Positions 1-64,000 of a DNA stretch of 64,000 nt are shown here, piece after piece. Position numbers and translations under genes: made by a program. Position 1 is the stretch's first letter; every line of letters begins with the position of its first letter. The notes below the pieces were generated by a model. It saw only the letters and a list, made by a program, of their open reading frames with translations. It made no database searches and was not told the DNA's origin. The DNA comes from Onchidella celtica (lineage: Eukaryota > Mollusca > Gastropoda > Systellommatophora > Onchidiidae), in contig OZ007579.1 of NCBI GenBank assembly GCA_963931925.1, positions 28,051,981 through 28,115,980 on the forward strand, in the 5' to 3' direction.

Positions 1-149
1 TAGAGATCAAAACCATGCGTCAACAGCTGTCTGAGTGGACTAATGATATTCTATAGATGGCATCTGTTGTGACATTCTTAAGAGCAATATCTCTTTTGTA
101 CACTTGATTTGTGACTCTGATTATCATTGACCTATAAATTTTTCACTAG

Positions 150-3100
150 GTTCAAGCCCCTGCCAGGGCTGGAGCTGTTGCCCCACTGGATGTAAAAGTG
201 CCTGCACAGGTGACCACCTTGGGTCCAGAGAAGACCTCTTTCTTCCAGGCATTGTCTATCCCCACTAAGATCACCAAGGGAACCATTGAAATCTTGGTTA
301 GTTTTGTAGTATTTTCATCCTACCCTGATCCAAAAAATTGTGACCAGTATAAATAGAAGGTGGTGTTCCTTGTCAGAATCTATATTATACATGTAATTTT
401 TTTTGTTGTTATTGCTTGAGATCGCCGTTTGCTCTTGCAACATGTGCATTTTGTCTTTTCTTTATGGTATTCAAAGCATCTCTGCATTTTTTAATTTTGT
501 AAAATAAATTAGAGTGGTACACTTGATTTGGTTCCATGTGCTCTCTCTCTCTCTCGATCTATCTAAACAGCATTCAGTCTCCACAGTTCATTACTCATCT
601 TTAATATCTTCGGAACATTTTCCAGAATGAAGTGTCCCTGATCAAGACTGGTGAAAAAGTGGGTCAGTCAGAGTCAACCCTGTTGAACATGTTGAACATC
701 TCCCCCTTCACCTATGGACTCCTCATTGAAAATGGTAAGCATTTAATCAGTATGAAAACTGAAGCAGGGTGAGCCTGTTCATACTGAAAAGCTTTTATTT
801 ACCCATTTGGTCCTCTTGGTTGTGGCCTTTGGCATGCAGGGATTGTATTCCTATCATTCTTTCACTTCTCTCATTTGCTCTAATAACTTCCTATGAACAA
901 AAAACTTTTTTTTTCTGTTTTGTTAAACATTTTAAGTGAGAGGCCTTAGACAATATTCAGTTGCACTTTACCTTGGGTTTTCATCAATGCAACTTGACCC
1001 ACACCACAGATATTCTCAGGTAAACGAACAAATTAGGAGGAACTTATCAGACTCACTCTTATTGAGTGGTCTGAGCATAAAGGTGTGTTCTAACTTCTTT
1101 TCAGTGGTGGTCTTTGAAACTGCATCTACAAGGACACCACCCACCATGCTTATATCAGTTACAAAATGTGTTATGTGGACAAAGACACATCGCTTCGTCC
1201 TGTGACTGTCCTGATTTATCTACATGTGTATTTAGTATTTCACACTATTAAATTTTACAAAACATCGAAAGCCTTCTAAAATGTTGGAAAGACAGCAGGA
1301 TCTCATTGTCTGGGTTTGGGGTAAATCTACCTTGAAAACTCAACAGAAATCTGTCGCAACTTTTTGGCATTTTCTGGAGGCCTAATGAAAATGGCCAAAC
1401 GGATCTGCTTCTTGCAATCTGAATGAATTTAGTTTATCTGTTCTTTACAATTATGATAGTTGTCACGAGCAGAGTTAGGGTCTTGGGGATGTTACGACTG
1501 CACGAGAGGCAGCTAACTCACACTCGGACACAACCACACAAGAAAAATATTAAATAACTAGAGCGTATATATGTCAGGCCGGTCAGGCCATAGTTTACAT
1601 AAATATTAATAACAAAGCAAAAGACAATAGAGGTATATATTCAAACCAAAAAAACTCTAATAACTTAACCAATGATATTCATGTAACTATGGAGGTACTG
1701 CAATCAATAGCAAATAGGTATATTATACGAAACTAGATATCAATTTAAAGTGACAGTTGAGTCGCCACTGGCCAGTCGCCAGGCAAACTCTCCATAAATC
1801 ATATGGGCTTAAATGTTAGGAGAGCCCAGTACGTTCAAAGCCTACAGAAGCACTCTTCGGCTTGTAGGTAATTTAAGCAGTTGCCAAAAGACTATATTTT
1901 ATGCACAATCACTATTCAATTCATCAACAATGTGCTATATTATTCCAATCATACTATGGCAATAGATCTATGATACAGGACACTCGTGGTCGAGTGCCAG
2001 CTGGGGTTTCCTTAGTCTTCCTATGAGGCTGTAGAACCTTCTCTCTCTATCTCCGATCTCTATTATGCTTGAATAAATAAGATATATTACCATTGCTCAC
2101 GCCTACTGGTAGGCGCGAACATCAATATAGCGCAGCGTGGGCTTTCAAAGGTCAGCCCACTCAGACCTTTCTTTCTAGAGCTCAGTCAGTCCGTTAGCAA
2201 GGACTTCTTGTCTTCAAAGCACACAGTTCAGGTACTGGTCAACCGGAGATACTTCACGACACGATGCTTCTGCTCGTCTGTATTCACTAAATCTGAACGT
2301 TACACGATGTTATATACTATCTAACTACCCAGCGTGCTAGTCCGCTGGCCCAATTAGTTCAGCTATCTCATAGGTCGAAACCTCCCACCATTTTAATTGT
2401 AGTAATACGTCTGCACTATTCTACCAGCCAGTTAACGTGCAAAAACTTGTCTAGTCATACTTAACAATGTCAACTAGCCCCACCTTGTTTCACCCCTACT
2501 CCATTACTTATTAATCACGAACATCAAAACCCACAAGCGTGAATCTAACAGTTTAACTTTACATTTATTTACTCACCAACTATAATTTGGCGAGGACCGT
2601 TCAAGGCCACCAGCCAATTTTTCATGGCCCTGGTAAAAAAACAACTCACTCTCTGCGTGAGTTTTAATAACATCTGAATCATGACAATAGTTGTTTCGAC
2701 TAAAACATTAATCCTGCACATAAGTTGCATGTATATAATATGACTGTTATTATGCTTGTCATCCTCATGTTGACACTCTATGATGTTTGTTGTTTTTCTT
2801 TCCCTCAGTGTACGACTCAGGCACTATTTTCAGCCCAAACATCTTGGACATTACTGATGCTGACATTCTTGTAAAGTTCATGGTGGTAAGTCTTTATATT
2901 CTATTGGCCGGAGTTTTGAACTGCGTTTTAAATCATGGCAGTTTACCTTAAATTGGCAAAAGAGGATACAGTATCATATTTTGTTGTTTTTTTTTAATAA
3001 GAGATGAGAACCTTATTTTAAGTGTAGTAAAATTTATTTATCAAAACTGCTTTATCCCTGAACTTTGAATTTGGTAAGTCCATTCCCTTTGTTTACATTT

Positions 3101-5688
3101 GTGAAGTTGGTGGTTTTGGCATTGTTTCTTTACTCTTAACTTAGGAGGGGGGGGGGGGGGGGGGGGGTCTTGAGAGTGATATTCTTAACAACAAAGAGTA
3201 GGCAATTTTAACTTCCATATTTGAATTCAGCATGTCCAAATTAGGGGAGAAAAGTTAAAAAAAAAAAAAAAACTTGTGGACTTATTGGTTGCCATGGTAA
3301 CGCCGCCATCTTGAATTTCGCCTCCATGTAAACAGCTATTTTTAAAACCTAAAGGCTCCGTCATTTTTCGACAAATGATTCGTATGATTATATTTCAATA
3401 CATAATGATATTTTATTATTTTCATTTGGATATCTTTGATAGATGTTTTTCTATGAAAATTGTAAACAGGGTGTATGCATTTTTCTTGATTTTTCACCAC
3501 AAAAGTGATAGATTTCTCATAAATTATAAAAGATACTCAAACGTGGATACTAAGTTTTTTAGTAAAAAATATAAAGATGCTATAATGCAATTTTCATCGA
3601 AATCCAAAAAAATATTTAAAAAGTAGTTAGGAAAATAACGTTAAAGGAAAAGTAAGTTTTGAGAAAAACGCGTTTGAAAATTTGCAAAGGTTTTTTGGCA
3701 GAAAAAAGTGTCTGAATGTTTATCAAATGTCTCAATACATTCCTGGCCGTTCTGGGTCATTCACACAAGTGGGAGATTCCAGCATAAGGGTCCCCATACC
3801 ACAAATCAGCCACAGATGGCGTTTCATTGTGTCTTGAACTGGCAATTATAGCGTATTTTCTTCGATTGGAAGCGAATATTTTACTCGACCCTCTCCCGTG
3901 AAAGTCTTGTTTTTTTATGGAAAAACACTTAGCTAGGTCAAATAAGTATCCAAAAACGTAAATAGAAATGGTTGAACCTTCCGAAAATGGACAAAAGCAA
4001 AAATCGACATTTTGAGCCCAAAACTCGATTTCAGGACCCGTTTCTCTCTCCTTCCCCCCCCCCCCCCCCCCTTAAATCTTGATTGACAGGTGGTTTTTGC
4101 ATTGTTTCTTTACTCTTAACTTAAATTTTGATTAACAGGTGCTTTTTTGCACGCTCACTAGTCTACTGTCTGCATTTTGCTGACATTTTCTTTTCTGAGC
4201 ACCGACCACGGGTACCTGTATGCCTGTAACTATTCCAATCGTCAACAGCTCTGATACGTTTCTGACCCCAAATAAACCGATTTTTGAGTGGGGTGTCAGA
4301 AGATACTAAAATTGTGAATGCCAGAGACAATTCCGTGATGTGCATATACAGAATACCATAAGATGGATGCACTTCTAGTCTACTAACACTTCCAGTTTTT
4401 GAAGAAAAAGCCTTTCTCAGTCTGGTATACAGTTCTGCTTTGAATACAGTTCAATTATTCACATGTACATTATTGATGGCATTTATTTTTTGACAGGGAG
4501 TGCGCAACATTGCTTCCATCTCCTTGGCAATTGGCTACCCTACTGCGGCATCTGCCCCCCACTCCTTAATCAATGGGTTCAAGCGCCTGTTGGCTGTGGC
4601 TGTGGAGACAGACTACACCTTCCCTGAGGCAGAACAGGTAAAGAGCACATTATCTCATCATGAGACTCAGTTTGCGAGGAAATTATGAAGTTTTAAAGCT
4701 TTTTGGTAATAGTTTATCCTGAGAGTGAGAAACAAATCATACAACTGTATTTTGTCTTGAAAATGTGAACTGTGATTTAATTCTACAGTCTGAGACAGAT
4801 CAAATTTTGTCCTCCTGTTCTCTCTTCCCAACTTTTTTCCTCCTTTTTTATGAAGAGTGCTCAGTGTTTCTTAGCAGTTAAGTAAATATGGTGACTTTTA
4901 GCAAATCTCTGCACACTATTTTCCTGTATTCCATATTCACCATGGCTACAGCATAGCAATAGGCCCATTGCGGATAATGGCCATTTTAGTTGTCAAGACC
5001 GAGGCCTTACCATGGCGATGGTAGCATTGACTTTGATTCGTTGGCAGATTTGCACCATGAGCACTTCCGGCGTCGAGAACCAATCGGCGGTGAGCAAGAA
5101 GAAGTAAACAATAACACGTGTGTTCACGCACATGGGAGACGTTCGGTCAATTCTTTCCCCTTGTTAAACAAGTTGTTTACATGGATGGTAGGGAATCTGA
5201 CCAGCTTAGATCCATCCTTTCCACCCGTCATAACAGTCAACTGCAATGCAGCCAGCAGGCATTTTAACCGCTTAGACATATCTCGAAGTTACACTCGTCA
5301 GCTGATCCACCCGCCATTTTAGGTGTCGGAAGTACAAAACAGAAAAACTCTGTGACGCCATTCGCAATGGGCCTATACTGTCTGATTCTAAATTTACATT
5401 CTTATTGCATATTCAATAAATCTGATACAGTTTACTCTTTTTTTTTTTTCCCTAACGTACTGGGATTACTGCTTATTGAAAATCTGTAGATTGCGGTGTT
5501 AAGCATTGCTAAGTGAATTTACCCTCTTCCAACAGACCAAGGAGTACTTGAAGGATCCATCCAAGTTTGCAGCCGCCGTCACAGCTGCTCCTGCCGCTGC
5601 AGCTGCTGATGCTCCAGCAGCCAAGGAAGCACCAAAGGAGGAGAGTGAAGAGTCTGATGAAGACATGGGCTTTGGTCTCTTTGACTAG
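150..5688 (+). CDS. RPLP0: 60S acidic ribosomal protein P0 (uL10), copy A, 3' part: coding exons 5-9
   Basis: P0 is the base of the ribosomal stalk: it binds 28S rRNA and anchors P1/P2 dimers that recruit translational GTPases. Coding exons by GT-AG junctions and protein match: 150-296, 626-734, 2809-2885, 4497-4637 and 5536-5688 (stop TAG 5686-5688). Donors are gttagt, gtaagc, gtaagt and gtaaag. The product reads through the conserved [24 protein letters not shown] and TDYTFPEAE segments. It ends in an Ala-rich hinge and the acidic stalk tail [11 protein letters not shown], the P-protein signature. Exons 1-4 must lie left of the window; bases 1-149 are the end of intron 4. Phases match copy B exactly. 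Introns carry a solo LTR (intron 6), a G/C-tract-bounded insertion (intron 7) and a MITE (intron 8), but the exons are undamaged, so the gene looks functional. The identity is secure; exon ends are inferred without transcript data. Confidence 0.95.
1461..2686. mobile_element. Solo LTR in intron 6 of RPLP0 copy A
   Basis: A 1226-bp block begins TGTCACGAGCAGAG and ends AATCATGACA. These are canonical TG...CA LTR ends with a TGTCA/TGACA terminal inverted repeat. It is flanked on both sides by the same 5 bp, ATAGT (1456-1460 and 2687-2691), a target-site duplication of gypsy size. No coding region or second LTR is present, so it is best read as a solo LTR left by LTR-LTR recombination. Its first bases resemble the minus-strand start of the gypsy LTR at 41876-46367 (TGTCACGAG then A/G-rich), suggesting a related family, but the body is not obviously the same. 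Confidence 0.82.
3144..4071. mobile_element. Insertion-like block bounded by a G21 and a C18 tract, intron 7 of copy A
   Basis: The block opens with GGA and a run of 21 G (3147-3167) and closes with CTT and a run of 18 C (4054-4071), giving homopolymer inverted ends. A roughly 33-bp sequence (TTTCTTTACTCTTAACTTA is its core) stands immediately left of the block (ending near 3143) and again to the right (about 4090-4122). The right copy lies within a short tandem duplication of TTGATT(A/G)ACAGGTG. Between the tracts is about 880 bp of AT-rich sequence with no coding signal. It could be a transposon with unusual ends or a duplication that captured sequence. The family is unknown. Confidence 0.4.
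4962..5373. mobile_element. MITE with GGCCCATTGCG inverted ends, intron 8 of copy A
   Basis: The left end GGCCCATTGCGGATAATGGC is matched by the inverse complement of the right end, GGCCCATTGCGAATGGC. That is 11 perfect bases, then a 3-bp gap and further match. The element is flanked by TA on both sides (4960-4961 and 5374-5375), as expected for a Tc1/mariner-type TA target, though TA is weak evidence by itself. About 412 bp long, with no transposase coding. The short open frames inside it are not convincing. Confidence 0.65.
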
Positions 5689-5819
5689 ACAACTGCTTTA
5701 TCTGACGACAGTTGCTTGAAAAAGTACTGTATGGTCAGAAAAGCTTAACTTGCCAGTAGGTGACTGGGAATTCACTGAAATGGCGTTAGCTCCACAAATA
5801 TGACCTACAACTTCAAATG

Positions 5820-5825
5820 AATAAA
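5820..5825 (+). terminator. Poly(A) signal of RPLP0 copy A
   Basis: AATAAA lies 132 bases after the TAG stop and is followed by an A-rich stretch and, further on, GT-rich sequence (TGTGTATGTGTGTG at about 5874). The spacing suits a short ribosomal protein 3' UTR. Confidence 0.75.
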
Positions 5826-5849
5826 AAAAAATGGACCAATGTATCATTC

Positions 5850-7215
5850 GTCTGTTGTTAATTCTTTTCTTTTGTGTATGTGTGTGTTTGAATATTTGTA
5901 CTACATAATTTCAAGAGTTATGTGGCTAAAATGGAAAGTTTTTTGGGTGCATTTGATGTGGTTTGAAATTGCTGCATGGACTGAAGTGATTTAAATACTC
6001 TTTTGGGTGAATGCGTATACCTTTATGTGGGATTGGTGTATTGGGTGCAAAACTGAAAAGGATATGACAATTTTCATAGTTGCCACAAACACCACTCACG
6101 CTTAATGAGAGCATCGATTATGCCATCAATAAAAATGGAGACTGCCAGTTTTTAGGTTTGTTTTTACATTGAGGGTGTCGGACACTGAAAATATTTATCT
6201 GACTTTTAATATTTTAAAGGGATGATGGATGTAACTGCATCAGTGTTAACCATGGCAAATGGCATCTGCAATAGTGCATGTGAGGAGGTAACTTTCAAAA
6301 CCTGCGAAGTGTCTTTATATTGATTTTGAGAAAGCACACTACTTTTGACGCAGTATAATACTGAATCTGAGAGGGTACTCTCATTTTGAATGAAAAACAC
6401 ATTGACTTTGCACGTTGTGATTGCCATAATGTTTTAGTTGTAGACAGGTTTTACGGCTGATTTGACCACAACTCATTTTTTTTTAAATGCGACTTAGCAT
6501 GCTTTTGCAAAAGTTACCTCATGTATTACTGTCATACACATGATAATGATCACAATATGAGCAACAAAATGCAGTGTACATGTACAGTGGAACACAAACC
6601 AAACATGGCTGAACCAAAACAAAAATTAATCCCCGTTTTTTTTCTTTTACTCTTTGTTAATGGACTAGCAAATAAACTAAAGTCAACATTTGTGGGAACA
6701 CAGCTGAACCAAAAGCAATGACCTTGATTTTAGTGGAAGCCAGCGACCTATTCTTAATCAACCATGCTTGGTACCGACACGCTTCCCCCGCCCACTTAAT
6801 GGAATAAATTGTGAATAGAGGTTCAATAACACGTAAAATGCAAAAGAAATCTAAGGAGTACCAATACACAATGATTCGTACATTGTGTGGATATGCGGTA
6901 TAACGGGCACAGGCATTTGTGTGATGAGGCAAATGTAGAGCTGTGCGAATATAGGGGATAGAGGAAATAAAATATGGGAGCATAGGCATTATATCCAACC
7001 CACACATCTGGTTGCCAGGAGTTCAAGATGTCACTGCAACTAGCCTGATGAATGAAATTGATCCCATGTTGGATGATGGCAAATGGTACAACTTGAAGAT
7101 GAAGATGCAGGGGGCATTCCTTTCTTCTACTAGTACTACACGGCAAATAAGTGTTAGAGAGGTCAGTCTAAAACTGATTTGTACTTTTCGAATGAATAGC
7201 AAATCATTTAGTGAG
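5850..7215. other. Intergenic DNA, no gene recognised
   Basis: Downstream flank of RPLP0 copy A. Short open frames exist on both strands but none has a recognisable domain, biased composition or splice context that would support coding. No inverted-terminal element was spotted. Confidence 0.5.
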
Positions 7216-7330
7216 GGTTAGGATTCTTTCAGAACTATAATAAGAATTTACTTGGACATGGAAGTCTAAGCATCTCTTCATACATACAAGTAGATTTAAA
7301 AGTTCTTTCAGGCCTGTAGGTTCTACCAAA
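7216..7330. repeat. Left remnant of a degenerate tandem array, split by the LTR element
   Basis: Contains the array landmarks AGGATTCTTTC, GGACATGGAAGTCTAAG and TTCAGGCCTGTAG seen repeatedly at 16903-17540. Joining position 7330 to 16907 (removing the LTR dimer and one CAAA copy) restores a continuous unit: CCTGTAGGTTCTACC + CAAA-GGATTTACTC + AAACATGGAAATCTAAG. So the array predates the insertion. Confidence 0.75.
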
Positions 7331-9800
7331 TGTTGGATGAACTACGAGTGGCTAATGTGGTTACTGCGTGGGTTCAATAGTAACTCCCTTAAGGATACAC
7401 AGGATTAACAAACACAGGGTTCTGCTGGCAATCTTATTTATTCAAAAAGCCTAACAAAGGTATCACTACCAACAAAAAAAAAGCCCAACCAGCCATAAGC
7501 TGGAACAAGAGAAAAAGACGAAAATATGATTAGGATATAATGACAACATTAATCAGGCAATCAATGGTGGACATACATAGTAATAGTATTAAGTATTAAA
7601 TCAAACAACCACAATATAATATAGAATTTAAGCAATAACCAACTGGATATGTATGCATGGAATAAAATAGCGCTAAGGTTAATGAATAACAACTACAAGT
7701 GGCTATATCATATACACAAGGAGTTTCCTAGTACACTGGCAACATAAACTAATTAATGTACTAATCAAAGTATGAAGGACATAACAAATGAAGGGGCAAG
7801 AACACAATAGTTTCGCTCCACTGAGCCGGTGTACAACACATCCAGAGTGGCCATTCCATTTAATAACGCAGTGGCCAACATGGCCCACTGACCGTCCATA
7901 ACACAGACGCTGCATCCCAATGCAGGCCATCCTCATAGGCCCACTCCCATTATTAGTACTAACCCGCCCCAGGGCTATTGTATTGGTTACTTCCCTTCCC
8001 AATCGATACTGAAGGGTCATGCCCTTTGACCTTAGCCGCGGAGCTATGCCGCCAGGCTAACATGTGTATGACACACCACTAGATACATAAAGTAATGTGT
8101 ACATTCCTTAAAATGAAACTGTCCTTCACACACTTACGAAACTCATATAGAAGCATAATACATCTGGATAACTATAATGCATGCACATGATATATATATA
8201 TATGTCGGCGAGACTCATTGCAACATGTGTAGACTCACTGAAACATTGTTCATCCACCGCCGCACATAGAACAATCCTGGGGCTCACCCATGTGAGGCCC
8301 ACTAATTTATACATCTCCAATACATGTAATTAATTACACATCTTAAACATTAAGCACACAATCACACTGCTCTCTATAGCATAGTGGTACTGGCAAGGTA
8401 CACAAATACCCGTAATACAATCAAGCGTATAGTGCCGCCCGCTGTAACATAAGCCATCCACATCAACATGTCAGGAAATCCTCACTGCCCACCACAACAA
8501 GGCAATGCTACACATACACTATATATAGGCACACAAGCAAATCTTGATAGCTTGGTTAGCGAGCCATCATTATCATCTAGCACCGCAAACGTTAACTTTG
8601 ACAATAAAGTCACAACATCAAGACACTGCGCTGCATCGCGCATCCTACACGTCCAATGACAATGGCAATTACCGTTGAGCCGGACTCATAATGGTCTCTG
8701 TAGATCAGCATTCTCTACGTGGCATCCAAGAAAAGGGGGGGGGGGTGCGCAAATTAAAGTCACTTCTAATATAATAGTCTCCAACTTACCCAAAGTTTCT
8801 CTGCTACTGGCGCAACTGGACTAGGCCATGTTTTGGGCGAGGCGCGCCACGGCAGGCCGCCGCCGGCCTAGGTTCACTGTGCTGTCGGCTCTTGTCTCTG
8901 CGTCTTTGATGGAGTGTGTCGACCACTCGAACCGCATCTTATTTATGAGCCCGCGCGGACGTCCGAGAGAGCTATTACGTAGCCCGTGTTGCACAAGTGA
9001 AAGGCTCGGACATTGAGTCCAGCCCGACAACATAACCGGTTAGGGTCCTAACACAATCGAATTTACAGTACGGTTAAAAGGGTGCACACAAAAGTCAATT
9101 AGGTATCCCAGTAAACTGCAGAAATTACTCTAACGACCCCTCCAGCAATAATTGAATAAATTTGACCCAGGTTGGATTTATCGGGGATAACATGCGTCTA
9201 ACTCATAGTTTGCTTTAAATCCGAGATCCTCTTATTAATCATTTCAATAGGACACGTGCATCAAAGTACAACGAAATTGGTACCATTATAAAGTGGAAAC
9301 TTGCTGCTAAAATTCTAACTGACTACTTATACCAGAAACTCGGTAGTAGTTTTAATATAAATTTTCAAAGTGTCAGGACTAACAACATTCGACAATTTTG
9401 TGCGGGATACTTTCGTCCATTAATACGACGTATCTCCATTGATAACAAACGTTATCATGAGTACCCATTTTGTACCGATAGGGTATTGTCTACTCTCAAA
9501 AATGAATTCGGGTTCCCGTCTTTCTGTCGGTGGATAACAACGAAGGAGCGAGTTGTAAGAAACTCAAAGCCATGATATAAGAGTTGGAAGCCCGGTACAT
9601 TTCCAACTGACCAATCAAAATGCGCGCTTTTCACCGTGATGTGAATAACGGGTCCCGCGCTAGTATTACAAGGGAAATAATCCAATTAATGGTACTCGGC
9701 CAAGTGCCCATAAACTACTATGAGTGGCCGTCCCTCACTCACGCACCAGAGTTACCATGAAAGCACATATTAAAAATAGAAAATCGTTCATCCTCTCACA
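7331..9800 (-). repeat. LTR a (3'-most in element orientation)
   Basis: 2470 bp. It ends (plus-strand left side) at TGTTGGATGA directly after the CAAA target duplication, and on its right edge meets the polypurine tract of the internal region. Confidence 0.85.
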
Positions 9801-10881
9801 TTCTCCCCTGCTAAGTCACGTAGTCCCTTACGTGACACATACATGTACATCAATTCAAAGGTTTACAAAAGACCACTGAAGGTACAATCAAACTCTAAGG
9901 GGCTATGATACCATCACTTAGAGTAGAACAATTGCAAATTACGCACAGTGAACTGAAGTACAACAATGGTCCATCCTCTTTATAACTACTAACAGGTGGC
10001 GTGAACCGGCTAAGTTACTACTGGCATCCTGAAGATGTACACAACAGTCTCAGCTCTGGCTGTAGTAAGTTACATCATATGGACAAAACAACAGGTCCCA
10101 GACCTGCAACGGTGGTCCCAGACCACTATCAGGGTTAACGTAGGATCGAACAGTACAAAAAAAGACAATATGCTATAAGGGCACTAGTGCAATGAAAAAG
10201 GTAAGGTCAACATAGGCATTAAAAGTAATTGTAACTAAGCTGTGGAGAAAGCTAACATGGGCATACTCTCTAACTTAAAATCTTGAGGCGGAGCTCCCTT
10301 GGATTCGGTGGTCTATCATCTGGCCTGATGGAAACTAGGGGGATCTTGATGGGTACGCTCCCCTGCTCTTTCTGCACTCACCGTCAATGTCTAATGTCAA
10401 TCACTAATAAGAGTCATAGGTCTAATCTCTGGGGTTGTCGGTGGGGGCAGCTGGACGTGGGGGGCAGCTGGACCGCTGCACAGGAGGTAGGGGCTGTAAA
10501 GTTCTCAACCCATGTTGAGGGTCTGGTTGGGCTGGAGGTGGCTGGCAAGGGTGGTGGGCTGGGAGTACCAGACACTGGTCGACGCAGGCTGTGGGGGCGG
10601 ATGTTGCGGATACGTGTAGATTGCGGGATGAAATACCCGCAACGGGTCCCTGTTGGGTCCCTGTTGACTGCAGTGGGATGGGTGGTGTACACAGGACTGG
10701 GATACAGGTCCTGAATCTTGAGTTGACGTTGGAGGGCGTTGGTCTTCGTGGCTCCATGGTTCCTATGGGGTGGGGCAGGGGTTGGCTGGCTGGCTGGGCT
10801 TCAAACTAAAAATTTCCATGGCTGGGTTCTCTACACTACAAACTAACCCTTCTGTGTATCCCACTTCTTGACACCAGAAAA
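9801..10881 (-). mobile_element. Internal region of the LTR dimer, unit 2
   Basis: 1081 bp; by eye it matches the other internal region throughout, including the Pro-rich minus-strand frames (10414-10757). It has the same primer-site and polypurine positions, and no pol domain. Confidence 0.6.
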
Positions 10882-13352
10882 TGTTGGATGAACTACGAGT
10901 GGCTAATGTGGTTACTGCGTGGGTTCAATAGTAACTCCCTTAAGGATACACAGGATTAACAAACACAGGGTTCTGCTGGCAATCTTATTTATTCAAAAAG
11001 CCTAACAAAGGTATCACTACCAACAAAAAAAAAGCCCAACCAGCCATAAGCTGGAACAAGAGAAAAAGACGAAAATATGATTAGGATATAATGACAACAT
11101 TAATCAGGCAATCAATGGTGGACATACATAGTAATAGTATTAAGTATTAAATCAAACAACCACAATATAATATAGAATTTAAGCAATAACCAACTGGATA
11201 TGTATGCATGGAATAAAATAGCGCTAAGGTTAATGAATAACAACTACAAGTGGCTATATCATATACACAAGGAGTTTCCTAGTACACTGGCAACATAAAC
11301 TAATTAATGTACTAATCAAAGTATGAAGGACATAACAAATGAAGGGGCAAGAACACAATAGTTTCACTCCACTGAGCCGGTGTACAACACATCCAGAGTG
11401 GCCATTCCATTTAATAACGCAGTGGCCAACATGGCCCACTGACCGTCCATAACACAGACGCTGCATCCCAATGCAGGCCATCCTCATAGGCCCACTCCCA
11501 TTATTAGTACTAACCCGCCCCAGGGCTATTGTATTGGTTACTTCCCTTCCCAATCGATACTGAAGGGTCATGCCCTTTGACCTTAGCCGCGGAGCTATGC
11601 CGCCAGGCTAACATGTGTATGACACACCACTAGATACATAAAGTAATGTGTACATTCCTTAAAATGAAACTGTCCTTCACACACTTACGAAACTCATATA
11701 GAAGCATAATACATCTGGATAACTATAATGCATGCACATGATATATATATATATGTCGGCGAGACTCATTGCAACATGTGTAGACTCACTGAAACATTGT
11801 TCATCCACCGCCGCACATAGAACAATCCTGGGGCTCACCCATGTGAGGCCCACTAATTTATACATCTCCAATACATGTAATTAATTACACATCTTAAACA
11901 TTAAGCACACAATCACACTGCTCTCTATAGCATAGTGGTACTGGCAAGGTACACAAATACCCGTAATACAATCAAGCGTATAGTGCCGCCCGCTGTAACA
12001 TAAGCCATCCACATCAACATGTCAGGAAATCCTCACTGCCCACCACAACAAGGCAATGCTACACATACACTATATATAGGCACACAAGCAAATCTTGATA
12101 GCTTGGTTAGCGAGCCATCATTATCATCTAGCACCGCAAACGTTAACTTTGACAATAAAGTCACAACATCAAGACACTGCGCTGCATCGCGCATCCTACA
12201 CGTCCAATGACAATGGCAATTACCGTTGAGCCGGACTCATAATGGTCTCTGTAGATCAGCATTCTCTACGTGGCATCCAAGAAAAGGGGGGGGGGGGTGC
12301 GCAAATTAAAGTCACTTCTAATATAATAGTCTCCAACTTACCCAAAGTTTCTCTGCTACTGGCGCAACTGGACTAGGCCATGTTTTGGGCGAGGCGCGCC
12401 ACGGCAGGCCGCCGCCGGCCTAGGTTCACTGTGCTGTCGGCTCTTGTCTCTGCGTCTTTGATGGAGTGTGTCGACCACTCGAACCGCATCTTATTTATGA
12501 GCCCGCGCGGACGTCCGAGAGAGCTATTACGTAGCCCGTGTTGCACAAGTGAAAGGCTCGGACATTGAGTCCAGCCCGACAACATAACCGGTTAGGGTCC
12601 TAACACAATCGAATTTACAGTACGGTTAAAAGGGTGCACACAAAAGTCAATTAGGTATCCCAGTAAACTGCAGAAATTACTCTAACGACCCCTCCAGCAA
12701 TAATTGAATAAATTTGACCCAGGTTGGATTTATCGGGGATAACATGCGTCTAACTCATAGTTTGCTTTAAATCCGAGATCCTCTTATTAATCATTTCAAT
12801 AGGACACGTGCATCAAAGTACAACGAAATTGGTACCATTATAAAGTGGAAACTTGCTGCTAAAATTCTAACTGACTACTTATACCAGAAACTCGGTAGTA
12901 GTTTTAATATAAATTTTCAAAGTGTCAGGACTAACAACATTCGACAATTTTGTGCGGGATACTTTCGTCCATTAATACGACGTATCTCCATTGATAACAA
13001 ACGTTATCATGAGTACCCATTTTGTACCGATAGGGTATTGTCTACTCTCAAAAATGAATTCGGGTTCCCGTCTTTCTGTCGGTGGATAACAACGAAGGAG
13101 CGAGTTGTAAGAAACTCAAAGCCATGATATAAGAGTTGGAAGCCCGGTACATTTCCAACTGACCAATCAAAATGCGCGCTTTTCACCGTGATGTGAATAA
13201 CGGGTCCCGCGCTAGTATTACAAGGGAAATAATCCAATTAATGGTACTCGGCCAAGTGCCCATAAACTACTATGAGTGGCCGTCCCTCACTCACGCACCA
13301 GAGTTACCATGAAAGCACATATTAAAAATAGAAAATCGTTCATCCTCTCACA
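10882..13352 (-). repeat. LTR b (shared central LTR of the dimer)
   Basis: 2471 bp. It serves both as 3' LTR of the right unit and 5' LTR of the left unit. It differs from LTR a at about one substitution (A at 11366 against G at 7815) plus G-run length (12 against 11). Confidence 0.85.
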
Positions 13353-13361
13353 TTCTCCCCT
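13353..13361 (-). promoter_or_regulatory. Polypurine tract next to LTR b
   Basis: Minus strand AGGGGAGAA lies immediately before the LTR start TGTGAGAGG, the expected plus-strand primer position. The second copy is at 9801-9809. Confidence 0.65.
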
Positions 13362-14409
13362 GCTAAGTCACGTAGTCCCTTACGTGACACATACATGTAC
13401 ATCAATTCAAAGGTTTACAAAAGACCACTGAAGGTACAATCAAACTCTAAGGGGCTATGATACCATCACTTAGAGTAGAACAATTGCAAATTACGCACAG
13501 TGAACTGAAGTACAACAATGGTCCATCCTCTTTATAACTACTAACAGGTGGCGTGAACCGGCTAAGTTACTACTGGCATCCTGAAGATGTACACAACAGT
13601 CTCAGCTCTGGCTGTAGTAAGTTACATCATATGGACAAAACAACAGGTCCCAGACCTGCAACGGTGGTCCCAGACCACTATCAGGGTTAACGTAGGATCG
13701 AACAGTACAAAAAAAGACAATATGCTATAAGGGCACTAGTGCAATGAAAAAGGTAAGGTCAACATAGGCATTAAAAGTAATTGTAACTAAGCTGTGGAGA
13801 AAGCTAACATGGGCATACTCTCTAACTTAAAATCTTGAGGCGGAGCTCCCTTGGATTCGGTGGTCTATCATCTGGCCTGATGGAAACTAGGGGGATCTTG
13901 ATGGGTACGCTCCCCTGCTCTTTCTGCACTCACCGTCAATGTCTAATGTCAATCACTAATAAGAGTCATAGGTCTAATCTCTGGGGTTGTCGGTGGGGGC
14001 AGCTGGACGTGGGGGGCAGCTGGACCGCTGCACAGGAGGTAGGGGCTGTAAAGTTCTCAACCCATGTTGAGGGTCTGGTTGGGCTGGAGGTGGCTGGCAA
14101 GGGTGGTGGGCTGGGAGTACCAGACACTGGTCGACGCAGGCTGTGGGGGCGGATGTTGCGGATACGTGTAGATTGCGGGATGAAATACCCGCAACGGGTC
14201 CCTGTTGGGTCCCTGTTGACTGCAGTGGGATGGGTGGTGTACACAGGACTGGGATACAGGTCCTGAATCTTGAGTTGACGTTGGAGGGCGTTGGTCTTCG
14301 TGGCTCCATGGTTCCTATGGGGTGGGGCAGGGGTTGGCTGGCTGGCTGGGCTTCAAACTAAAAATTTCCATGGCTGGGTTCTCTACACTACAAACTAACC
14401 CTTCTGTGT

Positions 14410-14428
14410 ATCCCACTTCTTGACACCA
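14410..14428 (-). promoter_or_regulatory. Primer-binding site, tRNA-Leu-like (unit 1)
   Basis: Minus strand reads TGGTGTCAAGAAGTGGGAT, 5 nt inside the LTR end. It matches the common gypsy tRNA-Leu primer site TGGTGTCAGAAGTGGGAT except for one inserted A. Starting with TGG pairs with the tRNA CCA end. A second copy lies at 10858-10876. Confidence 0.65.
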
Positions 14429-14433
14429 GAAAA

Positions 14434-16902
14434 TGTTGGATGAACTACGAGTGGCTAATGTGGTTACTGCGTGGGTTCAATAGTAACTCCCTTAAGGATA
14501 CACAGGATTAACAAACACAGGGTTCTGCTGGCAATCTTATTTATTCAAAAAGCCTAACAAAGGTATCACTACCAACAAAAAAAAAGCCCAACCAGCCATA
14601 AGCTGGAACAAGAGAAAAAGACGAAAATATGATTAGGATATAATGACAACATTAATCAGGCAATCAATGGTGGACATACATAGTAATAGTATTAAGTATT
14701 AAATCAAACAACCACAATATAATATAGAATTTAAGCAATAACCAACTGGATATGTATGCATGGAATAAAATAGCGCTAAGGTTAATGAATAACAACTACA
14801 AGTGGCTATATCATATACACAAGGAGTTTCCTAGTACACTGGCAACATAAACTAATTAATGTACTAATCAAAGTATGAAGGACATAACAAATGAAGGGGC
14901 AAGAACACAATAGTTTCACTCCACTGAGCCGGTGTACAACACATCCAGAGTGGCCATTCCATTTAATAACGCAGTGGCCAACATGGCCCACTGACCGTCC
15001 ATAACACAGACGCTGCATCCCAATGCAGGCCATCCTCATAGGCCCACTCCCATTATTAGTACTAACCCGCCCCAGGGCTATTGTATTGGTTACTTCCCTT
15101 CCCAATCGATACTGAAGGGTCATGCCCTTTGACCTTAGCCGCGGAGCTATGCCGCCAGGCTAACATGTGTATGACACACCACTAGATACATAAAGTAATG
15201 TGTACATTCCTTAAAATGAAACTGTCCTTCACACACTTACGAAACTCATATAGAAGCATAATACATCTGGATAACTATAATGCATGCACATGATATATAC
15301 ATATATGTCGGCGAGACTCATTGCAACATGTGTAGACTCACTGAAACATTGTTCATCCACCGCCGCACATAGAACAATCCTGGGGCTCACCCATGTGAGG
15401 CCCACTAATTTATACATCTCCAATACATGTAATTAATTACACATCTTAAACATTAAGCACACAATCACACTGCTCTCTATAGCATAGTGGTACTGGCAAG
15501 GTACACAAATACCCGTAATACAATCAAGCGTATAGTGCCGCCCGCTGTAACATAAGCCATCCACATCAACATGTCAGGAAATCCTCACTGCCCACCACAA
15601 CAAGGCAATGCTACACATACACTATATATAGGCACACAAGCAAATCTTGATAGCTTGGTTAGCGAGCCATCATTATCATCTAGCACCGCAAACGTTAACT
15701 TTGACAATAAAGTCACAACATCAAGACACTGCGCTGCATCGCGCATCCTACACGTCCAATGACAATGGCAATTACCGTTGAGCCGGACTCATAATGGTCT
15801 CTGTAGATCAGCATTCTCTACGTGGCATCCAAGAAAAGGGGGGGGGGTGCGCAAATTAAAGTCACTTCTAATATAATAGTCTCCAACTTACCCAAAGTTT
15901 CTCTGCTACTGGCGCAACTGGACTAGGCCATGTTTTGGGCGAGGCGCGCCACGGCAGGCCGCCGCCGGCCTAGGTTCACTGTGCTGTCGGCTCTTGTCTC
16001 TGCGTCTTTGATGGAGTGTGTCGACCACTCGAACCGCATCTTATTTATGAGCCCGCGCGGACGTCCGAGAGAGCTATTACGTAGCCCGTGTTGCACAAGT
16101 GAAAGGCTCGGACATTGAGTCCAGCCCGACAACATAACCGGTTAGGGTCCTAACACAATCGAATTTACAGTACGGTTAAAAGGGTGCACACAAAAGTCAA
16201 TTAGGTATCCCAGTAAACTGCAGAAATTACTCTAACGACCCCTCCAGCAATAATTGAATAAATTTGACCCAGGTTGGATTTATCGGGGATAACATGCGTC
16301 TAACTCATAGTTTGCTTTAAATCCGAGATCCTCTTATTAATCATTTCAATAGGACACGTGCATCAAAGTACAACGAAATTGGTACCATTATAAAGTGGAA
16401 ACTTGCTGCTAAAATTCTAAATGACTACTTATACCAGAAACTCGGTAGTAGTTTTAATATAAATTTTCAAAGTGTCAGGACTAACAACATTCGACAATTT
16501 TGTGCGGGATACTTTCGTCCATTAATACGACGTATCTCCATTGATAACAAACGTTATCATGAGTACCCATTTTGTACCGATAGGGTATTGTCTACTCTCA
16601 AAAATGAATTCGGGTTCCCGTCTTTCTGTCGGTGGATAACAACGAAGGAGCGAGTTGTAAGAAACTCAAAGCCATGATATAAGAGTTGGAAGCCCGGTAC
16701 ATTTCCAACTGACCAATCAAAATGCGCGCTTTTCACCGTGATGTGAATAACGGGTCCCGCGCTAGTATTACAAGGGAAATAATCCAATTAATGGTACTCG
16801 GCCAAGTGCCCATAAACTACTATGAGTGGCCGTCCCTCACTCACGCACCAGAGTTACCATGAAAGCACATATTAAAAATAGAAAATCGTTCATCCTCTCA
16901 CA
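14434..16902 (-). repeat. LTR c (5'-most in element orientation)
   Basis: 2469 bp with TG...CA ends on the minus strand. Compared with the other two copies it has ATATACATATAT instead of a pure AT run near 15295, A instead of C near 16421, and a 10-G run near 15838. Open frames in it recur identically in all three LTRs, but none resembles a known protein; I do not call them genes. Confidence 0.85.
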
Positions 16903-17540
16903 CAAAGGATTTACTCAAACATGGAAATCTAAGAATTTACTAGTACATGTACATAAATGCATCATTCTAAGGATTCTTTTGGACCCCTAAATTATATCGA
17001 AGAATTCTTTCGGACCTGTAAAATCTATCGAAGAATTAACTTGATTATGGAAATCTAAGAATTTATCTCACATGTAAATTAAATCTAAAAATTCTTTCGG
17101 ACCTGTATATACATATGGAAGAATTCATTCGTATGTATGTATGGAAAAATAAGAATTTATTTTTTATATGAACATATATACATGTACATGTATGTAAATC
17201 TAAAAATTTTCGGACCTGCATATTCTATCGAAAATTCACTCAGACATGGAACTCTAATCTGACTTGAATTTATCCGCACATACAATATGCATGTCAAAAT
17301 TCATCTGGACCTGCAGACTCGATCGAAGAATTTATTCGCACGTAATGCTTAATGTAAAAATTCTTTGGGACCTGCAGACTCGATCGAAGAATTCACTCGG
17401 GCATGGAAGTCTCAGAATTTACCCAGGAAATCTTTCGGACCTGCATTAGAATTCAATCACACATGGAAATGCAATCTAAGAATTTATTTCCACATAAATG
17501 CATGTAAAAATTCTTTTGGACCTTAAGCTATTGAATTTCT
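16903..17540. repeat. Degenerate tandem array, right part
   Basis: Eight or so imperfect units of roughly 60-110 bp. Each contains variants of GGACCTG(C/T)A, ATCGAAGAATTCACTCG, ACATGGAAATCTAAGAATTTA and ATGTAAAAATTCTTTCG. Anchors lie near 16980, 17011, 17099, 17211, 17308, 17368, 17435 and 17516. Units vary in length by internal deletion. No coding signal. Confidence 0.75.
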
Positions 17541-18465
17541 ACGGCTTGACCGGCATAAACTTTGCAGAATTAGATTAGAATCTTATTCGCAGATACAGTG
17601 CAATCCTAATATCTCGACATCAGTGGGACCATCAGACGCGACGCGTAAAGAGAAAGTCGAAATGGCAGATTAGTGGTGGAAGAGGAAAAAAAAAAGGGGC
17701 GGTTGGGAGGAGAGAGAGAGATCAAACATCAACATCACCATTATGGAAAAGTGTCCAATAAATAACGCAATTATGTCCCGTTTTCTTTTAATTATCGGCG
17801 TGCCGTCACCCGTTCCTCCAATATCAATGTAGTGTGGAGCAGCTAGCAGTTGGGTGGCAAAGACTGAAAGAGTTGCCGATATCGGCGAAATGTTATGCGC
17901 AGTGTTTCACTATTTCTTTTCCTCGACCTGACTGTTTCTTCAGAACAAGCGATGTACCGACACACATACAGTATGGCAGTTAACCAAAAGATCTAGGTCA
18001 AGGCCCAGTATCAACAAGACACGAATGTTTCGTGAAAAAAAAAAAAAAAATTTACATGTACTCAAGTCTGTAGTACTCTGTACTTTTACTGCCGTGCGTT
18101 CATGCCTGGCACTCCACACTCGCGTTTCTAAAGCCAAGGCTCATCCTCTGTGTCCACACACCCCCTCCCCTACCCTCCCCACCAGCACCACAAAAAGAAA
18201 TACAGAGGTTTTATATGCGGGAGTTGCATGGCAGCACAGTAGTAGATCTAATGCACTTGTGCTCTGGTCGGGGAGAAATGTGTCGATATAAGAGAAAAGA
18301 ATGGAATAATAATTATGTCGAGTTACTTGGAAATATAATTGTAGTAGCATTAAAGAAAAACATTGGTTGGGACTTAAAAATTGTATCGAGTTACCCAGAA
18401 CGTCGACAAAAGCCATGTCGAGATAAGTGGATTGAACTGCATTTGGTTTAGTGATTATGAAAAGA

Positions 18466-18792
18466 GCTGTAAACAGGTGAATTTACAATGTAAAGGGTTG
18501 CATTTTGCGGCCTTTGCTAAAAGCTTTTGCTGCAGTCTCCAGGACGAGGAGAAAAACATGGTTGGAATTACATGTAGTTGTAACAGTAGACAAGTTCTAA
18601 GTCCATTAATAGGACGCAATCTAAGAGTAAATTCATATGGTGCATTAAACTCTCAATGATGAGTTGACCACTTCAGGGCCAGAAAACTGTGTCAAAAGTG
18701 ATACATGTATCAAAAAAAGAAAAAAGGATCAATCAAGAGTTCATGAAAGCTGATTTATTGAATGGGTCCAAATGCTCCTGTGTCTTACCTTC
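18466..18792 (+). repeat. Dispersed direct repeat, copy 1
   Basis: Shares long blocks with 19826-20145, for example TTTGCTGCAGTCTCCAGGA, CAATCTAAGAGTAAATTCAT, CCACTTCAGGGCCAGA and AATGGGTCCAAATGCTCCTG, in the same order and strand, with indels between. An old duplication or two copies of an interspersed element; no terminal motifs found. Confidence 0.6.
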
Positions 18793-19825
18793 TATGGAAT
18801 TGGGGAGGAATTTCAATTACAGGAGGAACTCCAAAATGGGAAAGAATGGTATATTTGTATATATTATATGCTGCCCTAAGCACCAGTGGGTGCAATAGGA
18901 AACAGTAGTAGTAGTATATAATTATTATTAAGTATCAAAATGAAATTATAACATTTAACAGTTCACGCAAACTTTTTACAATAATTACCCCTGTGAAAGT
19001 ATAATGTTGATGTTGTTGTTACTCGTCCTTCGCAAAACAAGATGACCATGACTTCATATACCTCTAATGTCTGGCTGTATCTGTGTGTGGAGATGACTGA
19101 TCAGGCTGACCCTTGCCATGAATTGTCAGTTGCAATGACAACATGGAAACGCTGGAGGCAGATTGAACTGGGAGATGATACTTTCTGTGCTCTCGTACTG
19201 CTGCCACTTCTCTGCAGTCTTCATTCAGTATCTTTCCCATAGTCATATTTTCACTGAGGAAGAAAACAAAAGCAATATAATGCAAAATCTGTAGGAAAAT
19301 GTTCATCCTTACGGAACATAAATGTGTAAAACTACACCCAGCATCTTAACGTTAATCCAATACAGATTTGTATTGGATTTTCATTCTATTGGTAGGATTA
19401 GGAGAGAGGCGCATTCCCTACATCAAACCGACCTTTGCATGATGCTATAACCAGTGGATCTACATGAGAACAATGTTTTGTCTATGTGCAAACTTGACGT
19501 AAATCTTACACATCGGCTTTTTGTAGGGTTAGTGACTGGTAAACACAGAAGACGTTTAGACCAAGTAAGAGCTGCATCGGCTGAGAATACGTTAAAGTTG
19601 CGGGAAAAGTTCTTTACCTCAGTTTACTGTCAGCAGCCAGTGGGTTGCAGTTCTAATTAATTATCAATATTTAAACCAAGCTCTGACGGAGAAAACTATT
19701 TCTTTCCTGAAAATGTGTGAAAATATTCTTTTGAGACAACTTGGTTTATAAAGGAATAAAAAATACAATCACCTAGGTGGAATCATATAAAAGAAATATT
19801 TAAGGAAAACCGACGGGGATTATTT

Positions 19826-20145
19826 TGAAAAGAGCTAATGGTGAATGAATTCCCAGTGTAAAATGAGGGCATCTTGTGTTCTTTGCTAAAAGTTTTTGCT
19901 GCAGTCTCCAGGATGAGGGGAAAAACATGGGTCTGATTAACTCCATTCATGAACTTGTACAACGTTAGCGGGATGCAATCTAAGAGTAAATTCATATGGT
20001 GTTTTATACCCCCAGTGATGCCTTGGCCACTTCAGGGCCAGATAACTGTGACAATAGTGATATCAAAACAAAAAGAAAAGGATCAGGTCTTCCATTTATG
20101 AAAGCTGACTTATTTAATGGGTCCAAATGCTCCTGGGTCTTACAT
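19826..20145 (+). repeat. Dispersed direct repeat, copy 2
   Basis: Partner of 18466-18792, about 1.36 kb downstream, with the same block order. It has no preserved open frame in common with copy 1, which argues against a coding origin. Confidence 0.6.
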
Positions 20146-22920
20146 TTAAACAATTTTATACTCAATGCCAAAAAGTAAAAGACATCATTCAAATAGAAGG
20201 TGCAACATCACCTTCATTTCTCGACAATCTTGTTTACTTTTCATGATTTTGAGTCGCTTGCAAACTGTCATTTTTCTCACACTTTCTCCTTTATGCCTCC
20301 TTAATGCGACAGAGGCAAGTTTTTTGTTGTTGTTTTTTCAGTGAACACCCTAGTTTTCATGTGAGACAAAATCATGATTAATATTTTCTTTTCATCTGAA
20401 CTCAAGGTGAATTTTATTCTAATTTTAAAAAAGAAAAAAAAAAGTGGCACGGGGACTCCAGCACACACTACCCTACTAGCACAGATGTGCCGTGTGACTA
20501 TGTGGTTGCGAGAGCACTTTTCCCATGACATGGACGACCCTAAGTCTAATACCCTAAAGTACCAGTTGCCCCTTAAGATCTAAGGAAGTAGGTTCTAATC
20601 CGTATGTTTTGTCCGGCCTACCCCCAACCAAACTCCACCCCAGCACTCAGTCCCTCAGCAGCGTCTTAAGGGAGGCCACTCGCCAGATCCTAGGCTATAT
20701 TACAGGTTAGTTGGGCGTGACTGACCGTGCGAGTACCTTGGTCGCCCTGCGACCTCAACGCTGCATGGGAAAGGAGCCAGTAACCACCCAGGTTTCCCCA
20801 AAGTGGCTGTTCTGTACTATAAATAGGATTGAGGTTTCTTATATAACGCAAAATCCCTGCAATATCTGCCCCCATGGTTTACAAGATTTGACCTGGAAAT
20901 GCATTAACACTTGTTATTAAATTAATTTCTGCATAACTCTAACTCAAAACATCTAATTATCATTCAAACAGTCTTGTTAGCAATTAATGCATAAAAAGAC
21001 AGATCCTTATTAACATAAATAGTGTCATAATTATCCATTAAAAAAAATAATTAATTGTAAGCCTGATTATCTACCTTTCTCCCCATGTCACCAACTTAAT
21101 TTCCTTACCACAAACCGGAAGTGGGAATCGATACAACCACTTATCCAAGTACAGCTTTTTTAACTACTACAGACTGCAGAGTACTTCCTTTTTGTGTCAC
21201 ATCCTTCTTTTACTTATACTTTCCAAATACCTGCTGCAGACTTTCTTGTTCTTTTTCTTTTTTTGGAAACCCATTAAAAATTTAAAGTCCATTGAGGAAT
21301 TAAATGTCATGTCGGCTTGGTTTTCTACATTATAAGACAGCCACATATAACAAACAAATTCGATACCAAAACAAACTATCCATCAACCATGAGAGGGGCT
21401 TACACATCACTTTATCTGCTCGAACTTACAATTGCCAGCTGAACACACAGATATCCATACTATCAGGTGAAGTTAAACCATTACATCATCTTTCACAATT
21501 TCTTTGAATAAGTATGGAATTCTGCTTCAATTTCACAGCTTGCATATTTTGGTTGCACATACATTGAATGAAGTTATCTATTTCTTCGTCGATTGTACCT
21601 TTGAGATAACCATCAGATGAAAACTACTGTCACTTAGTCTGCCATGTTCTTCACCCTTTTAGCAAGTGAGATATAGCATGCAACTTTTCTGTGTGACACA
21701 TTTGAAGCGGTACGGTGTGTGACTCTTGTCACAAAGCTAACAACGTATAGCAAGTGACATGCAATGAGAACTTTGGACAAGTGACAAATAAAAATCAACA
21801 CAACCTTCAGCCTGTAACGAGTGGCAAGTGACATGTAGGTAACAACTTTCTGTTTCTCTGTGTGACGCCTATCTAAGTGTTCACCACAAACTGAGAGAGG
21901 TTTGGAAAACAAGTGATTCACTTTTCCATTATTGTTCATTGGATGAATAATGGAAACATGACGGAAGTTTGACGTTTGTTTTCTTAATGTCCAGTATGCA
22001 AGAGGCTTCTCTTTCTCCTTAATTACTTTGTAATTTCTTTAGAGAGAAAAAAAAATATGAGAATAAAGAAAGCACTAACACACTGCAATATCCATGGTTT
22101 TTTTTCTTGTTATACATGCCAACGACACTAATGAAGTTCATCATTTTTATTATATTTTGTTCAATTTGCAAATGGCCTTTCTTTCCCTTAAATGTCTTTG
22201 TAATTTTCATATTAATACATTCTACATTATCTTCCCTAAATTTTCTTTCCTGTGTTCAAATTTATGGAATGTCTGAAAATTTATAATTTTGAGTTAGTTC
22301 ATGTGTTCGCACAGATATGGATAAATGCCATTTATTTCTTGTTATATTTCATGCTATTATTTAAGATCTTTATGTCTTAGCTCTTTTAGACCATAACCGA
22401 AAGGATTTTTTTTGATAAGACAGATCAACATTGTGTTGACAACCAATATTTTATTCTTTGAAGGTTTCTTCAACCGTGCATTCTGTTGGCAGTTCATCAG
22501 TTCCCATGTTTGTTGACAAAACAGACCAACACACCTCGCACACGACGAATGGATGACCAAAAAAAAAAAAAACTTAAATCATTTCATGACAAGTGACTTA
22601 CCCATGAAATATACAAGCATACAGTGGCGTGTGACTTTGCAGTTTGTTGACGTGGCGAGTGACAAATGATCAGTGACATTTTGTATGCGACTAGCTTCCC
22701 ACAAGGCTTGTAGCCAGCACCAAGCGGATGTTCCTTTCTCTGTAATGACTGCATTTGTATGCTGAAATGTGTTCACTGACATTAAGTCGTCTAAAATAAC
22801 GAGTGACATGAATCGAGTTGCAAGCAACTTTCTCTTTCTGGCACCTACCCTTGTAAGACCTCCTTTCACTGATCATAATTATCTCTTGGCTAGTTGGAAT
22901 GGCATGTCAAACATCAATCA

Positions 22921-23720
22921 GAATATGACTATGTTCTGATTTAAATCCGATATAGGAATGACGTTATTTTTCTTCATTAATATGATGTAGGAATTCTACA
23001 TAGGATTGACATCAAGTTTGCACACAGGAATGGCATTGTTCTGATGTTGGCAATCCGATCAGAATAGTATTTTATTCCAAATTAAATGCTACATAGGAAT
23101 GGTGTCATTTTTTACTACACCAATCTGATGTAGGATTTCTAGGTAGATTGATATCAAGTTTGCTCATAGGAATGGCATTGTTCCGATGTTGGCAATCTGA
23201 TCAGAATACAACTTTGTTTAACTTAAATCTGACATAGGATTGATGTTGTTTTTTTTTAGATCAATCTTATATATATACGAATTCTACATAGGACTGACAT
23301 CAAGTTTTCACACTTGTATTACAATGTTCCGATGTTGGCAATATGATCAAAATAATACGGTACTTTGTCCCGATTTAAATCATACTGAGGAATGATGTCA
23401 TTTTTGCTATATTAATCTGATGTAGGAATTCTACGTAGGATTGACATCAAGTTTGCACCTAGGCATGACATTGTTCTGATGTTGACAATCCGATCAGAAT
23501 ACTTCTTTGTTCTGACTTAAATCTGACACAGGAATGGTCTCAGTTTTCCTACATGAATCTGTTATAGGAATCTTATGCAGGACTGACATCATGTTTGCAT
23601 GTAGGAATGACATCCTTCCAATGATGGTAGTATGTTCACATTACTACTTTCTTCTGACTTAAATCCTATGCAGGGACTTTGTCACTTTTCCTCCATCAAT
23701 CCTACAAAGGATTCGTATGT
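22921..23720. repeat. Tandem array, period about 145 bp, about five units
   Basis: Recurring blocks: TTAAATC(C/T)GA, ATAGGAATG, AATCTGATGTAGGAATTCTA, GGATTGACATCAAGTTTGCA and GATGTTGGCAATC. The last block recurs near 23043, 23195, 23331, 23478 and 23623, giving steps of 152, 136, 147 and 145. Units diverge progressively to the right. No coding signal. Confidence 0.75.
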
Positions 23721-23790
23721 TCCTGTGCTGGAACATCATTTCTATGCAATAATGTATTATAGTATGTAGACCCAAGGGCGATCTTATTAA

Positions 23791-24218
23791 CCCTCATCCT
23801 GCAGGAGGCCACTATATTCATGGCCCCCTCGCGCAACATGCGAGGTCACTATTGTATAACAACGCTGCTCTTTGTGTTTTGTTTATTCAGTTGCTGCGGC
23901 TATCATTTTTTTTGCATGTTTTTTTTTCCACACATGTAAATGCAGAAAATTCTTGATTATGGGCCTTTTATCTAACAATAGAACTTATTGCATCTCATTA
24001 CAAGTACTTTATCCAAATATCATAGTGGTCACATTACGATTTATCCACCATTATTGTTATTATTATATACCAAAGTAAACACGATACACATGTTCAAAAA
24101 GACCCGATTGACCCGACCATTGACATTATTGGCAACACATGAACGATTGGCCGACTGGCCACTGGCTCTTCCCACAAGCTGCGTTACATGAACGAGTTCA
24201 CCCAAAGCGGGATGAGGG
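23791..24218. mobile_element. piggyBac-like MITE with TTAA target duplication
   Basis: Left end CCCTCATCCTGC and the inverse complement of the right end CCCTCATCCCGC match at 11 of 12 bases. TTAA abuts both ends (23787-23790, 24219-24222). The CCC...GGG ends at TTAA are diagnostic of the piggyBac superfamily. At 428 bp with no transposase it is non-autonomous. Confidence 0.75.
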
Positions 24219-24832
24219 TTAAAGCTGGCCAAGGGAAACATACTGAAAAATAATACGTCTTAATTTTAAAATCTTTACCGATTTTTTTTTTTCTCAAATT
24301 GCCTCTTCCCAGTGGCTGTGCTAAAGCTGAAAAAAAAAAAAAAAAGCCGAAACGCTACCCAGCTCTTACTTTGTTTCACCAGTTAGTTTACATTGTACCA
24401 TTTTTCCCGGGATTAGATGCCAAACTTTGATTCATCTAAGTGGCAAATTCTTCATGCCGTAAGTTTGTTTCACAACAATGGATGAAATGGTCAACAGAAA
24501 TTAGTTTCTGATTAAAAACTCTTTTTGTAAAGTTCAATAGACGAACTAGTGTGATTATGGATTTCCAGTAATGGGAATAATTTGCATAATTGCTGCATAA
24601 TTTAACATCAAGATTCTTTGCTTACATTACGAACATTTATTTTTAAAGCACTGTCCATACGCCATGCTGCTGTCCGCCTTGGTAGAAATGCAGAAGATCG
24701 ATAGCTGCCAGACCTAGATCTAGACCAAACACCAATACCCACTTTGTCCTAACTAAAATAAAATAATTAATGCTTAAACTCCAATCTAGCTTGCTGGTAA
24801 AATGTTCTTGTGCAGCAACAGAATATTTTGGC

Positions 24833-25092
24833 AATACAATATACTATATGGGAGGTCTTCCCCCCGTCCGCACCACTTACCAAAAAGTCAACAAACATAG
24901 TATGACTAAGATATAAGCTTAAACAACCTGCATTGGAATGGTCAGATGGACCTGGGGGCGTGGGGGTCTAGTCAGTTTGTATCAATGGGCGGTAGTCAGA
25001 TTTGACCAATCAGGCGAAAAGGGGCTGGGGTAGTTGTGTTTTCTTGACTGGCGCGGACGGGCGGAAGACCTTCCTACTACATATTGTATATT
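24833..25092. mobile_element. MITE with inverted repeats of at least 22 bp
   Basis: The left end (24850-24871) reads GAGGTCTTCCCCCCGTCCGC. The right end (25053-25074) is its inverse complement with two mismatches over 22 bases. Similarity continues outward into AT-rich sequence (ACAATATAC.. against ACAATATGT..), so the full inverted repeat may approach 38 bp. The duplication at the insertion site is not clear. About 260 bp, non-coding. Confidence 0.62.
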
Positions 25093-25094
25093 AC

Positions 25095-26080
25095 AACATT
25101 ACTATATCTGTATTTGCCGATGAATATGGTAGCCTTCGAAAATGTCCAAAGCATCTTTTTTTTCAGAATGTAATTTACATTGCATTTTTATCAAAATAGT
25201 AAAATGCAAATCAACGCCTATACGGCCACCTGCGGCCACCAATACGGTTAGCGAAACAATACTGTTGCACCGATTGTTAACTAAAACTAGTGGAATAAAT
25301 GGAACTGAAAATTCAGTGGAATTATCTCAAAGCTAAACATGATGCAGTTATATTATTTCAACCGGTCTTTCAGATGAACCATGCCCAGATCACAATAAAT
25401 CATGGCAAGATGTCGACATTATTTCTATTATCTATTATTCAAAGAGCTTAGCAGAACAAAAAGTGTCAGGTTTAGTTGTTGTTGTTGTGGCTTTTTTCAA
25501 GCTTGAGCCTCCCTCTCCCCAATCCCAGTTTTTGTTCAGTGAGTCACAAATTATGCCAATCCCTTCTGACAAACGAAATTGTCAAACAATCAGGCTACGA
25601 GCAAAATAATAAAAACTCACTATTTCATGCTGTTTGTCACTCTTGATCATAATCAAAACTGCAAGATCTTTGAATACTTCATGTACTCCATACTCGAGGA
25701 AAACCTTTTTATAGTTGTCTGTACTTTACACAGCTCTAGGTAGCCACACGTCTGTGAAAAAGACGCCTCGTGTTCAGTCGTATTTTCTTCTTATTTTTTT
25801 TTTTCAGCCTGTAAATTTTCACAAGCCCCATGCAGAAAACTCATGTTTCCCTAACTTCGGAAGTTAAGACAGAAGAGGGGGATTGGGGTGGTATGGAGTT
25901 AGACGCTCATTTCTCCCAAATCCACGAGGATAACCTTGACCCAGACAAATTCAAGGACAAATAAATTAGACTACGCTAGTGCAAGGCGAGTATCTCCGTG
26001 ATTATGAGTAGAGATGAGTGAGCCAGTGAGTGAATGCACAAGTGAAAAATTGATGAGGGATTGCATGTCGAATGTCATGG
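25095..26080. other. Intergenic DNA, no gene recognised
   Basis: No supported feature; short open frames only. Confidence 0.45.
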
Positions 26081-26090
26081 ACGATTTAGA

Positions 26091-26533
26091 CAGCAGTTCT
26101 CGACCTTTTTCAGCCAATCGCCCCCCTTAGGCTCCACATTTTCTTTCATCGGCTCCCTCCTCCCCCCCCCCCCCCCAGGCCCCCAAAAATCCCTACTCAA
26201 ACCCAACAGATACATTTTACAAGAAAACAGACTATACATATACAAAGTATGATGTTAAGTGTTTCAAAGCTCCATTAATGACAATCGTCATGTTGATTAT
26301 TTGTTATAAACCAGAAAGAATTCTTTATCAAATGCACTGAAAGAAACAGGACTTTCCTGTTCATGAAACAAATCTATGGCTGCCTTGCATTTGCCCCCCT
26401 ATCGCCCCCTTTCATCTCTTCCAGCCCCCCCCCCTCCGGTCTCCCTTTTCTGCGTTTTGCCCGTGTTCCCTCCCCCCCCCCCTAACAAAATCACCCCTCC
26501 GGGGGGCGATATCGCCGGCGCTGAGAACCACTG
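26091..26533. mobile_element. hAT-type MITE
   Basis: Ends CAGCAGTTCTC and GAGAACCACTG form a hAT-like terminal inverted repeat (family consensus CAGTGGTTCTC). The flanks are GATTTAGA on the left (26083-26090) and ATTTAGA on the right (26534-26540), an 8-bp hAT target duplication if one G was lost at the right junction. The interior has long C tracts and no transposase; 443 bp. Confidence 0.72.
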
Positions 26534-26540
26534 ATTTAGA

Positions 26541-27990
26541 ATGTGAGAGAGTCTGTGGGTGAGCGACAAATTGAATGAATGAATGAACGTGAATTAGCGA
26601 CAGTATGAAAACGAATGAATGAATAAATAATGCATTCGTGGATGAGAGAAGGCATGAGTAAGCTACAATAAATAAAACTTGTCGCTCGTTTATGTCTGTA
26701 ACAACTCAAACAAGCTCACCTTGTCTTTCAAAATCATCCAATATTTCCACTAAGTTTGAAATAAAATTAAACTCTATAGATCTAGATATCCACATACATC
26801 AGGTACAAAACTAACGTTTTCCTTGGTTTTGAAGTTAAGGGGGAAGCCAGACAGAGGTTGGCGTAGGCCCAGGTTTGGTGGCACGTACGCAACCTCATTA
26901 TTATGCATCACAAACATTACTAACAAGCCACACTGCGACCCAGCTAGGTGCTAGCTGGAGGACCACCAATTGCTGGCGACAGATTTTATAGAGCAGTGCG
27001 GTATAATCACCAGCCACCAGATTTGTTTCAGCTCGCCCGATTCAGATCCAACGCAATATATATAGGCCTACATTTAAAAAATACTGAGAACGTCTGTGCA
27101 CAGTTTTCTCATATAATGTGGTCTTCTCACCTGTTCCCATCAAATGTGTGGACTTCGATGATTATAATAAACATTATTACCAGAGCTGGTACTATACCAG
27201 TCCCCAGTATGGAGCTCTACCACCCCAGCCTCAGCTTTGGTCTGGTTTACCCTTAACAGTAACACGTACGTTCAGTGGGCCTACTCGCAAACTGTAGATA
27301 CGAGGGAAAAAAATGAAATAGCGGACGTCAGATCCAGATCTTGACGCAGTACGTGTAACTTAATTGTCCCCACGATAGAAATCATTATAAACCCAGCTAA
27401 TTTTATAATTTACAATTTTTACGAAGTGTGCAAGACTTTAGATTATGAACAATTGTAAAATGGAATAGTTAATTATTACTCCCAAATAAAACAAAATCGT
27501 TCTTGCTCAGGCCATAGTGCCCTTTCAACTGTGCTAAATGTAGGCCGCAGTTGCCCCCAGAAGTCATTGATAGTCGAGTTTGTCTACATGTACTTTCTTT
27601 GTCATAGCTATACTTAGTCTAAACTATTTTTAGTAACCAGTCCACACTCCCGTTCCCTATTACCTGGGTTTTGTGCAATAGGTAGTGGGTAAGCCAATTG
27701 GATGCCCCAGAGCGCCGCCAGTGAGCATAAGCCTGCGTGTACTGCATCGTGCATTGACGTGCATTGCTGAGTGAGCGGGTCGGGACACGAGGTTTGACCG
27801 AGGAGGATCATTAGTAATCGACTCTTAAACCAGGTATTTAAGATTTACCAGTTCTTGCATTATTGATAGATTATTCTATTGGTTATTGCCACATAAGGAC
27901 GATAGGCCTATTAATGATAGTTGCCAATGCGATTAATGTTAACTTTGGCATTTTGCAATTACAACAGTGAGATGTGTTATCGATAATGGA
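26541..27990. other. Intergenic DNA upstream of RPLP0 copy B
   Basis: No gene recognised. It should hold the copy B promoter and possibly a 5' untranslated exon, but I cannot identify a TATA box or transcription start from sequence alone. Confidence 0.4.
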
Positions 27991-27996
27991 ACGACC

Positions 27997-28053
27997 GGGG
28001 GGGGGGGGGGGGGGAGGAAGAATATAGGTCCTTATGGACTTTTTCATTTGATA

Positions 28054-28126
<73 letters not shown>

Positions 28127-28141
28127 CTCTCTCTCTCTCTC
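27997..28141. repeat. G18 tract followed by a (CT)n microsatellite upstream of RPLP0 copy B
   Basis: 18 consecutive G (27997-28014), then about 88 bases of CT repeat (28054-28141) with one CAG interruption, then (AAT)n near 28153-28170. The CT tract ends about 140 bases before the copy B start codon. Such pyrimidine tracts could overlap the 5'-terminal oligopyrimidine start of a ribosomal protein mRNA; that is inference. Confidence 0.85.
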
Positions 28142-28281
28142 CTTATTCACAAATAATAATAATAATAATACGTCCTTTATATAATAAGATAATAATACCT
28201 TTTTCGTGGCATCAGCATTTTACACTTTACTGTATTCATGAACAATTAAACTTATCCCTCCACGTAACCAGACTTAAAAAG

Positions 28282-31200
28282 ATGGTCAAGGGAGACAGAG
28301 CCACTTGGAAGTCCAACTACTTCCTGAAGATTACCGTGAGTTCCAGTTTTAGTCTCTACAGTATGTGTTGCATTTAGTTGTGTAATCACAATATGGGCCT
28401 ATGCGATTAAGTTAGAATTGTAGAAATATAAAGAAGTATTATGTTTAACCTCTCGTGCCCAAATAGATGGTTTTAATCTTATCAAAATTTCTGAACTTTT
28501 CAAAACTATTAAATTGAAATAGTCAAATGAATTAGTAATAAAAGAATATTTACATGCATTATATTTATGAATATTATTTGTGGGTAGATCTGACAAAACA
28601 GGGCTCGTGGTGAAATTTTTATACATGTACCTCTTACAAAGATCAAAATAAATTAGTTCTTAGAAGATTTCAAGCAAAATATTTTACTAAAAGCAGAAAA
28701 ATGGCTAATCTATACTATATATATTTGTGGACTTGGGATTTTTGTGACCAGATTGGGGCCAAATTTGGCATGGAATCTTTTTATGATTTATCGGAGGTTC
28801 TTAGCCTATTCAGATGTTCGAAACTGTTTGGTTTTTTTTATTGGAAATTTATTGTTTCGCCAGCATTTAGATCTATTTCGAGTCATGGTTCGCCATTTTA
28901 AGGTTTCGTTATCACTTCCTGCGATGTGTTCACTATCAAACACACTAACCCGTGCGCAAATCATGCTATTGTACGGGATGCGCAGGGTGTCAACTCACAA
29001 AGGCAGAGCAGTAAGACTTATTTTAAAATAAACAAACAAAAATAAAATAAACAAATAGGAACAGGCAAGATGAAGCAGGTCCATAATAAACACCCAGAAC
29101 TGAAACTAATATTCAAACCGATTTATCCCGGGCAGGGCCGGGGACCTCAGCTAGTCTTTCATATTAATATATTATAAGTAAGCAAATCTCAATTTCCGTG
29201 GACGGCTTTTCCCCCTTTGGAGGAGTTATCTCAGGAATTATGGTTTTTCATCTTAAGCCTGATTTCATCAGCATCACTCATTATTATTGTTCGTAAATTA
29301 GAAAGTGTTGAAAAAAAAATAGAGCATTTAGTGCCATGTGAATTGTTATGAACATTGAGCACCAGAAGATTTGGTAAATATTTTGATTTTAATAACTATT
29401 TTGAGTGATGTAACTATTCTGGACGCAGGGCTGACTTCAGTTTTAAGGCAAGTCTAGGCGATCATCTGAGGCAGTAAAATTTGGACTTGGGTCCAAAAAT
29501 TGATTAACGGTTTGAAAATGTCAAGGTATTACTTTTGAGTTGGTAGCATGTTAAAAAATAAACAGATTCAAGGATACTAGATGGTCCAGAATGGGGGAAG
29601 TGGGATGAAAAATTTTGGTCTTGCCTAGGGCAGTATGCTCTCTGATTGTTCATGTGTAATATGAATTTTTTATTATTGGTGCAGTGACTTCAGTATGATG
29701 TTCCAGGTGTCACTGTCTATGCACGTGCAGCTGTCATAAGTTTCTGGGCTTGGTAGTATGTCTTGCATTTTATGTATGTGGATTATTTTCAGGCATTATT
29801 TGATGAGTATCCAAAAGCCTTCATTGTGAATGCAGACAATGTTAGATCAAAGCAAATGCAACAGATCCGTCGTGCCCTCCGAGGAAAAGCAGGTGAGCTA
29901 TCAGGTTTAAATGTGCATTTGGTTACAGAGTTACCATCTCTTAGAATTCTTGGAACTAACTTCCAAATTTTTTTTGAGCATTGACATAGGTGACAAGGAA
30001 GCATTATATTTCATGAACCAACAAAATGTTGTTGTTTTTTTTTTACTCTCTCCCTATAGGTAACTTTTGTGAGGGTGGACGGGAAGTCTTAACACTGTCC
30101 AGTTTGAAATTTAGGGATGCTGCAAAGATCTTTTTTCTTTCACTCATTATGAGCACAAGACATCACATACATGTATTATGCATCAAAATGAATAAAAATC
30201 ATTGAACCAGGAAAGGATTTGATATTTCAGTGAGTTAGTCTAAACTTTGACCAGACCATCCTGTAACCCACTGTATCCTCTTTCTACTCATTTGAGAGAC
30301 TGAATTTCCTTGCCTGGACTCAAACATTAAATCCAACAGCAAAAAGAACAACGTCTGTGTTCTGAGGTTACTGACTGCTCTGAAAGTGCAGCACTCATTT
30401 TTTTTACAATGGCTTAAGCTGTAAATCTGAATTTTACTCAGTAAAGTAGCTCCTGTGCTCACTGATGACAGGACGCAAAGAATAACGACCACTTTGTTTT
30501 ATCAAAGTCAATTTATAAAAGTAAGCAGAGGCTTGGAGGAGGGGGACAGTTCTTGTTGTTCTTCTTCCTTTGACTCCGGCTCCACTTCTCTGAGTACTTA
30601 CTTGCCACACACACATGTAATTACCTCACATTTTCTCTGCTTTGTTTTATCAATTAACTCTATTTGAACATATTTAAGGCTACAGACAGATGTAAACAGA
30701 ATGAGAAATTAATACGTCGATTAGTTTCCTGAAAATGAATCGTGTTTAACTTATTTAGTATTGTTTTTATTTCCCTCAAATCTCAGTCATCCTTATGGGC
30801 AAGAACACCATGATGCGTAAAGCCATTCGTGGTCATCTTGAGAGTAATGCAGGCCTAGAAAAGTGAGTAAATAAATCATTTTTAGTGCATACATAATGTG
30901 GGATTGATCTGAGCAGAAGAAGAAACTGTTTCTTTTGATGACATTATGTCTTACTTTGCATGAAATTTTCTGGAATGGTGGTGATTGATAATTTTGCTGT
31001 AACCATGATAAGGAAAAGTTTATGCAAAATTAATTTGCGCAATGTGTCATTCAAACTGCACTGTGTGATACAACAAATTTATGCCAAAAAGCAACTGATG
31101 GTTCATTGCATTTCTGAGCACGAGGGCTATCATCAGATAGTATTATAGAAAAGGAAATGTGCCAAAAGCAAATATGTAATAATCCAGTAGATCATAATGG

Positions 31201-34200
31201 TGTAAGTCACCAAATGACAGTAAAAGAAACAGTTTTTTCTTAATATCTCAAAAGTGTAAAAAATGACTTAGGTCATTAGTGTAGAGCAGTGACCATGTGT
31301 CTCCAGAGTTATCTCAGTGCATGTATATACTAATGAAAAGACTGCTTTTTAAGATAAGCAGTGCAGTGGACACATCGTTTCTTGAGCAGCAGAAGAAAAC
31401 AATAAAGCCATTCTTGCTACTCTTCTAATGTATTGACGGGACAAAGACTGCAATCCTACAAGTATTTTAGTAGGCTACATTTACAAAATGCATTGTGCTG
31501 GTGAAGTTGCACTAAAATTTATTATGTTTTTTGATGTTCAGACTGCTGCCATACATCAAAAACAATGTGGGATTTGTGTTTACCAGAGATGACTTGTCAG
31601 AAGTCCGTGATGTTCTCTTGGCAAATAAGGTATTAGTAACATTATCATAGCAGTGTTTTGGTCATATGTTCATCTACCAACAGTTTCTCATTTCTGTCAT
31701 TGATTCAGTGGTGAATACTAAGAATTGAAATGTCTGCAGTAACACCTCCCTTCCCCTCCTCAAAATGCAAAATGTAAGAAAAAAATCCCCCTGTCTTGTG
31801 TAAGTATGTCAGTGCATCTATTAATCAACCAAAAAAAAAAAAGAATTTAGAATGAGTGTATTGAGGGGTATTTGCCATATTGTTTGTATAAGAGTTTTAA
31901 AAAGACATTTTGCCGAGTTTGAGTCTGTGTCATGAAAGTGATTCTCTCACTCCTAATTTCATTATATTTATATATGTGTCATTCCAATGGGTTAAAACCT
32001 TTTCGAGATACATGTACATTGTATGTCTTTCTAGCGTAATGTTTTAGCCTTTTGTCGACCAAACTTCAAATCCTCATTTACTCGAAAAGGCAAAAATGCA
32101 CATACAACAATATGGCAAATACCTGACGATATATTCATTACCTTCTTATTTTTGCCCTTTTTGTTGAAATATTGAGACCTAAGGGATAGTAAGTTACCTT
32201 TATCAGAACAAAGCATCTCATTATAACCAAGTTCCATGGTATACTTCGATTGAGATTTAATGATAGTCATTGTATAATAAGTGTATGATTATTTTAGCCG
32301 GAATTACAGGAATACTTATATATATATACATGTCAGGTCCAAGCACCTGCTAAAGCTGGAACTGTGGCCCCACTGGATGTCAAAGTGCCGTCCCAAGTGA
32401 CCTCATGTGGACCAGAGAAAACACCTTTCTTCCAGGCTTTGTCCATCCACACTAAAATCACCAAAGGAACCATTGAGATTTTGGTATGTTTAACTTATTG
32501 TACTTCATGGGATGTTTTCAATGTGTGTGCTGGGATTTATGTGATTCAAATGGGCAAAACCACACAGGAGAATTTGATCCTGTTTTCAGTTGCAACAAAG
32601 GGAGATGACTTTGGGTTTTGTAATGACAACTGTAATTAATGTTAATTTTAGCCCCTTGACTGTGCATCATTGTTGGCCTACGCAGTAAGTCCTAAAATTG
32701 GTAGTGCAAGAGTACCATGTACATATATGGTGCCGCCCTAAAATCAGTAGTGCAAGTACATTGTTTACGTTCACCATATGTTCTACTAAAACCATTTAAC
32801 TTGTAAGTACATACATAGGGAAATACATGGAGTGGTCAACAGGTTAATGAGTTGTTTTTTTTAGACATAAAAGTTGAGGGTAAATGAAGACATATATTTT
32901 AGATAGATAATCATAAGCAGTTTAAAGTAATTGATTCTGCCAGTTTCTTTCATAAACAAGCAGTATGTTAATTGTCCAAATTGGCTGTGTTTTGTTTTCT
33001 TTATTACATATGCTTTGTTTCTTCACATTTTACAGAGTGATGTGTACCTAATCAAGGAAGGTCAGAAGGTGGGACAATCAGAATCAACTCTCCTGAACAT
33101 GTTGAATATTTCACCATTTAGTTATGGTCTTGTCATTGAAAATGGTGGGTAATCATTTTGCACCTCATTTATTTGTTATAGCATTTTACATGATTCCAAG
33201 GCCATTTGATTGATAATGTGTTTTTGATGGTCATACAGTTTGAATTCCTCCTCTTTTTTTTAAAGTTTGGAGCACAATTTTGGTCATTTCACTTGAATGA
33301 ATCTGTCAAGAACAGATTTGATTCATAAATGTTTCCACTGAGTAAATTTTTGTGAGAGAGCAGTGAGTAATTTTTACAAACGTAATTATTGTGCGAGCCA
33401 GCATAACTTGGTCTCGTAAACAATTTGTTTTGAACAGTTTTTTTTTATAATAGATAGACAGAAGGTGTGGGGAAGGATAGACGGACAGCGTAGGTGTGCA
33501 TGGCTGAGCACTCTTTATATCTCATGTTTTGAACTAGGTTTAGTAGAGAGGGAAGGGGTGAGTAGGAATTAAATGTTGTTGAGACGTCGGTTGACGTACA
33601 GAAAATCCGTGATCCAGAGTAAAAGCTCGGGGTTTTGAACATGTTAAGAATTTATTGCTATAAAATTACATTTTATTGTCTTGAGTGATTCGACCTTTGA
33701 TGTCGACCCAAGGTCGTTGCGTAGGGCTGTTACTTAAAATAACTCAGTTCGGCAGCTGAGCTAGAAGTGGTTGCACCAATCACAATCCAGGAATTAGACG
33801 GTAAGCTGCAGATGCAGTCCAGTAATTAAGGCCATACAGAACTTAGTTCTGGGCCACATGTAGACAATCCATTTACGAGGTGGACGGCGAGCTCTCAGCC
33901 AGATGAGAAGTCATAGAGACGCAGCGATTGAGCTGATATGTACAGTGATGGAGCATTGTCAGAAATCTACGCTCCTGAGCCCAAGCCTACTTGTTTGAGC
34001 ATTAAACCCACAGCGCTAATATCAACAGCCCTCACATTGTGTGAGCTAAAGATTTTAATTCCATCCTGAATTTACAGCCACCTACACATGTAGACTGTTG
34101 ACCAGTACTGCCAGACCACATGCATTTCCCGCGACCACGTGTGAACTACACCAGAGCGCGCCTGGCAGAGACGCTATATAAATATGTTTTAGTATGAAGA

Positions 34201-37200
34201 GAGATAGAACTTTAAACCTTACAGGATCCGTCGCCCTCGGGCGCGGATTCTTTTGAATGTAAATTTATTGTGACTTAGATAACTTCATATTACATTGCCT
34301 TAAGTACTTCATAGTTGCTCCTCAGCTTAGCTGAGCATTTTCAGTTGCTATTGTATTCGTTATCTATTGTATATTTTATCTTTGAATTTGTTAGATATAT
34401 AAACTTTGCAGTCTGTTACTCAAATTGATTTATTTAGTTTTTAGAGTGAAAGTTGTTTAATTGTTGTTTTTTTTTGTGCTCGTGTGATTGGGAAGCGGAC
34501 CTCTCGATCTATATTCCCCAAAATCCCGATCCGCGACAGAATCATCAAAAATATCTTGCAGGTAGAAAAAAAATAAGACATATTGTCCGGAAAATTTTGA
34601 TATGCCGATTTGTGACTAAGTATGTTTAGAGATAGAAATTATTGTTATACATTTTATTGTATTAACCATCATTCATCATATTGGACCAAGCAAATAAGTC
34701 AAGTTTTTAACCTTTGTCATATGTCACTGAAAACTATGCATGGTGCATGTCATGGTATCTAATCGACACCACACTCCTAAAGAACAATTTATCAGGACAC
34801 CCTCTTTAAAGATATGGTGTCCATCAGCCCATGGATCAAAGGAGTAGGGATATAACAATAAAATCTTCTTTAGGAATGTCATGTGTCTGAGACCGTAGGA
34901 CATGATAAAGGAAATATAAAAACCACAGAAAAACTGTGGGGTCGCAGCAGGGCTATAGCAATGTCAAAATTGGGCAAAAAGAAAAAGTTGTTACATGTAG
35001 CGAAGCGCCGCGTGAGAAATAATACCCGAACGATGAGAACTCGCAGATAAGTTCCATTATCCTGTTTCACTTCGATTCTGTACATTTCCTGTTCGATTAT
35101 TTTCTCTGTTCCATTTTTCTTTTTTTCTGATTCTTTTTTTTTTTTTCTTGACAAAGGCGAAAGCCGAAAATTTGACCATTTTCTGTCTTCTCTTTAGTTT
35201 GCTTTGTATCATTTGGGTATTATTTCTCACGCGGGGCTTCACTACATACAACTTTTTCTTTTTGCCGAATTTTGTCATGATTAAGGGTATGTCAGCAAAA
35301 TCCTATAATAAAATCCTCTCTAGAAGTATGATGTCAGCGAGACCCTAGGACATACGGGTGGGAGTAGTAAAAATACATGTGTGTTGGTGAGCATGCAGGT
35401 GCATTTTTTAAAATTTTTAAACTATGACTGAGAAGATGGGCAATGACATCACTGAGCAATACCTGGAATTTCAAGAAATGCCCAGATGCAAGATAATTAC
35501 AAGTGTTTTTAATTGCTTCTGGGTCCATTAGACTCCAGACATACAGCAAAGGCTACGTGCAACCTTTATTGCCCATTTCTTAAAGAAAGATAGTGCCTGG
35601 TGGACCAGAGGTTCATTGAGTTATTTACATGTGCTTTTTTTTGTGCCTGGCACATTTAGATGGTTGCAATAGTAATGATATCTATTTCTCTCATTTAGTG
35701 TATGACTCCGGCACCATCTTCAGTCCTTCTATCCTTGACCTAACTGATGAAGACATTATCTCCAAATTTATGGTGGTAAGTGCTCTCATTCTTATTCGTG
35801 TGAGATTCACTCCATCCTTCTTTTAAAACTTTTTCAAGACATAAATTATTAGATATGGGTTATTATTAGTCTATGTCGTGAAGAAAAATAATATCGTATG
35901 ACAGTTGTGAGGAAATTTCCCGATTTCCAGGTTTTTTCAATTTTTTTTTCTCCCAAGTAAACATTATTTTGTGTGTTGTCCAAAATGTATGTGGGCTTAT
36001 ATTTGTGTGTTGAGCTCTGCAGTGACGCATTACATGAAAAGTTCAGGAAATTTTTCTGGCAGCAGTTACCATCATTGGATAATGTACAATTTTATTTTTT
36101 GTTTTGCCACTAAACACTGATGTGAATGTTGGGAATGATATGCCGTGTTTACAACTGCCATTTGTGCTGTTCCCTTCTTTGTATACATGTAGTTGCATAG
36201 CTAAAAGATAGAAATTGTTGGTTAAAGTAGCTATGTATGATTTGGTCACTGTTTCCAACATTGCTTATAGTAGTATAGTATATTTTCCCGGACTGCACTG
36301 AAATGTAGGGCAGTTGAGATTATATGTGACAAATCATTGGTACTAAAAGGAAAATTTACTTTGCACAGCTCACAGATTGTTGTGAAGCGTAAATTTATGT
36401 GCACAAGCTGTCGAAGAAGATAACATTAACAATAAAGAGCAGATTCTTTGGTTTTCTATTTACTGTCCAAAAAGGCGACTTTTAAGGATTGGGAAATAAA
36501 TTGATTTATTATGCTTAATTCATTTTCTACCACCTGACCGTTTTTTTGTTGTTTTTTTCCTCCCATATAATTCCTATTTTTGAATGATTTTGAGAACATT
36601 AAATTTTTATAATGTTACTGATATTTAGAAATTACAATTGTAGGATGGTGAATATTGTGTTTTTGTGAAGGCAGTCCACAGGAACACAATGTTTTTTAAA
36701 CAAGGCAAATAAGAAAAGAATTTCTTACATTTTTAGTCACAGATCAGATTCCATATTTTGTGTCCCTAGACATTATTTAGCAGTTTCTTTGGTAAGGCCA
36801 CCAACTTAAGAATGGAATTTGATTCAGAGAGCAGGAGATGTTTTACAGTAATGTAGCCATTATTCTTCTGAAAGTTATCCACGTTATTACTCTTGATTGT
36901 AGATTGTTACCTCCCATTTCTGATTATCCTAGTCTGTAGGCTCATCCAAGACTGATGTTAGCATGTGTTATGTCGCTAATGATGACTAATGAAGTATTCC
37001 CTTGAACGAATAGCCATTGCAGATGCTTGCTAATTTAGAGTCAGTTAAACAACGAATACTCCCCATGATGAATCTCACCCTATTTGTGGATCCTTTTTTT
37101 TACCCATAAAATGAGTCTTGTCCCTTGTTCCATTATTATAAGATGACACGATAGTGATTTCACCCTGTGTGGAACAAATGCATTATAGCTTGGCCTTATC

Positions 37201-40200
37201 AGCAATCCCCAGTTTTATTTTCTGAAATTTGCCTACGCATTGCAAGTTAAATGCATGTGTACACAAAATTAACTTTCAGAAGTACTGCCTAAGATTTTGC
37301 TTTTTACACTTTAACAGGCAGTCAGAAAATCACCTGTGTCGTGTTTTCTCCAAGAAAATTTAGAACAGTTGATTTTTTTTAGTTATCACCATGAATTGTA
37401 GAAAATGTGAAATAACCAAGCTTATTGTTTTCATCATCCCAGCATAACATACACATAGACCATCACAGACAGAAATAGTTGAGAAAAAAAAAGATTATGT
37501 AGTCATCCACTATGGTCGTTTTATGACTTCATGAAAGTTTTGTTGAAAAAATCAATTATGTATTGGACAGATTGTACTTGCAAAGCCTTTAAATGTTGAC
37601 GCCAACATCATGGACAGATATGTAGCAATTTCTTTTTGTATTAAGAAACAAAACCTGAAAAATAAAACAAAGGAACAAATCTAAATAATAAGGCATTGAT
37701 ACTATGGAGGAACTGGTTATCATTGGATTTACATGGGAAAAAAAAGTTTAAAATCTCAGTTGATAATGAATTTTATTGAGAAGTTTCAATAAACCCCATA
37801 AAAGGTGTAAAATACTTGAAAGGAAAACTACTATATCAACAGTTTTCTCATTTTACAGTAAAATGTTTTAAAATTTTTGGTTACGTTTGTGACTCTTGGA
37901 TGTGGCAAAAATGTTTCTGGGACAACTTCAAAACTGTTAAAGATATCGATACGCCACTCTATGAGAATATAGATCTCACCACAAGCCATGATAAGCTAGC
38001 TATAACCCAAACCACAAAAATCGACATGCTGGTGTTGGTGAGATGGGCAACGATATGCTTGCCTGATCATCTGTCGCTGATTATGATTAGATGCAAGTCT
38101 GCAGTGAGTAAGATAATATTCATGTGAGTCATAAACAGGATCATCACAATCATAAACAGGATAATCACAATCATAAACAGGATCATCACAATCATAAACA
38201 GGATCATCACAATCATAAACAGGATCATCACAATCATAAATGGGATCATCACAGGAATAATATATTTCTTCCTGTCTTTTCTGAGAGAGGCTAAGATCTA
38301 CAGCTTGGTTTAAAAGCTTGCATGCTCATTTATCAAATTCTTTTCAGATCCATGCAAAGTAACATTTGAGAGTTTTGCCAATGTGATAACATTCATACGG
38401 AACTATTTAATTCTATAATGTGAACTTCAGAAGCTCTTAATATGGAATGTAAATAAAGTACCCAAATAGACCATGACAAAGTTATTGTGCTGATGGGCCA
38501 GAAAACCCGAACTCAAACTCAATGGAGAAAACACACACAAGATTTATTATTAGGTTTGTGCATTTCTATTGAATGATTGATGTGTGTTCGTTTCCCATGC
38601 AAGTGTTTGTTTACCACTGCTTGATACCATGCCCTCATTAATTTTTTTTTTCTTTTTCCATATTCTTCTATCTCGTTTTCAGGAATAGGTGGATCCGTAT
38701 CTTCATTTTCAGGAATGCCTCAGTACTAAGTAATGCAGGGTAACACATTTTATATTGCACAGACAGTAGAAAGTTATGCAATTGACTATTGGAAAGAAGA
38801 AAACCATTCATTATTTTTGCCAGGGTCTATGACTATGAGCTCTATATATATTGGTCTCAGATGCTGCAACCTATCTCCAGTTTTAGGTTCCACTGCTTAT
38901 TATGCATAATTCAACTCTAATGAATGCTGTACTAACTTTGAGGGGGGGGGGGGAGGGAGGGGGGGAGACCAAATTAATACTTGCATCATTATACCCATTG
39001 AACAGGTTTTAAAAAATTGAATGATCAAATAAGCATCATTTGGAAAAGAAAGAAAAACAAAATTTACACTCCAGGTCTCTCAGCAGGTATTTCATACCAG
39101 ACAATGCAGTTTCTTCTCTCTCAGCATTGTCAAGGGATGTGTTATCTTATACAACAAGCATAGTTAACAGATACAATCTAAATGAACATTATAATAATAT
39201 TCAAGACTTGGACAATTTTTGAACACTGCATAAGCAGATGACAGTTTCAGCCAGTGTCCCATAGAGTAGAACATAAAAGTTTTTAAGAAAATGAAAACGT
39301 TAAGAAATTTAGAGGACAACAACCCACAAAAGGAAGGAAATGTGAAATCTGCTGAGCTTCGCTCAAAAACGGTCAATTTTTCAAATAACTGAATAGTTGG
39401 AACTTAAGCTAGGGGACTCTGTCACCAGCATACTCAGGCCTATTTCTGTAGTAGAGAATCTTTTTCTGAATAATGATCACAATAGTATAACTATGAGGCC
39501 AAGAATTACATTGAAGTAAATATTACACCATATAAATGTATGTTAATCAGTATATTTATCTGAGCGTTATTGCCAAGAAATAATATTCAACATCAACATC
39601 TGTAGCTCTGGCATCAATGGGAACTTCCAAGTGCTGTTGTGACAAAATTATATTTGGTATTATTTATGTAAAGTCAATGTAATTCTATAAATTTTATAGT
39701 AGTGCCATTAATGTGACCTGCCATTGTTAACTGACAAGTATATTTGGTGTCACTGATATCAGACCATCCAAGTTAAGCCCATGCCATGTCAGATCATTGG
39801 ACTTTTATGTTAACAGTGGGGAAACAATTTATGAGAAATCGTTAATCCTAACGAAGTCAGTTTTATGCAGCTCTTAACAGAATTATGCTTATGAAGGGAA
39901 AATGAGATGGATTTTAATTGCTCAATATCCTAAAAGGACAAAATGAATTAAATTCTATGCAAAGATACTTCAAGTACATGCATTTATTTATTAATTGACC
40001 AGTCTGAACGTGAGAAATCTTGTTTTGCAAAAGCACCAAGTACTTCAAAGGAATCTTGTATCCGAATGTAATAAGTTCCATTCACCATTAAACAAAATGT
40101 TGTACCTCGCTCAAGGGCTGAGACAAATGAGTCGAAGGCATTTTTATATGATGTCATAGGAATTAACCTCTTGAGTATATATGCCACTTTTACATTTTGC

Positions 40201-40998
40201 ATGAAGGATGTGATTAAAAACACACGCCCCTTTGAAAATTACATGGTCATTTTATGTGGGATAGGATAGGCTGTTATAGTTGTTTACCTGTATTTGACAG
40301 GGAGTGCGCAACATTGCTTCCCTCTCTTTGGCAATTGGCTACCCTACTGCAGCATCTGCCCCTCACTCCATAATCAATGGGTTCAAGCGCCTGTTGGCCG
40401 TGGCTGTGGAGACTGACTACACCTTCCCTGAGGCAGAACAGGTAAAACCACAGACTAAAATTGTCCAATTGCCGGTCCTGAATTTTCTGTAATTAGTTTT
40501 AAAAAATTGGTGCTCACACTCACAGAGGGATGTTATCAATACACCATTTGAAGTTCTCAGCCTTGTGCTGGATAAATCTGCTTCCTAGCTTGTGTGTGTT
40601 AATGAAGATGTGACCATTTTGCCATCTTCTTCCAGATCCCAGGTAGTATGATATCCTGACCTTGGTAGAGTGAATGAGTGTACAAAACTGAAATGAGGTA
40701 GATCAGATTGTTGTCAAAAATTGCCATATTGTTATCGGTAGCTCTAGGTCAAGTAGTTCACTCTTCAATATCTGTTAGACAGCCAATTAGATAGATTGAC
40801 TAATTTTATCATCTGCATTTGCTATGATCTCTTCTCTAGGTCAAGGAATATTTGAAGGACCCATCCAAGTTTGCTGCTGCTGTCGTTGCTGCCACTGCGA
40901 CTGATGCTGCAGGACCAGATACAGCTGCACCTCAGGCAGCTCCCAAAGAAGAAAGTGAAGAGTCTGATGAAGATATGGGATTTGGTCTCTTTGACTAG
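28282..40998 (+). CDS. RPLP0: 60S acidic ribosomal protein P0 (uL10), copy B, complete
   Basis: Nine coding exons: 28282-28335, 29793-29892, 30787-30862, 31542-31629, 32337-32483, 33036-33144, 35699-35775, 40301-40441 and 40840-40998. They total 951 nt, 316 codons plus TAG, close to the usual 317. The start ATG begins [17 protein letters not shown], the expected P0 N-terminus. The rRNA-binding L10 domain (about residues 5-105) includes KQMQQIR and [16 protein letters not shown]. The insertion domain follows (about 107-180), then the P1/P2-binding helices and the acidic tail [11 protein letters not shown]. All introns are GT-AG and phases agree with copy A. Two glycines usually conserved around ADNV are Asn and Arg here ([11 protein letters not shown]), and PSQVTSC replaces PAQ..GL-type sequence, so this paralogue may be less constrained. 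CCAG|A 11 bases before the ATG could be a 5' UTR acceptor. Intron 7 is unusually long (4.5 kb). Confidence 0.96.
28702..29172 (+). repeat. Interspersed repeat family X, copy 1 (intron 1 of copy B)
   Basis: Begins CTATACTATATATATTTGTG and ends in CTCAGCTAGTCTTTCATATT. The same sequence, inverted, occurs at about 59985-60465, with shared internal blocks TTTTTTTTATTGGAAAT, TATTGTTTC and ATCACTTCCTG. About 470 bp, AT-rich, no transposase or tRNA boxes. The short open frames in it are not conserved between copies. Confidence 0.65.
31061..31297 (+). repeat. Dispersed repeat Y, copy 1 (intron 3 of copy B)
   Basis: Matches 41325-41578 in the same orientation over about 215 bp: GCAACTGA(T/C)(G/A)GTTCATTGCAT, GAGGGCTATCA, GAAATGTGCCA, TAATAATCCA, CACCAAATGACAG, AAAAGAAACAGTTTTTTC. 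Both ends fade gradually. It lacks the H/ACA or C/D spacing expected of an intronic snoRNA. Confidence 0.65.
33304..34538. mobile_element. Solo LTR in intron 6 of RPLP0 copy B
   Basis: A 1235-bp block with ends TGTCAAGAAC and GATCCGCGACA (TG...CA, TGTC/GACA inverted ends), flanked by a perfect 5-bp duplication GAATC (33299-33303 and 34539-34543). No internal region or coding. Its duplication and position differ from the copy A solo LTR, so the two insertions are independent even though they sit in the same intron. Confidence 0.82.
34962..35279. repeat. Foldback (large inverted repeat) in intron 6 of copy B
   Basis: Left arm 34962-35038 and right arm 35204-35279 are inverse complements over about 75 bp with few mismatches (shared core CGTGAGAAATAATACCC and GGCAAAAAGAAAAAGTTG). 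The 165-bp loop is A/T-rich. Outside the arms a direct repeat, GAGACC(G/C)TAGGACAT, lies at about 34889 and 35338. MITE-like, but no clear target duplication. Confidence 0.62.
35776..40300 (+). other. Intron 7 of RPLP0 copy B (4.5 kb), no embedded gene seen
   Basis: Bounded by GTAAGT and TTTGACAG. Contains the 21-bp tandem repeat at 38128-38254 and a G-rich tract at 38942-38965. No nested gene, tRNA or recognisable transposon was found. The equivalent intron of copy A is 1.6 kb. Confidence 0.7.
38128..38254. repeat. 21-bp minisatellite, six units
   Basis: Unit AATCATAAACAGGATCATCA plus C repeated with a 21-bp step (ATAAACAGGA at 38131, 38152, 38173, 38194, 38215; ATAAATGGGA at 38236). There are no spacers. 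A minus-strand open frame through it is a by-product of the period being a multiple of three. Confidence 0.85.
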
Positions 40999-41141
40999 GC
41001 ACGCCAAGATAAGTCTTCGTTTCTGTGATGGCAATAACGGCACTTGGTTTTACCTTCGACATTACCCAAGTTATCCATGTGCAAATTTGTTCCATCAAGA
41101 AATGGTTTTGACTTTGCAGTAAGACTATGCAAGCTAAACAG

Positions 41142-41147
41142 AATAAA
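41142..41147 (+). terminator. Poly(A) signal of RPLP0 copy B
   Basis: AATAAA 144 bases after the TAG stop, followed by a T/G-rich stretch (TTTTTTGTTGTTGTC near 41176). Nearly the same distance as in copy A. Confidence 0.75.
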
Positions 41148-41324
41148 ACTAAACAAAAATTGAACTTTCTGGAATTTTTTGTTGTTGTCATTTTGTTTGT
41201 CTTCATTGTGTACATGAGGTTAACAGATGCATGTGCATGTATCATGGAAGTGTGCAAATGAAACACAGGGAAAATATAAATTTTTTCGAATATGCATGTA
41301 TTTGTATTCACTATTTCATCACAG

Positions 41325-41578
41325 CTCTGTGATAATAGCATATTGTCAGACTTTTGCCAAAAGGCAACTGACAGTTCATTGCATTCCTGAGCATGAGGGC
41401 TATCAGGTAATATTATAGGAAAAGAAATGTGCCATTAGAAAAATGTAATAATCCAATAGAATCATAATGGCATAAGCCACCAAATGACAGGAAAAGAAAC
41501 AGTTTTTTCATAATTATCTCAAAAGTGTCAAAAAATGTCTTATGCCTATAGGGCAGAGCAGCGAGGATTTTTTTCCTT
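41325..41578 (+). repeat. Dispersed repeat Y, copy 2 (3' flank of copy B)
   Basis: Partner of 31061-31297, located just past the copy B poly(A) site. The two copies are about 80% identical by eye with small indels. Confidence 0.65.
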
Positions 41579-41875
41579 GTTTCAAGCCCAGGGCAGTTAT
41601 GACAATCATTCTTCCATGTTACAAACTCGCAACAAACCACCATATTTGTTTAAAAATTTCACACAAACACTTTTCCTCTTTGAAACTATGCATTACTCTT
41701 CTGTACAAATATAAACCTGTAAGAAAATGGCAAAGGTCAATGGACAGTTTACAAAAAAAGAAGAAAAAAAGCAGTAGATAATTAAGCACAGAGTCCACAG
41801 ATGGGCCACACTTTGTGTATGAACTGTGATGCTGTTTTCAAAAACAGATTGTTTCATGATACTGGAATAAGCCTC

Positions 41876-42746
41876 TGTCACAAATCCCAGACTGGGAGAT
41901 GTAATAGTTATGACAGGACGACAATCACGAACAAACACGTTTAACACTTAACAAAACAATCCATCAGACTCACACATTTATTAAACATAATTATACATAT
42001 AATAGCGCAATTACATATATTATATTATTGAAATGACTGCCGTACAACGGCCTTATTCTCACACACACGCTCCCTCGGATCCACAATCCGGTAGTTACTC
42101 CTAAAGGCACTTCGGCCTCAGCCTCTCCCCTCAGGGTCTTAATAGTACATTAATGATTCACTGGCACCGCAGTCTCTCAATATCACCTTCCTATTGTCAT
42201 ACACCTTAGCACTCCCCTAGCACCTCAGCGGGGCAATAACACGTTATTATTTCCATAGCCATCAACATGGCAACAACATAATATCAGTTCACTAGCCTAT
42301 CAACATGGCAACAACATAGTATCTCATTCACTCTCATATCTACGTCCCTGTCCGTGGCCTGACTGCCACGACTTTATGTGCCTCTACTGTCCTGCACTGA
42401 CAGCCTCACTTCTGGCCTATGTGCGGCCTCCGGCCCTATGCTGGCCTATCCCCTGTGCTCATCGAGGTGGCTCTGCGGCCCGTCCCCGACACCAGTCATA
42501 ACTGGAAAGACTCTCACTAGTCTTCTCGACTGCTCCCTTTTATCTCTGCCCGATGGGCTATTATTCACAGATCCGCTCCCTAGGACCTTCTAACTTGCAG
42601 TGATAGTTATACAGCGCTTTCGCCTCCTTCAGACCCCGCCCCACTACTACTCACAACAGCACGCTTAACTTGCTGTCTACTGTGAGTCCTTACTCTACAC
42701 CCGCTCTGTAGCAATCCCCTTAATTGCACTCACTCCACTCGTGACA
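41876..42746 (-). repeat. 3' LTR of the Gmr1-like element
   Basis: Downstream LTR in element orientation; follows the polypurine tract at about 42747-42768. Same length as the other LTR. Confidence 0.92.
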
Positions 42747-42768
42747 TCATCCCCCACCCCAAAAAAAT
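42747..42768 (-). promoter_or_regulatory. Polypurine tract of the Gmr1-like element
   Basis: The minus strand reads T-run, then GGGGTGGGGGATGA, then the LTR start TGTCACGAG. Purine-rich and abutting the LTR, as required for plus-strand priming. Confidence 0.7.
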
Positions 42769-43104
42769 TAATGCAATTAATTTCAAATCGCATCAAGATG
42801 ACTGTCAACGAGTGAGCGTGAGCAATACCTACACTAAAAAAAAACTGACCTAGCAGTTCCCCTAGTATATAAAATACCGAAATCAGGGGAAAATATGGGG
42901 ATCAATATGGTCTGAAATATGCATATATGTGTCACCTCATGAATAGCTAACTAAACACAATATCTAATACAGAATCAAAAACCATTCAACCTATCAACCA
43001 TTCTTCATATCATATTTATAATGTCAATATTTTAAAGTCGACTTATTCACACAGATCCTGTCAATGTTCCTGTCCTCCGATGTATAAGCTCCTGAAATCT
43101 TCCC

Positions 43105-45491
43105 CTAGGCTCGACTAAGGTAGTCGGCGATATGATTGCTGGTTCCTGGAATTGGTTGAATAACGAAGGTGTACGGCTGTAAAGCCAATGCCCATCTAGA
43201 CAAGCGTGGGCTGGACGAACGATTCTTCGACAAAAATGTCAGTGGCTTGTGGTCCGTCTGGATACAAAATTCTCGTCCCATGAGATAACGTCCTAGTTTC
43301 TGGACGGACCAGACAATGGCAAGACACTCACGCTCTATCACAGAATACTTTCTTTCTCTCTGCAATAACTTCCTACTGACATAACATACAGGATGGAGAC
43401 ATTCGTTCTTCTCCTGTAGAAGACAAGCGCCGACACCAGAGTCCGACGCATCCGTTCTGAGGATAAAATTAGATCGAAAATCGGGTAATATCAGAATGGG
43501 TGACGATGATAATGCTGTCACCAAATTATCAAATGCTGTCTGACATTCAGACGTCCACTGGACCTTATCGGGTTGTCCCTTCTTAGTAAGGTCAGTAAGA
43601 GAAGATGACAAGGAGGAAAAATTTGGAATAAACTTTCTGTAATAATTTAAAATTCCCACTAAGCTTCTGACTTGTTTCTTTGTTTTTGGGATTTGCAACC
43701 CTACTAACTTGTCAATTTTTGTTTCTTCAGGTCTCTGAACACCACTACCCACAATATGTCCTAAGAATACTATCTCAGGACATGCCAACTCCATCCTTGC
43801 GGGTTTAGCAGTTAACCCAAAATGACGTAATCGTTGAAAAATTACTGTTAGTGTCTGAGTATGATCAGACCATGTCGACGTATGGCATGCTATATCGTCA
43901 AAGAATGACACGACATTAGGTATGTCCTTCAACACCAATCTCATTAATCGTGCAAACGTCGCTGGTGCGTTTACCAACCCAAATGGCATGACCTTAAATT
44001 GGAATAATCCAATGGGCGTTTGGAACGCCGTGTATTGTTTAGACTCCTCAGTAAGCGGGATTTCCCAATACCCTTTCGTCAAATCTATCTTGGAAAACCA
44101 CGTGGACCCGGCCAATGAAGCTATTAATTCCTCCTGAAACGGAATAGGCTCCCTATCGCCTACCGTAATAGTGTTCAATCTTCGAAAATCAATACAGAAC
44201 CGCACCGATCCATCACGTTTCTTCACGAGGACGATGGGTGATGAATACGGCGATGTTGATGGTTCTATCACATCTAACTTCAACATTGACTCAACTTCCT
44301 TTATGACCCTATCCCTCGAAGAAAAAGGCAACGGATACGGTCTAAGAAATACTGGCTTATCGGAAGTCAACTTTATTTGGTGCTGGATCACCGTAGTGCG
44401 ACCCGGCAAATCCGTAACAACATCCGGAAATGACGCTAACAGGGTCTCAAGTTCCCTACTCCTTGAACTCGTAAGGTCAGGGTTAATTTTTACGTCCCTG
44501 TAACCTTGTGTCGGAGTTAACTCCGGCAATTGAATTTGTAACTCCTCCTGCGCCTCGGTGTCGCTTACGTCACAGTCCAACTGGTCTACGACCCCCGTAC
44601 AAGCAGTAGAGAAGACAGTCTCCTCTGGTCTTGTCTGTGCACACAGATACTGTGGTCTCTCATAAAATCTCTGTAGCATATTAACATGGAAAACCTTACT
44701 CGCTCCATCAATGTGGATAGCGTAATCTACCTTTGAAACAACTCGCTCAATAACATAAGGGCCTTTCCATGTCATCAATAACTTATTATGGTCCGTAGGT
44801 AACAACAACAGAACCTTGTCTCCTGGCTTAAAAATTCTCAGTTTGGACCCTCTATCTTTATAGTCTTTTGCTCTTTTCGAAGCGATACCAGAAGCTTCTT
44901 GTGCTATAGTGCGCGCTGAAGATAGTCTTTCTCTTAAATCAACAAGGTACTGAAACACCGAAATCTGCTCATCGTCTCCCGATGATGGCGACGTCATCAT
45001 GTCCGGAAGAACATCAGTCGGGCCCCTAGGACTACGACCGTACATCATTTCGAACGGCGAGAATCCCGTTGACTCCTGCCGTACCTCTCTGTACGCGAAT
45101 AACACTGCAGGGATATATCTATCCCAATCTTTAGGGCGATCAGCAGCTACCTTACGCAGCATCGACTTCAACGTCGAGTTCAATCTCTCGCACATGCCAT
45201 TAGCCTGCGGATGATAAGGGGTGGTAGTGATGGGTTGTATACTGAATAAGCGGAACAATTCCTTCATCATCTGCGACGTAAATTGCGCGCCCCTATCAGA
45301 CAGAATTTGCTCTGGTATTCCTACCCTAGCGAAAATTGCAAACAACGCTTCCGCGACTGCCTCAGACGTTATGGTCCGCAGAGGAACCGCCTCTGGCCAT
45401 CTCGTAGCATTACATATGACCGTTAAGAAAAATCGATTCCCCCTATCGGTCGCTGGGTGAATGGGGCCAACAAGGTCTATCGAGACGAGCC
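43105..45491 (-). pseudogene. pol: Partial gypsy pol: integrase core - reverse transcriptase - RNase H
   Basis: The open frame runs from the LTR edge to the stop at 43105, about 795 codons. No ATG begins it; the frame is truncated at its 5' side. Integrase: first Asp in SIDLVGP, second in LSDRGAQFTS, Glu in GMCERLN. Spacing is the classical D-x35-E, so the catalytic triad is complete, followed by a GPY-like segment. RT: VKKRDGSVRFCIDFRRLN, SKIDLTKGYWEIP, MPFGLVNAPATF and catalytic FFDD (in place of Y[IL]DD). RNase H: RTDASDSG, ERECLAI, TDHKPL and the final Asp in NHIADYLSRA. All three catalytic centres look intact with no stop or frameshift. What is lost is gag, protease and the HHCC domain, so the copy cannot move alone. 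Confidence 0.92.
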
Positions 45492-45496
45492 CCCAG

Positions 45497-46367
45497 TGTC
45501 ACAAATCCCAGACTGGGAGATGTAATAGTTATGACAGGACGACAATCACGAACAAACACGTTTAACACTTAACAAAACAATCCATCAGACTCACACATTT
45601 ATTAAACATAATTATACATATAATAGCGCAATTACATATATTATATTATTGAAATGACTGCCGTACAACGGCCTTATTCTCACACACACGCTCCCTCGGA
45701 TCCACAATCCGGTAGTTACTCCTAAAGGCACTTCGGCCTCAGCCTCTCCCCTCAGGGTCTTAATAGTACATTAATGATTCACTGGCACCGCAGTCTCTCA
45801 ATATCACCTTCCTATTGTCATACACCTTAGCACTCCCCTAGCACCTCAGCAGGGCAATAACACGTTATTATTTCCATAGCCATCAACATGGCAACAACAT
45901 AATATCAGTTCACTAGCCTATCAACATGGCAACAACATAGTATCTCATTCACTCTCATATCTACGTCCCTGTCCGTGGCCTGACTGCCACGACTTTATGT
46001 GCCTCTACTGTCCTGCACTGACAGCCTCACTTCTGGCCTATGTGCGGCCTCCGGCCCTATGCTGGCCTATCCCCTGTGCTCATCGAGGTGGCTCTGCGGC
46101 CCGTCCCCGACACCAGTCATAACTGGAAAGACTCTCACTAGTCTTCTCGACTGCTCCCTTTTATCTCTGCCCGATGGGCTATTATTCACAGATCCGCTCC
46201 CTAGGACCTTCTAACTTGCAGTGATAGTTATACAGCGCTTTCGCCTCCTTCAGACCCCGCCCCACTACTACTCACAACAGCACGCTTAACTTGCTGTCTA
46301 CTGTGAGTCCTTACTCTACACCCGCTCTGTAGCAATCCCCTTAATTGCACTCACTCCACTCGTGACA
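45497..46367 (-). repeat. 5' LTR of the Gmr1-like element
   Basis: Upstream LTR in element orientation. On the minus strand it ends GATTTGTGACA directly before CTGGGGGCTCGTC. Confidence 0.92.
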
Positions 46368-46372
46368 GCCTC

Positions 46373-46778
46373 CCTTCTTGTTTGTTTTTGCACATCGACC
46401 ACAAGCTCACTCTCCTTGTTGTTAGATCTTTATTAATTTTAAGGAAGCTCATGCCCTTGGCATTTATGGCATTTACACCTCACACTCTCCTATGTGTCCA
46501 TGTTCTTTAATATTAACCCTCCAGTGCCCAACATTCCACATCTGAAGCACGTCATGGAGCCCAGTATTCTGTACTGGAACAGTTCTTAATTTATCAACAA
46601 AATAAATATAAATGATTTTCCGTGATACACTGAAATATTTATTTAAGGTCTGCATTTACATGTATTTGACCATTTTAAGATAGTTTGGCAAGATTCAGAA
46701 TTGTTTTGTTGGCAAAGTGAATAATGTGCCTGGGTGTTAGAGAATTGAAAACAGAAACCAATTCAAAGAAGGAGAAAC
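46373..46778. other. Intergenic DNA, no gene recognised
   Basis: Flank between the gypsy insertion and the SINE; no supported feature. Confidence 0.4.
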
Positions 46779-47105
46779 CGGGGAGGTGGTGGCCTGGAGG
46801 CAAGGTGCTCGCCTCTCATGCCGAAGGTACCGGGTTCAAACCCTGGTCGGTGCAGGCATGTTGGAATTTTGGGATTTTTCTCATATATTCCTGTCCCTGA
46901 TCCTATGGTAGGTAGGATCAAGCACCTAGTCTTCTCGGATAAGGACGAAAAATTCGGAGGTGCCCATGTGCATGTTGTGCACGTTAAAGATACCTTGGCA
47001 GTTAGTAATAGTGAGAGCAGGCAGTACAAGGCCGCTGCCCAGGGCAAAATTCTAAACAAAAACAAAACAAAAAAAAACCGAACCCCTGCCACGACAAGAA
47101 AAATA
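46779..47105 (+). mobile_element. tRNA-derived SINE with a Nin-like central domain
   Basis: The head is tRNA-like: an A-box-like GGTGGCCTGGAGG (about 46786-46799) and a good B box GGGTTCAAACC (46832-46842). The body contains GGATCAAGCACCTAGTC and TGTGCACGTTAAAGATACCT, the latter close to the conserved GCACGTTAAAGATCC core of metazoan Nin-domain SINEs. The 3' end is A-rich with AAAC repeats. Minus-strand open frames across it are incidental. Target duplication not identified. Confidence 0.78.
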
Positions 47106-47199
47106 AAAACAAGAAAAAGTGAGGAGTAAATGCCAAGGGCAGCGAAACCTCCTAAAATGAAGAGCTCAACACAAAGAGGGACAAACTTTCTGTACTGCT

Positions 47200-47373
47200 G
47201 CTTAGCCTGACACATTAATTATTGCGCGCCAAAATCAACCAACGTCATGATTACATACATTTCTTCTTTTGTAGTTGTTTCACTTCACGGCAGACGACAT
47301 ACATGTAGATATAATATTTAAAGAAATGCCACCACCATCCCTTTTCTATAACATACATGTACAATATTGTTCT

Positions 47374-47413
<40 letters not shown>

Positions 47414-47615
47414 TCTCTTCCACCATCCCTCTATCTCAATGTACATGTATTTTCTCAATACTGCTATAGTGTGACACAGCTGTTTCGGGCCATCAGCAAG
47501 AAAGGTCATTTTTTTTTATTACATGTATTTTGGAATTTGTTGTAGACGACATACATGTACACAAGATTGCATAACCTCACTCATACACACTTAAGAGTTA
47601 ACCTCGCCCTCCCCC

Positions 47616-47680
<65 letters not shown>

Positions 47681-47901
47681 TCTTTCTCACTCGCTTTCGC
47701 TCTCATACACAAACTGTTCTCTCTGTCTTCATCTATCTCTCTATCTCAGTCTATTATTTTCTGTACCACTGTAGTGTGACACAGCTATTTCGCGCCAACA
47801 ACATGAAAGGTCACAAAGACACACTCCTTATTTATTTTGTAATTAATGGCAGACGACAGGAACAGGAATAAACAACCTCCTTTGTACGCACTTAACCTCC
47901 C

Positions 47902-47995
<94 letters not shown>

Positions 47996-48835
47996 GTCTC
48001 TCTCAAACACAGACGCACATACATACTGATACACACTCCTCTATCTGTCTTCATCTATCTCTGTATATCACAGTCTATTGTTTTTTTCTATACTGCTGTT
48101 GTGTGACCCGAGATACCGAGACGGTTCAATTCGCCAAATTCCGTCCGTCGACTTGCACGCGTATCATCCATGTCAACAATGCAACAATTGGCACCTCACC
48201 CTTTCAGAACTGAACGGAACAGAGTACATGTAGTACCTCAGGGCTCTGTGAAAAGTACTCACCGTGCCTACAGTGGACATACTAGATCTAGTGAAAGAAA
48301 GAATGGTCCGTCTAGATGTATTCTGTGTCTCAGATATTGTCACAGTTATTTCGGGCCAACAACATGAAAGGTCACACAGATTATTATACATTTTTTCTTT
48401 ACTTTGGAATTCGTGGCAGATGACATAAAAACGAATAGATAACCTCCCTCGTACACACTTAATCTTGTCCCCTCTCTCTCATTCTCTCTCCCTCTCTCTC
48501 TCTCTAGTGCACACACTCTTGTCTCTGTCTTAATCTATCTCAATCTATTTTTTTTTTCTGTAGGCCTACCACTGTTAGTATGACACAGCTATTTCGCGCC
48601 AACAGCAAGAAAGGTCATATAGATACACTTTTGTTGTTGTGTATTTTGGAATTCGTGGCAGATGACCTTAACAGGAAACCTCCCTCGTACACACGTAATC
48701 TTGCCCTCCCCCCCCCCCCCCCTCTCTCTCTTTCTTTCTCTGATTCTCTTCATCTCATGTTTAATCCTTTCGTCTCGCTCTGTTTCTGTTTGCGACACCA
48801 TATTTTACCTAACAGGATTGGCGACTGGCGGGGTT
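47200..48835 (+). repeat. Tandem array of 240-305-bp units, each with an internal CT microsatellite
   Basis: Unit: GTGACACAGCTATTTCGCGCC, AACA(A/G)CA(T/A)GAAAGGTCA, a TTTTGGAATTCGTGGCAGA-type block, CTCGTACACACTTAA, (CT)n, then TCTGTCTTCATCTATCTC. Unit starts lie near 47209 (degenerate), 47469, 47774, 48341 and 48579, with an extra diverged stretch at about 48100-48340. CT tracts: about 47377-47416, 47618-47677, 47905-48004, 48470-48505, and a C/CT tract near 48710-48730. The long Ser-Leu and Arg-Glu open frames here come from CT repeats and are not genes. Confidence 0.78.
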
Positions 48836-49310
48836 TATGATCAAGGTCAACTTGCCAAAAAAAAAAAAACTTTTGCACTGGCACAGTTGTGGTTTTCCCG
48901 AAGTGACGCATATTATGCCTGATCCAAAAACACTTGTGACTTCAACATAATAGGAGGGGAGGCCGTCACTTCAGTGCACTATGCTGATAATTTTGCAGCA
49001 AGTTGTGCATGCACCAGGAGAAGGTTAGTATTGTGAACTGGAGCAGGCCAGGGCAGATTGGGCTTGGGGGTGGCAGGTGGGCCAGCTGGCATGGGCCTGT
49101 CATTTTGAGGGGGCCTAAATTCCCCTGGATGAGGCAATGGAGGAGGGAGTGGGACCCTTCGGTAAACCGTAGAGTATACTGGAGAGGAACGAGAGCCAGT
49201 GGGGTGGGGGGGGTGACTCTTTAGTACTATAAAATCCTCACCATTCCCTATACTATAATTACTGTAATCATCAGTTTTGTCTTCTTTTCGGGAGGAGCAA
49301 AAAAACTGTT
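48836..49310. other. Intergenic DNA, no gene recognised
   Basis: G-rich stretch near 49049-49216; no supported feature. Confidence 0.4.
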
Positions 49311-49532
49311 TTATGTCCGCACAACTGGTCTACAGCTACTACTACCACTATTTCCACTGGTGCTTAGGGCAGCAAAAAAGGATTTCCAGCCCTGTCTGTC
49401 CTGGGCCGTGTTTGCGAGAATTCCCCAAGAAGAGTGACTGAAGGATTTCATCTCTGTCTCGATCGTTCTCCGCCAGGTTGCCTTGGGTCTGCCTCGTTTG
49501 CGCCGTCCATCTGGTGTCCACAAAAGTGCCGT
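49311..49532 (-). pseudogene. 3' fragment of a LINE reverse transcriptase ORF
   Basis: The minus-strand frame reads LLWTPDGRRKRGRPKATWRR and continues with A.DRQGWKSFFAAL. This is the familiar C-terminal segment of animal non-LTR polymerases (GKRRRGRPK.TWRR....DR..WR..V.AL). An in-frame TAG stands just upstream at the right edge and nothing RT-like lies beyond it, so the copy is 5'-truncated. It is a different family from the two full-length LINEs to the right. Confidence 0.7.
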
Positions 49533-49582
49533 CTAATTGGTCTAATTACAAGGAATTTTTAAAAGTTTGCTATTCGGGTTTT

Positions 49583-49612
49583 TTGTTGTTGTTGTTGTTG
49601 TTGTTGTTGTTT
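49583..49612. repeat. (GTT)n microsatellite
   Basis: About nine GTT units within a T-rich stretch; no other feature in the surrounding 49533-49987. Confidence 0.85.
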
Positions 49613-49998
49613 TTGACTTTAGACTCTATAACCAAGATTATTCGATGCAGCTCTGAATCGTAGTTGAAATACATGTATTAAATCGATTTTTCGATTTTTT
49701 TCAGTTACGGTACTGCAGTCTAACGGTGGGGAAATATTATCAATTTCAAAAAATATATTCATTAAAGATGAATACAGAGGAAATACAGATAAATAAATGC
49801 AGATACAGTAACTGAAACCAGCTTGTGTTCCAAATGTATTATTCTATGTATTGAGTTAAAGTAGAAATTTAATGATCAGCTTGAAATGGGAGCCCCTGTT
49901 TCTCATTTGGCCTGAACCTACAACGTGTCATAGTTTTGCGCGGGCCTGAACTCGAGGTCTATTTAACTCCCCTATTACATGTAGGCCTATATATTGCC

Positions 49999-52900
49999 TA
50001 TATATTTCATGTCAGGCCAGAGTTTTCTGCTATTGTATGACAGTACACAATACAGCCTGCTACTGTCACCCCCACTGTCTTGTGGGTCATCTCGGGAGAG
50101 AGGAAGACTAGGGGAAGGTAACCCTGAATACAAATACCACACTGCCTTGTGTGTTGCTATGATAGCAAAGGCTATGGGAGTAAACCCAGACAGAAAATCA
50201 GGAGTGGAGACCCGAAGGTGGTTGTCAGGGAGAACTGCATCAAATTGGCTTCCAGCATCTCCTGCAGCCGGATTAGTTCCAAATGTATTGACCTGGTCTC
50301 TCCCTTGGGTTTAACTAGAATGGCAGAGAGAGGGGTGGTGCCTCTGGGCAAAGCACCATCTCTTAAAAATAGCCCAGGCAAGGCAGCAAAACGAGGAGGC
50401 GTTTGCTCGGGCTTGGCAAGCGTCTGTCTCTCCTCTATAAGCCCACCCATTTCCGATTTGGAGAGGACACTCCAGCCATCCGTTACGGATGGGCACAACA
50501 CGGGAGGTGGCAGTTACCGGTGATAAGCTCAATCCATTTGGCGTACGGATGAGCGCCAGGGGTCCCCTCTGTCGGTGGGAGCGGCTTTTCAGCTGCATTG
50601 ATCAACTACCGCCCGCCGTAACCTGGGCAGCCCCCAGGCAGTTGGGTGTTGTTCCGCCACGTCAGCCTGCTTCATAAGGTGGTTGGAGCTAGACCAAAAG
50701 TCGAAAAGCTGACGTAAAGTGTGCACCTGGCAAAAACAGAAAAATACTAAAACTTGGTACCTGGAACGTCAGAACAATGCGCCCAGGCTTGCAACAGCAA
50801 GATCTCACTGATATTGACTCCATCAGGAAATCCCAAATTATTGATCGAGAACTTCAGCTACTAAACATCGACATCGCTGCCCTTCAAGAAACTCGACTTC
50901 CCGACTCCGGGTCAGTCAAAGAAGAAAACTACACCTTCTTCTGGCAGGGCCTTAGCAGCGAACAGCCGAGAATCCACGGCGTGGGCTTCGCCATAAAAAA
51001 CTCCCTTATCAATTCGATCGCAACTCCAATTGGAGTGTCAGAACGCATCATGACACTCAGACTGAACACCCGGTCTGGTTTTACCAACATTATCTGTGTC
51101 TATGCCCCAACACTTACCTCCTCTGACGAAACCAAAGACATTTTCTACGAGGCATTGCAGAGGACTCTCCACAACATCCCTCTCACCGAAGGCCTGCTAA
51201 TTCTGGGTGACTTTAACGCTCGAGTGGGAGCAGATCACTCCGCATGGCCAAAGTGCATTGGGCACTTCGGCATTGGCAACATCAACGAAAACGGGCAGCG
51301 CCTTCTGGAGCTATGCTCCGTAAACTCATTATGTGTTACAAACACGTACTTTGACCTTAAGAGATGCCAAAGAACATCATGGCGCCATCCCAGGTCTGGC
51401 CATTGGCATCAATTAGATCTTATTCTCTCAAGGAGGAAGAGTTTGGGCTGTATAAAAATAACTCGTTCCCTCCACAGTGCTGACTGTGACACCGACCATG
51501 CACTGGTAGTCAGCAAAATCAAAATTTCGGCCAAGAAAATATACAGATCAAAAGCCCCTTCAATCCCTAAGATCAATGTAACAGCAATCAGAGATGAATC
51601 AAATAGAAAGTCATTTGAAAAGTTATTTGTTGAAAGCATGGATAATGTCACCCAATGTGACTCGGTAGATGAAACATGGAACACTCTCAGTTCAAAAATT
51701 CATGACTGTGCCATCAAGTCTTTTGGACAGCATAAAGTTTCAAACAACGACTGGGTAGCCCAGAACAGCGAAATTCTCCTACCTCTCATTGAGCAAAAGA
51801 AATCTGCTTTCAATGAGTATAACAAAAATTGCAATCAGAGTACAAAAACTTGTTTGAAAAATGCAAAAGCTAAACTTCAGCTGGAGGTAAGACGTTGCGC
51901 CAACAAATACTGGACAGACTTGTGTAACAGCATACAAGAGGCAAATGAAAAGGGAGATATGAAAACCGCCTTTAGTCAGATGAAAGTAGCTCTTGGGCCA
52001 ATCATCACCAAAAGCGCCCCACTTAAGTCTGTAAATGGTGAACCCATCACAGATAAAAATGAACAACTGAATAGGTGGGTAGAGCATTACTCTCTGTTGT
52101 ATTCAACTGAGAAAAATATTCCACCAGATTTTGAGGAACACCTCCAAAAACTGCCAATAATGGCCGAACTTGACGCTGAACCTTCCTTAGTCGAGCTTTC
52201 CAATGCAATCGACCACCTGTCTGCTGGAAAAGCCACAGGAAGTGACAACATTCCTGCAAAGGTATTAAAAGACCTAAAAGGCCCACTATTACCACACCTG
52301 TATAATCTGTTACTGCAGTGTTGGAAAGAAGGCGTGATACCACATGATATGAGAGACGCCAAAATTGTCACACTTTACAAGAACAAAGGAGACAAAGGCG
52401 ACTGCAACAACTATCGAGGCATATCCCTCCTCAGCATTACTGGAAAGGCTTTTGCTCGCGTCATCCTCTGCCGCCTTCAACAACTGGCGGAAAAAGTCTT
52501 ACCAGAAACACAATGTGGCTTTCGAAGCAAACGATCAACTATTGACATGATATTTGCACTTCGGCAAATCCAAGAAAAATGTAAAGAACAAAACAGGCCG
52601 CTTATAACATGCTTTGTGGACCTAACAAAGGCTTTCGACACCGTAAGCCGATCTGGCCTGTATGCAGTCCTTAAATCCATAGGCTGTCCACCAACATTGC
52701 TAAAACTTATTGCATCCTTCCACACTGACATGAGGGCATGTGTCAACTTTGAGGGCTGCACATCCAATTCATTTGCTGTAAACAGCGGTGTGAAGCAGGG
52801 ATGTGTTCTTGCTCCTACCTTATTTGGTATATATTTTGCAGCCCTACTCAAGAATGCCTTTGGTCAATGTTCAGGTGGAGTACTTATTAACACCAGAGTG

Positions 52901-53961
52901 GACGGCTCCATTTTTAATGTTGCCAGACTAAAAGCAAAATCTCGTACAGAGCATATTATGTTACAAGAGCTCCTCTTCGCAGATGATGCTGCAATAGTGG
53001 CCCACGATGAAACCACGCTCCAGGCTCTCATCAATAGCCTTGCCAAAGCCTGTGACAAATTCATGCTAAAGATCAGTGTCTCAAAAACTGTAGTTTTGAC
53101 ACAAGGCTTGCGAAACCCCAAACCAATCATGCTGAATGGCTCTCCTCTGGAGCAAGTGGGAAAATTCTGCTACCTAGGCTCAACCATCAATGGTAGCACA
53201 GACATAACAACTGAAATAAATGCCAGAATAGGAAAGGCGGCCACAGCTTTTGGCAAACTCTCAAAAAGGGTGTGGAACAATAGCAAGCTGACCATCAAAA
53301 CAAAGGTACTCGTGTACCAAACTTGCGTCCTAAGCACCCTGCTGTATGGCTCAGAGACATGGACCACCTACTCCAAACATGAAAGATCCCTCAACTCCTT
53401 CCACCTGCGCTGCCTACGCAAAATTCTCAAGATCAAGTGGCAAGACAGGATCTCAAATATCGAAGTTCTGAGCCGAGCCAACATTCCATCAACTCAGGCT
53501 CTCCTAGGCAAAAAAAGACTGCGGTGGCTTGGACATCTCCACCGTATGGAAAATGATCGCATCCCCAGACAAATTCTCTACGGGGAACTTGCTACTGGCA
53601 ACCGACCCAGAGGTAGGCCACATCTGCGATTCAAAGACACTTGCAAGGTCACGATGAAAGCATTCAACATCGACCCCAATGAATGGGAGAACCTTGCAAA
53701 TGATCGAAGCAGATGGAGACAAAAATTGCGCAGTGGCACGCTCTCAATAGACTTCAAGGCAAAAGAAACATACCTGACAAAACGACAGAGGCGGAATGAA
53801 AACACTCGCCAAAGTGAACCCAAAAGACTGACCTGCAATCACTGCCATCGCACTCTCGGGTCAAACATTGGTAGAATAAGCCACGAGAGAAGCTGTCAGT
53901 CAAAATGAAAGTGAATATTCTAGCTGCTAAGACCGTCTGTAAAGACGCTAAAGGCCATATA
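49999..53961 (+). mobile_element. Full-length LINE 1 (APE-type non-LTR retrotransposon)
   Basis: The 5' end GTCAGGCCAGAGTTTTCTGC (50011) matches the 5' end of LINE 2 (GTCAGGTCAGAAAAATCTGC at 55361). A roughly 690-bp 5' region precedes the endonuclease-RT frame, and the 3' UTR is only about 50 bp, ending in an (AT)n run. Candidate target duplication TATATATTGCC at 49988-49998 and 53962-53972; it is AT-rich, so less certain than that of LINE 2. Clade not assigned. Confidence 0.8.
50693..53908 (+). CDS. LINE 1 polyprotein: AP endonuclease - reverse transcriptase - C2HC zinc finger
   Basis: One uninterrupted frame. From the first ATG (50777) there are 1043 codons, but the conserved endonuclease N-terminus KLGTWNVRT lies upstream of that ATG, within the open stretch after a TAG at 50690-50692. 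True initiation is therefore upstream or non-AUG. Numbering from 50777: endonuclease Glu in ALQETRL (38), Asp/Asn in GDFNARVG (about 145), Asp-His in DTDHALV (about 240). RT: NYRGISLL (about 543), FVDLTKAFDTV (about 612), catalytic FADD (about 734). C-terminal finger CNHC...HERSC (about 1019-1038), spaced C-x2-C-x12-H-x3-C. The protein nicks target DNA and primes cDNA synthesis from its own RNA. No stop or frameshift, so possibly active. Confidence 0.9.
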   Translation, partial: TKSRKADVKCAPGKNRKILKLGTWNVRTMRPGLQQQDLTDIDSIRKSQIIDRELQLLNIDIAALQETRLPDSGSVKEENYTFFWQGLSSEQPRIHGVGFAIKNSLINSIATPIGVSERIMTLRLNTRSGFTNIICVYAPTLTSSDETKDIFYEALQRTLHNIPLTEGLLILGDFNARVGADHSAWPKCIGHFGIGNINENGQRLLELCSVNSLCVTNTYFDLKRCQRTSWRHPRSGHWHQLDLILSRRKSLGCIKITRSLHSADCDTDHALVVSKIKISAKKIYRSKAPSIPKINVTAIRDESNRKSFEKLFVESMDNVTQCDSVDETWNTLSSKIHDCAIKSFGQHKVSNNDWVAQNSEILLPLIEQKKSAFNEYNKNCNQSTKTCLKNAKAKLQLEVRRCANKYWTDLCNSIQEANEKGDMKTAFSQMKVALGPIITKSAPLKSVNGEPITDKNEQLNRWVEHYSLLYSTEKNIPPDFEEHLQKLPIMAELDAEPSLVELSNAIDHLSAGKATGSDNIPAKVLKDLKGPLLPHLYNLLLQCWKEGVIPHDMRDAKIVTLYKNKGDKGDCNNYRGISLLSITGKAFARVILCRLQQLAEKVLPETQCGFRSKRSTIDMIFALRQIQEKCKEQNRPLITCFVDLTKAFDTVSRSGLYAVLKSIGCPPTLLKLIASFHTDMRACVNFEGCTSNSFAVNSGVKQGCVLAPTLFGIYFAALLKNAFGQCSGGVLINTRVDGSIFNVARLKAKSRTEHIMLQELLFADDAAIVAHDETTLQALINSLAKACDKFMLKISVSKTVVLTQGLRNPKPIMLNGSPLEQVGKFCYLGSTINGSTDITTEINARIGKAATAFGKLSKRVWNNSKLTIKTKVLVYQTCVLSTLLYGSETWTTYSKHERSLNSFHLRCLRKILKIKWQDRISNIEVLSRANIPSTQALLGKKRLRWLGHLHRMENDRIPRQILYGELATGNRPRGRPHLRFKDTCKVTMKAFNIDPNEWENLANDRSRWRQKLRSGTLSIDFKAKETYLTKRQRRNENTRQSEPKRLTCNHCHRTLGSNIGRISHERSCQSK

Positions 53962-53972
53962 TATATATTGCC

Positions 53973-55333
53973 CAGGCATATTACGTGTATTCACTTAGCC
54001 CACACAACAATTCGGAATCTTGAAAAATTAATTTCAAATGGTCAAATGAATGCAGAAATATAAATATTTATCGCGGAAACTCATTTATTTTGTTGATAAA
54101 TTAAGAAATGTTCCCACATAGCAGGCTGTCATGTGGCGCTGGTGATGTCACACGTTTCAAATAGAATATTGTGCACAAGAGAGGGTTAACAATGCACCAT
54201 TCACTCTTACGCCCCGGATTCCTATCTCTGACGCGATCGAGGTCGTTTCATAGTTGTTGTTTTTTTTTTGTCATGCTGCTGCTATGATGTAAAGCAAGTT
54301 AGAGGAGGATGCCTCGCTTGGGTAGACCACTAACAAACGAAAACCAAGTGCGCAGGACCTAGTTTACATTCGACATAACAAAACATTGGTAAAGTAGGTA
54401 TTATTCGGATTCGCCCACCCGTCATCAGGAGCAATATGATAGATGGCAGAGCGTTCATTCGGTACGCGAAGGTCAAGGGTTCAGTTTATGATGTTCTAAA
54501 ACTATAGTAACAAAAACTGATTAATTTTTTTTGTTAATCCACTAACTAAAATTAGACATAACTGTGGTACTGAAATTGGCAGAGAATTATGTTCGCAGTT
54601 GATTCGCAATTTTCGATAAAATTATCTTTCTCTCTCCTTCGTACGCAGGTGGTAGGTGGACGCTTCTGGAAGGGTCTTCTTCTATCTTATCATTCTGCCA
54701 TGTTCTGTCTATCGTCTTGCTTCTTTCTAACATATTTGGCCGTTATCGTGTCGACGTGCTTTGTCCTGACTCAAACTCAAAACTCAAAGTCTCCTTCGTA
54801 CGGGCGTCCTAATTTCTGATGACACTCAGACGCTGCATGGTTCTTTTGTGTACAACACACTGGCTTCACATTTTTGTTAACTTTATTTAGCCCTACGTAT
54901 ACTTTCAGAGCAAGACCATTAAAACGGTTTAAAGTGAGTGTGTCTCCCGCTCGCTTTTCTTCCATACCAGCCACTGATATTGAATATAATTTGTAATGCA
55001 TGTACATATAATGGGTTAGAATAAGGTTAAATGATTTTGTCTTAGTGTGAGCAGGTCAAGAGGAATGACTTAACTCTGATTTTACACAACTCCTCAAACA
55101 TTCAATCCTCATTTTCTTGAAAAAGCAAAAATGCACATACAACGATATGGAAAATACCCGAAGATTTTACTATTATTAGTATTAAGTTGTTTATGCTTGA
55201 GAGTGGGAGAGGTGGATGGTGGGGATATTGGTTTTATGGGTGAGTAAGTGGGTAAGTCAGTGAGTGAGCGAGCGAATGGGTGGGAGAATGGGTTGGCTGG
55301 TTAATTAATTGGTGAGTTAGTTACTTAGTTGGT
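53973..55333. other. DNA between the two LINEs, no gene recognised
   Basis: Contains a weak tRNA-like segment (54437-54492) and a roughly 60-bp dispersed repeat (55105-55165, also at 32070-32130: AAAAATGCACATACAAC). GAGTGGGAGAGG-type simple sequence near 55200-55290. Confidence 0.45.
54437..54492 (+). repeat. Possible tRNA-derived SINE relic
   Basis: An A-box-like TGGCAGAGCGTTC is followed 22 bases later by AGGGTTCAGTTTA, which only partly fits the B box GGTTCGANNCC. No cloverleaf could be drawn. Low confidence. Confidence 0.25.
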
Positions 55334-55348
55334 TAACATTGTTTCAAA

Positions 55349-58300
55349 TGTTTTGTTTGTCAGGTCAGAAAAATCTGCTACTGGTAACATGTAATCCAGT
55401 ACAACCTGTTTCATGAACTGGTACGCTAGCATGGTATCAGTGGGCGTGCACCTGTCGGTGCAAACGGCCAGGGCGGAGGAGGTTTCATCTAACCCAACGG
55501 CCACATGCTAGGGCACAATGTGACCCTCAGTACTTGAGTCCTTCATATTGGCCCCCGGTAGCGGTGTGGTCATAGGCTTGTTTGCCTAAATCACAGACGA
55601 AGAATTGAGCAAACTTCCCGGACGCAGCTTCGAAGCTGGCGGCAGCAGGCCAGTGGTTGATTGATAGGGCAGATGGCAATATACCGTCACTCTGGCCTGG
55701 ATATCGTGACACAGAGCATCCACCAGTTTTGGTGTTCTTTGGTTTGGGTCTTTCACCCTAGTCAGTTGGGACTGCGAGGCTGTGGAGTAGCCTACAGGCA
55801 GCCGGTCAGGCAATATGACTGTCCCTCTGGCATCCTCCTGCACCTGGATACATTTCCAGTCGTCTTGACCCTGTCTTGCCACTTGGATAAGTTGTGTCCA
55901 GGCGAGAGAGTGAGTCTGATGTTTGCGCAGCTCTTTCTCACTAAAAACAAATTCTTTGCGCCAGTCTTAACACTCACCTCGTCTTCTTTCATCTTTGTCT
56001 CGTCTTCTTTCCTCTCAAAATTCCAACGGCGATGGGCGAGTGCGGTGGCAGCAGGTTTGGATAGACTGGAAGCTGTTAGCACAGACCTACACGTTGGTGG
56101 CTGTGGGCTATGGTCGCTTCATCGTCGATTGAAGTGGAGGCGTGGGGAGGCAGCACCCACAGTAGCTGAGCAGCCTTATTTAAGGATAGCACTGCTCACC
56201 TCAACTGAGGAAGGGGCTAGAAAAGGTGCCCTAAAGAAAGCCCACTTCACATCACCCTGACTGGTATACCGCGACAAGTGGGGATCCCTTTTTGCGGTCG
56301 AAACAAAAAGAAATTCAGCTTACTCAGGCTAGGAGCCTGGAATATACGCACACTACAGGACAACTCAAACAACCCGGAAAGACGCACTGCACTTATTGCC
56401 ATTGAGCTCAGCAGGTACAACCTGGACATAGTGGCACTCAGTGAGACCAGACTCCCTGATAGTGGCCAACTCAAAGAGCTCAGTGGTGGATACACCTTCT
56501 TCTGGAAAGGCAAGGGTGCAGTCGAACCGAGACAGCATGGTGTTGGGTTTGCAATTAAAAATGACCTTGTCAGAAACTTGCAGTCCATGCCAATTGAAAT
56601 AAATGACAGGCTAATGACACTCAGGATCCCAGTTGGGAAAAGCCAGTCAGCCACCCTCATTAGCGCATATGCGCCCACCATGACAAACCCAGATGAAGCC
56701 AAAGACAAGTTCTATTCTGATCTAGAATCTGTCATATGCTCTGTCCCGGCAGCTGATAAGCTGATTCTCTTGGGGGACTTCAATGCTAGGGTTGGCTCCG
56801 AAATCTCAGCGTGGCCAAATGTTTTGGGCCCTCATGGAGTTGGTTCATGCAATAACAATGGGTTGCGCTTACTTACTTTGTGCGCTGAATTTGGCCTGTT
56901 CATTACCAACACAAATTTTAGTCTCCCCGTGAGAAACAGAACGTCATGGATGCATCCCCGCTCAAAGCATTGGCATCTCATAGACTATGTCATTGTGAGG
57001 AAGACTGACAGAAAGGATGTCCTTGTAACAAAGGCGATGTGTGGTGCCGAGTGTGGAACTGACCACAGACTCATTGTTTGCAAGCTCAGACTAACATTGA
57101 GGCGCAATAGACGCCCTCAAGGGAAAGCGCCACCTAAACGCCTAAATGTTTCAAAACTCTGCTCAGCTGAGAAACAGAGCGAGCTCTCATCAGAACTCTC
57201 CTCAAAATTGGATTGCGTGACTTTTGACCCTGAGAACATTGAACAGAGCTGGACTGACCTAAATACGACTGTACACTCTTGCGCCAGCAGCACAGTTGGT
57301 TTTCCTGTCCGCAAGCATCAGGACTGGTTCAATGATAATAATAATGAAATCAAAGTGCTCATCAAAGAAAAAAATAGTCTCATCCAAGCTCACTGCAGTG
57401 ACCCCTCTTCCACAGCAAAAGCTGATGCACTGCGTGCATGTAAGGGTGTACTCCAGAAGAAGCTGAGGGAAATGAAAAATGACTGGCTTGAAGAGCGAGT
57501 AAGAGAAACTCAGAAATATGCCGACACAAACAACACTAGAAAGTTCTTTGAGAGCCTCCGAGCTGTGTTTGGACCATCCCGCTCTGGCACTACGCCACTT
57601 CTTGCGTCAGATGGTTCAACACGCATTGTTGAATTGAATGCCATAATTCAGCGTTGGGCAGAACATTTCGGAGGTGTGCTAAATCGGCCATCAAATATAA
57701 ATACTGAGTCCATTGACCGCCTCCCTCAGACTCCTATTAATGCAGCTCTTGCCAAGCCATTCACAGCAAATGAGACCCGAACTGCCACAAATCAGATGTC
57801 CTTTAACAAATCACCAGGCGTGGATTCAATTCCTGCTGAGGTGTATGCCTTCGGTGGAGAAAAGCTTATTGAAAGGTTGACCGAGTTGTTCAATCATATG
57901 TTGAAAGCAGGGAAGCTGCCACAGGACTTCAAAGATGCTTCAATCATCCATCTGTACCAAAACAAAGGGGACAGCCAAGTCTGTGACAACCATCGGGGAA
58001 TCTCTCTACTTTCAATTGCTGGCAAAATATTGGCAAGAATGCTTCTGAATCGCCTTCTTGATCACCTCTCGTCAAATGACTTGCTTCCCGAGAGCCAATG
58101 TGGCTTTCGTAAAGAGAGGGGAACGGCGGATATGATTTTTGCTGCCAGACAGATTCAGGAAAAATGCATGGAACAAAATAAAGCGCTGTATATCACATTT
58201 GTTGACCTCACAAAAGCATTTGACACAGTGTGTCGTGAAGGCCTCTGGAAAATCTTGGCGAAGTTTGGGTGTCCACCCGAATTCATCACAATAGTGCGCC

Positions 58301-59652
58301 AGTTTCATGATGGCATGCAAGCTGCAGTCAAAAGCAACGGCAGTGTTTCAGAGCCCTTTGCTGTCACAAATGGGGTAAAACAGGGTTGTGTCTTAGCCCC
58401 AACTCTGTTCAGCATCATGTTCTCGGCAATGCTACAAGAAGCCTTTAGCTCTCCTCCTCAAGGGGTAAGCATCAAGTACCGAACTGATGGCAGTCTATTC
58501 AACCTCAGGAGACTTCAGGCAAAAACCAAAACCAAAAGTACTCAAGTCTGTGACCTACTATTTGCTGATGATTGTGCACTTCTGGCACACGATGAGGATA
58601 GCATGCAAAACTGTGTTGATAAGTTCTCTAGTGCCTGTGACAACTTTGGCCTCACAATAAGCACAAAGAAGACGGAAGTGCTCCATCAGCCTACTCCAGA
58701 CGACAAGTATCCTGTGACCCCAAATATCAAAGTCCATGACAGTCTTCTGAAGGTGTCGGAGAACTTCACCTATCTTGGCAGTACACTGTCTTCCGCGGCT
58801 CGTGTTGATACTGAAATTCTCTCAAGAATCAGCAAAGCCAGCTCTGCATTTGGCAGGCTTCGAAAGAGAGTATGGGATGTCGCCGGCATTCGCACAGACA
58901 CTAAGCTGAAAGTGTACAATGCTGTGGTCCTTCCCACCCTACTCTATGGGGCTGAAACCTGGACAGTGTACCAATCGCATGCCAGAAAGCTAAATCACTT
59001 TCATCTGGCCTGCCTTAGAAAGATCCTAAGGATCAAATGGCAGGATAAAATTCCAGACACTGAGGTCCTCAATCGTGCCAAGGAATTGAACATCTTCTGC
59101 CACCTGAAAAAAATTCATCTACGTTGGGCAGGACATGTTGTCAGAATGCCCGACTCCAGACTCCCTAAGCAAATCTTCTTCTCTGAGCTCTCCAATGGAA
59201 CGAGGAATGTTGGGGTCCCAAAGAGACGTTACAAAGACACTCTCAAGCAATCACTGAAGGCCTTTGCCATTGATGTGAGTGAGTGGGAAAAGCTCTCGCT
59301 TGATCGTGCAAATTGGAGGGCGGCCCTTACCAGAGGCAGCAAAGCATGGGAAGCTGACAGAGTCCAGCAGGCTATCAAAAAAAGAGAACGGCGCAAGAAA
59401 AGGCCCAGTGGTACTGAACCAACGGAGCACTCTTGTCATTTATGCGGAAGGGTCTGCAGGGCAAAAATAGGACTTATCAGTCACATGAGAAGCCATAAGT
59501 CATGAAAGAACAGTCTTTCCATTCTGTCCTCTGTGTCCTTTAGTTCTCTTTATTGTCCATGTGTTGAAATTCTCAACAATTTCTGTTCTTTATTCCTCTG
59601 GTGTTGTTAAGGTCATCATCATACCTGATGGACGAACTATTACTATTATTAC
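55349..59652 (+). mobile_element. Full-length LINE 2 (APE-type non-LTR retrotransposon)
   Basis: Bounded by a perfect 15-bp target-site duplication TAACATTGTTTCAAA (55334-55348 and 59653-59667). The 5' end resembles LINE 1. An approximately 870-bp 5' region contains a 199-codon non-AUG frame (55661-56260) of unknown status. The 3' UTR (59506-59652) ends GGTCATCATCATACCTGATG then a (TATTACTAT) microsatellite-like tail instead of poly(A). 4304 bp in all. Confidence 0.9.
56221..59505 (+). CDS. LINE 2 polyprotein: AP endonuclease - reverse transcriptase - C2H2 zinc finger
   Basis: An uninterrupted frame after a TAG at 56218-56220. The first codon able to serve as a near-cognate start before the endonuclease is GTG 56278; no ATG precedes the N-terminus LGAWNIRT. 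Numbering from 56278 (1075 codons): ALSETRLPDSG (about 51-61), GDFNARVG (about 166), GTDHRLIV (about 260), RT FVDLTKAFDTV (about 641), FADD (about 760). The C-terminus holds CHLCG...SHMRSH with classical C-x2-C-x12-H-x3-H spacing (about 1053-1073). Same domain plan as LINE 1 with roughly half the residues shared by eye, so the two are separate subfamilies. No disabling mutation seen; a candidate active element. Confidence 0.9.
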   Translation, partial: KRCPKESPLHITLTGIPRQVGIPFCGRNKKKFSLLRLGAWNIRTLQDNSNNPERRTALIAIELSRYNLDIVALSETRLPDSGQLKELSGGYTFFWKGKGAVEPRQHGVGFAIKNDLVRNLQSMPIEINDRLMTLRIPVGKSQSATLISAYAPTMTNPDEAKDKFYSDLESVICSVPAADKLILLGDFNARVGSEISAWPNVLGPHGVGSCNNNGLRLLTLCAEFGLFITNTNFSLPVRNRTSWMHPRSKHWHLIDYVIVRKTDRKDVLVTKAMCGAECGTDHRLIVCKLRLTLRRNRRPQGKAPPKRLNVSKLCSAEKQSELSSELSSKLDCVTFDPENIEQSWTDLNTTVHSCASSTVGFPVRKHQDWFNDNNNEIKVLIKEKNSLIQAHCSDPSSTAKADALRACKGVLQKKLREMKNDWLEERVRETQKYADTNNTRKFFESLRAVFGPSRSGTTPLLASDGSTRIVELNAIIQRWAEHFGGVLNRPSNINTESIDRLPQTPINAALAKPFTANETRTATNQMSFNKSPGVDSIPAEVYAFGGEKLIERLTELFNHMLKAGKLPQDFKDASIIHLYQNKGDSQVCDNHRGISLLSIAGKILARMLLNRLLDHLSSNDLLPESQCGFRKERGTADMIFAARQIQEKCMEQNKALYITFVDLTKAFDTVCREGLWKILAKFGCPPEFITIVRQFHDGMQAAVKSNGSVSEPFAVTNGVKQGCVLAPTLFSIMFSAMLQEAFSSPPQGVSIKYRTDGSLFNLRRLQAKTKTKSTQVCDLLFADDCALLAHDEDSMQNCVDKFSSACDNFGLTISTKKTEVLHQPTPDDKYPVTPNIKVHDSLLKVSENFTYLGSTLSSAARVDTEILSRISKASSAFGRLRKRVWDVAGIRTDTKLKVYNAVVLPTLLYGAETWTVYQSHARKLNHFHLACLRKILRIKWQDKIPDTEVLNRAKELNIFCHLKKIHLRWAGHVVRMPDSRLPKQIFFSELSNGTRNVGVPKRRYKDTLKQSLKAFAIDVSEWEKLSLDRANWRAALTRGSKAWEADRVQQAIKKRERRKKRPSGTEPTEHSCHLCGRVCRAKIGLISHMRSHKS

Positions 59653-59984
59653 TAACATTGTTTCAAAATCTATCATTGCTATTTCACCAGTTCACAGGTA
59701 GAATCAGGTGGTATCATCTTAAGATCTCTTCCTATTTTTTTTTAGTTCATATTTCCCAAGTGTCTGTGAGTTATGCCACAAGGATAATACCGGTGCAAAG
59801 TTATTCGTATATCGCCACTGGACATGTGTTAAATGGACTTTTATGAGCAGTACATGTATTATGTTGGGGCACCTCACGTTCTCAGCAAGGATTAGCGGAC
59901 CATTTGTCTCATCGAACTTTGTACCTGCACGGAACTGAAGCCACATAATGATATAACAGACTGGCGTAATGCTTTTATATTATA

Positions 59985-60465
59985 CTAGCTGAGTACCCGT
60001 TCGATGAACAGGTTTGTGTAGTTTTTTTGTTTTTTTTGGTGAACTTAAGACGCCTGTGAACTAAGAAAGGCATTAATGCTGCATAGATAGCTTTAAGATA
60101 GATGCAAACAACAGAGGACACCACTTCAGACCGAAAGGAATAAGGACAAAAGCCGGGATGCGTAGGGTCATCCTCAAAATTCAGCGATAGGACAGTACAC
60201 AATGTGCAGTGGTGCGCACCGAAAATTTTCAGGAAGTGATGATGTCATAAAAACCTACAGCATGTCAGTGAGCCTAGTGAAACTTGGGGAAACAATACAT
60301 TTCCAATAAAAAAAAACTACACCGATTTGAGACTTCTATTAAAAACTGTGCACCCTTACATCCATTCTGATGTACCATATAAAATTTGAAGTCTGAGTGT
60401 TGAGTGGTTCAGAAGCCTTTTGCAACGAAAAATCTCAAGTCCACAAATATAGTATAGATAGTAAT
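59985..60465 (-). repeat. Interspersed repeat family X, copy 2
   Basis: Reads on the minus strand from CTATACTATATTTGTGGACT (right edge) to CTCAGCTAGTATAATATA (left edge). Aligns with 28702-29172 throughout. The same ends with a different interior length imply a dispersed element, not a segmental duplication. Confidence 0.65.
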
Positions 60466-60469
60466 GTTG

Positions 60470-61109
60470 AAAATGGTGTTTTAAAAAGATGATTGGAACT
60501 GGTAACAAAACAAATGACTTCATAAATTCAGTTTGTACATTTCCACACATTATATCTTCAAAATGAATGTGTAAAAACCTAGTAGATTTTTTAACTAATG
60601 AGCACAGAAAGTTTGAACTTTCTACGTTTAGCCGTTTTTCTATGCATAGGGAAGGACCGCTCCAAGTTGTATAGATCCCAACACCTGTTGTAAAATATCA
60701 TGTCTATCTTCGGTAACCCTGTTGTTGTTTTTTTTACGTGAGGAATACGGTAGCCTACTTTACGTGACAAATGCTATAAAATTAAGGTCGACTGGTAAAT
60801 TCACTACATTATATTATTATGTATTAAAGGATAGTTAGATGGAGACACATCCGCATTTTAGTCAATCCTGAATAAACTGGAATGTGCTTACGAAGAGTAT
60901 TTTACTAAACACGTTGACAAACACTTTTTTTTTGTCTCGCGTGTTTTACAATTCAGTGACATTCGTGAATCTCACATGTACATTGGTAATACGTTTATTT
61001 CACACCTACGAGATTTTTGTTGTAGTTGTTGTTTTGTCTTTAAACCTTGCCCGGCTTTTTATCCATTACATTTACCCCATCGGCCTCTTGCCTTCCGCCT
61101 AAAGTTATG
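60470..61109. other. Intergenic DNA, no gene recognised
   Basis: AT-rich; short open frames without recognisable domains. Confidence 0.4.
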
Positions 61110-61117
61110 TCAGTTAT

Positions 61118-61481
61118 CAGGGACGGATTTAGATGAAGAAAAGCCATAAGGCTATTCTAGCTGTGAGGCCCCTCCCAATCCCCCACCTTCACGTTTAGCG
61201 GAAGATGGAAGTGTTATGAATACTTTGACTAACGCAATGATGATGATGGATGTTTAGAATTCCGCACATCTCAGTTCCTTCTCGTAAGCGAGGAAAATTA
61301 CAAAAGATTTGTTCAGAAACTGCAGCGCGTTGTAATATCTATGTAAGAAAAGGCTATGCATGCCAGAAAATATTATGCAGATTGACCTGAGGCAGCCAGC
61401 TCTCCCGGATTCCCCCCCCCCCCCCTAGATTTTGAGGCCCTAAGCTTCAGCCTACCTAGCCTAATGGTAAATCCGGCACTG
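61118..61481. mobile_element. hAT-type MITE with perfect 8-bp target duplication
   Basis: Ends CAGGGACGGATTTA and (inverse complement of the right end) CAGTGCCGGATTTA. Target duplication TCAGTTAT on both sides (61110-61117, 61482-61489). CAGTGCCGGATTTA-like ends are typical of hAT MITEs. 364 bp, C-rich inside, no transposase. Confidence 0.82.
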
Positions 61482-61489
61482 TCAGTTAT

Positions 61490-64000
61490 GTAAATAATTA
61501 TAATAATTTAATTTCGTAAATCGGAATACATTAATATACATGTAGTTAGTTTTGTCTTATCGTTCGTGCATTGAGTGTCAGAACATCTTATGGGAGAAAA
61601 CACAAACAAACAAAACACTCGCTGAACACTAAGGTATCTTTGCTGTTGTGCCTGACCTCTGACACGTTGAGACTTTGTCTGTCATTGTCATACATTTTTT
61701 AGTTTGGTGTAGGAGTCGTGGGATGGCAGCGTGTTGCAGAGACTGTTGGTAGGCCTACAGGATGCGTAAGTGCCTTGCTGTGCAGTTCGCCTTGATGATT
61801 TACGCGATACGATTCACTGCAACCTTAAGGGGTGGGGGTGGGGGGACTTGACATTTCAGAAACAGAATAGCTGAAACTTTGATATCTGTTTGGATGTGCC
61901 GCATTCACATTCTTTATGACGATGATGGTCACATTTGTTGCTACTTCTATCGATGCATATCTAAAGAAGACACAGAATGGGTTCTGATTTTGCGGTGCCA
62001 AATGTTTACCTATAACTACTTAAGAAAACTACATAGGCCTACATGGATACAGTTAAACACATGGGCTTATGGGATCTCTTTGGTTAAGAAGGTAAGAAGG
62101 GTTGAGTTATCCGAAATTTTACAGAAATACACAAATACATGTACCAATTGGGGGGGGGGGGGGGGAGCTTTTTAATTTACTTTTGTTCTCTCTAGGGTAA
62201 TCTTCAGATTTGCTAATGTCATTGACCTTAATCCTAACCCTCACTATAAACCTAGTCCTGTCCCTTAACCATCTCCTAGGAGTGCCACTGATTAGAAAAC
62301 CCTCTAAAGGGTTTCAGTTTTTGCACCATACACAAACATTATCGTAAGTTCATCCATACATCTGACAGCTCTGTAAGTCATTTCTAACAAGACCCACCCC
62401 TAATAGCTGGTGCAGGGTGTATTGAAAAAGGACGCAGGGAAATAAACTGGTGTTCTCTTCTCTTCTAAGTGTACTGATGACCTCTTACAAGTTTGACAAG
62501 ATCTTGGAAGTTTGTAAGTTAGGTGATAATGATAATGATGATGATGATGACCCGACATTCTCTCTGACACCCCCCCCCCACCACTTCTTTTTCTTTTACT
62601 TGAATCAGTGCATCCCCCCGCCCCCCCCCCGTTTCAAAGTGGATGCGCCCGAGGGAGGGGGTGCGATAAGCAACGTTAATGGGCTCCACTCTCAGTGAGA
62701 GCAGCAGCTGAAGTTGATCAGAGTGAGTGAATGAATAGGCCAACTCTTCAGCCTCTCTGAGTAGATATAGTATCACCACGAGGAGAGCCTTGATTGGAAC
62801 ACATTAAATACCTTGGGAAAAGGGGTCATGGGGCCCCACACTCAATAAAGTATAGAATCTATTAATACAGAGCAGGGACAGGGACCCTAACTATGGTATT
62901 TTCCCGTGTGGTGGTGGTGTGGAATGGAAGTCCTGACTAGTATTAATTTGTAACGCTTTGCCGAAATGTCAGCGGAGAAGTGCTCGTTAAATGCATATAT
63001 TCAGTATGCTAAACAGAATCAGACGTTGGATATGTGAACGCCCCTTATCTTCATTCGAAGCATTCTGATTTGTTTCCAGAAACAACTAAGCTTGGATCTA
63101 CATTTGTATACACATGGAAACATTAACCCAGTAACTAAAAAAAGGAATGAAAAAAGCTAATAATATTATAAATGACCCCCAACATCCCCTGAAAAAAGAA
63201 TACATAAGTTAAAGATCTGAAGTTTAAGGCTGTTGTCAGAGAAAACTAAAACTGAGCGCTACTTTAAATCGTTTATTCCATCATCAACTAGGATGTTACA
63301 ATAATGTCGTCGTCTTGATCGTAATCTGTGTACAGTTGAAGTGTGTCCTGCATGTCGGGTCAATGTGTTTTAGTAACGGAAGCATATTGTGTGCACTGTT
63401 AACTTTGTTTATTTATTAGTGTGTGTGTGTATATATATGTGTGTGTGGGCGCTATATATCATAATTTCTGTTTCTGTAACTGTATAGTTATGTATTCAAT
63501 GATCAAAACAAATTTCCTTGTACAAGAACAGTATTTCATAAGTTCACTAAACCTTAAGATAAGGAATATATTTCAACGAAAAGACTTTTTTTGTTTTATT
63601 CTTTTTCCACACTGTAAATTAGGCCGTTCGCTCATGTGTGGTATCATGGCTGGCCCAGCAATATTTACTGTCACACAAATGACGCTCAATTTGATGACTG
63701 GAAACACAGCAAACATGTACTACACCGCGTGATAATAATACTATTTCAGTCAGAGGCAGACGGCCTACGGAGGATTTAGTATGGAAATTTTACAGTGCAG
63801 TAATTACGTGTATTTCAGTTTTGCCAAGGTCAATTGATCATAGTTGACATTCACATGAATACAGTATTCTCCACCCACCCCCAATTAATGGAGACAACGA
63901 TAACAAGAAAAGACGAGCTATATAACGAAGTGGGCTAGTATTGAATGAATGAAATAATTATCCCCACTCCTGTGCCTTTTCATATTCCCCCAGATTCTCA
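61490..64000. other. Right end of window, no gene recognised
   Basis: Holds a long G tract (about 62150-62165) and C tracts near 62570 and 62620, (GATGAT)n near 62527-62550 and GT/AT simple sequence near 63420. Open frames of about 80-100 codons (61879-62175, 63421-63732) have no recognisable domain or splice context. Confidence 0.45.

Follow-up and report, generated by a model that had tools for sequence, protein, structure and literature searches.

The LTR element at 41876-46367 (minus strand) of the window, the 64-kb stretch of DNA analyzed here, is very probably a young copy, shortened by an internal deletion, of a Gmr1-like Ty3/gypsy family that has been active recently and is present in many copies in a euthyneuran gastropod. 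The layout, the copy number, the near-identical LTR pairs, the private deletion, and the position of the integrase ahead of the reverse transcriptase (RT) in every copy examined are direct observations.

Two direct repeats and a flanking 5-bp duplication define the element. The 5' LTR (45497..46367, minus strand) and the 3' LTR (41876..42746, minus strand) are both 871 bp long and differ once, at 42230 (870/871 identical); the 5' LTR reads TGTCAC...GTGACA. The target-site duplication GCCTC lies directly outside the LTRs on the left (41871..41875) and on the right (46368..46372). A purine-rich tract, GGGGTGGGGGATGA (42747..42760, minus strand), adjoins the 3' LTR, and its TGGGGGATGA part is also found ahead of the LTR in three relatives. 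These features agree with the original prediction of a young single insertion with bounding LTRs and a polypurine tract. Only 2,750 bp lie between the LTRs. The LTR-to-LTR spacing is 3,621 bp, compared with 6,353–7,028 bp in 14 other LTR pairs, which come from a list of 40 LTR places plus one fragment, drawn from 3,123 candidates (10 places had no listed partner). Rfam and tRNA scans of the 64-kb window gave no result.

A single open frame of 797 aa, running from 45498 to 43105 on the minus strand (43105..45498), encodes integrase, RT, and RNase H. The integrase portion (44509..45486) extends from inside the catalytic core to a C-terminal module that we take to be of the GPY type, and is followed by RT (RVT_1; 43750..44226) and RNase H (RT_RNaseH_2 / RT_RNaseH; 43171..43557), all on the minus strand. 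The Pfam matches on this frame are, in order, rve (4.6e-12, profile positions 7–102), RVT_1 (1.4e-29), and RT_RNaseH (5.6e-37). The integrase catalytic residues are D8, D68, and E104, with 35 residues between the last two (D68-x35-E104), and the GPY and FDD motifs are found at residues 246 and 533. The best PDB match of the RT-RNase H portion is Ty3 (4ol8, E 1e-79), while the integrase matches foamy-virus integrases best and Ty3 next (7q5b, 1.9e-16). Pfam and the catalytic residues thus bear out the predicted minus-strand single frame with a D...D-x35-E integrase core followed by gypsy-type RT and RNase H. The same prediction placed the frame end just before the 3' LTR, which is inaccurate, as the stop codon is 358 nt short of it. 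The frame opens with 4–5 residues that come from the primer site and do not belong to the integrase.

The window copy is a deletion derivative that has lost its 5' half, and the deletion is private to this one copy. The loss takes out gag, protease, and the zinc finger of the integrase, together with the greater part of the primer-binding site. The LTR end is followed by C, the 12-nt primer-binding-site remnant TGGGGGCTCGTC (45484..45495, minus strand; WGLV in frame), and then TCGATAGACC..., with primer-site position 12 joined to the integrase core and approximately 3.3 kb lost. Two integrase-complete relatives carry the zinc finger and then ...IPTVSEPFKKVSIDLVGP, and in these relatives integrase residue 5 lies 3,326 and 3,300 bp away from the LTR edge, versus 11 bp in the window. 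The remnant TGGGGGCTCGTC is the start of the primer-binding site of the family. A 26-mer spanning the LTR edge and the primer site was found at 4,765 places (≤3 mismatches; reversed control 0). Of 20 leaders retrieved from the region ahead of integrase places on the plus strand, 19 contain GGGGGCTCGTC. The deletion junction itself was found at one place in the whole 1.14-Gb genome (≤2 mismatches; reversed control 0). Integrase matches start at residue 5 in 120 of the 121 places scored, out of 13,902 candidates, and at residue 1 solely in the window. This private 5' loss was missed in the original prediction.

At the breakpoint, which lies at the end of the remnant, the stretch in common with the integrase side is GTC alone, indicating that residues HWGLV derive from the primer site. 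The window copy probably originated by loss of the approximately 3.3 kb between primer-site position 12 and the integrase core at this 3-nt GTC, either through template switching in the last reverse transcription or through end joining after insertion. The idea that the integrase gene has a long stretch of homology with the 12-nt primer site was rejected, since two integrase-complete relatives read KKVSIDLVGP at this point and only GTC is common. Autointegration and misannealing at plus-strand transfer were also considered as special causes, but the 3-nt common stretch does not single out either.

LTR pairs differ by 0–1 substitutions in all seven pairs measured, the window included; one pair has a 5-nt gap and one a 1-nt gap. 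The 5-bp duplications were found in 6/6 other LTR pairs checked. Both the LTR-pair counts and the duplications come from loci compared in one orientation. RT was scored at 91 places out of 15,193 candidates; the open frame is 1,535–1,598 aa long at 42 of them and exactly 664 aa at 27. Judged from these sequences, the window family looks high-copy and recently active.

In the two integrase-complete relatives, a single frame, 1,555 and 1,537 aa long by coordinates, spans gag through RNase H. Their layout is gag, a weak protease, integrase, RT, and RNase H. With the polyproteins searched in halves, both relatives show a SCAN domain (PF02023) in gag above the Pfam cut-off (3.2e-8 and 6.5e-8), CCHC knuckles, and Integrase_H2C2 (approximately 1e-19); the aspartyl protease match is weak in both and falls below the Pfam cut-off. 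The RT-RNase H is of the Ty3 type, with RVT_1 and RT_RNaseH matches and Ty3 RT as the best PDB match. The H2C2 finger, the DD35E core, and the GPY-type module, which we take as marks of Ty3/gypsy integrases, are all present in the family, the finger being found in 2/2 relatives and deleted from the window. Within one pol, integrase precedes RT, and the SCAN-like gag domain, a hallmark of Gmr1, is present in the relatives and deleted in the window. On domain order and SCAN gag, Gmr1-like appears to be the best filing for the family and is well supported structurally. The proposed Gmr1-like structure is thus matched by integrase-first order in 19/19 copies and a SCAN-like gag domain in 2/2 relatives. 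An IMG/VR scan for relatives found none.

In 19/19 other copies examined, tblastn with the two pieces put integrase ahead of RT, both on one strand; these copies are 91–100% alike over the matched RT segments and hence are non-independent tests of the deep order. These comprise 5/5 relatives whose pieces reached the region and 14/14 further loci; 16 further loci were examined, two of which are the window itself. The piece from a sixth relative (L039-L041) did not reach the integrase-RT region and gave neither order. Twelve of the 19 copies have the integrase core and seven only its C-terminal part, and in one (L069) RT is broken. The genome also contains a gypsy family with the opposite order, RT ahead of integrase, in 8/8 loci. 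A comparison of two of these loci gave 99% identity in integrase and 95% in RT, and the RT-first loci were therefore counted as one family. A second SCAN-gag family, family B, is integrase-first in the one copy examined and is the sole independent integrase-first comparison with an RT. The window family shares 50% (integrase) and 49% (RT) identity with family B, and 28–30% identity with the RT-first family in integrase and RT alike. In each of the three SCAN-gag families inspected, integrase precedes RT or remnants of it. The relatives' domain order had been named beforehand as a check, and none of the 19 copies has RT before integrase. These copies show that the order is not a rearrangement.

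Two other deletion forms are amplified in the same genome. The integrase core is missing in seven other copies of the window family (3 + 4 loci), and the junction of this deletion was found at 748 places (≤2 mismatches; control 0). RT lies downstream of the junction in 7/7 copies examined, and the part upstream of the deletion is in a different frame in the three copies read. The other form belongs to a sister SCAN-gag family known from two pieces of different copies, L095 on C5 and L096 on C2. The L095 integrase has all three catalytic residues, and a SCAN match lies 1.6 kb upstream in the same frame, where a 1,086-aa frame was found; the stretch from SCAN to integrase, protease included, falls outside the sequence read. 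L096 has an LTR and what we recognize as an 18-nt primer site. In place of a full RT and RNase H, both pieces have a pre-RT remnant fused to the C-terminus of RNase H, and this RT-deletion junction occurs at 132 places (≤2 mismatches; control 0). Both forms have multiplied, compared with the window junction at one place. It is possible, though we hold this reading only tentatively, that integrase-first elements in this genome have given rise to two parasitic forms that complement each other, one without the integrase core and one without RT, and that both take their enzymes in trans from complete Gmr1-like copies. In such a layout RT-RNase H, as the last module, would be losable without disturbing the rest of the polyprotein. 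In a narrow literature search, trans-supply in such forms was described in no title or abstract opening among the matches listed. The amplified forms that lack integrase or RT would make it possible to test whether separate pol modules are supplied in trans.

That the integrase-first order reflects a rearrangement of the window copy, or a chimaera of two elements, is extremely improbable. The 5' end of the window copy has indeed been rearranged, but by a deletion that lies ahead of the integrase core, and the arrangement of integrase and RT is the same in all 19 other copies. The same arrangement in family B, approximately 50% identical, argues in the same direction, although from one copy. 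Integrase and RT also show matching identities, both to family B and to the RT-first family, so no chimaera is needed. The deleted form could alternatively represent a mobile non-autonomous subfamily, a reading favored by the presence of both LTRs, the target-site duplication, and the purine-rich tract, and by the other deletion form that the window family carries at 748 places. This is nevertheless very improbable, given that the junction occurs in one copy only in this genome and that 12 nt of primer site are left with no leader. The window copy is probably dead, and it is not expected to prime or to encode a particle because primer-site position 13 through the integrase start has been lost.

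An origin of the integrase-first order independent of the Gmr1 clade, within gypsy though working alike, carries somewhat more weight but is still unlikely. The Gmr1-like assignment is a structural one, and Gmr1 is absent from the clade table of a 2018 mollusc survey of 21 gypsy clades, as far as the available part of that paper goes (PMC6238403). Against this reading stands the SCAN-like gag domain in 2/2 relatives searched. In the accessible portions of the literature, the SCAN domain is described as homologous to the C-terminal capsid portion of Gmr1-like gag (review, PMC4592553; also PMC3424704), and in a frog survey SCAN was confined to Gmr elements and present in just over 50% of those (PMC4131045). 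With two features in common, order and SCAN gag, convergence is unlikely, and assignment to the Gmr1-like group is preferred. Ty1/copia was rejected, since only the order is common: RT matches RVT_1 and is best matched by Ty3, and the integrase is nearest to foamy-virus and Ty3 integrases. Troyka was also rejected. According to the part of the source available, Troyka elements have CG...CG termini and a 3-bp duplication (PMC12440569), whereas the window element has TG...CA termini and a 5-bp duplication.

The anatomy of the complete copies suggests that they would be transcribed from the LTR and translated as one polyprotein, which would deliver integrase ahead of RT. Priming would involve a tRNA complementary to TGGGGGCTCGTCC, presumably of the tRNA-Pro type. 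Integrase-complete copies would move by ordinary LTR retrotransposition and integrate with a 5-bp duplication.

The Gmr1 clade of Ty3/gypsy reportedly goes back to work of Goodwin and Poulter in 2002. Compared by description only, the Gmr1 clade and the window family share gypsy-type RT and RNase H, integrase upstream of RT, and a SCAN-like gag. The window family differs in its euthyneuran gastropod host, in the absence of the 5' half from the window copy, and in the tandem LTR-end and primer-site units carried by some copies. Yeast Ty3 is the nearest to the window RT-RNase H by structure match, and its polyprotein also matches the integrase. Ty3 differs from the window element in that RT precedes integrase; along the 7q5b chain the RT match covers 583–1009 and the integrase match 1169–1449.

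The original prediction also held that this element, in a protostome host, would extend the range of Gmr1-like elements, but protostome members are already in print. Four crustacean Gmr1-like elements (GyRex4, Gychoro2, GyMaja1, and GyLiva4) were called the first in protostomes in 2013 (PMC3587641), and the annelid element LGF3 of Lamellibrachia luymesi followed in print in 2021 (PMC8220671). In the available text of these papers, both sets are gypsy elements related by their authors to Gmr1, from crustacean and annelid hosts rather than a gastropod, and were compared here by description only. Among the matches listed, PMC6238403 is the sole mollusc retrotransposon paper naming Gmr1, once and in the background section in its accessible text, and the integrase-first order could occur in some of the MolGy clades it describes. 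No publication combining SCAN and molluscs was found among the matches listed. A gastropod member thus adds no more than a host phylum to a kind of element already known. It provides a clean, high-copy, recently active integrase-first gypsy example in a gastropod, and a SCAN-like capsid in a protostome bears on the origin of vertebrate SCAN domains.

The mitochondrial genome of the host (C43) is 13,988 bp long; COX1 was identified by Pfam and the other genes were named by eye. The gene order is cox2, atp6(-), nad3(-), nad4, cox3(-), nad2, cox1, nad6, nad5, nad1, nad4L, and cytb. We take this to be the euthyneuran gastropod order, which indicates that the host is a protostome.

Some copies of the window family carry a 22–23-bp tandem unit that consists of the LTR end and the primer-binding site (TTGTGACA C/T TGGGGGCTCGTCCG). 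Two to four such units were found in 10 of 20 leaders, the stretches upstream of integrase places, and six were found in one integrase-deleted relative. The loci to which this observation refers are L044, L046, L048, L050, and L071–L090. A word search of the literature for tandem primer sites found no paper that describes such an arrangement, as far as titles and the opening parts of abstracts indicate.

The window family also has a form from which the integrase core is deleted, represented by loci L045, L047, L049, L053, L054, L056, and L059, and the deletion junction was identified at 748 places in the host genome. Some copies of the window family are arranged head-to-tail with a spacing of approximately 6.7–7.1 kb (G000 C1:1660834-1674985, C8:46680168-46688626, and C5:952955-961103), and these copies presumably have LTRs in common. 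In the relative L058 (G000 C3:31646035-31647435), which has a 794-aa frame, the integrase match starts from residue 10, and this locus perhaps represents a separate 5' lesion.

A sister LTR family encodes a SCAN gag and an integrase and is without RT (G000 C2:41447109-41466173; L095 and L096, pieces of two different copies). An internal deletion common to this RT-less family was identified at 132 places, some of which form head-to-tail arrays with a spacing of 4,757–4,758 bp. A second integrase-first family was also identified from the single copy examined, L094 (G000 C15:2584800-2587300), which shares approximately 50% identity with the window family. A SCAN match lies 1.6 kb upstream of L094 and is in frame with it.

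Elsewhere in the window, two long LINE-type open frames lie at positions 50693-53908 (1,071 aa) and 56221-59505 (1,094 aa); endonuclease and RT domains are present in them. At positions 7328-16902, a 3,550–3,552-bp unit that contains a 146-aa frame is repeated in tandem, with approximately 2.7 copies that are nearly identical to one another.
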